Origin: a virus | DNA length: 46,863 bases | Direction: 5' to 3' (one strand) | IMG/VR virus record: IMGVR_UViG_3300023180_000107 | Span: 1 to 46,863 of that record | In this document: positions 1 to 46,863 of the stretch, piece after piece | Position numbering within the stretch: the first letter of the stretch is position 1 | Layout of the letters: each line of letters starts with the position of its first letter | The notes under the pieces: model-generated | Seen by the model: the letters and a program-made list of their open reading frames with translations, nothing else | Databases searched by the model: none | What the model was told of the DNA's origin: nothing | Program-made: the position numbers and the translations under genes

Positions 1-519
1 CCCAGGTACCTCAATCGTAAATGAGTTTGAGGTAGGATTGTCCTTATCTGTTACGGTAAGAGCAATCGCGCCACTAGACGATGTCACTGACAAAGTCTGA
101 TGACCAAGTGCACTCTGTGCACGTTTGACACGGTTGATGGTGTCAGCATCCAAGGTAAATTCTACCTCGAAATCTTCTAGATCCATTGCTTTACTGATCA
201 TGTTATCGTCTGGTGCAATAAGCATATCAATGTCAGTAAAGAAGTATTTGATTTTAGTACGACCGGTAGAATCACCGATCACTGCATACTTATCTTCGAA
301 CTTAATCTCTGGTTCGTCGACAAGCGATACAACATTAAGGAATTCATTTAGATCATACACACCAAACCGTTCTGGAAATTCAATATCAAGCTTTACACTT
401 GATAGAATATTACGGGCTGGTGCGATAGTGTTAATACGATCACCGGCGTTAAATACCTGATTGGTATTAATACCAGCAAAGTTCTTAAGAACTGATTGTG
501 TATATGGGGATAGTTTCAT
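1..519 (-). CDS. 45: DNA polymerase sliding clamp gp45, partial (C-terminus beyond window)
   Basis: Encodes the first 173 residues of a T4 gp45-type sliding clamp, the trimeric ring that tethers the phage DNA polymerase and also activates late transcription together with the gp55 sigma factor. The N-terminus (MKLSPYTQSVLKNFA, then YDLNEFLNVVSLV around residues 55-67) closely follows the T4 clamp pattern MKLS...LLKNFA / YDLNGFLGILSLV. The frame is open through the left edge, so the stop lies outside. The start is the ATG at 519-517, preceded by an AAAGGTGAG ribosome binding site. It is the last gene of the gp55-47-46-45 replication/recombination group and has its own promoter at 549-577. Confidence 0.93.
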   Translation of the reverse strand, partial: MKLSPYTQSVLKNFAGINTNQVFNAGDRINTIAPARNILSSVKLDIEFPERFGVYDLNEFLNVVSLVDEPEIKFEDKYAVIGDSTGRTKIKYFFTDIDMLIAPDDNMISKAMDLEDFEVEFTLDADTINRVKRAQSALGHQTLSVTSSSGAIALTVTDKDNPTSNSFTIEVPG

Positions 520-548
520 CTCACTCACCTTTGTTTCATTAATAATAC

Positions 549-577
549 ATTATACCGCTTAAGAAGCCATTTGTAAA
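549..577 (-). promoter_or_regulatory. Host-sigma-type promoter for gp45
   Basis: On the minus strand TTTACA (577-572) is followed after exactly 17 bases by TATAAT (554-549), with CGG just before the -10. The -35 lies in the last codons of gp46 and the -10 in the 39-base gap before gp45. The same TTTACA-17-TATAAT layout precedes gp55 and other genes in this window, which supports a functional promoter that lets the clamp be made independently of gp46. Confidence 0.8.
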
Positions 578-2298
578 CCATTATCTCGCAACCTTGAGAA
601 ATTTTTCTCTTTGTAGAATTCCAACTTGTTCTGGAACTTACCATCAAGGATCTCACCCTTGTGTGAAATAACAAATGTATTTGTATCATCTTCTAGACTG
701 TACAGGATCTTCATTAGGTTATCTACACCATCATGGTCCAGTGACGAATCGAATGTTTCATCCAGTACCAATAGGTTGGTAGCAACTGAATTCTTCATCT
801 TAGCAATCATGCGCCATGTGAATAGTAGTGCAAGATCGATACGTTGTTTTTCGCCTTCTGAGAATGAGTCGTACGAGAACGCGTCGCGGTGGCGCGAGCG
901 AATGGTTTCATTGAAGCTTTCGTCTAAGTTAAAGTGTACAAAGAAATCCAGTATCTGTAGGTACTTATTGACCAGATTATTGATAACAGGGATATACTGC
1001 TTAATCACCTTAGTCTTGATACCAGTGTCCTTAAGCATTTCACCCATTACAGTATTATAGGAAAATTCTTCGTTAAGTTTTAGTTTCTCTTCCATCAGGT
1101 TGCTGCGGTCACTGTTCATATCCGAGAGTTCCTGATTGGCTTTACCTAAGTCGCCCTCACGTCCTGTTAGTCTAACGATGTCGTCTTCCAGACTGGAAAT
1201 CGTTTTTTGTAAGCGTTGTATCGTCTGATTGTTAACATGTGTACTCGTCTGTTTATCTTTAATCTCCTGGGATAGGGTATTGAGTTCATCAAGGAGCGTA
1301 GTGAGAGATTCCCCTTCTTCGCTAAGCTTCCGAATTGCCGAGTGTAGTTCCGACGCTTTGTTCTTACCCTCTTGGAGTTTACGACTTCTTGTTTCTTCGG
1401 TAATCTCTTGTTCGCAGGATGGACACGTTTGATTTTCCTCGTAAAATTTTGTATCTCTAACAACGGTTTTAATCTGGGTGTTGAATTGAGCCCGATACTG
1501 AAGTAGGTTCTGTTTTTTATCGTGCGCACCCGCCAAACGACTTGATGTCTCTTCTGCGTGCTTTTCGATGTAACTAGACGCATCACTGTTAATTGACTGA
1601 AGTTTGTTAATCTCTCCATTCGCTTCATCAATCTGTGTCCTCTTCTGAGCAATCTCTTCTTCGTTCATTGCTGTAATGTCACGAATATATTTCTTTTGAG
1701 AATCAATACGATTTTTAAGCAATTCTAATTGGTGATCTTTATCCTTTAATGTTTCCTTTAGAATAGATTGCTTCTCTTTGATTAGTGTGTTCATCTTCGA
1801 GAATACGTTAATGTCCAGTAGATCTTCAATAACGTCACGTCGATGTTGTGCTGGTAGTTGCATGAAAGGAACAAAGCTGCTACTACCTAGCACAACAATT
1901 TGGTGAAATGACTTGTGATTCAGCTTCAGGATGTTTTGCTCAAGAATCTTTTGGTATTCTTTTGCATGTGAGTCCTGATTGAGTAACGTACCATTCTTCC
2001 AAATTTCAAAGACCTGGGGCTTAATACCACGTACAACTTTAAACTGTGATTTACCAACAATAAATTCTACTTCAACCGAACAATTCTTTTGGTTGATAGT
2101 GTTTACCAGTTGTGGCTTATTAATATTTCTATGTGGTTTACCGAAGAGCGCAAATGATAGTGCATCGAGCATAGTCGATTTACCTGCACCATTTTGACCA
2201 ACAATAAGAGTAGATTTAGTTTTTGTTAAATGGACTTCTGTCCAGTTATCACCGGTGGAAAGAAAGTTCTTCCAACGGAGGGTTTCAAACTTAATCAT
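559..2298 (-). CDS. 46: Recombination endonuclease subunit gp46 (Rad50/SMC-type ATPase)
   Basis: A 579-residue Rad50-like ATPase, partner of gp47 in the nuclease that resects DNA ends for recombination-dependent replication and helps degrade host DNA. Visible parts in order: Walker A GQNGAGKST at 34-42, a Q-loop region near 130-140 (QIVVLGSS), a first coiled-coil arm about 165-285, a zinc-hook CPSC at 292-295, a second arm to about 410, the ABC signature SFSEGEKQR at 478-486, Walker B NLLVLDE at 508-514, and a switch histidine in ISHK at 544-547. The length is close to T4 gp46 (560). In T4-like phages gp46 normally follows gp47 closely; here a radical SAM gene separates them. The start ATG is 27 bases after the end of that gene. 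Confidence 0.97.
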   Translation of the reverse strand: MIKFETLRWKNFLSTGDNWTEVHLTKTKSTLIVGQNGAGKSTMLDALSFALFGKPHRNINKPQLVNTINQKNCSVEVEFIVGKSQFKVVRGIKPQVFEIWKNGTLLNQDSHAKEYQKILEQNILKLNHKSFHQIVVLGSSSFVPFMQLPAQHRRDVIEDLLDINVFSKMNTLIKEKQSILKETLKDKDHQLELLKNRIDSQKKYIRDITAMNEEEIAQKRTQIDEANGEINKLQSINSDASSYIEKHAEETSSRLAGAHDKKQNLLQYRAQFNTQIKTVVRDTKFYEENQTCPSCEQEITEETRSRKLQEGKNKASELHSAIRKLSEEGESLTTLLDELNTLSQEIKDKQTSTHVNNQTIQRLQKTISSLEDDIVRLTGREGDLGKANQELSDMNSDRSNLMEEKLKLNEEFSYNTVMGEMLKDTGIKTKVIKQYIPVINNLVNKYLQILDFFVHFNLDESFNETIRSRHRDAFSYDSFSEGEKQRIDLALLFTWRMIAKMKNSVATNLLVLDETFDSSLDHDGVDNLMKILYSLEDDTNTFVISHKGEILDGKFQNKLEFYKEKNFSRLRDNGLQMAS

Positions 2299-2325
2299 GA
2301 ATTCCTCACTTCATAATGTATAGTA

Positions 2326-3810
2326 TTATATATACCCGAGCTCACGTTCTTTTCTACGATAAGTGAGTCTTTGTTTACCCGTACTAAAAAGGCCTGGACC
2401 ACCATATTCTGTTTCCAGCGAATCCTGAAGCTCTAAAAATTCAAGCTGTCTTCTTTTTCGTACACGTTCGGTGTTTCCTCGCCACTCCCAGTCCCAGAAA
2501 CCACCAGTCAGTTCAGACTTATATTTTTGATAGGCTTTTTCATCTCTACTCATACCAAAAGTAGATACGGGAAGTACACGAATTAGTGGGCTATACCCGT
2601 CTTTATACATACGCCGAAGACTATCTAGATTTATCTCGTGATCTTCTTCTGTTTCAGTCGGATAACCAAATAAGATATTAATCCAGGTTGGGATCTTATA
2701 TTTTTTTATCATATTCATTGTATACCAATAATCATCGTTTGTAAACCCCTTTTCCATATCTTCTCTGACTTTTTGTGAAAAAGATTCTACACCGATCTCA
2801 AGAAGAGCAGGGTTAGCCTTTGAGGTTAACTCCCAGTCTTCAGGGGTCATTTGTCTTTCACTACGAATAATAAATTGGCTATGCCATCTTAGTCCTTCTG
2901 CTCTTGGATCCGATGATATTATTTTCATTAATTCTCTGTAGGTTTTCATACTACCATTTATAAGAGAATCATTGAAATGTATAAGAGTTCGGTTGTACTT
3001 TTCTTTGTACATAACCATTTCCTCAAAGATCTTTTCTGAGGATCTAAACCTGTACTTAGGCCAAAGTCTATTTACATCACAAAAGTCACAGTTTCGTACA
3101 CATCCACGGGATCCAGTTACATGAGCAACGCCACCTTTAAATCCTGTATCAATCTCTTCTTCCTTGTATAAAGACCAATCAATATCATCATAATTAGGTA
3201 ACATCATCTGATCTAGATCGTGTAATTGACCAGGTATTAGAGAATCGATACCAGGATATTTCATATTACCTTTCATTAATTCAATTAAAGAGTTTTCTGC
3301 ATCACCAAAGATCCAATGATCAATTAAACCTAATTCCTTATACACTTTACAAGATGAAGCTTCAATACCTGTCCCACCAAGTACTATTTTAGCATCAGGT
3401 ATATTCTTTCTGATACGTTCACACATATAGACTGCAAAAGAGCTTGATGTCCTCCAAGCTAAAAGACTCAGGCCGATCCATTTAGGTTTTAATTCTTTTA
3501 ATTCAAAAATCCATCCATCAATAGCATCCCGGTATTTTTTAGTAAATTTTCTAAAATTTATAAAATTTCTATCCCCATAAGGCTTCCTGGAATAACTATT
3601 CCATATATTTTCTCCATTCTCCGTACCTGCAACAGTACCAGAAATATATCCTTCCTTTTCATCCTCATCAAGAGCATTATAAAGACTTACGTTCCAATCT
3701 AGAATTTTTGCAGTAAAACCTGCAGCCTCAAGATGTGACTTTAAAACACCAACCCCGCTGGTTGGTGCTGTTGGTAATACCTTAGGTAATATGCAGAGTA
3801 CAAAGTCCAT
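2326..3810 (-). CDS. B12-binding-type radical SAM protein inserted between gp47 and gp46
   Basis: A 494-residue protein with the architecture of cobalamin-binding radical SAM enzymes. An N-terminal Rossmann-like region (about 1-180, with GVGVLKSHLEAAGF at 19-32 and KIVLGGTGIE at 141-150) precedes a radical SAM core whose [4Fe-4S] cysteines are C237, C241 and C244 (CVRNCDFC, the canonical CX3CX2C). The core continues to about 430 (GVESFSQKVREDMEKGF, then INILFGYPTETEEDHE). I see no DxHxxG cobalamin ligand motif, so actual B12 binding is uncertain. The substrate is unknown. Its ATG overlaps the gp47 stop by one base (TAATG), so it is translationally coupled to the nuclease operon. The gene looks more A+T-rich than gp46 and gp47, which suggests later acquisition. 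Confidence 0.88.
   Translation of the reverse strand: MDFVLCILPKVLPTAPTSGVGVLKSHLEAAGFTAKILDWNVSLYNALDEDEKEGYISGTVAGTENGENIWNSYSRKPYGDRNFINFRKFTKKYRDAIDGWIFELKELKPKWIGLSLLAWRTSSSFAVYMCERIRKNIPDAKIVLGGTGIEASSCKVYKELGLIDHWIFGDAENSLIELMKGNMKYPGIDSLIPGQLHDLDQMMLPNYDDIDWSLYKEEEIDTGFKGGVAHVTGSRGCVRNCDFCDVNRLWPKYRFRSSEKIFEEMVMYKEKYNRTLIHFNDSLINGSMKTYRELMKIISSDPRAEGLRWHSQFIIRSERQMTPEDWELTSKANPALLEIGVESFSQKVREDMEKGFTNDDYWYTMNMIKKYKIPTWINILFGYPTETEEDHEINLDSLRRMYKDGYSPLIRVLPVSTFGMSRDEKAYQKYKSELTGGFWDWEWRGNTERVRKRRQLEFLELQDSLETEYGGPGLFSTGKQRLTYRRKERELGYI
2717..2745 (-). promoter_or_regulatory. Possible internal promoter upstream of gp46
   Basis: Inside the radical SAM gene, GGGGTTTACA is followed by 17 bases and TACAAT on the minus strand (TTTACA 2745-2740, TACAAT 2722-2717). 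Spacing and the G run before TTTACA match other promoters in this window. It lies about 420 bases before gp46 and could supply gp46 when the inserted gene separates it from the upstream promoter. It is within coding sequence, so chance is possible. Confidence 0.35.
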
Positions 3811-4877
3811 TAAGCGACCTCAAGAGTCTGGGCCTCGGTAAGTAAATTTCTCATATAAATTTTAATACGTTCTTTGTCAAGATCTGTATCTACTGCATCG
3901 ACATAATTATCTAATAGTTCCGCAGTGTCTTCCACCGAAATGTTTTCATCTTCTACGTTTTCACCTAAGAACTCATTAAAGTTCTCGGCAATCTTTAGTT
4001 CATGAATTGGTCTAGACTGAATAGCATCGATGAACTTATCGAACATATACAGATCAGTTTTATTTATAACTACAACCTTAACAAACTTGTTATCTAAGTG
4101 CTGGTTATACTGTAGATAATCCATATAGTCGTGTTTAGTATCATCATAGACGATTTTTTCATATAACGTATTTGGATTCGGAATAGCAGTAATATCACGA
4201 CGTTCAGTGTTAATGATATGGAATGACTTTGGATCATGTGCATCATTCCAAAAGAATTCCATCTGGGAACCAAGATACAAGATATTATCTTTTTCTGATT
4301 TGGTATGAAAGTGTCCAGATATAACCTGTTCAAAACGGGAGAATAGTTTATGATCTAAGCCATGTGGCGATACTACCCCTTTCATGACTTCGAAGCCTTG
4401 TAGCTCTAAGTGACCACCAAGCCAATCTGCCTTACACGTTTTAATGAACTCAAGAGAGCGGTCGTAGTTCTCTGCGCAGATCCAAGGTAGTAGTGCTAAC
4501 TTAAATCCGTCGTAGTTTACTACAGTAGGTTCCATATGAATAGTAACCTCATTCATATAGTGACCAAGAAGCTCTTTCAAACTATTCAGATCATTTGTAT
4601 TTTTATAGAAGGTGTCGTGGTTACCTGGAATAACATCCATGTGCATACCGTACTCACGTAGCTTAGCCAAGAATGTTTTACGGTATCGATGGAGTGACTT
4701 AAAGTTAATAAACTTACGGTTATCGAATACATCACCAAGATGTACAATACGTTTAATCCCCATATCCAATAAGGTTGGGAAAAAGACCTCATTATAAAAT
4801 CTCTCTTCATTATCATGAAAGATGTCAGAAGAGTTACGGATACCGCAATGGGTATCGTTCAAGACAGCAATTTGCAT
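3810..4877 (-). CDS. 47: Recombination endonuclease subunit gp47 (Mre11-type metallophosphoesterase)
   Basis: A 355-residue Mre11/SbcD-like nuclease subunit, partner of gp46. The binuclear metal-site motifs of the calcineurin-like phosphoesterase fold are in order: NDTH at 7-10, LGDVFDNR at 47-54, PGNHD at 84-88, GGHLE near 175, and SGHFHTKS near 208. The length matches T4 gp47 (339). It starts on a TAATG one-base overlap with the gp55 stop and ends on a TAATG overlap with the radical SAM start, so gp55, gp47 and the radical SAM gene form one coupled operon. No missing catalytic residue was noticed. Confidence 0.96.
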   Translation of the reverse strand: MQIAVLNDTHCGIRNSSDIFHDNEERFYNEVFFPTLLDMGIKRIVHLGDVFDNRKFINFKSLHRYRKTFLAKLREYGMHMDVIPGNHDTFYKNTNDLNSLKELLGHYMNEVTIHMEPTVVNYDGFKLALLPWICAENYDRSLEFIKTCKADWLGGHLELQGFEVMKGVVSPHGLDHKLFSRFEQVISGHFHTKSEKDNILYLGSQMEFFWNDAHDPKSFHIINTERRDITAIPNPNTLYEKIVYDDTKHDYMDYLQYNQHLDNKFVKVVVINKTDLYMFDKFIDAIQSRPIHELKIAENFNEFLGENVEDENISVEDTAELLDNYVDAVDTDLDKERIKIYMRNLLTEAQTLEVA

Positions 4878-5473
4878 TAAGAGAATATCTCCCCAAGATC
4901 AGAGTCAGTAGAAGAAGCACGAGGTTTACGTTTCTTCTTCTTTTCTTCTTTTTCAATAGCATCATAATAAGCATCACGATTCCTTACCTGATCAATCTTT
5001 ACACGAAGTGAATCAACATACTGATGTGCTGCAGCAAGGGATGCTTCGTCTACCTGATCAGATACGGCAAAGTCTTCAAAAGGTGATTGACTAATATATT
5101 TCATTTTAATATCTTGCTGTCGCTTTTCTTTTTCAATACGACGAAGAAAAGCATACCAGGATATCTGTGTAAAATAGGCAAAGGCATTAGGATTACCAGT
5201 GCGTGTAGCAGCATTAATATTGTAGTTTTTAATAGCCTTTAGACAATTCTCTACTGCATCCATAACCATTTCATCTCGGTAGGTATATCGAATAAAGTTA
5301 GCCTTATGGGATAGACCTTCAGCAATTTTCATAAACGACATAGCAATATAGTCCGGTACCTTTGGTGGTTCTGTACCAGAATTTTCTGCATCGTTTACTT
5401 CTTTTACATAGTCAACCACTGCGTGAGAAAATTGTTTGTTATTTACATAATGTGGCTTTTCTGATGGTTTCAT
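4877..5473 (-). CDS. 55: Late-transcription sigma factor gp55
   Basis: A 198-residue protein with the conserved pattern of T4 gp55, the minimal sigma factor that directs host RNA polymerase to TATAAATA late promoters. The N-terminus has YVNNKQFSHAVVDY (T4: YVNNKELLQAIIDW), followed by IAEGLSHKANFIRYTYRDEMVMDAVE and NPNAFAYFTQISWYAFLRRIEKEKR, which resembles a reduced sigma region 2. The C-terminus ends DLGEIFS after a lysine-rich linker; in T4 the equivalent C-terminal hydrophobic tail binds the gp45 clamp, so this is probably the clamp-binding motif. The gene starts at ATG 5473 after a GGTG-type ribosome binding site and is driven by a strong-looking promoter at 5500-5528. Confidence 0.93.
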   Translation of the reverse strand: MKPSEKPHYVNNKQFSHAVVDYVKEVNDAENSGTEPPKVPDYIAMSFMKIAEGLSHKANFIRYTYRDEMVMDAVENCLKAIKNYNINAATRTGNPNAFAYFTQISWYAFLRRIEKEKRQQDIKMKYISQSPFEDFAVSDQVDEASLAAAHQYVDSLRVKIDQVRNRDAYYDAIEKEEKKKKRKPRASSTDSDLGEIFS

Positions 5474-5499
5474 TTACATTCACCTTTTATATAGCTTAT

Positions 5500-5528
5500 A
5501 TTATACCGTAGAAAAAAAGTTTTGTAAA
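5500..5528 (-). promoter_or_regulatory. Host-sigma-type promoter for the gp55-gp47-radical SAM operon
   Basis: TTTACA (5528-5523), 17 bases, TATAAT (5505-5500) on the minus strand, with CGG before the -10. The predicted start of transcription is about 20 bases before the gp55 ATG. It lies back to back with a plus-strand promoter of the same sequence class at 5544-5572. Confidence 0.8.
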
Positions 5529-5543
5529 CATCTTTTTTGGGGG

Positions 5544-5572
5544 TTTACAGATCATAAGTTTTTCGGTATAAT
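5544..5572 (+). promoter_or_regulatory. Divergent plus-strand promoter pointing antisense into the uvsW operon
   Basis: GGGGGTTTACA (TTTACA 5544-5549), 17 bases, TATAAT (5567-5572) on the plus strand, with TCGG before the -10. Both boxes match the promoters of gp45 and gp55 base for base. There is no conventional plus-strand gene downstream before 7509. A transcript would start near 5579 and run antisense to the 119-residue gene and uvsW. The G run before TTTACA is shared with the plus-strand promoters at 9438 and 29067. Confidence 0.65.
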
Positions 5573-5602
5573 AAGATGTCAATCTTAGGCAGGGATAAAG
5601 TA

Positions 5603-5962
5603 CTAGTGATACCTGGGCCTAAACTTAAGAACGTTCGGTTGATCTGAATCGATATCATTAGATACTTCTTTCCGTACCATTTTCATATGAGCTTTATATT
5701 GTTTAAATATTTCCGCGGCAGGAGTAGTAATTGATGTAATGTTATTACCATTTAAAGTGATAAGCTGTTCTTCGTCATGAATATACATCATATATGGTCT
5801 AAACGTATAAAATCGAATAGCCTCTTCAATATCTTCATGCATAGCTAATTCCACCGCAGATCGTATAACCATCGTTTGGTCATCTGTTTTTTCATCTGGC
5901 CAATAGACTATTTCACAGATAATTTCTTCACCGCTAATTAACTTTAATTGTTTGTAACTCAT
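5603..5962 (-). CDS. Small conserved-looking protein between uvsW and gp55, function unknown
   Basis: A 119-residue protein not recognised with certainty. It opens with MSYKQLKLISGEEIICEIVYW, a beta-rich pattern resembling the small Sm-like-fold proteins of phages (a short barrel starting with a KLISGEE-type strand), followed by VELAMHEDIEEAIRFYTFRPYMMYIHDEEQLITLNGNNITSI. The C-terminus is basic and polar. Its ATG overlaps the uvsW stop by four bases (ATGA), so it is translationally coupled to the helicase. A role in recombination or RNA handling is only suggested by position. The plus-strand promoter at 5544 would produce RNA antisense to its 3' end. Confidence 0.75.
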   Translation of the reverse strand: MSYKQLKLISGEEIICEIVYWPDEKTDDQTMVIRSAVELAMHEDIEEAIRFYTFRPYMMYIHDEEQLITLNGNNITSITTPAAEIFKQYKAHMKMVRKEVSNDIDSDQPNVLKFRPRYH

Positions 5963-7449
5963 ATATCTACCTCAAAAATTTTATATGGAAATTCCTCTTT
6001 AACATACATCCGGATTCTTTCAGCACTATGTTCTAGTGTATAATTTTTTCTGAGCTTCCAATGTAGATCATCAGCTACGTCGTACAGTACTGTATCACGA
6101 TCATTATCTGACTTTCTTAATCCCCTACCAATTGATTGCAGGACTCTGATTTGTGATTTAGAAGGGGATGCAAAGATAACATTATGTAGATTACGAATAT
6201 TGATACCAGTAGAGAAAGTTCCAAGGCTCGCGACGATGATAGCATCTTTTTGTCCTTCTACTATTCTACGGATCGCTTCACGATCTGACGTTTCTGTTTC
6301 CCCTGATACAAAGAATACTTTTCTTCGTTCATGTGCTCTATCTCTAATGAGTTCGAATAACGGTTTTCCGTGTTTATCAACGTATTGAAATAGAACAAGG
6401 GTGTTCCCATCGAGACCCAAAGCAAGGTTACGAATAAAATTATTGCGTCGTTCATACTTAACAATGTAATCAATTTCTTCCTGATAGGTTCGTTTGCCAA
6501 AATCTTTTCGTATCTCTTCAGAGTACTTTAACAACAACACATTGATTTTTAACTTTGCAAGAGTATCTTCATCCTGCAGCTTTTTTGTTGTTGTTACATT
6601 ATATATCTTCCCAAATAAACCTTGTAATACGAGCTCATGTGTTTGTGATCCATCAAGCGTACCTGTGGTGCCAAACCTATATTCAGCCTCTGTACATTTA
6701 TTCATTAATGTAGTAAGTGACTTAGATTTAAATCCATGACACTCATCACCAATAACCATACCAAATTGTTGGAACCAAGATGGCTGTAACTTATAAATTG
6801 ATTGCCATGTTGATATAATAATACGCTTATCTGTGTCTTTATCCCGACCAGAATAAATCCTATGACAATCTTCATTATTACCGTAGTCACCAAAGTCATT
6901 GTACATCTGTTCGACGAGAGATGTGGTAGGCACAACAATCAGTGCTTTCTGATGTTCATCAATCATATCTAAATAGTAACGAACAAAAGCATAGATGATA
7001 AGAGACTTACCAGAACCAGTTGGGGAGATCAATACACCTCGTTTTTTATATAATCCATGACAGAATGCATCGAACTGATAATCACGTATATCAATTGGAT
7101 TACCACGTGATTGCAAATTTAGATCTTTAATATATTGATAGATCTCATCCGGATTAATAGGATTCAGTACTTCTGGCAATCCGTAATGATCATCCAATAT
7201 AGGCTCAATCGTATAATTCCGGGGTTTAGCAAATTCTTTTAGGAACGGATATAGCCCAACAGGCAGTGTCATCTGTGTGATATTAAACAGACGAATCTTA
7301 CCATCCCATACCCTATTCTTATATGCAGGCATAAATTTATAACCAGGGACAAAGAAAGAAAAGAAATCACTTAGCTCATTAGCAATACCGTAATCGCAAC
7401 CGATTTGTAGCATTGAATGGTTCTGCATTTTTACTTTAATATTTTCCAT
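5959..7449 (-). CDS. uvsW: UvsW RNA-DNA/DNA helicase
   Basis: A 496-residue superfamily 2 helicase of the T4 UvsW type, which unwinds R-loops and branched DNA and helps switch from origin- to recombination-dependent replication. An N-terminal domain (about 1-115) is followed by the Q-motif region RDYQFDAF at 122-129, Walker A SPTGSGKS at 142-149, the DECH box at 235-238 (motif II), STW near 213, TGTLDG after motif II (motif III region), and motif VI SIGRGLRKSD near 447. The start ATG at 7449 sits just downstream of a possible promoter (7456-7484). It is followed by the coupled 119-residue gene. Confidence 0.95.
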   Translation of the reverse strand: MENIKVKMQNHSMLQIGCDYGIANELSDFFSFFVPGYKFMPAYKNRVWDGKIRLFNITQMTLPVGLYPFLKEFAKPRNYTIEPILDDHYGLPEVLNPINPDEIYQYIKDLNLQSRGNPIDIRDYQFDAFCHGLYKKRGVLISPTGSGKSLIIYAFVRYYLDMIDEHQKALIVVPTTSLVEQMYNDFGDYGNNEDCHRIYSGRDKDTDKRIIISTWQSIYKLQPSWFQQFGMVIGDECHGFKSKSLTTLMNKCTEAEYRFGTTGTLDGSQTHELVLQGLFGKIYNVTTTKKLQDEDTLAKLKINVLLLKYSEEIRKDFGKRTYQEEIDYIVKYERRNNFIRNLALGLDGNTLVLFQYVDKHGKPLFELIRDRAHERRKVFFVSGETETSDREAIRRIVEGQKDAIIVASLGTFSTGINIRNLHNVIFASPSKSQIRVLQSIGRGLRKSDNDRDTVLYDVADDLHWKLRKNYTLEHSAERIRMYVKEEFPYKIFEVDI

Positions 7450-7455
7450 CTTGAG

Positions 7456-7484
7456 TATCTATAACGTATAAATAGCACTGTAAA
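7456..7484 (-). promoter_or_regulatory. Probable promoter for uvsW
   Basis: On the minus strand TTTACA (7484-7479) is followed after 17 bases by TAGATA (7461-7456), a weaker -10 than elsewhere; a 15-base spacing to TATAGA is an alternative. It overlaps the plus-strand late promoter at 7467-7474, so uvsW and the plus-strand gene at 7509 diverge from one 59-base gap. Confidence 0.45.
7467..7474 (+). promoter_or_regulatory. T4-type late promoter (TATAAATA) for the plus-strand gene at 7509
   Basis: TATAAATA on the plus strand, 34 bases before the ATG at 7509, inside the gap between divergent genes. Position and sequence match the gp55-type late promoter found before the structural genes. Confidence 0.65.
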
Positions 7485-7508
7485 TTAGATTCCATCGGAG
7501 AAATTTGA

Positions 7509-7889
7509 ATGACACACTCTGTTAAAGTTACTTCTGTCGGCAACTCTACAATGGCTGGTTATCAAACAAAAGCTACTGCCACTGAGTTTTTTGAATATTA
7601 TATTGGAAACCAAATGTCCGATGCTGCTCAGTTTAGTGCAATTGCAGAAAATGACACGACAGGTCTTTGGGCTATACATGGTACAGATATAGAAGCCGCT
7701 TGGGCTACCACGCATACCTTCACCTTTGATCAATCTACACAAACTCTTACATATATTGTTGATTGGCCATCGGAAGATGTGTATAATCATTGGCAAACTA
7801 TCAAAGCTGGTCTAGATTATACTGATGAATCCTTTGACGACATGGATCTTACTTATCAGTATATAACTAAAACCGAAGAAGTAGTTTAA
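7509..7889 (+). CDS. Plus-strand late gene of unknown function between uvsW and uvsY
   Basis: A 126-residue protein that I do not recognise. It has no membrane segment or signal peptide. It is acidic and aromatic-rich, with polar beta-like stretches (TTHTFTFDQSTQTLTYIVDWPS, about 75-97) and a short helical part around EFFEYYIGNQMSDAAQF (26-42). A GGAG ribosome binding site (7497-7500) precedes the ATG by 8 bases, and a TATAAATA late promoter lies upstream, so it is probably expressed late, unlike its recombination-gene neighbours. Its stop overlaps the uvsY stop convergently by four bases (7886-7889). A minor virion protein is possible, but only expression timing supports that. Confidence 0.75.
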   Translation: MTHSVKVTSVGNSTMAGYQTKATATEFFEYYIGNQMSDAAQFSAIAENDTTGLWAIHGTDIEAAWATTHTFTFDQSTQTLTYIVDWPSEDVYNHWQTIKAGLDYTDESFDDMDLTYQYITKTEEVV

Positions 7890-8326
7890 TCACCAGCTTC
7901 GAACATACGCCAACGGATCATATTACCAATTGTTTGGTGTCTCCATTTAATATTATCGACAATTTCTGTTAAGGTTTCTGTAATGGTTTTCCAGTACTGG
8001 ACCTTTTCTTCTGACTTTTGTATGTCAACATCTGCATCGTAGTAGTAATCCATTTCCCCCTTCAGTACTTTTAGACCATTAAACGGATCGAACTGCCAAC
8101 CCCGCTCTTCGATATCTTCTTTTGACATTTTACCATTGTAGTAAAGCCACTTATCTTTAAGTAAAGACTTTTGCTGCATCTCTGATCTTTTAAGTTGTAA
8201 CTTTGCTTGTGTGAGCATAGCTAAGTACTTAGCATGAAGTATAGGTGTTTGTCTAGAAGATTCGTCTAGTGAACCAGTAATTTTACAATCATCAGTCCAC
8301 ATTTCTAAGATAGTTTCAAGATTCAT
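7886..8326 (-). CDS. uvsY: UvsY recombination mediator
   Basis: A 146-residue protein with the T4 UvsY pattern; UvsY loads the UvsX recombinase on gp32-coated single-stranded DNA. The N-terminus MNLETILEMWTDDCKIT resembles T4 MRLEDLQEELKKDVFID, the middle has a charged helical stretch with RSEMQQKSLLKDKWLYYNGKM (T4: RIEAQKKVALKARLDYYSGRG), and the C-terminus IKWRHQTIGNMIRWRMFEAGD matches T4 IKSRGFAIKHIQDMRAFEAGK. The length is near the T4 protein (137). It lies 5 bases after the 2OG-like gene and may share its promoter. T4 carries uvsW and uvsY in the same neighbourhood, but here a plus-strand gene separates them. Confidence 0.9.
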   Translation of the reverse strand: MNLETILEMWTDDCKITGSLDESSRQTPILHAKYLAMLTQAKLQLKRSEMQQKSLLKDKWLYYNGKMSKEDIEERGWQFDPFNGLKVLKGEMDYYYDADVDIQKSEEKVQYWKTITETLTEIVDNIKWRHQTIGNMIRWRMFEAGD

Positions 8327-8331
8327 AATAA

Positions 8332-8847
8332 TTAATACCTTTTGAAATCAAGATCAAAATTTGTAGAGATAATAGTCTTCCTTTGATCAATATTTATATG
8401 AGGAGATCTATGTGGTAAAAAAGCTGGGAAAAAGATAATATCACCCTCATTAACCGGAAATCTACCTAAAGTTAAGAATTCAGTTGCATAATTAGGATTA
8501 GGTAGTTCTACAAAATAAACACAAGCAAAATGAGATTTAGGATGAGTATGCCAACCGAACTTAGAGCCTTTAGGATATTGTTGAAACCATACCGGGGGTC
8601 TTCGATAAATATTACAACCGAATTCTAGAGCTGTCTGTTCTGCAAATGGCCAAATAACTTTTAGTGCTTTATTTTCGTATGCGGTCTTGCGTTTACCGCA
8701 ATCTGGATAATCGTACCAATATCCTTCTTTGTTCAGCTGGATATTGTATTTGTGTTTATCCTGTTCGATAAGATCCAAAATCTTTTCTTTGTTTCTTTTT
8801 GCTACTTTCGGATCTTGTTGATAATGATAAATGTAGTGCTCAATCAT
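8332..8847 (-). CDS. Putative 2OG-Fe(II) oxygenase
   Basis: A 171-residue protein of the small phage 2-oxoglutarate/Fe(II) oxygenase type. The double-stranded beta-helix core shows WFQQYPKGSKFGWHTHPKSHFACVYFVELP with a proximal H100/H102 pair, EGDIIFFPAFLPHRSPH with distal H146, and RKTIISTNFDL with the 2OG-anchoring R156. Such enzymes hydroxylate proteins or small molecules; the substrate here is unknown. It sits between the second gp19-family gene and uvsY. Its promoter (8854-8882) places the -10 only 6 bases before the ATG, so the mRNA may be leaderless. Confidence 0.75.
   Translation of the reverse strand: MIEHYIYHYQQDPKVAKRNKEKILDLIEQDKHKYNIQLNKEGYWYDYPDCGKRKTAYENKALKVIWPFAEQTALEFGCNIYRRPPVWFQQYPKGSKFGWHTHPKSHFACVYFVELPNPNYATEFLTLGRFPVNEGDIIFFPAFLPHRSPHINIDQRKTIISTNFDLDFKRY
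8391..8398 (-). promoter_or_regulatory. Possible late promoter before uvsY
   Basis: TATAAATA on the minus strand, 65 bases before the uvsY ATG but inside the 2OG-like gene. T4 uvsY is expressed both before and during the late period, so a late promoter would be reasonable; an A+T-rich coincidence is equally possible. Confidence 0.25.
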
Positions 8848-8853
8848 AATATA

Positions 8854-8882
8854 ATTATATCACATTTTTAGCTGACTGTAAA
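8854..8882 (-). promoter_or_regulatory. Host-sigma-type promoter for the 2OG gene and uvsY
   Basis: TTTACA (8882-8877), 17 bases, TATAAT (8859-8854) on the minus strand. It overlaps the last codons of the gp19-family gene. The expected start of transcription falls at or within a base or two of the ATG at 8847. Confidence 0.75.
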
Positions 8883-9377
8883 CGTCGTATATCTAAAGGT
8901 AATAGGAAGTGTGATGTACTGAACATCACCGATTGTAGAACTGAACTCTACGTTACCAAGTGTAGATGGAAAGGCATCTTTATAGGTAATAGTACGTACC
9001 ACGTTGTTGTGGCTGTTAAGTACTAGTACAGAAATATCGTACAAAGATTTATCACCTTCTCTGTATATACCCGTCGCATTTTGATCCAATGGATTTTCTA
9101 CGAAGCTTTTAAGCCATTCAAACATTTCCATATAGAGTGTCATGTTTTCATCAAGAATAGCTGTAATTTGTAGCTCCTCGTAAAAGATCTTATCACCTGG
9201 GATGTACGCATTCGAGAAACGGAAAGGTGCTTCACTTGGTGTTACAATAACACTTGGATGTGATACTGTTTGTGCAAAAAATTCTAAATTCGGAAAACGT
9301 TGTCTATTAATAACCACACGGAAACCAGTTGGTGCCATGAAGTTTGTGTTTTCTAATTGATTTACTGTAACTGCCAT
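8868..9377 (-). CDS. Second gp19-family tail-tube-like protein
   Basis: A 169-residue beta-rich protein similar in size and pattern to tail tube proteins (gp19 family): TGFRVVINRQRFPNLEFFAQTVSHPSV near the N-terminus, PGDKIFYEELQITAILDENMTLYMEMFEWL in the middle, then YKDAFPSTLGNVEFSSTIGDVQYITLPITFRY at the C-terminus, where tube proteins have a strand that joins the ring. It is distinct from gp19 at 15127-15654. It may form a special ring of the tail (initiator or terminator end) or another tube-fold component; the exact role is not shown. It has its own late promoter (9396-9403). Confidence 0.75.
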   Translation of the reverse strand: MAVTVNQLENTNFMAPTGFRVVINRQRFPNLEFFAQTVSHPSVIVTPSEAPFRFSNAYIPGDKIFYEELQITAILDENMTLYMEMFEWLKSFVENPLDQNATGIYREGDKSLYDISVLVLNSHNNVVRTITYKDAFPSTLGNVEFSSTIGDVQYITLPITFRYTTFTVS

Positions 9378-9395
9378 ATCAATACTCCTTACGTC

Positions 9396-9403
9396 TATTT
9401 ATA
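9396..9403 (-). promoter_or_regulatory. T4-type late promoter for the second gp19-family gene
   Basis: TATAAATA on the minus strand (9403-9396), 18 bases before the ATG at 9377, in a gap. It is followed by an AAGGAG-type ribosome binding site. Confidence 0.7.
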
Positions 9404-9424
9404 CAAAAAAAATGAAAAAAAATA

Positions 9425-9437
9425 GGGGGGAGGGGGG
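9425..9437 (+). other. G6-A-G6 tract directly upstream of a plus-strand promoter
   Basis: Thirteen bases, G6 A G6, stand directly before TTTACA, preceded by two A8 runs. Such a tract could form a G-quadruplex or bend DNA; the other two plus-strand promoters carry a G5 run at the same place. Confidence 0.7.
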
Positions 9438-9466
9438 TTTACATTTAATTATAAAAGCCTTATATT
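9438..9466 (+). promoter_or_regulatory. Host-sigma-type promoter for the plus-strand two-gene operon
   Basis: TTTACA (9438-9443), 17 bases, TATATT (9461-9466) on the plus strand. The predicted start near 9473 gives a leader of about 43 bases before the ATG at 9516. It has the same architecture as the gp45 and gp55 promoters and probably makes these genes early. Confidence 0.75.
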
Positions 9467-9515
9467 AGCGAATGTATGGAAGTACTTGCAGATCACTATG
9501 AAGGAGTGTAGTACA

Positions 9516-9764
9516 ATGAACTGGGAAGATTTTGAAGAAAAGGCCTTTTCGGAAGTTTATAATCACTATATTAATTTAACAAATGATTTAGTTGAAGAAG
9601 ATCAAGATCCCTTACTGATTGCAGCTATACTTGTCAGTACGGGTCTTAGCATGTATAGAACATTGTTAAATGAACACGATTATGATAAAATCGTAGAACA
9701 GATTGTTCTTTTTAAAGATGATATGACTAGTTTTGAACAAGCAAAAAAAGGCCAGTTACATTGA
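9516..9764 (+). CDS. Small acidic plus-strand protein, unknown
   Basis: An 82-residue protein, mostly helical and acidic (MNWEDFEEKAFSEVYNHY at the N-terminus, QDPLLIAAILVSTGLSMYRTLL in the middle). Upstream in-frame starts exist (TTG 9486, ATG 9498), but AAGGAG at 9501-9506 stands 9 bases before ATG 9516 and decides the start. The hydrophobic middle is too short and too interrupted to be a clear membrane span. Family not recognised. It is the first gene of a plus-strand operon under an early-type promoter, between the capsid block and the tail-tube-like gene; small host-directed early proteins are often found in such positions, which is inference only. Confidence 0.75.
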   Translation: MNWEDFEEKAFSEVYNHYINLTNDLVEEDQDPLLIAAILVSTGLSMYRTLLNEHDYDKIVEQIVLFKDDMTSFEQAKKGQLH

Positions 9765-9792
9765 AAGTTACAAAGAGGAAAGGAGTTATATT

Positions 9793-10002
9793 ATGGTTAG
9801 AACTGTACACTATGTAGGAATGGATCAAGCTACCTACCAACGGGCTCGGAAAGTCTGGGGTGGTCCTGCTTACTACCATAAATGGATGGACGATCGTGTC
9901 TGGACCGAGGTTGGTGATGGCGACGTTGTAGTCGTTGGTAATCCTAAGTATAGACCATATGTTTGGGATGCTTCAGCTGTTCCATCACAATACACGGATT
10001 AA
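9793..10002 (+). CDS. Small plus-strand protein, unknown
   Basis: A 69-residue protein rich in Tyr, Trp and Val: MVRTVHYVGMDQATYQRARKV, then GGPAYYHKWMDDRVWTEVGDGDVVVVG. The reading frame extends upstream to 9733, but a strong purine-rich ribosome binding site (GAGGAAAGGAG, 9775-9785) lies before the ATG at 9793, so this start is chosen. Family not recognised. It is the second gene of the plus-strand operon and ends just before a double terminator (10001-10060). Confidence 0.75.
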   Translation: MVRTVHYVGMDQATYQRARKVWGGPAYYHKWMDDRVWTEVGDGDVVVVGNPKYRPYVWDASAVPSQYTD

Positions 10003-10026
10003 AAAAAAGAGCGCCGAAGCGCTCTT
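10001..10026 (-). terminator. Rho-independent terminator for gp23 (minus strand)
   Basis: Read on the minus strand: an 8-bp stem AAGAGCGC/GCGCTCTT (10026-10019 with 10014-10007) closed by a TTCG tetraloop and followed by a run of T to 10001. This is a textbook terminator ending the late capsid transcript about 50 bases after gp23. Confidence 0.9.
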
Positions 10027-10030
10027 AGTT

Positions 10031-10060
10031 GGGAGGGGTTGGATTCCCCTCCCTTTTTTT
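10031..10060 (+). terminator. Rho-independent terminator for the plus-strand operon
   Basis: On the plus strand: GGGAGGGG (10031-10038), 7-base loop, CCCCTCCC (10046-10053), then seven T (10054-10060). It stops plus-strand transcription before it enters gp23 antisense. Together with the minus-strand terminator it insulates two convergent transcripts. Confidence 0.9.
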
Positions 10061-10073
10061 ATTATTATACCGA

Positions 10074-11417
10074 TTAGGCGAGGATGTTGTCCACGCGGAA
10101 GATACGGTAGTACTGGTTAGTCTTAACAGTTGCAAGACCATCGGCTGGAGTATCGCCAACGAATGGGTTTGAAGCCATACCGTAACGAGTCTTAAAGCCG
10201 ATTTTTGGCTGGAAGGTGTCTTCACCAACCGCACGTACCATTGTTAGTGGAACGTATGGGCAGTAGAATACGCCAGCGTCATATGGGTTTGTACCCTTAT
10301 AACCTACGTTTACGTAGTCAGCAGTTGCATATGGGTCAATATAGACCTTCATGCGACCGTTGAGCGTACCAGCGAAAGTGTTACCTGTGTCATCAACGTT
10401 CAGGTTAGTTGACATTGCAGGAGCATAGTCCAGCATGCCTGAAGCAGCAAGTGCAGAAGCTACGTCAGAGGAACAGATCATAAAGTTACCTTTACCTCTA
10501 CGTGTTTCTTTTGCAATGATGTTTGCTTCACGCTCAACCTGTACGATCAAGCCTTTGAACTTTTCAACGGACCAACGGCCATCAGCGTCTGTGCTGAGGT
10601 CGAAGATACCATTAACTGCAGTGTTTGCAGTTGATGCGCCAGTTTTCGCCTGAGTGTTCAGAGTACGAATAACTTCGCGGTTGATTTCAGCCAAGATTTC
10701 TGTTGACAGAATGTTGGCCAGTTCAGTTTCAGCATCCAATCCATGGATAGCTTTAAGGTCCTGAGCAAGTTCCAGCGAGTATTCAGCTTTCAGTGCACGG
10801 CTTTTGGCAGTGACTGTAGCTTTCTCGATGGTGAAGCCCATTTCGCGGAATGCAGAGTTTGGATCAACAGATGCTGAACCAAGACCTTCAGCGTCGCCTG
10901 TTGGCATACCGCCGCCGAAGATTGAAGTAAGACGCTGATCGTCCAAGTTAGAGTCTTGAGCAGCTGAGTCGATGCCGAACAAGCCAGAAGCGTTGTCGGA
11001 ATCATGAGTTGCTGAAGAGTCACCGGAGAAGTTTGTTTCTGCTTCGTTGAACAGTGCTTCACGGTTAGTTGTTGAACCACCGTCGTAACGGCTCTTCATT
11101 GCGAAGATAAGACCAGTTGGACCAGTCATTGGCTGAACACCTGCAACGTCGTATGCGATCATGTTTGGAAGAGCGCGACGTACAAGGCTAATCAGAACTG
11201 GGTTCCAGTTAGCAGCAGATGAAGTTGAGTTACCTGGAGCAGCTTCCGAAAGGAATGAACCCTGCTCTGCTTCCTCACGGAAAGCTCTTTCTTGGTTTTC
11301 CAGAACAACGGCAGTAACCGCTTTTCTGTGCGCGTCTTTAATGGAACCAGCAGTCTCTTCATTCAGAACTGGTGCCCATTTCTCGACGAGCTTATCATAG
11401 GAAATTACGTTATGCAT
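10074..11417 (-). CDS. 23: Major capsid protein gp23
   Basis: A 447-residue T4-type major capsid protein precursor. The conserved core starts with NPVLISLVRRALPNMIAYDVAGVQPMTGPTGLIFAMKSRY at about 72-111 (T4: GPAVMGMVRRAIPNLIAFDICGVQPMNSPTG). The N-terminal region contains LSE at 56-58 followed by AAPG, matching the gp21 protease consensus (L/I-x-E), so cleavage is predicted after E58, as T4 gp23 loses about 65 residues. It is shorter than T4 gp23 (521), as is usual in cyanophage-like relatives. No separate vertex paralogue (gp24) follows it. A terminator follows at 10001-10026. Confidence 0.97.
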   Translation of the reverse strand: MHNVISYDKLVEKWAPVLNEETAGSIKDAHRKAVTAVVLENQERAFREEAEQGSFLSEAAPGNSTSSAANWNPVLISLVRRALPNMIAYDVAGVQPMTGPTGLIFAMKSRYDGGSTTNREALFNEAETNFSGDSSATHDSDNASGLFGIDSAAQDSNLDDQRLTSIFGGGMPTGDAEGLGSASVDPNSAFREMGFTIEKATVTAKSRALKAEYSLELAQDLKAIHGLDAETELANILSTEILAEINREVIRTLNTQAKTGASTANTAVNGIFDLSTDADGRWSVEKFKGLIVQVEREANIIAKETRRGKGNFMICSSDVASALAASGMLDYAPAMSTNLNVDDTGNTFAGTLNGRMKVYIDPYATADYVNVGYKGTNPYDAGVFYCPYVPLTMVRAVGEDTFQPKIGFKTRYGMASNPFVGDTPADGLATVKTNQYYRIFRVDNILA

Positions 11418-11433
11418 TTCTATGGACTCCTAA

Positions 11434-12474
11434 TTATCGTTGTGTTTTCTTTAGGGCTGCGAGATACTGATTCATTGCATCAGAAACTTCGACTTCGTCT
11501 TCTGCTTCTTCTTCAATAAGATCAGTGTTGTTTTCAGAAGCTACTGCTTTCTTGAAATAGGATTCTTTAATGGTAGCAACTTTTTCTGCAAAAGTTTCTT
11601 CGCTAACATAATCGATGTCCTGAGTCAATTTAACGAGTTTTTCTACTTCTGTTTCGGCGAGACCACGTGCGTGTTCTCTAATGACTTCATAACGCTTGAA
11701 CTGCTCAAGCTCTTCAGTCATTTGGATCTGCTTTGCAGTAGATTCGTTAAGCTTGGTTTCAAGCTCTTGAACCTGCTCCGCAAGATCGTCCACTAGGTCG
11801 ACTTTGGATTCTGGAACTTCGATGTAGGATTCAGTGAACAGATCTTTCAATTTGTTCATGAAACCTTCTGCGATTTCCGTACGAAGACCGGACTGGATAG
11901 CCAGTTTGTTTTCTTCCATCCAATTTTCAACTACGTAGTTGAGATAGCCATCTACCTTTTCGACCATTTGGTTCTTAAAGGTATCAACTTCCTCTTGAAG
12001 TTCTGTCTTGTAATTTTCTTCAAGACGTTCTACTTCTTCAGCAATTTTTGATTTGACTGCTGCTTCAAAAATGATTCCAGCTTTACCCTTGAACTCATCA
12101 GAGAGAGTTGCTTCGGATTCTACCAGAGCGTTCAGATCAGCGTCGAAGTCATAAGAAGTTTCTTGTTCAGCAACTGTTTCCAGTTCCTGATCATCTTCAA
12201 ATGCTTCACCGTACATAGCCATCAGAGCTTGTTTATTCATGCCCTGCATTTTAGCTACCATACCTGCCATCAGAGCTGCTTTAGTCTTTGGCATTGGTTC
12301 GCTGTTCTTTTTATCGCCCTTACGAGCTGGAGCCGTGCCAGTTGCGTCACCTGCTTTATCAACAGATGCTACGGACTGGGCTTCCGCGTTTTTCGGATCG
12401 TGACCCTGAGCTTCCTCGATTTCAACTTCGGAAGTTTCAACATCCTGATCTTCAATGATTTGATCTTCAGTCAT
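11434..12474 (-). CDS. 22: Prohead core scaffold protein gp22
   Basis: A 346-residue acidic, strongly helical protein in the position of T4 gp22, the main internal scaffold that is degraded by the gp21 protease. The N-terminal 60 residues are low-complexity acidic, followed by an Ala/Met-rich segment (KTKAALMAGMVAKMQGMNKQALMAMYGE). The segment FKGKAGIIFEAAVKSKIAEEVERLEENYKTELQEEVDTF begins a long coiled coil to about 300. It lies between gp21 and gp23 with 15-16 base gaps, so it is part of the late capsid operon. It is longer than T4 gp22 (269) because of its N-terminal acidic extension. Confidence 0.93.
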   Translation of the reverse strand: MTEDQIIEDQDVETSEVEIEEAQGHDPKNAEAQSVASVDKAGDATGTAPARKGDKKNSEPMPKTKAALMAGMVAKMQGMNKQALMAMYGEAFEDDQELETVAEQETSYDFDADLNALVESEATLSDEFKGKAGIIFEAAVKSKIAEEVERLEENYKTELQEEVDTFKNQMVEKVDGYLNYVVENWMEENKLAIQSGLRTEIAEGFMNKLKDLFTESYIEVPESKVDLVDDLAEQVQELETKLNESTAKQIQMTEELEQFKRYEVIREHARGLAETEVEKLVKLTQDIDYVSEETFAEKVATIKESYFKKAVASENNTDLIEEEAEDEVEVSDAMNQYLAALKKTQR

Positions 12475-12489
12475 GTTTGACTCCTATTT

Positions 12490-13143
12490 TTATGATTTTA
12501 ACAACGAGAGGAAATTCTTAAACTCACGAACTTGTACTTCGTACAGATCCGCTCTTGAAGCTTTTTTAATTTCAGTCTCAATCTTTTCAATTTCCTGAGC
12601 TTCGATAATGCCATTATTCCATACCCATTCTACGCCTTCCATAACTCCATTAACAAATGCGTTAGGTGCAGATGGATCCTGGACGATGTCAACGGTATTC
12701 AACATAAAGTCTTCCTTGACATACATAACACCATTTCTATTCTCAAGACTTCCCATACCACGAGTTGATACGCCTAGTGAAACCTCGCCATCAAGTAGAC
12801 CTCTAACGATCTGACCCATAGGAGTTTCCAGTATGCGTGCTTTCCCAATTACATTAGAACCATCCATTTTAAGTTCAGTAATTTTGTGGGAAACTTTATC
12901 TAAGTTAACAGTAGGACCAGATGGGTGATTTAATTCACCAACTGCTCTACCCTTAGAAACCTGTTCTGTAACGTATTTCTTAACAGCCTGTTCCATAATA
13001 GGCTTTGGATAAACACGTCCATTTCTGTTCTTTTGATCGGCTTGTGCAAAGATGCCTTCAATCATATAGCTCTTTGAACCGTCTTCTTTCTTCTCGACGA
13101 TACATTGAACATCCGATTCTTTATATTCTGTAATAAGCTTCAT
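12490..13143 (-). CDS. 21: Prohead core protease gp21
   Basis: A 217-residue protease of the T4 gp21 type, which matures the prohead by cutting scaffold and capsid proteins. Visible marks are NRNGRVYPKPIM at 39-50, the candidate catalytic histidine in GELNHPSGP (H73), and the candidate catalytic serine in SLGVSTRGMG (S126). The length is like T4 (212). A late promoter (13200-13207) lies 56 bases upstream of the start, so gp21-gp22-gp23 can be transcribed as a unit that ends at the 10001-10026 terminator. Confidence 0.95.
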   Translation of the reverse strand: MKLITEYKESDVQCIVEKKEDGSKSYMIEGIFAQADQKNRNGRVYPKPIMEQAVKKYVTEQVSKGRAVGELNHPSGPTVNLDKVSHKITELKMDGSNVIGKARILETPMGQIVRGLLDGEVSLGVSTRGMGSLENRNGVMYVKEDFMLNTVDIVQDPSAPNAFVNGVMEGVEWVWNNGIIEAQEIEKIETEIKKASRADLYEVQVREFKNFLSLLKS

Positions 13144-13164
13144 ATCTTTGCGCCTCGAAATAAT

Positions 13165-13177
13165 TTTACATTGTAAA
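13165..13177. repeat. Small perfect palindrome upstream of gp21
   Basis: TTTACA-T-TGTAAA, between the late promoter and the gp21 start; a further TTTAC-type motif lies at 13187-13192. It may be a protein-binding site in the leader or a coincidence in A+T-rich sequence. Confidence 0.4.
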
Positions 13178-13199
13178 GTATTTACCCTTTACATGCAAT

Positions 13200-13207
13200 T
13201 ATTTATA
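13200..13207 (-). promoter_or_regulatory. T4-type late promoter for gp21-gp22-gp23
   Basis: TATAAATA on the minus strand (13207-13200) in the 86-base gap between the gp67-like gene and gp21. It is the likely entry point for late transcription of the capsid genes. Confidence 0.75.
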
Positions 13208-13229
13208 TAAATTAAAGTTTTAAAAAAAA

Positions 13230-13541
13230 TTAATTTTCTTCTTCTGTTTCTACTTCTTCATCAGATTCGTCATCAAGGTCTTCAGCGTCAGCAACTTCAT
13301 CTGCTGCAGCATCAAGTTCTTCATCTGAATATTCTTCATCATCTTCTAATGGAAGTTCTAGCTGTTCTTCATCAGTACCATTATAAACCTGGTTAGCAAG
13401 TGCTACCTTTTCTTGATCTAGCGCTGACTGGATTCTACCAGACATAATATCATTGAAGATATTATTTGCTTTATTGAAATCGCCGTTCGTGGAGAAATCA
13501 ATCATATCACCAATTGTTGCTGTCATTTCATCATCTGCCAT
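13230..13541 (-). CDS. Acidic prohead core protein (gp67/gp68-like)
   Basis: A 103-residue protein whose first half is helical (DFSTNGDFNKANNIFNDIMSG, then ALDQEKVALANQVY) and whose second half is almost only Asp and Glu. It sits between the portal gp20 and the protease gp21, exactly where T4 has the small prohead core genes 67 and 68. The N-terminal pattern (an A-N-IF-D-M helix followed by A-EKVA-ANQVY) is typical of those core proteins. I cannot decide between 67 and 68. The start is one base after the portal stop. Confidence 0.75.
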   Translation of the reverse strand: MADDEMTATIGDMIDFSTNGDFNKANNIFNDIMSGRIQSALDQEKVALANQVYNGTDEEQLELPLEDDEEYSDEELDAAADEVADAEDLDDESDEEVETEEEN

Positions 13542-13542
13542 T

Positions 13543-15063
13543 TTATTGCTCCTGTTGTGGCTCTTGTTGCTGATCCTGTTCAGGTTCAGGCTCTTGGTCC
13601 TTCTGTTTATCGATATTCTTTATATCTTCATCACTAAACATTAAGACATTTTTCATAACCCATTCTTTAGAGAAGTAACCATCTTCACCAGTATAATTTG
13701 AAATCTGGTCAAGGGTTTGTAGTCTTTCTCTTAGAATCTCTGCATCTTTTAATTCTGTAAAGTGGTTATCCCTTGCAAAGTCAAAGGCTAACTGATATGA
13801 CCATTCTTCCCAATCTTCCTCTGTAATAATACTTTTAAGGATAAGTTGTTTTTTAAGAATCTCTCTAAACAGTGTAGAGAATCTCTGACGAAGACGGTCA
13901 ATAAACTTTTGGAACTTCAGTTCGTCACGTGAGATTTCTGTAGATCTACCAAGACTAAACTGTGCTTCTTGTTCTAATCTATTAATAGGAACGTTCAGCG
14001 AACGATATAATCTCTTTTGGAAATAGATAATATCATCGATCTGCCCTAGGTTTTCACCACCTGGTAGTGTACTAATCTCTGTGCCACGACCACCTTCACG
14101 ACGCGGTAACCAGAAATCTTCAAGCATTGACATATGCTTACGATCATCTCTGATATCACCAGTACGTGCATCATATACTAGTTTATTCCGGTATCGTGAC
14201 ATGATACCTTTCATATACTCTTCAGCCTTACCTTTTGGTAGGTTACCAACATCGATATAGAAAATACGACGTTCTGGTGCACGTGCAAGTCTGTAAATGA
14301 CCAGAGAATCTTCCATCATACGAAGCTGGTTAATAGGCTTTAGGGCTTTATGTAGATATGAAACTACGTGTCTCTTTGTAGCATCTAGAAGACCGGATGT
14401 ACAATATACAACTGAATCTTTTGTAAGTTTTACACCCGAATTCATTTGCCCAGGTTTTTCTTGATAGATGTAGTATTCGTTTTGTTTTTCAATAATCTTT
14501 GCGCCAGTAATAGGATCTTTCTTTGTCTTGACCTCTTTTACTTTACGGATCTTAGCAGAATCAACAGGACGAATATCCTGGATACCTAGTTTTGGATTAT
14601 CTTCATTCACTACCAAGTGATAGTTTAATCTTCCATCAACATACCATGTTCTAGCAATATCATGTCCCAAGTCTCTAAACTTGAGCATATAAAGTATATC
14701 GTTAAATTCTTCTGTAATTTTCTTTTTGATACTATCAGATATTTTAACATTATCCATATTAACTGTAACAGGATCATCATCCTGTGCAACAATCATTTCG
14801 TTAACAATATCTTCAATAGCAGCATCCACTTCAGGATGCATAGCAACACCACGATACTTTTGAATTAGCGTAGCATTGTCTTTTGATTTATCGCCATCGA
14901 TATCGAGGTACTGACCATAATGTGATCCAGACGCCGTCACATAACCGGCACCTTCAGTATCGACTGACGGTACAATAGATTTTAATTTTTTATCTTCATC
15001 TTCTTGCTTTTTGGCTCTTTTAATTTCAAAGCCAAATAGCTTAATACCTGTTGGGTCAGCCAT
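13543..15063 (-). CDS. 20: Portal protein gp20
   Basis: A 506-residue portal vertex protein, the dodecamer through which DNA is packaged. It shows the T4-type portal segments HPEVDAAIEDIVNEMIVAQDDDPV (about 95-118), PINQLRMMEDSLVIYRLARAPERRIFYIDVGNLPKGKAE (240s-280s), and LYRSLNVPINRLEQEAQFSLGRSTEISRDELKFQKFI (355-390). The C-terminus is a low-complexity Glu/Gln/Pro tail. Length is close to T4 gp20 (524). It is preceded by a hairpin (15083-15108) after gp19 and followed immediately by the gp67-like gene. Confidence 0.97.
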   Translation of the reverse strand: MADPTGIKLFGFEIKRAKKQEDEDKKLKSIVPSVDTEGAGYVTASGSHYGQYLDIDGDKSKDNATLIQKYRGVAMHPEVDAAIEDIVNEMIVAQDDDPVTVNMDNVKISDSIKKKITEEFNDILYMLKFRDLGHDIARTWYVDGRLNYHLVVNEDNPKLGIQDIRPVDSAKIRKVKEVKTKKDPITGAKIIEKQNEYYIYQEKPGQMNSGVKLTKDSVVYCTSGLLDATKRHVVSYLHKALKPINQLRMMEDSLVIYRLARAPERRIFYIDVGNLPKGKAEEYMKGIMSRYRNKLVYDARTGDIRDDRKHMSMLEDFWLPRREGGRGTEISTLPGGENLGQIDDIIYFQKRLYRSLNVPINRLEQEAQFSLGRSTEISRDELKFQKFIDRLRQRFSTLFREILKKQLILKSIITEEDWEEWSYQLAFDFARDNHFTELKDAEILRERLQTLDQISNYTGEDGYFSKEWVMKNVLMFSDEDIKNIDKQKDQEPEPEQDQQQEPQQEQ

Positions 15064-15082
15064 ATTCGTTTCCTTATATAGA

Positions 15083-15108
15083 GGATGGGCGAAAAATCCC
15101 GCCCATCC
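15083..15108 (-). terminator. Hairpin between gp19 and gp20, possible attenuator or mRNA processing site
   Basis: A perfect 9-bp stem GGATGGGCG/CGCCCATCC with an 8-base loop, in the 63-base gap downstream of gp19. No T run follows on the minus strand, so it is not a classic terminator; it may stabilise the abundant tube mRNA 3' end, act as a partial terminator, or define a cleavage site. Confidence 0.55.
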
Positions 15109-15126
15109 CTTTATATATTATACCAA

Positions 15127-15654
15127 TTAAGACGTGGTTCCAGACTCCCAGTACTGAACTTGGAATTCAACCTGGAATCTTTCGATGTTGTCATTATCAC
15201 CGTAGTTCAGATCGATTGGTGAAACGTTCGTTGGGAAACAACCACGGAAGTTGTATGTCTTTAGAACAGATTCATCTTTATCGAGTTGTTCTACGATAAG
15301 ATCAGCCTGGTAATCAACTGGTGCAGTCAAACCAGCATTGGCTTGGTGCGAGTTAATACCATTCATCCAACGTTCCATAGCATTACGTACGTTGAAGTCT
15401 GTATCGTTGATAATGGTTGGTGTCCACGTATCGAAGGTTCTATCGCCAGCAATCTTGAGCTGTCTACCACGGAATGGAATAACGATCGTACCCATAATCG
15501 AACCAGGAAGCTGAGCAGCTTCACAAAGGAACGATGTAAGTTCTACGTCGCCATTTGCATATCCAGGGAAGTTAATAGTCGCCTTGAATAGATTAGGACG
15601 TGCGCCACCACCTCTTAATTTGGATTTGAAATCATCTACGCCTAAAATAGCCAT
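15127..15654 (-). CDS. 19: Tail tube protein gp19
   Basis: A 175-residue tail tube subunit. The pattern RPNLFKATINFPGY at 20-33, LTSFLCEAAQLPGSIMGTIVIPFRGRQLKIAGDRTFDTWTPTIINDTDF at about 39-88 and the C-terminal FQVEFQVQYW are typical of T4 gp19-like tubes (T4 163 residues). It lies directly after the sheath gene gp18 with an 18-base gap, as in T4. Its 3' end is followed by a GGTATAATA box and a stable hairpin. Confidence 0.95.
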   Translation of the reverse strand: MAILGVDDFKSKLRGGGARPNLFKATINFPGYANGDVELTSFLCEAAQLPGSIMGTIVIPFRGRQLKIAGDRTFDTWTPTIINDTDFNVRNAMERWMNGINSHQANAGLTAPVDYQADLIVEQLDKDESVLKTYNFRGCFPTNVSPIDLNYGDNDNIERFQVEFQVQYWESGTTS

Positions 15655-15672
15655 TTGTTAATCTCCTCCAAA

Positions 15673-17508
15673 TTAAACTGTGCCAACAACTTCTTCAAAG
15701 TCGACACCTGTTCTAACTGCTACGAAGTTTAGTGTTACGTAGTTGATTGAACGTGCCGGTTTGATGAAGATGTTTGCAATGAATTCATTTCTATCAATTA
15801 CTGCTGCTGTGTTATTTGTATCGTCACAAACGACACGGAAGTCAGTAATACCACGTCTACCTTGAATCTCTCTTAAGAAAGGCTCAATGATATTCTTAAA
15901 CTCGGCACGTGTGAATTCATCGTTGAATTCAAACATCACGTTACGAGCTGCAATTGCGATTGCTCGTTCAATACCAAGGAACAGACGACGAACGTTGATT
16001 CTGTCGAATGCGCTTGGACGTGCGAGCTTCGTTTTATCGCCGAAGAGAAGTACGCCTTGACCAGGAATGTTAGCGATTGGGTTAACACCTGCTCTGTAAA
16101 GCTGATCTCTTTCTGATTTGTTTGGCGAATAAGCCAATGAAGTAATACCAAGGTATTGACCACGTCTTGGACCTGCTGGTGAGAACCAAGGAGCTGCTAC
16201 GAAATCTGTATTCGCCATCAGACCTGCAGTTGAAGATGCGGCTGGAATCTTGATGTACTGATCATTGTACTTATCATACACTTTTAGATAGTTATTATCA
16301 ACAATCAAATATGAAGAAGCAGTGAACGTATTAGCTGTTGTGATAGTATCAGCAACTGGTGTTGCATTATTGATAATATCTGAACGTGCTGGTGATGTAA
16401 CTGCTACACAATCTTTTCTTGTTGTGCCTGCAATTGATACCAGATCGTTAACAACAGTTGTTTGATTTGTTCTGCTGTTCATACCTGGAGCAATAAGCAT
16501 ATCAACAGTGATTTGCTCTGTGTCTTCGAACTGATCGAAGCCCTTCCCGTAATCACCGGTGTCAAGTGCTGTATTGTCTCTACCATTAACAAGTGAAACG
16601 CTCTGAACAACGTCTCCCCCTCGGTAGACATAATCGTCACCTGAATCTATATTTGTGCCTGCAAGGGTTGAGAATAAACGTCCATTTGAAATGAATGCTG
16701 GACCAAATCCTGCTTGCCAAATATATCGGGAAGCGTTGTTGATCACATCAGGCATATAGTTCGTTGAACCATCTGCGTTTGTTGCGCCTTTAGCAAGTGA
16801 AAGGAACGGGAACGTTTCAAGAACTGAACCTCTTGTCCCTGTGAAAAGTCCATCTTCATCAATAACTGCTACGTGAACCTCATCGTTCGTTGCACCACGA
16901 TCGGATGCATAAGTTGATGTCTTAGGAGCAGCATCAAAGTTTGTACGATAAGCCCAAGCTTCAAAAGCAGAGTCATTATCTGCTGAATCAGCACCAAGGA
17001 ATTCTACCTTTAACGAGTTACCTAATTCACCAGGCCATTTAGCCAAAAAGGTGTGATTAACGGTAACTGTTGCTGAATCTTCAACAAATGAACCACTTGC
17101 AAGTGTTGCTTTTTGATCGTCCCAGTTGTCATCGTTCTTTACCAATGGACGACTTGCAGATGGGATTGGGTAACTTGCGGAATCTGATGCACCTACTGCT
17201 GCTGAAGCATCGTATGAGTTAACAGGTAGATCACCTGCGTCATTGATTGCTCTGACAACATAAAGGGCATTAGAATATCTTAAAAAGTACGCTGCGGAGT
17301 GCCATTCCACAGTGTTATCACTGTCTGGTGTACTAAACTGTTCAACAAGACCTGCTTCATTTGAGACCAAAATAGGGGTTTCAACTGGCCCCCATTTAAA
17401 TTCCCCAACGAATGCACCTGTGCTAGTTGTAACGTTCGGCACTACACCAGTAAGGTCAATTTCTTTGACCGTAATCGCCGGAGAGGCGGAGGGTGTGAAT
17501 AATGCCAT
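15673..17508 (-). CDS. 18: Tail sheath protein gp18
   Basis: A 611-residue contractile sheath protein (T4 659). The N-terminus PSASPAITVKEIDLTGVVPNVTTSTGAFVGEFKWGPVETPILV is characteristic, and the C-terminal domain has GRRGITDFRVVCDDTNNTAAVIDRNEFIANIFIKPARSINYVTLNFVAVRTG, the standard sheath C-terminal fold. A late promoter (17570-17577) lies 61 bases upstream, separating it from gp17 even though the genes are adjacent; this fits the high demand for sheath. Confidence 0.97.
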   Translation of the reverse strand: MALFTPSASPAITVKEIDLTGVVPNVTTSTGAFVGEFKWGPVETPILVSNEAGLVEQFSTPDSDNTVEWHSAAYFLRYSNALYVVRAINDAGDLPVNSYDASAAVGASDSASYPIPSASRPLVKNDDNWDDQKATLASGSFVEDSATVTVNHTFLAKWPGELGNSLKVEFLGADSADNDSAFEAWAYRTNFDAAPKTSTYASDRGATNDEVHVAVIDEDGLFTGTRGSVLETFPFLSLAKGATNADGSTNYMPDVINNASRYIWQAGFGPAFISNGRLFSTLAGTNIDSGDDYVYRGGDVVQSVSLVNGRDNTALDTGDYGKGFDQFEDTEQITVDMLIAPGMNSRTNQTTVVNDLVSIAGTTRKDCVAVTSPARSDIINNATPVADTITTANTFTASSYLIVDNNYLKVYDKYNDQYIKIPAASSTAGLMANTDFVAAPWFSPAGPRRGQYLGITSLAYSPNKSERDQLYRAGVNPIANIPGQGVLLFGDKTKLARPSAFDRINVRRLFLGIERAIAIAARNVMFEFNDEFTRAEFKNIIEPFLREIQGRRGITDFRVVCDDTNNTAAVIDRNEFIANIFIKPARSINYVTLNFVAVRTGVDFEEVVGTV

Positions 17509-17569
17509 GACTCTTTCCTCTGAGTTAAATTATAAGCTTATAAGTCATAATACGGAGTTTCAATACTTC

Positions 17570-17577
17570 TATTTATA
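17570..17577 (-). promoter_or_regulatory. T4-type late promoter for gp18-gp19
   Basis: TATAAATA on the minus strand (17577-17570) in the 81-base gap between gp17 and gp18. Confidence 0.75.
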
Positions 17578-17589
17578 AGAAATTATATT

Positions 17590-19182
17590 TTAGAGATCCG
17601 CATCATACTCGATAGCCCATTCACCTCGTTCTGATTGTTCTATACGTTCTATTTGCTCTTCACCAGTATCAATAAAGCCGAATGGTACAACATCGTCTTC
17701 AATTTCTTTCATCTTCTGTTCAAACAACATTTGTTTAATATTAATATCAGTTAGATTTGCAAAGTAACTTGTAGAAACAAAATATCCAAACATAACAAGA
17801 TTCATCATCAAATCATCATGGTTACCATCAGATGCTTCGTATGATTGTCCTTTTGCTACAAATGTACTAATTTCTAATATAGTATTTTCATCTACAATCT
17901 GCAATTTATTATTTTCTAATATATCCTTAATAGATGAACAACCAAGTCTTTTGACTTTTCTATTCATTTCAATACCAAGTGCATTGGCTTTCACAGTGGA
18001 TTCAACGTGCATATTTTCATATTCTAAGTCATGATATAAACCATTACAAACTACACCACCTTGGTCATTTGATTCTACTACGACGTATGCATCATTATAG
18101 ACTTTCGCATACTTATAAATAATGTTTGGGAAGAGAATAGGAGAGATAAGGTTATTGCGATATACAGCAACCTGTTCAAAAGGCCTCGTGCTAATATCGA
18201 TCACATTAAAAGTACTGTAGTCCTGGCCTCTTCCCTTTGACACATCTACTGTTACAATGTAATCATGATCTTTAATCGGTTCTTTGTAAACATATAAATC
18301 ACCGTCAACATGAATAGGCGGTTTTGCTCTCATACCCATGAGAGTTTCAGCATTAATAAGTGTATCACCTGTTCCAAAGAACGTATTTCCAAATTCCTGA
18401 TCGAACTGTAGCTGACTAGTATTAGCAATAGTTTCCTTCTTCCAGGCTTCATCTCGACCTGGTACGTCCCACCAATCTACCCTAAATGGTTTAAATTCAT
18501 TTATACCTTGTGTTGCACCTTCCCAGATTTTATAGAACTGGTTACCAATACCATTTGCTGTAGAAGTAATAATCACCTTTGTTTCTTTACCAGCTGATAC
18601 AACAGGATAGGTTGACGTATAGAACTCTGCAGCACGTTCAACGAAAGCAAATTCGTCTAGATAAAGGAGGTTAACAGACATACCCCGAATAGAAGATCCA
18701 GAAGTAGCAGCAGCAATAATCCTAGAATTATTACTGAACTCAATAGAACCTTTATTAAGGGCTTTACAACCAGGCTGAAGAAAGAAAGGAAGATTTTCGA
18801 GAGCAAGTGTAACCCTTGCAAGCATCTCTCTTGCAGTCGCACCTTTATTTGCCAAAATTGCAATAGTCTTTTCAGAATGGAAGATTGCGTACCAGAGGAG
18901 GTAGACGACTGACGAAATTGATTTTCCTGACTGACGACAGGCAAGTACAATACTAAACCTATACTCATTAAAATGTCCAAACATGTTTTCCTGATAAGGA
19001 TATAATTCAAATGGTACTAAACCCTTATCAAGTGAAATAATCTTACAATAAGTACGAGCAAAGTAAGCAGGACTTTGCATACATTTTTGATATTCTATTA
19101 TTTGTTCTTTTGTCCATTCCTGGACAACGCCATCTCGCTTTACATTAATATTACCGAGATAACTCTCTTTTTCATTTATCAT
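17590..19182 (-). CDS. 17: Terminase large subunit gp17
   Basis: A 530-residue DNA packaging motor with nuclease. In order: adenine-binding YPYQ near 61-64, Walker A CRQSGKS at 82-88, Walker B LLYLDEF at 172-178, coupling motif TSTANG at 206-211, then the RNase-H-like nuclease domain with TVDVSKGRGQDYS (D313), VVVESNDQGG (E370) and GNHDDLMM (D456/D457). It is shorter than T4 gp17 (610), mainly outside the motor and nuclease motifs. Its ATG at 19182 lies within the last codons of gp16 (11-base overlap), so the two subunits are translationally coupled. Confidence 0.97.
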   Translation of the reverse strand: MINEKESYLGNINVKRDGVVQEWTKEQIIEYQKCMQSPAYFARTYCKIISLDKGLVPFELYPYQENMFGHFNEYRFSIVLACRQSGKSISSVVYLLWYAIFHSEKTIAILANKGATAREMLARVTLALENLPFFLQPGCKALNKGSIEFSNNSRIIAAATSGSSIRGMSVNLLYLDEFAFVERAAEFYTSTYPVVSAGKETKVIITSTANGIGNQFYKIWEGATQGINEFKPFRVDWWDVPGRDEAWKKETIANTSQLQFDQEFGNTFFGTGDTLINAETLMGMRAKPPIHVDGDLYVYKEPIKDHDYIVTVDVSKGRGQDYSTFNVIDISTRPFEQVAVYRNNLISPILFPNIIYKYAKVYNDAYVVVESNDQGGVVCNGLYHDLEYENMHVESTVKANALGIEMNRKVKRLGCSSIKDILENNKLQIVDENTILEISTFVAKGQSYEASDGNHDDLMMNLVMFGYFVSTSYFANLTDINIKQMLFEQKMKEIEDDVVPFGFIDTGEEQIERIEQSERGEWAIEYDADL

Positions 19183-19528
19183 CTAACCTCGGCGTCATAT
19201 CAATTACATTATCAGCGGTTTGTGCCTGAAGGAATCTTTGTAAATCTGTTGTTGATCCAATAAACAAATTATTATTTGTTGTACCAACTTGTGCCTGTTT
19301 TGGTTGTTCGTTAATATCTCTATTCTTTTTATTTAAATCCATTAATTTATCATTAATATCTGCCATATTCTTCATCATACCAGATAATACTTCGAACGCT
19401 CTCGGGTGCTCGCTCTCGCGTGCGACCTCGATCATAAGTTCCAGACTTTCTTTACCTTTTTCTAGAATTTCGTAATAGGTGTCTCTGGAATATTCATAAT
19501 CACTTTTAATATTTTCATTGTTTTCCAT
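19172..19528 (-). CDS. 16: Terminase small subunit gp16
   Basis: A 118-residue helical protein in the gp16 position. The central coiled coil (ESLELMIEVARESEHPRAFEVLSGMMKNMADINDKLMDLNK) matches T4 gp16 ([32 protein letters not shown]), and the tail NNNLFIGSTTDLQRFL matches T4 NATVFMGSPTELMDEI. It is shorter than T4 (164), missing most of the N-terminal region. It starts on a TAATG overlap with gp15 and overlaps gp17 by 11 bases. Confidence 0.9.
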   Translation of the reverse strand: MENNENIKSDYEYSRDTYYEILEKGKESLELMIEVARESEHPRAFEVLSGMMKNMADINDKLMDLNKKNRDINEQPKQAQVGTTNNNLFIGSTTDLQRFLQAQTADNVIDMTPRLDDK

Positions 19529-20316
19529 TATGCACTATCCACATATGTAAAGGTTTCAGTAAATCCATAATCACTATCTGGTGACACGTCTAATGGATTA
19601 GGTAGCACGGTAAGCTTAGGTTGTGGGTAAACAGAGTTACCAAACCCATCTGAGTCTGTTAATACACCAACATAAAGATTCCCATCCACCTGACGAATAA
19701 TCTTTGAATTTGCAATACCATGATAGAAGTTTGCATGCATCAAGAAGTCCAACTGGTAGATAATAGTTCTTCTACCAAAGTTACCCTCATAATCATCAAG
19801 GTAACTCATACCTTGTAGGATAATCGGTACGTCTTCTTTCACGTCGTTGTAATTAGAAAACGGTTGGATTGTTAATGTATACTGTGGACTAAAATATGGT
19901 ATAATTTGTTCTACAATTTGTAGTGCATCATCTTGTGTCTTAGAATAAACATTAAGCTGCATACTAATACTATAAGGAACCGGAGCATTAATCTTCGCTC
20001 TGTTCTCTGTAGCACTACCAGATTTAGAAAAGTTATTCATTTTCTGTAATTGTCTTTGAGCATCGTACTGGTAACCAATAATCTCAAAAGACATACGAGG
20101 TAACTTCATAGCTACCTTTGTATCATCATATAGATCTGGATTCTCACGAATACGTTCTAAGAAGTCACGCTTTGGTGCATACGACAAAGGAACCTTTTGT
20201 GTACTAATAACACCACCAGAAGAGTTCTTACGTAGCACGTAGATGTTGTTAAAGAGTGAGCCAAACATAGCCACACTTTTTCTAATTCGTTCGTGGTAGA
20301 AATAATCACCTAACAT
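19528..20316 (-). CDS. 15: Tail terminator / sheath stabiliser gp15
   Basis: A 262-residue protein like T4 gp15 (272), which caps the tail and connects it to the head. Typical features are the N-terminal GDYFYHERIRKSVAMFGSLFNNIYVLR, the middle RMSFEIIGYQYDAQRQLQKMN, and QIIPYFSPQYTLTIQPF, followed by a YQLDFLMHANFYHG strand. It is coupled by TAATG overlaps to gp14 upstream and gp16 downstream. Confidence 0.93.
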   Translation of the reverse strand: MLGDYFYHERIRKSVAMFGSLFNNIYVLRKNSSGGVISTQKVPLSYAPKRDFLERIRENPDLYDDTKVAMKLPRMSFEIIGYQYDAQRQLQKMNNFSKSGSATENRAKINAPVPYSISMQLNVYSKTQDDALQIVEQIIPYFSPQYTLTIQPFSNYNDVKEDVPIILQGMSYLDDYEGNFGRRTIIYQLDFLMHANFYHGIANSKIIRQVDGNLYVGVLTDSDGFGNSVYPQPKLTVLPNPLDVSPDSDYGFTETFTYVDSA

Positions 20317-21203
20317 TACTGAGGATCTCCAAACGGATTGCTTTCAGAGAAGTCTAGGAAGCCAAGATCCGTGGTTGTTGTATCAAATGCATCATTCTGT
20401 TCATTTTCACTGAGCTGGTTATTCTCTGTTACTGATAACACAAATGATGTACCACCACCATCTGCTGCGATTCTTTGTACAAATACATCAGTAGTTGGAA
20501 GATGGAATAGACCATCATCCCCACCAAAATTAATAAGACCTAGAATCTTATCTGAATCAGAATATCTACTAACTTCTCCCGTAAGTACTGTACCATCAGA
20601 CAATGTCTGAATCATAGTATCACCTTCTACAAAGTCACCACCAGAATCAAGTTGTAGTAAGAATTCGTATGCATAGTTTTCTTCAATAGCCTGGATATCA
20701 TCGACACCCGTATCAAAATCTTCACCACTGAATTCAAATAGCTGTGAGCGCATCTTGTAAATAGGTAAATTATTTAACTGATAAAATGGCTGTTCATGTT
20801 CTACATGTTGAATCTGGAACATAGACTTTGACAAAGGAAGATATATTAAATCCCCTTCCCGTGGTCTAATAATATTTGCATCACTCTGCGCTCTTGCAAC
20901 TGCGCTTGTCCATCTACGACGTGCTACGATGAATGTTGCCTCATCACGAATTTCTACACCAAACTTAGTAAACAGATCTCCCTCACCATCGAATCCTTCA
21001 ATGTTCTCAATATACATTTCAACCTTATAAGCATTTCCGAAACGAGATGCTTCTAAGTCACCAAGAATCGTATCCTCGTTTACTGTTTCACGAGGGAGAT
21101 AATATACATCTTGACCATATATTTTTATGGATTCTAGAACCAAATCTTCGTAGAGGTTCTGTGTACCTCTAAGATTCTGGTTGAAGTAAGGATTAACTGC
21201 CAT
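20316..21203 (-). CDS. 14: Neck protein gp14
   Basis: A 295-residue head-tail connector protein in the gp14 position. The N-terminus VNPYFNQNLRGTQNLYEDLVLESIKIYGQDVYYLPRETVNEDTILGD and the middle RPREGDLIYLPLSKSMFQIQHVEHEQPFYQLN are typical of gp14 in T4-like phages (T4 256). It follows gp13 by 4 bases and is coupled to gp15 by TAATG. Together with gp13 it forms the neck to which the finished tail joins. Confidence 0.93.
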   Translation of the reverse strand: MAVNPYFNQNLRGTQNLYEDLVLESIKIYGQDVYYLPRETVNEDTILGDLEASRFGNAYKVEMYIENIEGFDGEGDLFTKFGVEIRDEATFIVARRRWTSAVARAQSDANIIRPREGDLIYLPLSKSMFQIQHVEHEQPFYQLNNLPIYKMRSQLFEFSGEDFDTGVDDIQAIEENYAYEFLLQLDSGGDFVEGDTMIQTLSDGTVLTGEVSRYSDSDKILGLINFGGDDGLFHLPTTDVFVQRIAADGGGTSFVLSVTENNQLSENEQNDAFDTTTTDLGFLDFSESNPFGDPQ

Positions 21204-21207
21204 GATA

Positions 21208-21963
21208 TTATCCTACGAAAAAGTCTGCAGGGAATTCGTGCTCAAGCCTAATTTTCTCTCTTAACCTTTCGATTTCTTGTGTAGCTTCTTCATAAATTCT
21301 AGGACCGTTTAATGTAACGCCACCTGGTAATTGTACACCTTCAAATTTACTAAGGTTCGTACCCCATTGTTGTTTGATAAGTGCTGTAGTATATTCTTTT
21401 AAGAACATATCATTGTAGACCTCGGTGTATGTTCCAGGATCAATAAATTTATATGCTTCATACACAATATATTCGTTTGCAACAACATCACCATCTTTAA
21501 AGTCACCATGGATATACAGTCTGTCTTTTTTCCGTGCAAATGTTGTTTGTGGATGACCGTTTAGTTTCATATCAAGTAGTGAGAGATATTGTTGTAGTTG
21601 TTCGTAGTATGCAAGATCACCTGCAAAGTTCTGCATATCGGCAATATCATTCAGCATCATTTGATACTTAATATCAAAGAAGTTAAATGAAGTATTAAAT
21701 GAGCTAGAGAGTCTGAATAATTTTGTGATATAAAGAACGTTGCTGTCAACAGCAATAAATCCATTGGTAAGATCTTGTGAAGTTACCTGATAAGAAACAT
21801 AATCCCTAAAAGTTGCTTCAGAGTGATACTCACGCCAGAATTGAATCGCTTCATCTACACGATCTTCAATTTGTTCGTCATCAACATTAATTTCAATTAC
21901 AGGATCACCCAACCGCCTTAAGCAGTAATCAATTAAACCTTGTCTTGAACTTGGATTTGCCAT
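21208..21963 (-). CDS. 13: Neck protein gp13
   Basis: A 251-residue neck protein: QGLIDYCLRRLGDPVIEINVDDEQIEDRVDEAIQFWREYH at 8-47 is the signature N-terminus of gp13 in cyanophage-like T4 relatives. The rest is mixed helix and strand, with YNDMFLKEYTTALIKQQWGTNLSKFEGVQLPGGVTLNG at about 183-220. It is shorter than T4 gp13 (309). It is the first gene of the neck-terminase-tail-capsid block, starting 13 bases after the large fibre gene. Confidence 0.93.
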   Translation of the reverse strand: MANPSSRQGLIDYCLRRLGDPVIEINVDDEQIEDRVDEAIQFWREYHSEATFRDYVSYQVTSQDLTNGFIAVDSNVLYITKLFRLSSSFNTSFNFFDIKYQMMLNDIADMQNFAGDLAYYEQLQQYLSLLDMKLNGHPQTTFARKKDRLYIHGDFKDGDVVANEYIVYEAYKFIDPGTYTEVYNDMFLKEYTTALIKQQWGTNLSKFEGVQLPGGVTLNGPRIYEEATQEIERLREKIRLEHEFPADFFVG

Positions 21964-21976
21964 ATCTGTATTTACC

Positions 21977-24900
21977 TTAGTTTAATAGTGATCCAGCTGC
22001 ATTGTATACGTTGATCCTATAATATGTACCTTGTTGACCATCAAGTGTATCTGCATCAAGACCAGATCCTGCCCCATCTCTTGTTTTAATATCGGTAAAG
22101 ATCGTTGCACCGAAGTAAGAAGTTAATTGTGCAGAGTCGATTGCAAGATCTCTAGTAGATGCGATTGTACCACCACCTGTTAAACCAGTGCCTGCTGTGA
22201 TTGATACCGTCGAGTGATCGATATGCTCATCAGCTACGAATCCTGTTAGGTTATCGTGGTTAATAGAGCTTTCAAAATATGCTAAGAATTCAGCTGAATC
22301 GATAGCAAGGTCTCTTGTAGAAGCGATCGTACCGCCACCCGTTAAGCCTGTACCAGCGGTAATTGATACCGATGAGTGATCGATATGCTCATCAGCTACG
22401 AATCCAGAGAGGTTATCGTGATTAATTGAACCCTCAAAGTATGCTAAGAATTCAGCTGAGTCAATTGCAAGATCTCTGGTAGATGCGATTGTGCCGCCAC
22501 CTGTCAGACCTGTTCCTGCTGTGATCGACACTGATGTATGGTCAATGTGCTCATTTGCAACGAAACCAGAGAGGTTATCGTGGTTAATAGAGCCTTCGAA
22601 ATATGCTAGGAATTCTGCAGAGTCAATAGCAAGATCTCTAGTAGCTGCGATTGTACCACCGCCTGTTAGACCTGTTCCTGCTGTAATTGATACTGATGTA
22701 TGGTCAATATGCTCATTGGATACAAAGTTTGTAAGAGCATCGTGATCAATATTCGTTGCCGTAACTGCAGTTACCAGACCCTTACCATTAACAGTGATTG
22801 CTGGTACCTGTGATGAAGATCCGAATGATCCAACGTTACCGTTCACTGTTGCTAATGTAAGTACTAGATCAACAGGTGCTGAACCATTGAATGAAACATT
22901 TGGTGCTGTTGCATCACCCGAAGCAGAGAAGTTTCTACCAGTTGCAAGAGTTGTAGCTGTTGAAGCATTACCTGTGAGCGAACCAGTTACGTTACCAGTC
23001 ACATTACCTGATAAGTTACCTTCGAATGTAGTTGCTTTAACTACACCATATTGTGTACCAGCTGAATTTGGATCAATTGGTGCATCTGGTTCTGGATCGT
23101 ATCTGTTTAGGAATGTCCATTTATTTTCTGATACGTCGAAGTATAGACCAACGTGGGTGTATGCAGAATCGTTTCTGTTAGAGAAGAATCCTGTATCAAT
23201 ATCTGTTGCAGTAGCTGTGCCTGTCCATTTATCACCAACTGTGTGACCGGTTGTAGCACCAAAGTCGATCTCAATACCGTACGCACTGTCTAGTATCTGA
23301 GCAGCGCCTGTGATAGCAATACCCGTTGCTTCTGTACCGACAGATGAATCAAATCCCCATTCAAACGTATCAGGTGTTCCAGTAGCGTCAATCTTAACGA
23401 AGAATGACTTAGTTGCTTCATCGCCTGAGTAATGTCCAGAGTAGAATGCATCATCTAGGCCAGTTCCAACAAAGCTTGTACCAGCCTCACCAATCGTATC
23501 ACCAGCATTGAGGTACTGGAAGTTACCACCAATTTCTACATTTGCTGTAGAAGTAATGGTTTGTGTACCAGTAACATTTAAGTTACCGTCGATAGTTAAA
23601 TCACCACCGATGTGTGCAGCAGACTGAACTCTAAATCCAGCAACCGAATGGTTCTGCTGGTTGATAATAACTTTACCGTTATTAGGATCAGATTTAATAA
23701 CCCAACCGAGACACATCGGGAAGTTAGGATAAGCCGGGGCAGCATTCTGTAGTGCACCTGGTGTAAGGCCGGCGAAGAAGTTTTGACCTGCAGTAAGAGA
23801 GGATGTGTCAATGCCATCAATTACACCAGATACAACAATTTGTCCGTAAGAGTTATTTGGAATAGCTTCTGCTGAAAGACCCTGAACGTTATACTTAGCT
23901 GCGTCTGTTGCATCTGCTAGAGCAATTGTAGGAGATTCTCTGCCAGAATCGTTAACGAAGTTACCTGAGTAATAGAGTGGTTTACCTTTGGCAATTTCCA
24001 CGCCAGTGTTGTTGTACACCCTCTCAACTTCTTGCATACCAATTTCAATTGGATGATCGAAATCAGTATAATAGTTTAGATTCTTATGGAAAGGATCATA
24101 CCATAGAGCACCTTCTCTAAATCCAATATGACTATCTGCCCAACCAAGCTGGAACTGAATCTCACCAACGGTAGCTGAGTCTGCTTGGAAGCTTGTGATT
24201 GTAGCAGAATCTACTGTTAATTGACTAATATGACCAGTACCATAGTTTAGTGATACACCTGATATATTAGTTGCGATTGCAGAATCTGCGTTTAGTGCAT
24301 TTGTATTTAATGTATTATTATCAATAATACCGATATGTGCTGAATCTACAGATAATTGGCTAATCGTACCTGTTGTAGCATTTACTGTAGAATAGTTTGC
24401 TGACGTACCAGATATATTTGTAATCGAAGCAGAATCCGCCTGAAGTATTCCAAATCCGTTTATAATAGTCGGATAACTACCACCATCAGCAGTATTAATA
24501 GTAAAGGTAGTACTTGCAGAATCCCACGATGTGCTTGATACCCCAGCAACACTTACGGTTCCAATACTATCTACGAATCCTGATCCGTCAACTGTGACAA
24601 TAGGAACTAGTGATGCCGAACCATATACACCAGCAGTTACCGTTGTATTTGATCTAGTAAGTGTATGTGTATTCAGTGTTTGTATATGGGCTGAGTCTAC
24701 ATCAAGTTGACTAATTGTACCTGTTGTAGCATTTACTGTGCTATAATTTGCAGAGCTACCAGATACATTTGTTAATGATGCTGAGTCAGCATCAAGCGAA
24801 TTAGTTCTTAATGTATTGTTATCAATAATTCCGATGTGTGCAGAATCAACAGATAGTTGACTGATCGTGGCTGAATCCCCGAGCAGTGATCCGTAACTTG

Positions 24901-27900
24901 CAATACTACCAGAAATAATTTGAATATCTGCTGAGTCAGCTTCTAGATTAGTACTTGATACAGTAGTAGCACCTGTGAGTGAACCATACACCTTTGTACC
25001 GGTGCTAACTGTTTGAAGCCTAAGATCACCAGAGGAATCATTGATTTTTACACCATCATCCGCACCAGCTTGCAACCAAATTGGGTTACCATTATTTTTT
25101 GATGACAGATAGATGTCTTGTGCTTCAATGTAGATCCCACCGGTGGAATCTTTAATAACCAAATTAACAGGATTTCGGTTAATAATAGCATCATCGTTAT
25201 CACCGAATGCAAGTGATACGTTATCACCAAATCCTCTGATTGGTGTTGAAAATGATCCACCATCAACAGTATTAATTGTAAATACGCCAACTGATGAATC
25301 CCATGATGTACTTGATACACCAGCAACACTTACGGTTCCAATACTATCAACAAAACCTGAAGCATCAACTGTTACCACTGGAACAAGTGATGCTGAACCA
25401 TAAGCTCCTGCTATTACAGTTGTATTGGATCTTGATAAAGTATGGGTATTTAATGTTTGTACACGTGCGGAATCTGCATCAAATTGGCTAATATGACCAG
25501 TACCATAATTTAAAGTAGCACCAGAGATATCAGTTACAATAGCAGAATCAGCAGTAAGCGCTGCAGCATGTACAGTAGCGTAGTTAGAAGTAACACCAGA
25601 GATATCCGTAATAACTGCGGAATCTGCTGTCAGATTTGTTACTGTAGCAGAATCAGCTGTTACTGCACCTGATACATTTAATGCTTTATTTAATGCCCAG
25701 CGATCATCAGTAGAGGTATATGTTATAGTCGGTTTAGTACCGCCAGTGTATAATGCGCCACCAATAGTTAATCCCGCACCATCAATATCAACATTGTTTA
25801 CGGCTGAATCAGCGAGTACAATATTTTTATCATTTATAGTAACTTCTGTTGAATTAACAGTTGTTGTAGTACCTTGAACAGTTAGGTTACCAGCAATATA
25901 TGTGTTACCTGTACCCGTAATGTTTCCATTTACTGTTAGTCCAGCAGCGGTTAAAGTCGTAAAATTACCAGTACTATAATTTGCAGATGAGCCAGATACA
26001 TTAGTTATATTAGCTGAATCCGCATCCAAGGCATTCGTATTTAATGTATTATTATCAATTATGCCAATGTGCGCTGAGTCTGCAGAGAACTGACTAATTG
26101 TTCCAGTTGTGGCATTTACAGTTGTGTAGTTAGCAGATGTACCAGAGATATTAGTAACTGACGCCGAATCAGCAGTAAGTGCTGCAGCATGTGCAGTAGC
26201 GTAGTTAGAAGTAACACCGGAGATATCAGTTACAATAGCAGAATCTGCATTTAATGAATTTGTATTAATAGTATTATTATCGATAATACCAATATGTGCT
26301 GAGTCTACATCAAGCTGACTGATCGTACCTGTTGTAGCGTTTACTGAGCTGTAGTTTGCTGATGTACCTGATATATTTGTAACTACTGCAGAATCAGCAG
26401 TTAGATTTGTTACTGTAGCCGAATCAGCGTTCAACGTACCGGTAACGGTAGTACCAGTTAATGTAGTTTCTAATTTTTTAACACTTCCATAATATAGATC
26501 GACGCCTGCAAAAGGAGTAAATTCTGCAATTTTAGCACCACCGACATTATTTTTTATTAAGAAATGACCAGCACCATCAAGATCTAATTCAGTAGCCCCT
26601 GCTTCAATAACGGTTGTACCACCAGTGGTATGCCGTATCGATGCTTCATTAGCATCACCAAAGTATAATCTTTGATCGTCACCAAAACCATTAATAGTAG
26701 TTCTGAATATTCCTCCATCAGCGGTATTAATTACTAATTGCGCTGTTGAAGAATCCCATAATGTGCTACTAACGCCAGCGACTGATACTGTGCCGATACT
26801 GTCAACAAATCCTGAAGCGTCTAGAGTAACAATGGGAACAAGTGAAGCTGAGCCCCATGTTCCAGCATAACTTGTAGCACCTGAGCGAGTGATATTAGTA
26901 AATGTAGCAGAATCTGCGGTGACCGCACCATCAACATCAACTGCTCTATTGAAGTTAATTAAATCACCAGATGTTACGTACTTCATTTCCGGAGGTGTAG
27001 TAATACTTGCACCACCAAGTGTAATACCAGCACCATTAAGAGCAGTTAGGTCGGCTGCAGAATCTGCTAATGTAATATTCTTATCTGCGATATTAACTAC
27101 AGTTGAATTAACTGTTGTCGTTGTCCCATCAACCGTTAAATTTCCATGTACGGTAACCCCACTACTGAAATATGCAGAATTAAATGTAACGTTATCACTG
27201 ATACCAACTGGTTGTCCAATAGAAATAACCCCACCAGATGATTCGTATGTTACACCAGTACCAGCGACAAGATGTGCTCTTACTTCAGAAGCAGAAGGTC
27301 CTGTGTATGAGAAATTACCTGTAGCAGAATCGTAACTGAACGATCCGTCACCGCCTAAATCAAGTGCCTGGAAGTGTGCTCTTACTTCAGTTGCACTTGG
27401 ACCAGTATATGTAATATTACCAGTAGCAGAATCATAACTTAATGATCCATCCCCACCTTGATCAAGTACCTGGAAATATCCCCTTACCTGGGCTGTAGAT
27501 AGACCCGAATAGGTGAATGTGCCAGTAGCAGAATCATATGTAAATGTGCCATCCCCAGCTGCATCAATTGCTTGGAAATAACTTCTGATTGTTGCAGTTG
27601 ATACTGCATCACCAAGAGCAGAATCTACACGTGCCCTTGTGTAATATAAGTTATTACTTCCTTCAGCAAGGTCGTTTGTTGTATTACCTGCAAGACTTAA
27701 AGCAGCTGGATCACCAGATGTGGTCTTAACTGCAAAGCCACCATCTGATTCTTCAAGAGCAATAGTACCGAGCTGGATAGTTTGTCCAGAAAGATATAAC
27801 TTACGCCATTTATTAGTAGCACTACCAAGATCAAGTGCGCTGTCAGCATTAGGAATAAGACTGTGTGTAACTTGATCTGACGAATCAAGCATATTGATTC

Positions 27901-28192
27901 GAACATTACCATCACCACTAACGGTGAAGTGATCTGCATCAAATTTTGCAACACCGACAGAGGAATCTGTTGCATTATCTGCAGTAAAGGTAACGGTTCT
28001 ATTATCAACTACCCCAACCTTTGCAGTAAGAGGAGCTACGCCATCAAATGTAAGAATTTGTGCTGAACCGACTGATACTAAGCCTGTACCAGAGTCACCC
28101 GCAAAATTTAAATCACTACCACTTGCACGAACACTTCGTATAGGTGTTCCTACAATGACGCGTTTAACAATAGTTCTTTGAGCTCCGGCCAT
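21977..28192 (-). CDS. Very large tail fibre / adhesin (2071 residues)
   Basis: A repetitive fibre protein just upstream of the neck genes. The N-terminus (1-150) has LDLGSATNKWRKLYLSG (119-135), a motif common in phage fibre proteins. Three 34-residue repeats (203-304) follow. A long middle section is built on units containing DSAHIGIIDNNTL and ADSA...NISGTSANYS. A folded module at about 1355-1540 (ALWYDPFHKNLNYYTDF; ERVYNNTGVEIAKGKPLYYSG) comes next. Four 54-residue repeats near the C-terminus precede DADTLDGQQGTYYRI, and the protein ends VYNAAGSLLN. Such fibres bind the host surface. The C-terminal YNAAGSLLN echoes YDSDGTLLN in the protein encoded at 35288-36355. The assignment as fibre is firm; the place in the virion is inferred. 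Confidence 0.88.
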   Translation of the reverse strand: MAGAQRTIVKRVIVGTPIRSVRASGSDLNFAGDSGTGLVSVGSAQILTFDGVAPLTAKVGVVDNRTVTFTADNATDSSVGVAKFDADHFTVSGDGNVRINMLDSSDQVTHSLIPNADSALDLGSATNKWRKLYLSGQTIQLGTIALEESDGGFAVKTTSGDPAALSLAGNTTNDLAEGSNNLYYTRARVDSALGDAVSTATIRSYFQAIDAAGDGTFTYDSATGTFTYSGLSTAQVRGYFQVLDQGGDGSLSYDSATGNITYTGPSATEVRAHFQALDLGGDGSFSYDSATGNFSYTGPSASEVRAHLVAGTGVTYESSGGVISIGQPVGISDNVTFNSAYFSSGVTVHGNLTVDGTTTTVNSTVVNIADKNITLADSAADLTALNGAGITLGGASITTPPEMKYVTSGDLINFNRAVDVDGAVTADSATFTNITRSGATSYAGTWGSASLVPIVTLDASGFVDSIGTVSVAGVSSTLWDSSTAQLVINTADGGIFRTTINGFGDDQRLYFGDANEASIRHTTGGTTVIEAGATELDLDGAGHFLIKNNVGGAKIAEFTPFAGVDLYYGSVKKLETTLTGTTVTGTLNADSATVTNLTADSAVVTNISGTSANYSSVNATTGTISQLDVDSAHIGIIDNNTINTNSLNADSAIVTDISGVTSNYATAHAAALTADSASVTNISGTSANYTTVNATTGTISQFSADSAHIGIIDNNTLNTNALDADSANITNVSGSSANYSTGNFTTLTAAGLTVNGNITGTGNTYIAGNLTVQGTTTTVNSTEVTINDKNIVLADSAVNNVDIDGAGLTIGGALYTGGTKPTITYTSTDDRWALNKALNVSGAVTADSATVTNLTADSAVITDISGVTSNYATVHAAALTADSAIVTDISGATLNYGTGHISQFDADSARVQTLNTHTLSRSNTTVIAGAYGSASLVPVVTVDASGFVDSIGTVSVAGVSSTSWDSSVGVFTINTVDGGSFSTPIRGFGDNVSLAFGDNDDAIINRNPVNLVIKDSTGGIYIEAQDIYLSSKNNGNPIWLQAGADDGVKINDSSGDLRLQTVSTGTKVYGSLTGATTVSSTNLEADSADIQIISGSIASYGSLLGDSATISQLSVDSAHIGIIDNNTLRTNSLDADSASLTNVSGSSANYSTVNATTGTISQLDVDSAHIQTLNTHTLTRSNTTVTAGVYGSASLVPIVTVDGSGFVDSIGTVSVAGVSSTSWDSASTTFTINTADGGSYPTIINGFGILQADSASITNISGTSANYSTVNATTGTISQLSVDSAHIGIIDNNTLNTNALNADSAIATNISGVSLNYGTGHISQLTVDSATITSFQADSATVGEIQFQLGWADSHIGFREGALWYDPFHKNLNYYTDFDHPIEIGMQEVERVYNNTGVEIAKGKPLYYSGNFVNDSGRESPTIALADATDAAKYNVQGLSAEAIPNNSYGQIVVSGVIDGIDTSSLTAGQNFFAGLTPGALQNAAPAYPNFPMCLGWVIKSDPNNGKVIINQQNHSVAGFRVQSAAHIGGDLTIDGNLNVTGTQTITSTANVEIGGNFQYLNAGDTIGEAGTSFVGTGLDDAFYSGHYSGDEATKSFFVKIDATGTPDTFEWGFDSSVGTEATGIAITGAAQILDSAYGIEIDFGATTGHTVGDKWTGTATATDIDTGFFSNRNDSAYTHVGLYFDVSENKWTFLNRYDPEPDAPIDPNSAGTQYGVVKATTFEGNLSGNVTGNVTGSLTGNASTATTLATGRNFSASGDATAPNVSFNGSAPVDLVLTLATVNGNVGSFGSSSQVPAITVNGKGLVTAVTATNIDHDALTNFVSNEHIDHTSVSITAGTGLTGGGTIAATRDLAIDSAEFLAYFEGSINHDNLSGFVANEHIDHTSVSITAGTGLTGGGTIASTRDLAIDSAEFLAYFEGSINHDNLSGFVADEHIDHSSVSITAGTGLTGGGTIASTRDLAIDSAEFLAYFESSINHDNLTGFVADEHIDHSTVSITAGTGLTGGGTIASTRDLAIDSAQLTSYFGATIFTDIKTRDGAGSGLDADTLDGQQGTYYRINVYNAAGSLLN
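22097..22744 (-). repeat. Four tandem 162-bp repeats in the large fibre gene
   Basis: Four in-frame copies of a 54-residue unit beginning HDNL and containing EHIDHTSVSITAG, GTGLTGGGTIASTRDL and IDSAEFLAYFE. Corresponding bases recur at 162-base spacing (GGTTATCG at 22249, 22411 and 22573, with a variant near 22735). The copies are very similar at the DNA level, so copy number could change by recombination. Confidence 0.9.
27281..27586 (-). repeat. Three tandem 102-bp (34-residue) repeats in the large fibre gene
   Basis: Units such as RGYFQVLDQGGDGSL and SYDSATGNITYTGPSATEV, each 34 residues, at residues 203-304 of the fibre. Confidence 0.85.
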
Positions 28193-28203
28193 TCATATAT
28201 CCT

Positions 28204-28554
28204 TTATGTAACTGATGGTGTTACGTTAATTCTTCCTTCGAGAATCCTCTCGATCACGGTTTCACCATCACTATCTACAAAGGATAGTTCTACATCATAA
28301 ACATATCTGCCTTTTCGTAAGGCAGCCGTTTGAGTATTTGTTAGACTAATAGTAGCTTTTCCCTCGGTCTGTGGGGAAATAAGCAGTCCCTGGAATGTAG
28401 TAGCATCACCATCACTGTCACTGTAACTTCTTTTCATCTTTGCAGCAATAGAATGATTTTCTAAATTTTTTGCTGCACCATCTGTTGTTTCTAAGTGAAG
28501 CTCAACTGTAAGATCGGTACCTTGTTCAACATCGAATTCTTCATATTCTGCCAT
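28204..28554 (-). CDS. Small beta-rich virion protein, probably fibre- or baseplate-associated
   Basis: A 116-residue protein: EEFDVEQGTDLTVELHLETTDGAAKNLENHSIAAKMKRSYSDSDG, then ISLTNTQTAALRKGRYVYDVELSFVDSDGETVIERILEGRINVTPSVT. The pattern (EQG, then a strand pair, a short QT.AL..GRYVYDVE hairpin, and an EG...VTP ending) resembles small Ig-like or upper-baseplate proteins next to fibres in many phages. No enzyme motif is seen. It is the first gene after a late promoter (28586-28593) and stands 11 bases before the large fibre gene, so the two are probably co-expressed. Confidence 0.75.
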   Translation of the reverse strand: MAEYEEFDVEQGTDLTVELHLETTDGAAKNLENHSIAAKMKRSYSDSDGDATTFQGLLISPQTEGKATISLTNTQTAALRKGRYVYDVELSFVDSDGETVIERILEGRINVTPSVT

Positions 28555-28585
28555 AAGACTACTCTTCGTTAATAGGATTCTTCTT

Positions 28586-28593
28586 TATTTATA
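28586..28593 (-). promoter_or_regulatory. T4-type late promoter for the small virion protein and large fibre
   Basis: TATAAATA on the minus strand (28593-28586) in the 55-base gap, 31 bases before the ATG at 28554. A second TATAAATA at 28618-28611 overlaps the stop codon of the preceding glycosyltransferase gene, giving a tandem pair 25 bases apart. Confidence 0.7.
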
Positions 28594-28609
28594 ATAAAAA
28601 AGCTTTCAT

Positions 28610-29377
28610 CTATTTATAATAACAAGAAAAGATGTTATCAGAATCCAAGAATAAATCTTTTGCCCCACCATTGAATACAGCTATTGTTGGTTCAGACATA
28701 TAATAGCCCTGAGTGGAACCATCAAACCTCTGACTTTTAACTTTGAATTTATATGCAGTACTTTGCCACGATCGGTCCTTGAGTAGTATTTCAGGGATAT
28801 TCGTAACAGGGTAATAGTCTTTTAGTATTTCAAGATACTCTAGTTTATCCCTGTGTAGGTTCCACAAATATCTGCACACACCTTTGTATTCATCTATAAT
28901 AATATATGGGTTTTCTTCAAAGTGCTCATAGATTTCGCGCAATTCAAATGAATTAAAAATCATAATAGATGAATTAACTTTAGTAAAGTTGTATCTTTGT
29001 TGTTTTATATCAACATCCATCATACGGGAATCGATACTTCCATAACAAATTTTTATTTTATGGGGGTTTACATTGCTAAAAAGATAGTCTATATTATTCT
29101 GTATTACTACATCCAAATCCAAAAAAAGTGTTCTACCCCCTTCACGGTACAGGTCAGGATTAAAAACACAAAGCTTTGGCCAGAAGCCATCAATACCACT
29201 TTCTACCTCATCTGAAATATCAACTGGATTAATCCCATCATCTAACCCATCTGGGATTTCCGTAAGACAATAAAAATCGAATGGTAAAGACAAATTCTTC
29301 CTTACCATTCTATAGAGTCTGTTAACAAATTCTGGCTCGTATTTGGTGCCAGTCTTGACACACACTACGTTAATCAT
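28610..29377 (-). CDS. Glycosyltransferase, GT-A type
   Basis: A 255-residue putative glycosyltransferase. It shows the GT-A hallmarks GFWPKLCVFNPDLY (64-77) and RTLFLDLDVVIQNNID with a D87-L-D89 metal/nucleotide-sugar motif, followed by KVNSSIMIFNS and a C-terminal FNGGAKD. It has no membrane segment, so it acts in the host cytoplasm. Its ATG overlaps the stop of the 2OG-like gene (ATGA). The substrate is unknown; lying among fibre genes, it may glycosylate virion proteins or a host surface precursor. The stretch around 29067 also holds a plus-strand promoter-like element. Confidence 0.85.
   Translation of the reverse strand: MINVVCVKTGTKYEPEFVNRLYRMVRKNLSLPFDFYCLTEIPDGLDDGINPVDISDEVESGIDGFWPKLCVFNPDLYREGGRTLFLDLDVVIQNNIDYLFSNVNPHKIKICYGSIDSRMMDVDIKQQRYNFTKVNSSIMIFNSFELREIYEHFEENPYIIIDEYKGVCRYLWNLHRDKLEYLEILKDYYPVTNIPEILLKDRSWQSTAYKFKVKSQRFDGSTQGYYMSEPTIAVFNGGAKDLFLDSDNIFSCYYK
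28611..28618 (-). promoter_or_regulatory. Second late-promoter-like TATAAATA box
   Basis: TATAAATA on the minus strand, overlapping the glycosyltransferase stop codon and 25 bases upstream of the first box. The pair may add strength, or only one copy may be used. Confidence 0.45.
29067..29095 (+). promoter_or_regulatory. Antisense promoter-like element inside the glycosyltransferase gene
   Basis: GGGGGTTTACA (TTTACA 29067-29072), 17 bases, TATATT (29090-29095) on the plus strand. It is the same combination as the promoters at 5544 and 9438, but here no plus-strand gene is recognisable downstream; a transcript would be antisense to the glycosyltransferase, the 2OG-like gene and further fibre genes. 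Confidence 0.4.
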
Positions 29378-30045
29378 AACGGATCTTCAATATCCTCAAT
29401 AATCTGTTCCCAAATGTTTTCAGCTTCAGCAAACACATATGCAACACTAATACGGAGACAGTCTGTTGATGCTGCATGGTAACAGAGCTTATCTGGTTGA
29501 TGGTACGCACCAAAGTAACCCATCTTACACTGCCATCCAGGTACATCCTGAACTCTCACACGTTCTTTCTTTTCAAGGTCCCAGTAATCAAACCATCCAT
29601 CCCCGTTTTCTGACCAAGAGAAAATAACATTGTACCCCGCAGCATTTGCATTATTATGCCAAGATATCCAGCCTCCAGGAGGATAGAGTGTAACAAGAGT
29701 ATTTCTTTTAGCAGAAAGTTCTGCCATTAATTCATTATTTAATTCTTGGGCTTTATTCCTGTACTCTTCTATAATTTTTAGATCCGTATTCCCGGTATCT
29801 CTTTCTGCCCCTGGCATCAAACCAGAATACGAGTGCATACTCTCTGGAAATCCGTCATGTTCTCTGCCTCGCGCAATAATTCTTTCAAGATAGTCATCCG
29901 CAAGCCACCTGTCTCTGGTGTGGTCTTTTGAATTTAAAGGTAGATCCTTTTGTAAGTTACCTTCTTGATACTTAGTAAGAACAAAATTTTTGAACTTATT
30001 CAAAGATTCCATTACCATCTCATTGTTGATTTTAATATCTCTCAT
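29374..30045 (-). CDS. Putative 2OG-Fe(II) oxygenase-like protein
   Basis: A 223-residue protein. The C-terminal half has the order of metal and substrate motifs expected in a 2OG oxygenase jelly roll: YPPGGWISWHNN (H130-N-N132 in place of the usual HxD), NVIFSWSENGDGWFDYWD, and CYHAASTDCLRIS (H190 and R198-x-S). The HxN in place of HxD makes activity less sure. The N-terminal half is helical and charged. It is coupled by ATGA overlaps to a glycosyltransferase on each side, which suggests a single pathway modifying one target. A cupin-like non-enzymatic fold is the alternative. Confidence 0.65.
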   Translation of the reverse strand: MRDIKINNEMVMESLNKFKNFVLTKYQEGNLQKDLPLNSKDHTRDRWLADDYLERIIARGREHDGFPESMHSYSGLMPGAERDTGNTDLKIIEEYRNKAQELNNELMAELSAKRNTLVTLYPPGGWISWHNNANAAGYNVIFSWSENGDGWFDYWDLEKKERVRVQDVPGWQCKMGYFGAYHQPDKLCYHAASTDCLRISVAYVFAEAENIWEQIIEDIEDPL

Positions 30046-30854
30046 ACTCTAAAGTCCTTATCTTTTTGAAGAGTTGCAGAATGATGGACTATAATTGGTG
30101 GATTGTTCACTAATCTGTGCTTACCAGCATTTGATCCAGTCTGGTTGAACTTAAAACTTGTAAACCAATTCCATCTGTAGTTATCTTCAAATTTACCTAT
30201 CTTAAGATCTTTGTACTTATCCATTTCGTTAGTCATCCACCACAACGTAAATTGATCCCATCTTAACATAGTGATGGGTGTTCCTTCATGCCACCATGGG
30301 GTTGAAGTTGGTTTATAACCTCTTCCTCTATAATGATTGTACCATTCTTCTTGTACTAGAAACATCTCCCACCAATCTTTCATAAAATCTCGAATGATTG
30401 GTTTTCTCATATCATATAGACAAACACCACCACATAGAACCAAATCAATAACTTTATCGGTACCTTCAATTGGGGCGTCAACCTCTACAAAAGAGGCTGC
30501 AGCAACCTTGTCTTTTGTAAGTCTTACAAATGAAAGATCATTATCACCAAGTTCATCCCATACATTTACAATATCTTCATGCTCACAAACAGAATCGGCA
30601 TCAACGTAGAATGTTATATCATACGGGCTGTTTGCCATACCATACAATTTACCACGAATATGTTCAGGACAATCCAGAATATTTTCGCAGTAATCTTTTG
30701 CTCTGTTATCAATCCATTCGGGGTGGGAAGTGAAGAAAGTAATTCTTGCATCTTCGTAGTGATCCAGGATAGATTCTACGAGATTCATAGCAGAGGAGTA
30801 GAATGCGGGTTTGTTTGTAGCTACAATTACAAATCCTTTAGACGGATTGCTCAT
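30042..30854 (-). CDS. Glycosyltransferase-like protein
   Basis: A 270-residue protein with a GT-A-like Rossmann start (GFVIVATNKPAFYSSAMNLVESILDHYEDARITFFT) and a DxD motif at DITFYVDADSV (D85-A-D87), followed by LVLCGGVCLYDMRKPIIRDFM. An upstream TTG (30860) extends the frame by two codons, but ATG 30854 is the more likely start. It overlaps the end of the preceding gene by 17 bases and is coupled by ATGA to the 2OG-like gene. It is less similar to classical families than the glycosyltransferase at 28610, but the DxD context supports the call. Acceptor unknown. Confidence 0.7.
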   Translation of the reverse strand: MSNPSKGFVIVATNKPAFYSSAMNLVESILDHYEDARITFFTSHPEWIDNRAKDYCENILDCPEHIRGKLYGMANSPYDITFYVDADSVCEHEDIVNVWDELGDNDLSFVRLTKDKVAAASFVEVDAPIEGTDKVIDLVLCGGVCLYDMRKPIIRDFMKDWWEMFLVQEEWYNHYRGRGYKPTSTPWWHEGTPITMLRWDQFTLWWMTNEMDKYKDLKIGKFEDNYRWNWFTSFKFNQTGSNAGKHRLVNNPPIIVHHSATLQKDKDFRV

Positions 30855-31287
30855 TCTCAATTTCTTCTTTCAATAACATAACAGTGTAGGCCAACAATTC
30901 ATAACGATTTTTGGACTTACGCATACGCGCCTTCATCTTCCTATTGGAAGAATTCTTAACGGAATCGATCTCAAATACCTCTAGCTTTGCATTAAAGAGT
31001 TCTTCTAGCTTTTGAGCTTGATCTCTTTCTTTCTTTTGCATAGCCTCAGCTTCACGACGTTTCCGGTGTCGCTCTTCGCGTTCTTGCGTATTTTTATCGA
31101 TTTTAGCAATATCGTTCTGCTTTAGAATTTCTTCCCAGTCAGGATTGATCTTACCACCGCTGGTGTACTTGAAGATTTTTGCAGTAGAAGAAGTTTCTTT
31201 ACCATCGTCATGCTCAATGACTAACTTACAGGTAATACGATCCTTCTGATAATTTTCCCAAAAGGGATGTTTCCATTGTTTTTTCAT
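30838..31287 (-). CDS. Small charged coiled-coil protein in the fibre region, function unknown
   Basis: A 149-residue protein with a short globular N-terminus (KKQWKHPFWENYQKDRITCKLVIEHDDG, then KIFKYTSGGKINPDWEEILKQND) and a lysine/arginine/glutamate-rich helical second half (EREERHRKRREAEAMQKKERDQAQKLEELF; MKARMRKSKNRYELLAYTVMLLKEEIENE). It follows the tetrapeptide-repeat fibre gene by 13 bases. A position directly after a fibre gene plus a charged helical build would suit a fibre assembly chaperone, but no family is recognised. Confidence 0.7.
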   Translation of the reverse strand: MKKQWKHPFWENYQKDRITCKLVIEHDDGKETSSTAKIFKYTSGGKINPDWEEILKQNDIAKIDKNTQEREERHRKRREAEAMQKKERDQAQKLEELFNAKLEVFEIDSVKNSSNRKMKARMRKSKNRYELLAYTVMLLKEEIENEQSV

Positions 31288-31300
31288 TTCACTTTCCTAA

Positions 31301-33805
31301 TTAAGCAATACGCATGTATAAGGTATAGGTCTCTATCGTTTCATTTGTTGCCTGAATGGTTTCTCCAAGGTAATCCCCAATATAGTTACCTATGTAGTCA
31401 CCAATGAAGTTACCGACGTAATCTCCAATGAAGTCTGAACTATATATGTCTGTGGATACACGTGTAAAATCTGTTTCATAGTTTCCAGTATAATCTGCAG
31501 TATATTCTATACCAGTATAATTACCCGTATAACCTTGATCGTATTGACCCACATAATCACCAGCGTACTGTATCAAACTGTTTCTAGTAAAGTTAGTTTC
31601 ATAATCACCGGTGTAGGAATCTGTCGAATTACGGGTAAAATCACCTAATGAATTTCGGGTTGATACACGTGTAAAATCTGTTTCATAGTTGCCAATGTAG
31701 TTACCAGTATAATCTGCAGCATAGTTACCAGTATAGTTCGCAGCAGACACCCGGGTAAAATCTGTTTCATAGTTACCAGTATAGTTCGCAGCAGATGCTC
31801 GCGTGTAGTTTACAGTAGATGTGCGCTGGCTATTTCGAGTAAAGTTAGAAACATAATTCCCAGTGTAGTTAGCAGCAGATGCTCGCGTGTAGTTTACAGT
31901 AGACGTACGTTGTGAGTTTCTAGTAAAGTCTGTAGCATAGTTACCAGTATAGTTTGCAGCGGATGCCCGGGTGTAGTTTACTTCAGAGGTACGTTGTGAG
32001 TTTCTAGTAAAGTTAGAAACATAATTCCCAGTGTAGTCACCGGTGTAGTCTCCCAGGAAGTTTGCTGTCGAAATGAGTGTAGAAACTCTAGTAAAGTTAG
32101 ACAGATAGTTACCTGCAAAGTTACCAGCGAAGTTACCAGTATACACTACTTGACGTCTAAAACTTCGCGCAAAGCCATTGTAGAAGGTGGAGAATTGCAC
32201 GCACGTCGCAAAATCCCGCACGAAGTCACGCACATAGTTACCTACATAGTCCGTTTCATAATTACCCGTAAAGTCACCAGTATAATCTACGGTAGAAGTT
32301 CGTTGACTGTTTCGGGTTGATACACGTGTAAAGTCTGTAGCATAGTTACCAGTATAGTCACCAAGGAAGTTACCACCTACATAGTCACCAGTATAGTTAG
32401 CTGCTGAAACTCGAGTAAAGTTTGCGGTATAATTACCCGTATAATCACCAAGGAAGTTACCACCTACATAGTCACCAGTATAGTTTGCAGCAGACGCTCG
32501 AGTAAAGTCTGTAGCATAGTTACCAGTATAGTCACCAAGGAAGTTACCACCTATATAATCACCAGTATAGTTTGCAGCAGACGCTCGAGTAAAGTTTGAA
32601 ATATAATTACCAGTATAGTTTGCTGCAGATTCTCTTGTGTAATTCTGATTGGATATTCTTGTTGAATCTCTTGTGAAATTACTTAGGTAATTTCCGGTGT
32701 AGTCACCAGTATAATCGGGATTATAGTTACCAGTATAGTTACCAGTAGATACTCGAGTAAAGTTGGATATGTAATCACCAATGAAGTCAGCAGCGTAATC
32801 CACTGCATAATTACCATCATACGTTCCTTCATAGACTGCAGTGAAAGCATCCGCAAAATTATTTGTAGAAACTCTAGTAAAGTTAGACAGATAGTTACCT
32901 GTATAATCACCTGTGTAGTTCAGTAGTGAGTTACGAGTAAAGTTCTGAGTAGAATCTCTTGTTGAATTACGTGTGCTATCTCGTGTGTAGTTTACATCAG
33001 CAGTTTGCTGTTTAGTATCAGTAGCAGTACCTTGTGATACCCAAGTACCACCAGATGGTGCACCTGCAGCAGAAGATCGAAGCTCATAGGTACCAATCCC
33101 AGTTGTCATGATACGGTTCTGAGCAACTTTACCTAAAGTGTATCCTATCTCACCAACAGTAGCTTCTTGGAAACCATCGTATGATTCACCAAGATCTGTC
33201 TCGTCTGTATAGATCCCTTTGATACGTACATACTTTGTAGTAGTTGGTGCAGTCATTGCAGTACGTTGCCAAATACTATAATTAACCGCCGTGCCATCAG
33301 TACGATTATCCGTAAAGACATTTGATAGTGCTGCTGTGTAATCCCCACTTGGTGCCGATGTTGCAAGTTTGTAAGTACCAGGATATTGGTAGGTGTGAAT
33401 ACGTGTATTCAATTCATCGACCAAAAGATTCATATCTGAATCTGCCATCTCTCTGGCTTGGAAACTACCGTCACTTTTAAATCCTAGTGGTCGACGGAAT
33501 CCATCAGAATCTACATAGGATGCTGTACCACTATTTTGATAGATGGTAGTATTCGTAGTAGTGGTAGTAAGAGATGAACCTGGATGGGTTCCAATAGCCT
33601 GATCAAACTGTGTGTCAGTATATGTACCAATAGCATCAGCACCTGCACCAGATGAATTAATACGTGATACTGAGGTGTTAGCAATAGTCGATAATTTTAA
33701 TCCGGCTCGGTATGCAAGGTAATCCAATTCATCTGAATCGAATTGTTGTAAGTCACCCCCAGACCCCTGGAGCTTAAGCGGGGTTTGTAAAGTAGATAAA
33801 GCCAT
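31301..33805 (-). CDS. Tetrapeptide-repeat fibre protein, long paralogue (834 residues)
   Basis: Residues 1-270 form a conserved head (DADAIG-type segment IGTYTDTQFDQAIGTHP at 59-75, TTTTTNTTIYQNSGTA at 80-95, STGIGTYELRSS-like segment near 234-245). From about 272 to 818 the protein is a nearly unbroken four-residue repeat in which Tyr, Phe or Ser appears every fourth position (YTGN, YATD, FTRA, SAAN and variants). A non-repeat island (DFATCVQFSTFYNGF, then RSFRRQVVYTGNF, 531-559) interrupts it. The C-terminus ETIQATNETIETYTLYMRIA is shared with the neighbour at 33805-35277. The regular repeat points to a beta-solenoid fibre shaft. It is coupled to the preceding paralogue by TAATG. Confidence 0.85.
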   Translation of the reverse strand: MALSTLQTPLKLQGSGGDLQQFDSDELDYLAYRAGLKLSTIANTSVSRINSSGAGADAIGTYTDTQFDQAIGTHPGSSLTTTTTNTTIYQNSGTASYVDSDGFRRPLGFKSDGSFQAREMADSDMNLLVDELNTRIHTYQYPGTYKLATSAPSGDYTAALSNVFTDNRTDGTAVNYSIWQRTAMTAPTTTKYVRIKGIYTDETDLGESYDGFQEATVGEIGYTLGKVAQNRIMTTGIGTYELRSSAAGAPSGGTWVSQGTATDTKQQTADVNYTRDSTRNSTRDSTQNFTRNSLLNYTGDYTGNYLSNFTRVSTNNFADAFTAVYEGTYDGNYAVDYAADFIGDYISNFTRVSTGNYTGNYNPDYTGDYTGNYLSNFTRDSTRISNQNYTRESAANYTGNYISNFTRASAANYTGDYIGGNFLGDYTGNYATDFTRASAANYTGDYVGGNFLGDYTGNYTANFTRVSAANYTGDYVGGNFLGDYTGNYATDFTRVSTRNSQRTSTVDYTGDFTGNYETDYVGNYVRDFVRDFATCVQFSTFYNGFARSFRRQVVYTGNFAGNFAGNYLSNFTRVSTLISTANFLGDYTGDYTGNYVSNFTRNSQRTSEVNYTRASAANYTGNYATDFTRNSQRTSTVNYTRASAANYTGNYVSNFTRNSQRTSTVNYTRASAANYTGNYETDFTRVSAANYTGNYAADYTGNYIGNYETDFTRVSTRNSLGDFTRNSTDSYTGDYETNFTRNSLIQYAGDYVGQYDQGYTGNYTGIEYTADYTGNYETDFTRVSTDIYSSDFIGDYVGNFIGDYIGNYIGDYLGETIQATNETIETYTLYMRIA
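31350..32995 (-). repeat. 12-base / four-residue repeat tract in the long fibre paralogue
   Basis: About 130 imperfect copies of a four-residue unit [Y/F/S]-x-x-[N/D/A/V]. Higher-order blocks are visible, such as the near-identical segments ANYTGDYVGGNFLGDYTGNY at about 412, 440 and 469, and NSQRTSTVNYTRASAANYTG copies near the middle, showing recent DNA duplication. Confidence 0.85.
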
Positions 33806-35277
33806 TATGCAGTCCTAACATATAACGTATATGTTTCAATAGTTTCGTTTGACGATTGGATTGTCTCTCCAGCGTAATCACCTATATAGTTACCTAAGTA
33901 ATCTCCAATAAAGTTACCTACATAGTCACCGGTATAATCTCCAGTGTATTCATTTTGATATGCTGCATCATACTGTCCAACGTACGTAATAGGACCAACA
34001 TAGTTTGGTGTATAATCACCAGCATAATCACCTTCATAATTACTTATATAGTTACCAATAAAATCGCCAGTGTATTCGCCAAGATAATCCGTGGAATAAT
34101 CAGCAGGACCTTCGTAATCCCCTACGAAATCACGCTCAAAGTTACCAGTATACACTACTTGACGCCTATAAGCTTGGGCTTCAAAGCCATTGAAAAAGTC
34201 GCTGAAGCTTACGCACGTCGCAAAATCTCTGACGAAGTTTCTCAGATAGTTACCAAGGTAAGTATCCACACCTGTGTATGTAGCTACATAGTTACCAGTA
34301 TAGGTGTCATCTGTATAGTTACCCTCGAAGTCAGCACCAGAATACGTTCCGGCATATTCCCCTACATAATCAGCAGCAATGTATTGAGTGGTACCAACAT
34401 AATCACCATCATACACGGCCCCATAATTAGAAACGTAATTAGATTGACTTATTCTTGTAAAGTTCTGAGTTGAATCTCTAGTTGAAATTCTTGTACTGTC
34501 TCTTGTATAATTCTGATCAGCAGTTTGTTGTTTTGTGTCTGTTGCAGTCCCTTTAGCCACCCATGTGCCAGGATCTGTCGGCGCGCCATCTGCAGAACTA
34601 CGTAACTGATACGTACCAATACCAGTGGACATAATACGTGTTTTTGCACGCTGGCCAAACGTTGCCTGCATTTCTACGGTACTCATACGTTGCAGATTTT
34701 TAGTACCTTCAACAAGTCTCACAGGCTTTACCACGGTTGGTGGCGTCATAGCCTGACGTTTCCAAATAGTGTAATCTACTGAAGTACCATCAGTTCTTGT
34801 ATCTGTGAATACATTTGCAATGTGTGCCGAGTAATCTGCGCTCGGTGCAGATGTAGCAAGTCTGTAAGTGCCAGGATAATCACCAGCAAATATTGTGAGT
34901 AGTAGACGATCAACCACAGCGTTAAGCTGCGTGTCATTCAGTGCTTCAATCTCACCAGGATCTTGATCCCAAAGTACAGGTTTAGAAAATGGTGGATCTT
35001 CTGGTGCTGTACCAGTGTTTTGATAGATTGTAGTATTTGTAGTAGTTGTGGTGAAAGATGAAGCAGGATGTGTGCCTACAGCTTGATCGAACTTCGTATT
35101 CGTATAGGTACCGACAACATTCCCGGTACCGGTACTGAGAGAAGCAACCTTTGATTGACCAGCTTGCGCTAGTTGGATACCAGCCTGGTATGCTGCATAA
35201 TTTTCTTCTGTGGCTGTAATTTTTTTAAGATTACCATCACCGTCGTCGATCTTAAGAAGGGCGTCAATAATTGCCAT
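33805..35277 (-). CDS. Tetrapeptide-repeat fibre protein, short paralogue (490 residues)
   Basis: Paralogue of the following 834-residue gene. The head (1-255) shares GTYTNTKFDQAVGTHP (56-71), TTTTTNTTIYQNTGTAP, YPGTYRLATSAPS, and STGIGTYQLRSSADGAP. Residues 257-470 are the four-residue repeat (YVGN, FIGD, YLGN, YIGD and the like), but with more irregular five- and six-residue steps than in the long copy. The same island is present (FVRDFATCVSFSDFFNGF, then AYRRQVVYTGNF, 347-380). The C-terminus ETIQSSNETIETYTLYVRTA is nearly identical to its neighbour. It is probably a fibre shaft made with, or alternative to, the long one. Confidence 0.85.
   Translation of the reverse strand: MAIIDALLKIDDGDGNLKKITATEENYAAYQAGIQLAQAGQSKVASLSTGTGNVVGTYTNTKFDQAVGTHPASSFTTTTTNTTIYQNTGTAPEDPPFSKPVLWDQDPGEIEALNDTQLNAVVDRLLLTIFAGDYPGTYRLATSAPSADYSAHIANVFTDTRTDGTSVDYTIWKRQAMTPPTVVKPVRLVEGTKNLQRMSTVEMQATFGQRAKTRIMSTGIGTYQLRSSADGAPTDPGTWVAKGTATDTKQQTADQNYTRDSTRISTRDSTQNFTRISQSNYVSNYGAVYDGDYVGTTQYIAADYVGEYAGTYSGADFEGNYTDDTYTGNYVATYTGVDTYLGNYLRNFVRDFATCVSFSDFFNGFEAQAYRRQVVYTGNFERDFVGDYEGPADYSTDYLGEYTGDFIGNYISNYEGDYAGDYTPNYVGPITYVGQYDAAYQNEYTGDYTGDYVGNFIGDYLGNYIGDYAGETIQSSNETIETYTLYVRTA
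33867..34509 (-). repeat. 12-base / four-residue repeat tract in the short fibre paralogue
   Basis: About 50 units with an aromatic residue at every fourth position, with the shared island (about 34138-34245) within it. Confidence 0.8.
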
Positions 35278-35287
35278 GATCTGTCCC

Positions 35288-36355
35288 TTAGTTTAATAGT
35301 GTACCATCTGAATCATATATATTTGGAATTCTATTATATGTTTCATTAATAGCAGCCACTATGTTTGATTTTGCTGTTGTTACTAATGAATTAAGATCCC
35401 CAACTGGATTTGTTGAGACATCGGAATCAAGGAGATCAACAGTAGCTTTCAGTTCATTGATCGCCCCAACTAGTGACGATTTAACACTTGTAGTCAGCGA
35501 TGTTAATGTACCAATATCAGAATCTAGTTCATTGATAGCACTTCTAGCTTTTGTTGCAGTTGTCGTAAGTGTGGCTCTACCAACTAAGTTATTGAAATCT
35601 GTATCATTCGAATCTAATCTACTATCTAATTCATTAATAGCAGCCTTGATTGTAGTAGCAGTAGTGGCCAGGCCAACTTCCCCAATTGAATCGTGAATTT
35701 CGTTGATAGCTGCTGTCAAATTAGATGCGGTAGTATTAAGAGACATACTACCAATATCAGCATCTAATTCATTAATTGCTACGACAAGGTTTTGGTCTGC
35801 AGCAGTCGTTAAGCTAGACCTGTTACCAATATCAGAATCTAGTTCATTAATAGCAGTAACGAGATTCGAAGTAGTTGGCGTTGTAAGTGCGGTATGATCA
35901 CCAAGTTCTGTTCTTAATTCACGTAATGCTGCAGAAATATCAGTAGCTGTAAGACCTGTAAGGGTCATATTACCGATATCAGTTTCGTGCTCGTTAATAG
36001 CCCCTTTGATTGTAGTAGCTGCTGTTGATAAGGCAACCTCACCAATTGAATCGTGAAGTTCATTAATAGCGCCTTTGATAGTAGTGGAGGTAGTGTTAAG
36101 TCCTACCTCGCCGATAGAATCATGAAGTTCATTAATAGCGGCAGTAAGTGTCTTTGCAGTAGTATTTAAGTTAGTGGCCGGTCTAGCACCAATATCAGAG
36201 TCAAGCTCATTAACAGCCCCAACTAGATCAGAGTCAGCGCCTGTAGTATCGCCAGTCGTAAGGAGAGCAATATCACCAATTCCGTTCTCATGTTGATTTA
36301 ATTGATCAACAAGATTTCGGAAGGTTGATGACAGTGATACGTATGATTTTGCCAT
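35288..36355 (-). CDS. Repeat-rich fibre-like structural protein (355 residues)
   Basis: About a dozen imperfect units of roughly 25-30 residues ending in AINELDSDIG or AINELHDSIGE, separated by a short LTT...TTAxxL linker, after a short helical N-terminus (SLSSTFRNLVDQLNQHENGIGDIALL). The units suggest alternating short helices in an extended trimeric fibre. It ends IYDSDGTLLN, very like the VYNAAGSLLN end of the 2071-residue fibre. It is coupled by TAATG to the small gene before it and precedes the tetrapeptide-repeat fibre genes. No enzymatic motif. Confidence 0.8.
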   Translation of the reverse strand: MAKSYVSLSSTFRNLVDQLNQHENGIGDIALLTTGDTTGADSDLVGAVNELDSDIGARPATNLNTTAKTLTAAINELHDSIGEVGLNTTSTTIKGAINELHDSIGEVALSTAATTIKGAINEHETDIGNMTLTGLTATDISAALRELRTELGDHTALTTPTTSNLVTAINELDSDIGNRSSLTTAADQNLVVAINELDADIGSMSLNTTASNLTAAINEIHDSIGEVGLATTATTIKAAINELDSRLDSNDTDFNNLVGRATLTTTATKARSAINELDSDIGTLTSLTTSVKSSLVGAINELKATVDLLDSDVSTNPVGDLNSLVTTAKSNIVAAINETYNRIPNIYDSDGTLLN

Positions 36356-36579
36356 TACTTGTTCTCTACTAATTTCTCGAGCAGTCTTTTAATGTCACTT
36401 ACATCATTCTTTAAGTTGTTCACCTCGGCCTGCAGATTTTCGAAAGTTTGTTCTTTTTTCTTTCTTTCAGCCTTTGATCTTCTTGCTCTGTCGATTTCCT
36501 TCTTATTTATATTAATAATTGCACCAGATCTTGTATCACGAACTAGGCTAGGATTGCCTTCCACCTTTAATCTTTTCAT
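36355..36579 (-). CDS. Small basic coiled-coil protein, conserved-type neighbour of phage structural genes
   Basis: A 74-residue protein: MKRLKVEGNPSLVRDTRSGAIININKKE, then a lysine-rich stretch and a heptad-like tail FENLQAEVNNLKNDVSDIKRLLEKLVEN. Small proteins with this start (MKR-KVEG, then L-RD--SGAIIN) and a helical end are common beside baseplate and fibre genes of cyanophage-like myoviruses; their function is not known to me. It may be a virion or assembly protein. It follows the DUF4815-type gene by three bases and overlaps the next gene by one base (TAATG). Confidence 0.75.
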   Translation of the reverse strand: MKRLKVEGNPSLVRDTRSGAIININKKEIDRARRSKAERKKKEQTFENLQAEVNNLKNDVSDIKRLLEKLVENK

Positions 36580-36581
36580 TT

Positions 36582-36610
36582 ATTATACCGCCAATGCAAT
36601 CACTCGTAAA
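36582..36610 (-). promoter_or_regulatory. Promoter-like TTTACG-17-TATAAT at the end of the large structural gene
   Basis: TTTACG (36610-36605), 17 bases, TATAAT (36587-36582) on the minus strand, with GCGG before the -10. It differs by one base from the gp45/gp55 promoter class, but the ATG of the next gene is only two bases after the -10, so a transcript would begin inside that gene. Confidence 0.3.
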
Positions 36611-39600
36611 TCCCTAATTACTGGTACTTTAGAACTATTGGTAGAAAGCATAACAACTTTTACCTGGAATTCTGTAAAGTCGTCAAGCGTACCACCTAAC
36701 CCACCAGCGAGATATTCATATTCTCTAAATCTGAATCCTGTTTCATCAGATGCTGGTTGTACACCTTCTACCGTTACTTCTGTAAATGATGCCTCATTAA
36801 TATCACCTTCAGCATTTGTTCTATAGTAGACTTCGATTTCTGCTTCATTTGGACGTGTTGCACCAAGCAGGATCTTTAGACCCTTTGCAGATTCTTCAAG
36901 ACCAATAACATTTGTAAGGTGTTTAGCAAGTGCTGAACCGTCATCTGGATCAGTCTCTGCTACGAATGTGTCCAGCGGTTCATTGAATGATCCTGCTACG
37001 GCTGCAGCTGCTGGTCTATCAATAATGTTATTGATCATTGTTACCGATGCACGTTGCATATCAAGTACAGGTGATACTTTTGAATTTGTTGTGCTAAAGC
37101 TCACCTTGTAAGTATTTGAACGAATACCAGCACCAAGTTCACTTGTTTCATTTGTTGCAGTTGCAATTACCTTCGGTGAATTAAATCTGATAAGCGATTT
37201 ATCTTGGATATTTCTATATGTTGTATCTTTCACATATGGTACTTGTAATGAACCACCGGAGTGTGCATAAGATCTACCAGAAGTAAACTTAGCCTCGTAA
37301 GTAAGATCGGTAAGGATTGGAAGAAGTGGTTCACCGATAAATGGTAGTGCCATATCACCTTGTGCTTGGTGACTTGCAGTAATTGCCGTACCACCACCAA
37401 CTGCATCACTTGTTGCTGAAGCGCCTGCTGTGAATGTGTATCCTGTACCGTCAATAGCTACGATTGTTCTATTACCATTTAGGTTACCTGCTGAAATACC
37501 CCCTGTTGCAGTAGCACCTGCAATTGTTACTGTATTACCAACGAACAGACCATGGTTAGGATGTTTGACCTGTACAACTGCACTGCCATTGGTTGTGGTA
37601 AGAGGATTATTAAGTAATCCCCCAAACTGTGTTCTACCAGCAAGAAGTGTTGGTGCAAGATCTACGTTTTCAATAATTGCATAACCACCTGCAGTATCAA
37701 AATCTGCACGGTAAAGCTGGAAAGTAAGATCTTTTGTTTGATCTGCCTCCCATGTCCTTGCGTTCTGAGATTTAAATAGTGAACCAAGTGTTGGCTGACT
37801 ATTAACACGTCTTTCAGTTGTACCTAATACAAATGCATATGTTTCAGCAATATATGCTTTATATGCGTTACTATCACTTCCAATTACAATACAATGTTCA
37901 CCATTTGGAAGATAGATTGGTTCATCGAATTCGAATGTTGTAGCTACTGAAGCATCTGTACTTGTAGTAATAGAGCTAGGTGCAAGGAATACTGTTGATC
38001 CTGGATATGTCTCTGTTGCTGATGGATAACCATTAACTACTGGACGAAGTTCTACAAATGCCGGTACGCCATCGGATGCTTTTGTTTCAAAGAAGATATC
38101 GATCTTTGTTGCAAAGATACCAGTTCTTTCTGTGACAAAGAATGTTTGTGCTAGTGGATCTGGACCGGGCTCGGCCTGACCAGATCCATCAGGGGTAGAA
38201 ACTCTTCTAGAAGTACCAGATCCTGTAAGTGTTACGTGTCTCGTAGAAAGGAATGTTCTCTGTCGTGTTTCTAGTACACCAGAAGAAATGAAAGTTGTTG
38301 ATGCTTGTGAAATAGCTTCAGTTAGGTCATATGCAGAAACATCTAAAAGAGTAAATTCTGCCTCACCAGTTCTAAACTTGGTAGAATCTGTTGAAGGTAT
38401 AAAGAATGATCCTGTAATAGTACCGTTAGTATCTGAAATCAGATTTGTAGCACCATCTGGGTGAGCTGTTGCATTTGCATATTGATCACCGTAATCAACA
38501 ACGTTTGATGCTACACTTTGGAAAGCTTCTTCTCTTAGCCAGCTAGCAACTGGTTTCTTATTGAAAAATCCGAAGTATCTTGTATTTGGTCTTAGACCCT
38601 GTGCTTTAAAGAATACCTTTATACTTCTCATAAACGGAATAGAGACTCTTGAAACTACTCTATCACTAATAAGCTCACGCGTGGTTTCTATACTAGCGAC
38701 CGAGATACTACCTGTTGTTTGGGTGTCACCAGTATTATTAGTTTGTTGAGCAAGTGTTTGACCTACAACCACACCGTTAACGTTGATATCATTTATACTA
38801 GTTCCTGCCCAGTTCCAAATCTGTTGGTTAGCAAGAAGACGATCAGATTGTCTAATTTTTGTCCCACCACTTACTGTTCTATCTGGATTGTATCTTATTT
38901 CTTTCCATGTATCAGATGCTGGTGATAGCTTAATTTTACCTTTACCTTGAACAACTGCGAATGGATTAACATTAATTGCGCTAGATGCCAACGGTTGATT
39001 AATATAACTTACGTGGGTATAATTCAGATATACATTATCACCTTTTAGAATAACGTTAGATGACTGTGATGAATCATAAGCAAGAGGAACGTTTTTCTCA
39101 ATCGCTCTTGGTTTCATAACCTTACCTTGAGGATCGATAGCTGCTCTATAATCAATACCTGTTGTCAGTGATCTCTGGTGATCTGCAAAGTTATCTACGA
39201 AGATACCAGATTTGAATCGAGTATTATCTGCCGAATCAAGTACACTGAATGCCTGTGTATCAAGCTCAAGAAGTGAGAGTGATGTAAGTTCTTCTAAATT
39301 GTCAATTCTTTTTTCAAGACGACCGATATCTGCCATTGTGTATCTCTTAGCATCAATACGTGTTGATACCAAGTCACTGTCATTAACAGTATAAGGATTC
39401 ATCTGAACTCTGAAAAGTTCAAGTTCATCTGGTGAGATACTTGGGAATTGTGGCTGAAGATTTGGTTGACCCTCTCTAACTGATAGTACGCCATCTGTAT
39501 CAATTACGAGAATAGCATTCTTTGGAAGGTAGTACTCTACGTCAGTTGTAATTAGATCGGTGTTCTGTGGGATCTCGTTGATACGTGCACCTGATCCAAA

Positions 39601-41697
39601 TGTACCAGATGAATTAACAGAAGAACGGAAATCAAGAACGTCTCTAAGATTAACTGTTGTCCCATCTCTATAGGTATAACTTGGAATATCTTCGTAGTTA
39701 ACCTGACCAGTATAAGAGTTTACCGCAAAGAAGGAACCAGCCGCACCGTGACTAAAGTGATCGTAATCTACTGAAACTGCTCTACTTCCTCGTGCCTGCG
39801 CTCCCCCGCGAAGCCTTAATCTACCACGTGCGTAATAATCATCTCTCTGACCATTATCAATAATATACCGATCAGAAATATCGTTACCGCTACTATCTTC
39901 AATACTGTTTACCTTAAAGATATCAACATTTGAAAATTGAACTATTTCATCACTACCTGGTGTGATTGTTTCAGTTACGGCAGTGTTCAGTGTTTTTGTT
40001 CTGACTGTAGCATTAGACTTGTTAACGTAGTAAGCAACATCGACTGTTGCTCCTGGTGCTACACCAGTAATAGTAGCTGATTGTGTACCAGCACCTGCGA
40101 TAGCAAGACCTGTATTAATTGCTGAGTCCGCGACGATCCAGTCTGTTGTATTCGCAAATGTTTCATCTGCAGCTGTTAGCGTAAGGGTTGCTACTGAACC
40201 AGTTGCTGTAAATGAACCGAATCTCTGTACAGTAAGACTGATATCTGTCAGTGCTCTCGGACGTGTAACTGGAAGATCAAAAATAAGATTATCAAGATCT
40301 ACAGTTGTATCGAATCTCTTTACACCACCAGTTGTATCAACGTTGAAGTAATTTGTACCAGATGTGCCAAGCGAACGGATTCGACGGAATGCCTGACCGG
40401 CATTCATCTGAACATCAAAGAGATAAAGACGATAGTTACCACCAGTATCTTCTTCAATAGCTTTGATACGTGCAGTACCAATTGTACTACCACCATAATG
40501 TACTTGGTTTCTTAGGTTAAACTGTTCAAATTGACTGATATTCGGAAGTCCGTAACTGTTTCTGCCACCAGCACTATCTTCACCAAGTGCAAGAACATAG
40601 TTACCGAAGTTAGCTGCTGAAACCTCGTTGTTCTCTGTTACTGTAGTTCTTGGTTTTAATACCGGAACTTCTGTGAAAAGCTCTGTTTCTGCACGATAAC
40701 CATTTACATATGCTAGGCCTGGAGTAACGTTAAAGTTTAATATTGACGTATCAGCCGAATCCGTATCAAAAGAAAGCTGGAATGGTTTAGCAATATAGTT
40801 ACCAGATTCTTCCTTTGTTCTTGTAGCAAGAATATCACCAATTACTGCTAGATCATCTTCTGCCTCAATCTGTGCTTCAATCAAACCATTACGCATGTTT
40901 GCGATTTCAATAGAATTCTGATCAGAATCTACATCAGCCATATTAATAAGGGTAAGTCTGATTCTATATCTGTCAGCACCTGGCGATGAACGGTTAGGTG
41001 TGGCACCTTGGTTATCATAAAGACCATCATCATCATCTACTGTAACAATATCTTCTGTTACCAGAAAGCCTAGATCAGCATCAGGTGTTTGAGAATATTT
41101 TGCAACGGTAATTGATTGTGGTGGTGCGTATACAAAGTGATCTTTAGCAAAGAACACACCTTCAGCATTGTGGAACTTAGAACCACGACCAACAATAGGT
41201 GCTGTCTGGCCAGTACCAGTTGAACCAATAGTAAGGGTATAACCTCCACCGCTGAGATCTTCACCTTGTGCTACACGAATCGTAGTAGCTCCTGCTGTAC
41301 CAGAAGAGGTGTCAGTGTATTTTACAAAGAGCGTTGCAGGATCACTTGCTGTCGCAGTCAATACCTCTTGTACCTCAACTTTGATACCGCCGTCAGATGT
41401 AAGCTCAACACCTACCAGATCGTTTGGATTAGCAGGAAGCGTGTTAACTGAAGTATTGAGTTTAATAAATTCAGGATTAGATACACCAAAACCACCAGGT
41501 TCTACAGCTGCACCTTCCTTAAAGAAGAAACGCCCAAGCCGCCCCATCTCCTCTTGGATAATGGTTTGCATCTGAGTAAGTTCACGTGCTTGAAGTGCCT
41601 TACCGCTGTTAAACAGGATTCGGTGAAAGTTATCACTATCAAGAAAATCATCTTTATAAGTTGATGCAAAGGTATTTGAATTAAATGTATTTGGCAT
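36583..41697 (-). CDS. Very large virion structural protein, DUF4815-type (1704 residues)
   Basis: A 1704-residue structural protein. The N-terminus MPNTFNSNTFASTYKDDFLDSDNFHRILFNSGKALQARELTQMQTIIQEEMGRLGRFFFKEGAAVEPGG is the recognisable start of the DUF4815-type baseplate or fibre proteins of cyanophage-like myoviruses. The rest is beta-rich, with a middle segment MADIGRLEKRIDNLEELTSLSLLELDTQ that could be a short coiled coil, and a C-terminal jelly-roll-like portion. It follows gp8 by 11 bases and precedes fibre genes, so it may link wedge and fibres. A function parallel to T4 gp10, gp11 or gp12 is possible but not shown by sequence. Confidence 0.85.
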   Translation of the reverse strand: MPNTFNSNTFASTYKDDFLDSDNFHRILFNSGKALQARELTQMQTIIQEEMGRLGRFFFKEGAAVEPGGFGVSNPEFIKLNTSVNTLPANPNDLVGVELTSDGGIKVEVQEVLTATASDPATLFVKYTDTSSGTAGATTIRVAQGEDLSGGGYTLTIGSTGTGQTAPIVGRGSKFHNAEGVFFAKDHFVYAPPQSITVAKYSQTPDADLGFLVTEDIVTVDDDDGLYDNQGATPNRSSPGADRYRIRLTLINMADVDSDQNSIEIANMRNGLIEAQIEAEDDLAVIGDILATRTKEESGNYIAKPFQLSFDTDSADTSILNFNVTPGLAYVNGYRAETELFTEVPVLKPRTTVTENNEVSAANFGNYVLALGEDSAGGRNSYGLPNISQFEQFNLRNQVHYGGSTIGTARIKAIEEDTGGNYRLYLFDVQMNAGQAFRRIRSLGTSGTNYFNVDTTGGVKRFDTTVDLDNLIFDLPVTRPRALTDISLTVQRFGSFTATGSVATLTLTAADETFANTTDWIVADSAINTGLAIAGAGTQSATITGVAPGATVDVAYYVNKSNATVRTKTLNTAVTETITPGSDEIVQFSNVDIFKVNSIEDSSGNDISDRYIIDNGQRDDYYARGRLRLRGGAQARGSRAVSVDYDHFSHGAAGSFFAVNSYTGQVNYEDIPSYTYRDGTTVNLRDVLDFRSSVNSSGTFGSGARINEIPQNTDLITTDVEYYLPKNAILVIDTDGVLSVREGQPNLQPQFPSISPDELELFRVQMNPYTVNDSDLVSTRIDAKRYTMADIGRLEKRIDNLEELTSLSLLELDTQAFSVLDSADNTRFKSGIFVDNFADHQRSLTTGIDYRAAIDPQGKVMKPRAIEKNVPLAYDSSQSSNVILKGDNVYLNYTHVSYINQPLASSAINVNPFAVVQGKGKIKLSPASDTWKEIRYNPDRTVSGGTKIRQSDRLLANQQIWNWAGTSINDINVNGVVVGQTLAQQTNNTGDTQTTGSISVASIETTRELISDRVVSRVSIPFMRSIKVFFKAQGLRPNTRYFGFFNKKPVASWLREEAFQSVASNVVDYGDQYANATAHPDGATNLISDTNGTITGSFFIPSTDSTKFRTGEAEFTLLDVSAYDLTEAISQASTTFISSGVLETRQRTFLSTRHVTLTGSGTSRRVSTPDGSGQAEPGPDPLAQTFFVTERTGIFATKIDIFFETKASDGVPAFVELRPVVNGYPSATETYPGSTVFLAPSSITTSTDASVATTFEFDEPIYLPNGEHCIVIGSDSNAYKAYIAETYAFVLGTTERRVNSQPTLGSLFKSQNARTWEADQTKDLTFQLYRADFDTAGGYAIIENVDLAPTLLAGRTQFGGLLNNPLTTTNGSAVVQVKHPNHGLFVGNTVTIAGATATGGISAGNLNGNRTIVAIDGTGYTFTAGASATSDAVGGGTAITASHQAQGDMALPFIGEPLLPILTDLTYEAKFTSGRSYAHSGGSLQVPYVKDTTYRNIQDKSLIRFNSPKVIATATNETSELGAGIRSNTYKVSFSTTNSKVSPVLDMQRASVTMINNIIDRPAAAAVAGSFNEPLDTFVAETDPDDGSALAKHLTNVIGLEESAKGLKILLGATRPNEAEIEVYYRTNAEGDINEASFTEVTVEGVQPASDETGFRFREYEYLAGGLGGTLDDFTEFQVKVVMLSTNSSKVPVIRDLRVIALAV

Positions 41698-41708
41698 TTC
41701 CTACACCG

Positions 41709-43082
41709 TTAAATCTGAATAATAATTTTTAGATCATCTTCCTGACCAGATGTTCTTGTAATTGCCGCTCTGTTATCAATATAAAGAAGATCGCCGGAGA
41801 ATGGATCAACTTCTGGTACCAACTTAGGATGCTGGATAACACCTGATCCTGAGCCAGATATTTCTGTTACACTTTCTGCCGAATCAAACTGGGTGAATCC
41901 AGTAGATTCATCTTGGTGATAATAAAGCAGGTCAGAATCTACTTTATCAACGTATGCTTTTGCACCAGTTGTACCACCTTGAATAGTATTATCTACCGTG
42001 AACGCAGTAGCGATAGAAGAGAACTGCATTCTGTAAAGTGCGTTTGCTGTTGCCTGTGTAAACAGGTTACCAGGTGAGTTAGAATCGAATTGTGTTGGGT
42101 TCTGTATAAGACCAATCTGTCTAAAGTCCTGATCAATAAGGAAGTCACCACCTTCAGCACCATTTGGTTTGGTGTTGTACATAACCGCTCTTGCTCTTAG
42201 ATCAATACGTGGATCAGCACCGAAGCCAAACCCTGTAGAAGATTTAGAACCAAGAATAGCACGTGCTGTTGCCTGTGTACCACTTACTGGTGCCGCGATT
42301 TGAATCTCTGCGTAGTTATAACCTTTACCCATTGTGATCGTACCAGAGGAATCAATGAGTTCTAGTTTTGTTACCTGACCACCATTTACTGTTGCCTGTA
42401 GTTTTGCACCAGATCCGTCACCTACGATAGTAACTGTTGGTGTTGATGAGTATCCTGAACCATTGTTCAGCATAAGAGCACCGACGATCTCATGGGATGA
42501 ATCTGCTGCCGCTTGAATACCTACCTGTTCTACCTGTGATGCTGTAAGTCCTGGTGCACCTGCTGAATCTGTAATGAATTCAATCGGTTGGAAGTTAGCT
42601 GCAAGGAAGTTCGTAGCATCGAGTGAACCAACTGTATAAAGGAACTTCCAGATGTAACCATCAGCAGTAAGGAATGGTTCAGTTGATGTTCCTGTTGGTT
42701 TAACAGTAGATGTTTTAGCAACACCTGCATTTGTTCTGCCTTGTTGAATACATACGTAAACTTGGTTTTCGTCAGTCATAACATAGTATGGCTGAGTCGG
42801 TTCGTTACCTTCTTGGTTATCATTATATCTGCTATAAATTGTACCAGAAGACCAAGCATGACGTGGTACAACGAGTGAAGATGCAGTAACTTGTTTCATG
42901 GACTGCATAGCAAGACGAAGATTTCTTTCTTCTCTTTCAGTAGAAATTGGTGTTGGTGCAGTGTCTGAGCTGTCCCAGTCATTACTGCGTCCAATAGCAA
43001 CATATAGATTAGTATCAGAATCCTCTGTCAGAAGTCTCTGAGCCAGTAAGAATTTGGTTGGTTGATTAAGTACTGCTGCCAT
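41709..43082 (-). CDS. 8: Baseplate wedge protein gp8
   Basis: A 457-residue wedge protein. Four segments align in order with T4 gp8 (334): YVAIGRSNDWDSSDTAPTP (T4 FITFGRSEPWSSN), SLVVPRHAWSSGTIYSRY (T4 DAVIPRRDWGDTRY), ADGYIWKFLYTVGS (T4 GDGYVWEYLFEIPP), and the C-terminal LLYIDNRAAITRTSGQEDDLKIIIQI (T4 MIYMENRPPIIMAMDQTEEINILFTF). The extra length lies mainly in a beta-rich insertion around 200-280. It sits between the gp10-type gene and the DUF4815-type gene in the baseplate cluster. Confidence 0.9.
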   Translation of the reverse strand: MAAVLNQPTKFLLAQRLLTEDSDTNLYVAIGRSNDWDSSDTAPTPISTEREERNLRLAMQSMKQVTASSLVVPRHAWSSGTIYSRYNDNQEGNEPTQPYYVMTDENQVYVCIQQGRTNAGVAKTSTVKPTGTSTEPFLTADGYIWKFLYTVGSLDATNFLAANFQPIEFITDSAGAPGLTASQVEQVGIQAAADSSHEIVGALMLNNGSGYSSTPTVTIVGDGSGAKLQATVNGGQVTKLELIDSSGTITMGKGYNYAEIQIAAPVSGTQATARAILGSKSSTGFGFGADPRIDLRARAVMYNTKPNGAEGGDFLIDQDFRQIGLIQNPTQFDSNSPGNLFTQATANALYRMQFSSIATAFTVDNTIQGGTTGAKAYVDKVDSDLLYYHQDESTGFTQFDSAESVTEISGSGSGVIQHPKLVPEVDPFSGDLLYIDNRAAITRTSGQEDDLKIIIQI

Positions 43083-43091
43083 TTTTTCCTC

Positions 43092-44117
43092 TTATGCCAC
43101 TATCACTCTATTTCCAAGACCCGCTGCTGAATCAAGTCCCATCAAATACCAATTAGCTCCTTGCCAGATAGCATCCACCGAAGCATACTGATGCAAAGTA
43201 AATGTGGATCCATTACCTAAATTAGTTGGTGTGACAGTTGATGATCCTGCACCTATATTTAGGATCGTTTTAACTTGTCCAATTCCGTTACCGTCACCCA
43301 TAGTCATCGATGTGCCTGCACCAGAATTAATCATTGTAAGTGGTACCGTAACACTGATTGCTGTAGATGACGTAAGAGTCTCGCTACCAAGTCTCTGTGG
43401 ATCATTGAATAGTACTGTGCCAGTTCCCTTTGTTGTTAACTGCATATCAATATTTGCATCATCACCAGAAACAGTAATGATTGGCCCCGATCCACTAGCA
43501 GAGTTTGTGACTCTTAATTCGTTTACTGCTGAACCAGTGCTAGTAAATGTAATTAATTCCAAACCAGCAGAATCTTGAACTGATCCGTGAACAATTGCAT
43601 TATCTATTACTGGTGATGTTAAAGTTTTGTTTGTAAGTGTCTGTGTATGGTTATCAAATACTAATGTAGCACTATCTGCTAATGCTGGAAAGTTAACATT
43701 TAGATCCGTGCCAGAATCGACTTGGCCAAGATAATTAACAAAATAATATCCTGTGCCTGATACACCATGAAGTCTTAATTCACCATCAATCTTTGTAGTA
43801 TAAAGGTGCTTATTATATAAATCTTGTTCAGCAGAATCAACGATCATAATACCACTAGAATCAGGCATTGTAATAAGTACGTCACCTGCTGTTGGATTAC
43901 TCGCTCTTAAATATGTTTGATAAGCATCGACTGTTGTGCCTTCAAAGATAATACCTGTGCTGTCGAATGAAATACCTGACATAGGATAGTCAGAATCACC
44001 ACCAAGTATTTTGTACAGATCCACAAAGTTGTCATTGATTTTATCACCAGCAGCTCTTAGAGTATCGCCAGTGCCATCATTTGCAGTTGTACCGATGTTA
44101 ATGTGTTGTCTTGTCAT
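43092..44117 (-). CDS. Baseplate or short fibre protein with a gp10-type N-terminal domain
   Basis: A 341-residue protein. The N-terminus RQHINIGTTANDGTGDTLRAAGDKINDNFVDLYKILGG closely follows T4 gp10 (KQNINIGNVVDDGTGDYLRKGGIKINENFDELYYELG) and the related gp9 start, the wedge-binding domain. The rest (about 50-341) is a beta-rich fibre-like part with repeated TNKTL and GTGTVLFNDPQRLGSETLTSS elements, ending NWYLMGLDSAAGLGNRVIVA, and is unlike T4 gp10. So it probably attaches to the wedge by its N-terminus and carries a different projection. A late promoter lies just upstream (44145-44152). Confidence 0.8.
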   Translation of the reverse strand: MTRQHINIGTTANDGTGDTLRAAGDKINDNFVDLYKILGGDSDYPMSGISFDSTGIIFEGTTVDAYQTYLRASNPTAGDVLITMPDSSGIMIVDSAEQDLYNKHLYTTKIDGELRLHGVSGTGYYFVNYLGQVDSGTDLNVNFPALADSATLVFDNHTQTLTNKTLTSPVIDNAIVHGSVQDSAGLELITFTSTGSAVNELRVTNSASGSGPIITVSGDDANIDMQLTTKGTGTVLFNDPQRLGSETLTSSTAISVTVPLTMINSGAGTSMTMGDGNGIGQVKTILNIGAGSSTVTPTNLGNGSTFTLHQYASVDAIWQGANWYLMGLDSAAGLGNRVIVA

Positions 44118-44144
44118 CTGCTAATCCAAATAAACTGTTAACTT

Positions 44145-44152
44145 TATTTATA
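44145..44152 (-). promoter_or_regulatory. T4-type late promoter for the gp10-type gene and gp8
   Basis: TATAAATA on the minus strand (44152-44145) in the 41-base gap, 27 bases before the ATG at 44117. Confidence 0.7.
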
Positions 44153-44158
44153 TAAATT

Positions 44159-45115
44159 TTAAGCGGAACTATCATAATACTTGTAATTTACTTCGTCCAT
44201 TTGCTCGATGGTATTATCCATTCTCATAATGCCTGGATCACCAACACCTTCATCCATTCTAAACGAGTTAGTGTCAAGGAATTCAGATACGTTGTCGTAT
44301 GCACTATCAAGCTGACCCATACTGTACAGATCTGCATATGTTCTTGGTTCTTGACCAACGGTATTGTTATCGACTCTAAGTCTGCTAAGATCAGAATCAA
44401 CAGTTATGATAGCGGTAGTATCTGCAATTGCACTGAGTGTGGTTGCTGCCTCACCCTGTGCAACATAGGTAACATCGAGAGGTGTTGCTGAATCTGTACC
44501 TGGGGTAGCATCTGCAACTGATACGACTTGTATCTGAGCACCAAGGTACATACCAGCAGGATGTACAAATAGTTTATAAACGTCGTTCCAGTCTGATAGT
44601 GGTAATTCAGATTTAATTAGTACAGAAAAGACTTGATATAGTTCTGCATTTGTAAGAAATCTCTGAGATTCAAAGCCAACTTCACTTTCCCCAACAATGA
44701 ATCTTTGTGATTTAGGATATTGTACATCAACATCAATACCAAAGAATGCGTTGAAGAATTGTTCAATTGAGAACTTCGTACCTTTAGTTCTATAAAAAGT
44801 ATTAGAGAACTTTGCCGCCGCTCTTTTGTTCTGAAAGCCTCCAAAGTATTCTTGACCAAGTAGTAGTTCATCTTCCAGAAAATCTAGAAGTTCAGCTGGT
44901 GACTGAGAAATATCTCTTGCTAAAAATAAATCTTGTATAAGATGTGACGGTGATACATCAGAGTCTGCCCAATCATAATATTTTTCTAGAAAGGTAATAA
45001 GCTTCGGATATCTCTCCTGATAATATTCAGGAAGTACCTGCGTAACTTCCCTCTGTGATAGTAGGGAAAGGTTACGCCTGCCTAAATCTCTGTCTGTGAA
45101 TGTAGTATGGCTCAT
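44159..45115 (-). CDS. 7: Short baseplate wedge protein related to the C-terminal part of gp7
   Basis: A 318-residue protein directly after gp6 (TAATG overlap), the T4 position of gene 7. Residues 20-135 match the C-terminal third of T4 gp7: LPEYYQERYPKLITFLEKYYDWAD, then NKRAAAKFSNTFYRTKGTKFSIEQFFNAFFGIDVDVQYP, corresponding to T4 KRDAVARFFESRSYDFYSTKGIEASYKFLFKVLYNEEVEIE. Later WNDVYKLFVHPAGMYLGAQIQV matches T4 WKSDVIRFVHPVGFGFIAITLL. T4 gp7 has 1032 residues, so the long N-terminal domains are absent here. The last 80 residues are acidic and disordered-looking with several D-S repeats. Assignment to gp7 rests on this alignment by eye plus position. Confidence 0.78.
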   Translation of the reverse strand: MSHTTFTDRDLGRRNLSLLSQREVTQVLPEYYQERYPKLITFLEKYYDWADSDVSPSHLIQDLFLARDISQSPAELLDFLEDELLLGQEYFGGFQNKRAAAKFSNTFYRTKGTKFSIEQFFNAFFGIDVDVQYPKSQRFIVGESEVGFESQRFLTNAELYQVFSVLIKSELPLSDWNDVYKLFVHPAGMYLGAQIQVVSVADATPGTDSATPLDVTYVAQGEAATTLSAIADTTAIITVDSDLSRLRVDNNTVGQEPRTYADLYSMGQLDSAYDNVSEFLDTNSFRMDEGVGDPGIMRMDNTIEQMDEVNYKYYDSSA

Positions 45116-46863
45116 TAGTTAGTCGCACTCGTTGTAACCGCTCTTGCAAACGATTCACCTGCATCAAATTCAAGGATCTCTTCTCTGTTTGGTACAATGG
45201 CACTTTGGTTTGCAGGGACTGCTTTTACTTTAATGTAATTCACACCACCTATGATCGATGCTGGTCTGAATCCAGAAATACTAATAGTATTGGCATCAGC
45301 ATTATATGATCCAACATTATCAACTAGTACTGTTGCTGACGTGTTAGAGAATACTTCAAGTACGTTTGAATTCAATCTGTTTCTTATAATACAGTTTTCA
45401 CCGCTGAAAATAAATTGTGAACTGGTAATAATATAATTTTCATCGTCTGCTGATGCAATTGGTTGTGGAAATCGAATTGTAATAGAATTTAATGCACCAA
45501 GTGTTGGTGTAATTCTTTGCTGCATACGAACACTCATACGGCTTGAAAGAATTGCTGGACTTGTTTCATCTACAATTGTAAGCAGATTAGAACGTCGGAA
45601 TGCAGCATCAAAGTCACCAACTGTTGTCGTGAAGTAATTAGAAATAGCATTATTAACTGCTGAACGTGCTGCACTTGAAGATAGTGTAGTAAGTCGTGGA
45701 TTAAATCTAAAGAATGTTTCTGTTTCAATATAGGTTGTTACAGGATCAATAAATTCTATTTCAAAAGAAAGAATCGCTAACTGATTTGCAAGATCTGTAA
45801 TCTGACTTTTGAGAGATGTGATAGTTGCTGCGTCAACATCTGCATTGAATACAATCGAACAGAACACAGTACCGAACTTGGCCTGTAGATTTTCTTCCCC
45901 ACCCCACGTTTTAATATCGCTAATATATGATCCAAAGTTCCGAAGAATAAGTGTAGAATAATCTGCAGCTGTTACCATTCTATTCTGAGCAGCATATTGG
46001 AATGGTGCATTCTTACGAATAGATTCTAGTGATTCTTTAAAGCTACCACCTGCTGATGCGGATACAGATGTTACAGAGAACTGATAATCTGTACCTCCGA
46101 AGCTGTAATCTACACCACTTGCAAAACCTGTAGCTTCATTTGCAGCTGGACCAGCACTCACAAGATATTCAATTTCAATTTTGGATCCTGCGGGCGGTGC
46201 TGAACCGAACGTTGACCCATCACCAAAGCTGAGTTCAAAATAACCATTCGGTGCTTCTTTTAAAATGTAAAGTGTACTAGTCGAGGAAAGAGTAGTAGCA
46301 TCAATTAAATTTGTGTATGTGGCGAACGCAGAAGAAGACGGTGTAGCGTACACTCGAACAACGGCTGTTGATGTGTCGAGTGCCGCTTCTGGGATAACAT
46401 AGATAGCATTCTGTGCTGGGGCATCTGCAATAAATGTTTTTGTATTAAGTGTACCTTCATAGATTTGTATATTTTGGTTGTCATCACCATCAACAAATGT
46501 GTATAGACCAGACCCATTATCTTCTGCAGAGATCGACTCTCTTGTCTGGAAAGTGTACGTGATATCGTCTACAGACGCTGTAAATGTTTTACCTGCAGCG
46601 ATAGAAATAGAGGCTGGTCGTCCAGCAACACCTGCAAGGTTAAGTGAAAGATTAATAATACCAGACGAAGGAATACGTGAATATGGGATATAACCGATAC
46701 CTTCAGCAAGTGATACCACTGAACTACGAAGCTGGGCTGTACCAATAAATGCTTCGTTCAGTGCAAAGTTAGCGGTAAGACCATTAATATGGGTATTGTA
46801 CGCTAACACATCTAATAGGTTCGAAAGGCCAGAGGCTTCGAAATTATAATCTGCAAACTCACT
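45115..46863 (-). CDS. 6: Baseplate wedge protein gp6, partial (N-terminus beyond window)
   Basis: At least 582 residues of a gp6-type wedge protein, which forms the ring that encloses the baseplate hub. The frame is open to the right edge: reading upstream of the first internal GTG (46809) gives SEFADYNFEASGLSNLLDV followed by LAYNTHINGLTANFALNEAF, the conserved gp6 N-terminal region (T4-like pattern F-F-GSGLS-LLD-LAYNTHYN). So the true start lies beyond 46863. The C-terminal half carries the gpJ-like wedge fold, with FKESLESIRKNAPFQYAAQNRMVTAADYSTLILRNFGSYISDIKTWGGEE. It is coupled by TAATG to the gp7-like gene. Confidence 0.93.
   Translation of the reverse strand, partial: SEFADYNFEASGLSNLLDVLAYNTHINGLTANFALNEAFIGTAQLRSSVVSLAEGIGYIPYSRIPSSGIINLSLNLAGVAGRPASISIAAGKTFTASVDDITYTFQTRESISAEDNGSGLYTFVDGDDNQNIQIYEGTLNTKTFIADAPAQNAIYVIPEAALDTSTAVVRVYATPSSSAFATYTNLIDATTLSSTSTLYILKEAPNGYFELSFGDGSTFGSAPPAGSKIEIEYLVSAGPAANEATGFASGVDYSFGGTDYQFSVTSVSASAGGSFKESLESIRKNAPFQYAAQNRMVTAADYSTLILRNFGSYISDIKTWGGEENLQAKFGTVFCSIVFNADVDAATITSLKSQITDLANQLAILSFEIEFIDPVTTYIETETFFRFNPRLTTLSSSAARSAVNNAISNYFTTTVGDFDAAFRRSNLLTIVDETSPAILSSRMSVRMQQRITPTLGALNSITIRFPQPIASADDENYIITSSQFIFSGENCIIRNRLNSNVLEVFSNTSATVLVDNVGSYNADANTISISGFRPASIIGGVNYIKVKAVPANQSAIVPNREEILEFDAGESFARAVTTSATN

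Follow-up and report, generated by a model that had tools for sequence, protein, structure and literature searches.

The window analysed here, the whole stretch of 46,863 nucleotides from IMG/VR record IMGVR_UViG_3300023180_000107, is part of a T4-like myovirus of the marine type. It has a GC content of 39% and carries its recognised structural genes on the minus strand. A module of predicted enzyme genes sits between the gene of a DUF4815 protein (36583-41697) and the neck genes, next to two genes for tetrad-repeat fibre proteins, called REP here (Table 1). An earlier note on this DNA had described three of the genes, GTA, OX and GTB, as joined by ATGA overlaps and enclosed by structural genes, and the sequence confirms this arrangement at 28610-30854. 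Transcription runs in the order GTA, OX, GTB, with an ATGA overlap at both the GTA/OX and the OX/GTB junctions. The gene o149 precedes GTA with an overlap of 17 bp. The product of the gene at the downstream edge matches phrog_1084 (E 5e-21) and phrog_3304, 'L-shaped tail fiber protein assembly' (E 5e-13).

Table 1. Genes of the putative modification module and its neighbours in the window
Feature	Coordinates	Strand	Product	Place or role
GTA	30042-30854	-	270 aa; DAD motif D85-A86-D87; predicted GT8-like GT-A glycosyltransferase	module core
OX	29374-30045	-	223 aa; H130-x-N132...H190...R198-x-S200; predicted 2OG-oxygenase fold	module core
GTB	28610-29377	-	255 aa; DLD motif D87-L88-D89; predicted second glycosyltransferase	optional
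o149	30838-31287	-	149-aa charged protein	between repeat fibre and GTA
REP-834	31301-33805	-	conserved N-terminal domain of ~270 aa and tetrad-repeat shaft	proposed substrate
REP-490	33805-35277	-	second tetrad-repeat protein; N-terminal domain common to REP-834	
LtfC-like	28204-28554	-	L-shaped-tail-fibre-assembly-like protein	downstream edge of module
Fibre-like	21977-28192	-	fibre-like structural protein, 2071 aa	downstream of module

Homologues of GTA, OX and GTB were found in the same gene order in many contigs, at identities down to ~33-40%. The pN/pS ratio is 0.18-0.28 for OX, 0.31-0.36 for GTA and 0.42-0.54 for GTB. Since distant homologues keep the gene order and pN/pS is low, the frames are not due to chance, and judged from these ratios the module genes are under purifying selection.

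A search of viral contigs with the OX protein returned 24 relatives, and the gene order is unchanged in nearly all of them. Profile searches gave 473 relatives of OX and 269 of GTA, the best 80 of each were fetched, and the OX sequences were clustered at 90% identity into 74 clusters. GTA adjoins OX in 72 of the 74 clusters, the LtfC-like gene is found downstream in 69, and o149, upstream of OX in 72, is one of the module's most regular neighbours. The three enzymes had been regarded as one cassette; GTB, however, lies downstream of OX in only 19 of the 74 clusters and is ruled out as a core member. The unit conserved across these neighbourhoods is REP-o149-GTA-OX, with GTB as an optional addition. 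A repeat protein is encoded upstream in 71 of the 72 OX clusters that have enough sequence to test. The 72nd (L077), an exception by the pattern used to score repeats, has in the same place a stretch of 1814 residues made of PYTGDF/PYTGNF-type repeats, in a gene whose start is cut by the contig end. The link is retained in a rearranged locus (L075), where a second REP gene stands between GTA and OX, and in another locus (L073) the REP gene comes directly before OX. OX accompanies GTA in 118 of 119 loci, the remaining contig being too short for OX.

The linkage was also followed from the side of the fibre. Contigs were retrieved by the N-terminal domain of REP alone, with the enzymes unused, which gave 90 distinct loci. 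Of these, 51 continue for over 2.5 kb beyond the final REP gene, and all 51 have both GTA and OX (each reverse scan covering the best 80 matches, with a REP profile made from OX-linked sequences). The OX proteins of these 51 loci form 46, 35 and 12 clusters at 90, 70 and 50% identity, respectively. In the first reverse scan, each REP locus that lacks OX is cut off within the repeat gene or shortly behind it, apart from one that stops within GTA. When all loci are pooled, OX is beside REP in 107 of 107. The association of the enzymes with tetrapeptide-repeat fibres that the earlier note had envisaged is thus near-perfect in both directions, in every testable OX cluster and in all 51 REP loci, and regular occurrence of the GTA-OX pair without the fibre was not seen in the 72 testable clusters. 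Shared ancestry contributes to these counts, and the linkage could partly reflect a fixed gene order inherited within one phage group.

Among 50,697 phage records searched by tblastn, that of phage C48C1 is the only one in which OX and GTA were found. A scan of genome contigs for a cellular origin found none, because the sole MAG contig obtained looks phage-derived. This contig, JAAXIF010000028.1 (L163, L164), is labelled as a Sphingobacteriales MAG, carries a T4-like terminase, a tail tube, uvsY and REP-GTA-OX, and appears to be a phage contig mis-binned with a bacterium. A limited literature search found no paper describing a fibre-oxygenase-glycosyltransferase linkage or an HxN oxygenase.

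The REPN profile recognises the N-terminal domain of REP-834 and matches REP-490 with E 3e-111, the latter also having a period of 4. For REP-834, self-identity at period 4 is 0.27, against 0.02-0.06 when the shift is 2, 3 or 5-7; the tetrad consensus of the REP shafts is [N/D]-[Y/F]-x-[G/R]. The best period is 4, 8 or 12 in 159 of 162 non-redundant REP shafts. Asn or Asp occupies position 1 in 56% of the tetrads. The repetitive shafts contain 11% Tyr and 15% Thr and abound in aromatic, Asn/Asp and hydroxyl-bearing side chains. The shaft in the window (554 aa) has a single Pro and no Lys, and the medians over the 162 shafts are 0.8% for Pro and 0.2% for Lys. As the shaft is nearly devoid of both residues, collagen-type hydroxylation, and Pro/Lys chemistry of that kind in general, is ruled out for it by composition. 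The repeats, with their many N-x-S/T units, had been named as natural targets, but Thr or Ser at +2 from tetrad position 1 is no commoner after Asn (0.36) than after Asp (0.39), and is found at 0.63 after Thr. Selection for N-glycosylation sequons in REP is therefore ruled out, N-x-S/T being a by-product of the repeat. Shaft length varies widely among phages, and the REP homologue of C48C1 is a single 10-kb gene (L025:8666-18709).

The AF2 model of GTA has a pLDDT of 96.5, and its fold matches include glycogenin (Z 16.6), Skp1 galactosyltransferase (15.7), LgtC (14.7) and UGGT (14.5). In the DxD metal motif, D85 and D87 are invariant in 63 sequences. Compared with the HxxGxxK motif, the C-terminus has invariant H257 and S259 and a nearly invariant K264, with the spacing off by one and no Gly. 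At the level of the predicted fold GTA looks like a GT8-type enzyme. Searches of Pfam (GT8 included, E up to 1), PHROG and NCBIfam gave no match for GTA, and we do not file it as a GT8 member because the GT8 Pfam match is lacking. GTB matches the glycosyltransferases of PHROG 1962 (E 2.4e-9), with D87 and D89 invariant, and a PDB sequence search with it gave chance-level matches only (Skp1 galactosyltransferase, E 1.5). We treat GTB as accessory because it belongs to PHROG 1962 and has weak relatives in other phages. Some phages have duplicated or expanded sets of GTB-type transferases near the module (L028:525-1857, L016:808-2333, L189:9507-10882), which suggests diversification of the glycan. 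Searches with o149 gave no informative Pfam or PHROG match and no known family; the protein is possibly a chaperone or adaptor for the REP fibre.

OX was modelled by AF2 with a pLDDT of 93 (72-sequence alignment), and its best PDB matches among those listed by Foldseek are proteins with the 2OG-oxygenase fold. After re-alignment, the model matched PHD2 (Z 10.6), PiuC (10.4; rmsd 2.8 over 144) and the P4H of P. putida (10.2). The best re-aligned matches are mostly protein hydroxylases, and AlkB-like enzymes are also high among the Foldseek matches. The model has the double-stranded beta-helix core fold of the Fe(II)/2-oxoglutarate oxygenase superfamily. By sequence, OX had no match in Pfam, PHROG or NCBIfam at E up to 1, a PDB search gave chance-level matches only (an SH3-domain protein, E 0.02), and PADLOC returned nothing useful for OX or GTA. 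The enzyme assignments that the earlier note had made from motifs therefore stand for OX and GTA at the level of the fold, through the AF2 models, and for GTB at profile level.

Canonical 2OG oxygenases have an HxD/E...H motif (PMC4543633). In OX this triad is replaced by HxN...H, without exception in 193 unique sequences; H130, N132, H190 and R198 are identical in all of them, distant paralogues included, and position 200 is always Ser or Thr. The places of these residues in the AF2 model fit those expected from the fold: H130 is the end of a core strand, and H190 and R198 open the penultimate and the last strand (198-205), respectively. On the last strand of the core, where members of the superfamily have a basic residue for the C5 carboxylate of 2OG, often as RxS/T, the OX model has R198-x-S/T. 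As read from the alignment, an Asn that never varies takes the place of the acidic iron ligand, so we do not file OX as a canonical member of the superfamily. The HxN...H...R combination is a constrained and apparently undescribed predicted active site. We found no published test of Asn at the position of the acidic ligand.

The effect of losing the carboxylate can be judged from related enzymes. AspH is active with HxG, with water at the place of the acidic ligand and two His as the only protein ligands (PMC13168262, PMC8252765). FIH keeps some activity when its Asp ligand is changed to Gly, but not when it is changed to Ala or Glu, and halogenases, also two-His members of the superfamily, tolerate loss of the carboxylate as well (PMC8252765). 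Because AspH and Gly-FIH work in this way, the lack of a carboxylate in OX does not show inactivity; the loss of the canonical HxD/E nevertheless leaves room for an inactive OX or for another reaction. OX might thus be a catalytically dead scaffold or chaperone for fibre assembly, with GTA alone glycosylating the Tyr, Thr and Ser hydroxyls already on the fibre. The absence of Asp or Glu at the metal position from all 193 sequences would fit, as would the best structural match of GTA, glycogenin, which is a Tyr glucosyltransferase, and the Tyr and Thr content of the shafts. However, we consider a dead OX fairly unlikely: both His and the Arg of the 2OG-binding type are invariant, which a dead site would not need, and AspH and the halogenases are catalytic without the carboxylate (PMC8252765). 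The invariance of the remaining site residues argues for function.

Taken with the linkage, these predictions make it rather likely that GTA-OX is a dedicated, phage-encoded modification module for the REP fibre, in an oxygenase-plus-glycosyltransferase version, and the enzyme pair probably decorates the repeat fibre chemically. We infer REP as the substrate, an active OX and the following order of steps. REP would be made first and possibly held by o149. OX, its acidic iron ligand exchanged for Asn, would oxidise equivalent side chains at many points of the repeat shaft, and GTA would add a sugar either to the hydroxyl thus formed or to one already present on Tyr, Thr or Ser. Where present, GTB would extend or vary the glycan. 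The decoration may alter the stability of the fibre, its binding to receptors or how visible it is to competitors, which would be the benefit to the phage. Candidate residues are Asn/Asp at tetrad position 1, the aromatic residue at position 2, Thr/Ser and Arg. By analogy, our guess is that an AspH-like reaction on Asn/Asp would fit the carboxylate-free site of OX and the N/D position of the tetrad, and that glycogenin-like glucosylation of Tyr would fit GTA.

For the sugar step, modification of the host envelope is a serious rival. The glycosyltransferases, with OX acting on a sugar or lipid, would remodel the surface polysaccharide of the host against superinfection, and their location in the fibre region would follow from co-evolution of fibre and receptor. 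Pelagimyophages have a comparable genome region with fibres, in which sugar transferases, mostly GT8, are concentrated, and the passages of PMC7029224 on this host-recognition cluster interpret the transferases as modifiers of the host O-chain. The main text of that paper does not contain the word 'oxygenase', and its passages on the cluster draw no link to tetrad repeats. GTA is likewise GT8-like by fold, with LgtC, an LPS enzyme, among its best matches. However, remodelling of the host surface leaves unexplained why GTA and OX are tied to one fibre family (51/51, 107/107) and why the transferase is constantly paired with an oxygenase whose best re-aligned matches are mostly protein hydroxylases, although AlkB-like enzymes rank high in Foldseek; we hold it to be unlikely.

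Oxygenase and glycosyltransferase pairs for DNA hypermodification also exist in phages, and OX might hydroxylate a base that GTA then glycosylates, as in the TET-type pathways. AlkB structures occur among the fold matches of OX, and C48C1 encodes a DNA methyltransferase. The module, however, lies inside a structural operon and is strictly tied to the repeat fibre, OX has no TET/JBP match in Pfam at E up to 1, and GTA has a GT8-like GT-A fold, whereas the T4 DNA glucosyltransferases have the GT-B fold. A role in DNA modification is therefore very improbable.

Hydroxylation-coupled glycosylation of proteins is best known from eukaryotes and one giant virus. In Dictyostelium and other protists a PHD-fold oxygenase is followed by sugar transferases, the PHD homologue hydroxylating Skp1 and so enabling its glycosylation (PMC4543633). 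Both steps have structural counterparts here, as Dictyostelium PHD (6t8m) is among the fold matches of OX and Skp1 galactosyltransferase (6mw5) among those of GTA. However, the Skp1 pathway modifies Pro on a soluble eukaryotic protein, while the phage shaft is almost without Pro, and its hydroxylase has HxD where OX has HxN. Mimivirus L230 is a lysyl hydroxylase/glucosyltransferase. That virus encodes enzymes that modify collagen, as shown for R699 (PMC9546862), and resembles the phage in having its own enzymes for a type of repetitive fibrous protein that it also encodes. It is, however, a eukaryotic giant virus whose target is Lys of Gly-X-Y collagen, and the phage shaft is essentially without Lys. 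AspH, a 2OG protein hydroxylase, shares with OX the lack of an acidic metal ligand, and its substrates, Asp and Asn, are the commonest residues at position 1 of the REP tetrad. Unlike AspH, which has Gly and water at the ligand position, OX has an invariant Asn; no sequence match between them was found, and the best fold matches of OX are of the PHD, P4H and PiuC types. The absence of AspH from the 50 listed structural neighbours of OX is uninformative.

We know of no oxygenase step in the glycosylation of the mycobacteriophages Che8 and Rita. These phages have glycosyltransferase genes and, in the passages of PMC11256854 citing Freeman 2023, glycans on virion proteins; in contrast to the case proposed here, the glycans described there are on major capsid proteins, and the phages are unrelated. 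The proposed module would be of a kind that has broad precedents in Skp1 and mimivirus collagen, but with other enzymes, another type of substrate and an unusual oxygenase site. If the fibre is indeed modified, fibres would be glycoproteins in many marine phages, and some phage glycosyltransferases could be read otherwise than as modifiers of the host envelope. Furthermore, the HxN family would be a large natural set of oxygenase-fold proteins in which to ask whether Asn can stand in for the acidic ligand of the iron.

Paralogues of OX with the same HxN motif are also present away from REP, and the enzyme family is therefore not specific to fibres. Of the 80 contigs fetched, 73 have a gp19 tail-tube gene immediately upstream of such a paralogue, and 78 have uvsY immediately downstream of it. 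The gp19-uvsY slot of the window (8332-8847, minus strand) holds a different 2OG-Fe(II) oxygenase (PF13759/phrog_81), while that of C48C1 holds an HxN paralogue, as in most of the 80 other contigs. A slot in common with a recognised oxygenase family lends weak, indirect support to OX being an oxygenase. A broader proposal is that OX represents a new class of active 2OG oxygenases with an invariant Asn at the ligand position. Together with the GT8-like transferase it would oxidise and glycosylate hundreds of equivalent residues of REP, perhaps Asn/Asp or Tyr, into a glyco-fibre without a known counterpart, and the HxN paralogues, such as the one beside the tail-tube gene, would serve other virion proteins. 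We put this forward tentatively, as a possibility that is somewhat doubtful in its full extent. Phage C48C1 has a third OX paralogue (L165:40130-40804) with a WHTNYD motif, which lies outside the module and adjoins a NifU-like gene for Fe-S assembly.

Follow-up and report, generated by a model that had tools for sequence, protein, structure and literature searches.

Two neighbouring genes of the window (the whole 46,863-nucleotide stretch of IMG/VR record IMGVR_UViG_3300023180_000107) very probably encode tail-fibre-like proteins that, judging from their sequences, form a very long antiparallel β-hairpin with a variable tip. The long (L) and short (S) paralogues would be structural proteins of a marine myovirus resembling T4, with a three-module N-terminal body as the base of the fibre and the repeat region as a loop joining strand A of the third module to its strand B. 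The chain would run outward as a single very long β-strand, of 98 residues for S and 262 for L, turn at a short variable tip in mid-sequence, and return as an antiparallel strand into the module from which it started. A side-chain code carried by one face is proposed to hold the paired arms in fixed register. Residues at position 1 would oppose each other across the arms as Tyr:Tyr, Phe:Arg, and Phe or Tyr with Ser, and those at position 3 as Gly:Arg and Ser:Arg, so that each large residue would meet a small or stackable one. The module-3 insertion, central tip, complementarity, register and matched arm expansion are demonstrated at the level of sequence; the pairing would consist of β-sheet hydrogen bonding, either intra-chain or between the chains of an oligomer, and the tip may be the receptor-contacting part.

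Gene layout and the four-residue repeat

L (ORF 31301–33805, minus strand, 834 residues) and its neighbour S (ORF 33805–35277, minus strand, 490 residues) each have a non-repeat N-terminal body (255–271 residues) and a conserved 20-residue C-terminus. The features are as follows.

34513..35277, minus strand: S N-terminal body (M1, M2, and M3 up to strand A), residues 1–255; A1 family alignment, AF2, hhalign
34219..34512, minus strand: S ascending arm, residues 256–353 (98 residues); Viterbi segmentation
34153..34218, minus strand: S tip, residues 354–375 (TCVSFSDFFNGFEAQAYRRQVV); central non-repeat insert with a motif common to the L tip
33868..34152, minus strand: S descending arm, residues 376–470 (95 residues); Viterbi segmentation
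33808..33867, minus strand: S C-terminal strand, strand B of module 3, residues 471–490 (ETIQSSNETIETYTLYVRTA); pLDDT, hhalign
32993..33805, minus strand: L N-terminal three-module body, residues 1–271; family alignment, hhalign
32207..32992, minus strand: L ascending arm, residues 272–533 (262 residues), with three 1-residue bulges at 419, 448 and 477; segmentation and pairing alignment
32328..32619, minus strand: 87-bp × 3.4 tandem array in the L ascending arm; TRF
32144..32206, minus strand: L tip, residues 534–554 (TCVQFSTFYNGFARSFRRQVV); central non-repeat insert
31364..32143, minus strand: L descending arm, residues 555–814 (260 residues), with one 2-residue bulge at 766–767; segmentation and pairing alignment
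31755..32037, minus strand: 84-bp × 3.4 tandem array in the L descending arm; TRF, pairing alignment
31304..31363, minus strand: L C-terminal strand, strand B of module 3, residues 815–834 (ETIQATNETIETYTLYMRIA)

A preliminary description of this DNA had proposed two fibre paralogues built from a four-residue repeat, and both ORFs and the repeat are confirmed; the N-terminal body and the conserved C-terminus are additions to that description. The unit in L and S is [Y/F/S/R]-[T/V/A/S/I]-[G/R/S]-[N/T/D]; among relatives, position 1 is also often Arg (13% of 7241 units). Autocorrelation at lag 4, suggested there as a check, lies far above shuffles in both proteins, with 128 pairs of recurring F/Y/W/S in the L repeat region versus 39 ± 5 in shuffles, and 42 versus 16 ± 3 in that of S. 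Viterbi segmentation places 517 residues of L (about 129 units) and 178 of S (about 45 units) in repeat, close to the 130 and 50 units first estimated. The four-residue period thus holds, although "strictly periodic" slightly overstates it, given slips and central breaks: the L repeat is interrupted by four slips of 1–2 residues and a 21-residue break exactly at its middle, and that of S by more slips than in L and a central break of 22 residues.

N-terminal body, C-terminal strand and structure prediction

An uncharacterised α/β module occurs three times in tandem at the start of each protein. Modules 2 and 3 align in hhalign with a probability of 95.6 (E 4e-9), and modules 1 and 2 weakly (probability 63). 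The third module obtains its strand B from the extreme C-terminus, ETIETYTLYVRxA: the hhalign score of M2 versus M3 is 46.0 alone and rises to 59.6 (E 3e-11) when the C-terminal 17 residues are added to M3, compared with a maximum of 54.3 over 30 column shuffles of the C-terminus. The first repeat residues were considered as strand B and rejected, since hhalign does align them but with a score (51.5 with the next 17 residues added) below that of the C-terminus. The repeat region as a whole is therefore an insert in the module-3 β-hairpin; as read from these alignments, the chain leaves the third module and comes back to the same module.

In an AF2 model of S the N-terminal body has a pLDDT mostly above 90, which drops from 91 (residues 241–250) to 38 (261–270) on entry into the repeat and, from the C-terminal side, from 95 (481–490) to 46 (461–470), with long strands at 239–269 and 456–488. 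Most of the repeat lies below about 45, and the C-terminal 276 residues of L, modelled with the family alignment, reach a pLDDT of 30. With the alignments at hand, monomer AF2 produced no solenoid fold for the repeat, and a Foldseek search with the AF2 model gave no PDB or BFVD hit below E 1. Searches of Pfam, PHROGs and PDB with the whole proteins, the body profile and the repeat profile gave no relevant match: none of 14 members matched a Pfam profile in the N-terminal body, PHROGs yielded two stray weak matches to the body (E 0.03–0.09), and no PDB sequence, gp37 included, matched body or repeat.

The position of the C-terminus bears on whether these are conventional N-to-C trimeric fibres with the C-terminus at the far end, like the triple-stranded β-helix of T4 gp5. 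The gp5 C-terminal helix has an octapeptide period and three intertwined chains that form a triangular prism, with the C-terminus at its pointed far end (PMC3004832). It shares with L and S a fibrous β structure and short Gly-containing repeats, and [VL]TGN four-mers, as in cyanophage S-RIM2, have a weak phmmer likeness to gp5. L and S, however, lack an octapeptide repeat and a distal C-terminus. Their C-terminus belongs to an N-terminal module, their tip is central, and their unit is 4 residues with odd-unit indels, not 8 (indel lengths in multiples of 8 or 12 were not found), making such a fibre highly unlikely.

Central tip and complementarity of the arms

The non-repeat tip lies at the centre of the repeat, between arms of 262 and 260 residues in L, 98 and 95 in S, and about 1030 and 1060 in phage C48C1. 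The tip falls no more than 5% from the midpoint in 35 of 52 non-redundant relatives, against an expected 10% of proteins (p 4e-23), and there are mirrored slips of 2 residues, as in L093 (89-2-48 | 105 | 48-2-89). The largest insert is off-centre in 17 of the 52, in C48C1 and L091 because whole domains sit in one arm. L076, L081, L092 and L032 are among the others with an off-centre insert. A Pfam search of the tip or inserted domains in five relatives gave no match.

Once their ends are anchored, the arms are complementary in one antiparallel register, at which cross-arm mutual information, computed within proteins, is highest. Pairs of Y with Y, F with R or S, and G with R are favoured, and R:R, G:G and S:S are avoided. 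Across arms, position 1 gives R:F 147 times (50 expected), R:R 0 times (13 expected) and R:Y 7 times (78 expected), and position 3 gives R:R 24 times (140 expected) and R:G 326 times (205 expected). When proteins were left out one at a time, 25 of 41 picked the same register among nine. Pairing alignments, scored as z against unit-shuffled arms, reach 33 in C48C1 (arms of 1032 and 1063) and 20 in L091, and exceed 3 in 32 of 54 proteins. L, scored with a pairing matrix trained after removal of its near relatives, gives +16.7 in register and −1.5 or lower at every shift of 4–16; its arms oppose R:G or G:R 33 times and R:R never at position 3, and S with Y or F 32 times and S:S never at position 1. 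For S alone complementarity is not significant (z about 1), because nearly all its units are Y-x-G, and the hairpin reading of S rests solely on equal arms and shared architecture.

Expansion of the arms is also matched. The 87-bp array encodes a 29-residue block ending in YVGGNFLGDYT (DNA identity of copies 0.85–0.91) and is opposed on the other arm of L by the 84-bp array, which encodes the 28-residue block NSQRTSTVNYTRASAANYTGNY....FTR (identity 0.81–0.82). Copy numbers are equal between arms, 3 and 3 in L and 5 and 5 in the relative L004. Tandem DNA arrays and low AF2 confidence might suggest low-complexity or disordered filler arising from DNA slippage, but slippage alone cannot yield residue-level complementarity, or matched copy number in arrays that differ in sequence, and we give this explanation practically no weight.

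These observations also bear on a β-solenoid with four-residue faces, the leading idea of the preliminary description. The strong period of 4, the tolerance of single 4-residue indels, and Gly/Asn at positions 3–4 that could make corners are in its favour. Mirror-symmetric arms, a cross-arm code in register and both ends in one module are, however, not predicted by a solenoid. No constant number of units per turn was found: spacings of 2, 3 and 6 units gave mixed correlations, for which arm patterning is the better explanation, and some indels are 1, 5 or 7 units long. Since AF2 formed no solenoid either, we consider this fold extremely unlikely. The alternative suggestion of a new fibrous fold, by contrast, gains support from the mirror arms, antiparallel complementarity and return of both ends to one module.

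Within the hairpin proposal, the antiparallel pairing may instead be between chains, in a trimer forming a six-stranded needle like the T4 gp37 tip, a variant to which we give slightly less than an even chance. Trimers are the usual state of phage fibres. Each ascending strand would lie beside the descending strand of a neighbouring subunit, in the same register because the chains are identical, and a lone two-stranded ribbon would expose both its faces. A six-stranded antiparallel needle is known in T4 gp37 (PMC9659904), but L and S match no solved structure in sequence, gp37 included.

Relatives, known fibres and significance

L and S lie in the tail/baseplate region, with baseplate wedge genes upstream, a tail-fibre-like gene of 355 residues next door and an LtfC-like/L-shaped fibre assembly gene downstream. 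This setting, beside fibre and assembly genes, supports their assignment as tail fibres; gene position and analogy would place them on the virion and suggest a role in host binding. About 200 IMG/VR stretches encode the body family, which has no Pfam or PHROG entry, and no relative was found in bacterial and archaeal genome contigs. A match on a Lactococcus plasmid, running antisense to an annotated gene, was discarded as artefactual, and the match in cyanophage S-RIM2 belongs to a distinct fibre that has [VL]TGN repeats. Among annotated phages, the sole full-architecture relative found is the hypothetical protein WJE88074.1 of C48C1 (OQ984149.1, Kyanoviridae). It shares the N-terminal body, repeat, C-terminal strand and paired arms with L and S, but has 3347 residues in one gene, arms of about 1030–1060 residues and several inserted domains, mostly in the descending arm. 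At 3.3 Å per residue the fibres would measure about 32 nm (S), 86 nm (L) and up to about 340 nm (C48C1).

The distal needle of T4 gp37, at the tip of the long tail fibre, is non-repetitive and iron-binding; its chain reportedly (Bartual et al., in 2010) runs out and returns, so that the middle of the sequence forms the head and the C-terminus ends up at the collar again. Its antiparallel strands run along the fibre axis (PMC9659904), and the needle measures only about 15 nm by 2.5 nm (PMC3004832). L and S appear similar to it in their out-and-back strands, mid-sequence tip and both ends at the base, as predicted from sequence. In contrast to gp37, they are far longer, have a pairing code (none is known for gp37), and have a different base module, without sequence match. 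Pentapeptide and hexapeptide β-solenoids share a short-period repeat with L and S and differ in period, hairpin topology and cross-arm code. No description of a giant β-hairpin fibre was found in the open-access literature. On balance we lean towards an undescribed fibrous class, a β-ribbon hairpin whose arms reach lengths of about 1000 residues, in which a simple base-pair-like code (Y:Y, F:R/S, G:R) fixes the register and has permitted matched arm expansion in the course of evolution.

If so, few antiparallel strand pairings as long as these, which reach about 1000 residues per arm in C48C1, would have been proposed for any protein. Their long-range register would be encoded by a readable side-chain code of few letters, with arm matching roughly comparable to base matching in a DNA hairpin. 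The register determinants of long β-strands would become testable by swapping paired residues, and a design rule for rigid fibres of chosen length is suggested. In this marine phage fibre, which is widespread and unannotated, the variable tip would lie in mid-gene, not at the gene end, a position that matters when host range is read from sequence.

The four-residue repeat and its probable turn

The fibre paralogues S (short) and L (long) were tentatively assigned in the preliminary description to a different solenoid or a new fibrous fold with a four-residue period, and the period itself is borne out: L has 128 lag-4 F/Y/W/S pairs against 39 ± 5 in shuffles, and S has 42 against 16 ± 3. The two ORFs, which overlap by one base, are as follows.

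Fibre genes in the window (coordinates of the preliminary description, confirmed)
31301–33805, minus strand: L, 834 aa
33805–35277, minus strand: S, 490 aa

Pooled over 7241 repeat units, position 1 is Y (47%), F (29%), R (13%), or S (12%), position 2 is T/V/A/S/I, position 3 is mainly G (39%), R (33%), or S (10%), and position 4 is mainly N (37%), T (19%), or D (18%). A different tetrapeptide repeat, [VL]TGN, occurs near the C-terminus of the cyanophage S-RIM2 structural protein SWTG_00067 (locus L023, 4300–10038). Two scans of IMG/VR yielded about 90 loci that carry the family. Of 94 loci examined, 53 have two copies head to tail, and many of the rest are truncated at a contig end or at the flank limit. 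Phage C48C1 (Kyanoviridae) is the only annotated phage with a full-length relative, encoded by a single 3347-aa gene, and bacterial and archaeal genome contigs contained no relative. The C48C1 protein (locus L001, 12007–22050) carries inserts of several globular domains of about 115–250 aa, chiefly within the descending arm, like decorations along a fibre.

If the chain runs out and back, its turn must be central. A five-state model dividing the repeat into ascending arm, non-repeat tip, and descending arm gave lengths of 98|22|95 for S and 262|21|260 for L, and 139|105|139, 194|163|197, 402|88|404, 349|48|351, 55|29|56, and 43|33|44 for relatives. Of 52 non-redundant complete proteins, 35 have their largest insert no more than 5% from the midpoint (expected 10%, p = 4e-23). 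Small slips are sometimes mirrored as well: the relative L093 reads 89-2-48 in one arm and 48-2-89 in the other. S and L share a tip motif despite a nearly threefold difference in arm length. Among relatives the tip varies from 13 to over 200 residues and is highly variable in sequence, and it may be the likeliest part to contact the host. In two relatives (L064 and L066) the arms are very short (20|21), and the tips are long and contain a six-residue repeat (NYAGPT).

Complementarity between the arms

With each arm counted from its base and the two compared residue by residue, cross-arm coupling was greater within than between proteins and strongest at one register, in which position 1 lies opposite 1, 3 opposite 3, and 2 opposite 4. 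At position 1, the pairs Y:Y (382 observed versus 266 expected), R:F (147 versus 50), and F:R (87 versus 24) are enriched, and R:R (0 versus 13) and R:Y (7 versus 78) are avoided; at position 3, R:G (326 versus 205), G:R (197 versus 111), and S:R (116 versus 47) are favored over R:R (24 versus 140) and G:G (78 versus 162). With leave-one-out scoring, 25 of 41 proteins choose the same register from nine choices, and several long proteins have scores near +0.5 in register but −0.6 to −0.9 one unit off, so a regional composition trend does not account for the effect. Bulge-tolerant alignment of the arms gave z > 3 in 32 of 54 proteins, with z = 33 for C48C1 (arms of 1032 and 1063 after removal of the inserted domains) and z = 20 for the relative L091.

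With a matrix excluding its near relatives, L scores +16.7 in register and −1.5 or less at all shifts of 4–16 residues, a comparison that checks the register but carries no independent P value, because the alignment was picked by maximising pairing. The unit-shuffle z, for which observed and shuffled arms were handled alike, is 7.7. In L, position-3 Arg has Gly opposite it 33 times and Arg not once; position-1 Ser is matched with Tyr or Phe in 32 cases and with Ser in none. The S arms, nearly uniform Y-x-G, are too uniform to inform on complementarity.

The ascending arm of L contains an 87-bp × 3.4 tandem array and the descending arm an 84-bp × 3.4 array of different sequence; each ascending copy is one codon longer, which we read as a one-residue bulge. 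In the relative L004, five ascending NFLGD copies lie opposite five descending QRTSTV copies, and the single copy that lacks the bulge has a partner altered to match. Two separate arrays grew in step, a matched expansion attributable to selection on pairing. Some relatives (L006 and L012) have a long copy broken mid-repeat by a stop or frameshift, which may be real or an artefact of assembling repetitive DNA.

The N-terminal body and the C-terminus

Every member has a body of about 255–270 residues, followed by the repeat and a shared C-terminal motif (FxGNYxGxTIxxxxETIETYTLYVRxA). The body has no match in Pfam, PHROGs, or the PDB. The AlphaFold2 prediction for S is good over the body (pLDDT mostly above 90) and poor over the repeat, except that the confident stretches extend into the repeat at either end, with a pLDDT of 95 at the C-terminus; Foldseek found no match to the model in the PDB or BFVD. 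A separate prediction of L residues 559–834 was uninformative.

The body contains three tandem α/β modules, of which M2 and M3 are homologous (hhalign probability 95.6, E = 4e-9) and M1 is a more distant relative (hhalign). M2 ends in strand A, a short loop, and strand B (VDYTIWKR), and in M3 strand A (TWVAKGTATDTK) is followed by the repeat. When M3 was extended by the last 17 residues of the protein, the M2–M3 score rose from 46.0 to 59.6; the next residues in sequence gave 51.5, and 30 column-shuffled C-termini gave at most 54.3. These profile comparisons therefore favour the C-terminal end as strand B of M3, with the repeat filling the loop between strands A and B.

Genomic setting and comparison with known fibres

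The surroundings are those of a T4-like marine myovirus, with genes for baseplate wedge, a DUF4815 protein, neck, sheath, terminase, portal, and major head protein, and an LtfC-like/L-shaped-fibre assembly gene near S and L. No tRNAs were found around the fibre genes.

Other genes near the fibres (window positions)
35288–36355, minus strand: 355-aa tail-fibre-like protein (phrog_25848)
28610–30860, minus strand: three small genes shortly past the fibres, of which one is glycosyltransferase-like (phrog_1962)
21977–28192, minus strand: 2071-aa protein almost without database matches (one weak PHROG, weak EF-hand scores)

The 355-aa protein has its own, different repeat of roughly 25 residues (..AINELDSDIG..), and the 2071-aa protein is probably a further tail fibre or adhesin. 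The remaining two small genes look, by eye, like a 2-oxoglutarate oxygenase and a nucleotide-sugar transferase but have no Pfam matches; all three could be fibre modifiers.

Both a β-solenoid and a gp5-type triple β-helix were rejected as readings of the repeat. The T4 gp37 needle has six antiparallel strands (PMC9659904) and a length of about 15 nm (PMC3004832). The S/L family, known here from sequence, is likened to it in topology, with no claim of membership and no sequence match between the two.

We propose that the body would anchor the protein to the virion, and that the paired arms probably form a stiff β-ribbon, which would stand alone or combine with two others into a trimeric needle. 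Arg lying across Gly between aromatics would create a ladder of cation-π contacts on one face. We know of no described protein with such a pairing code, and a search of the open-access literature found none. There is a better than even chance that S/L-type fibres merit a class of their own.
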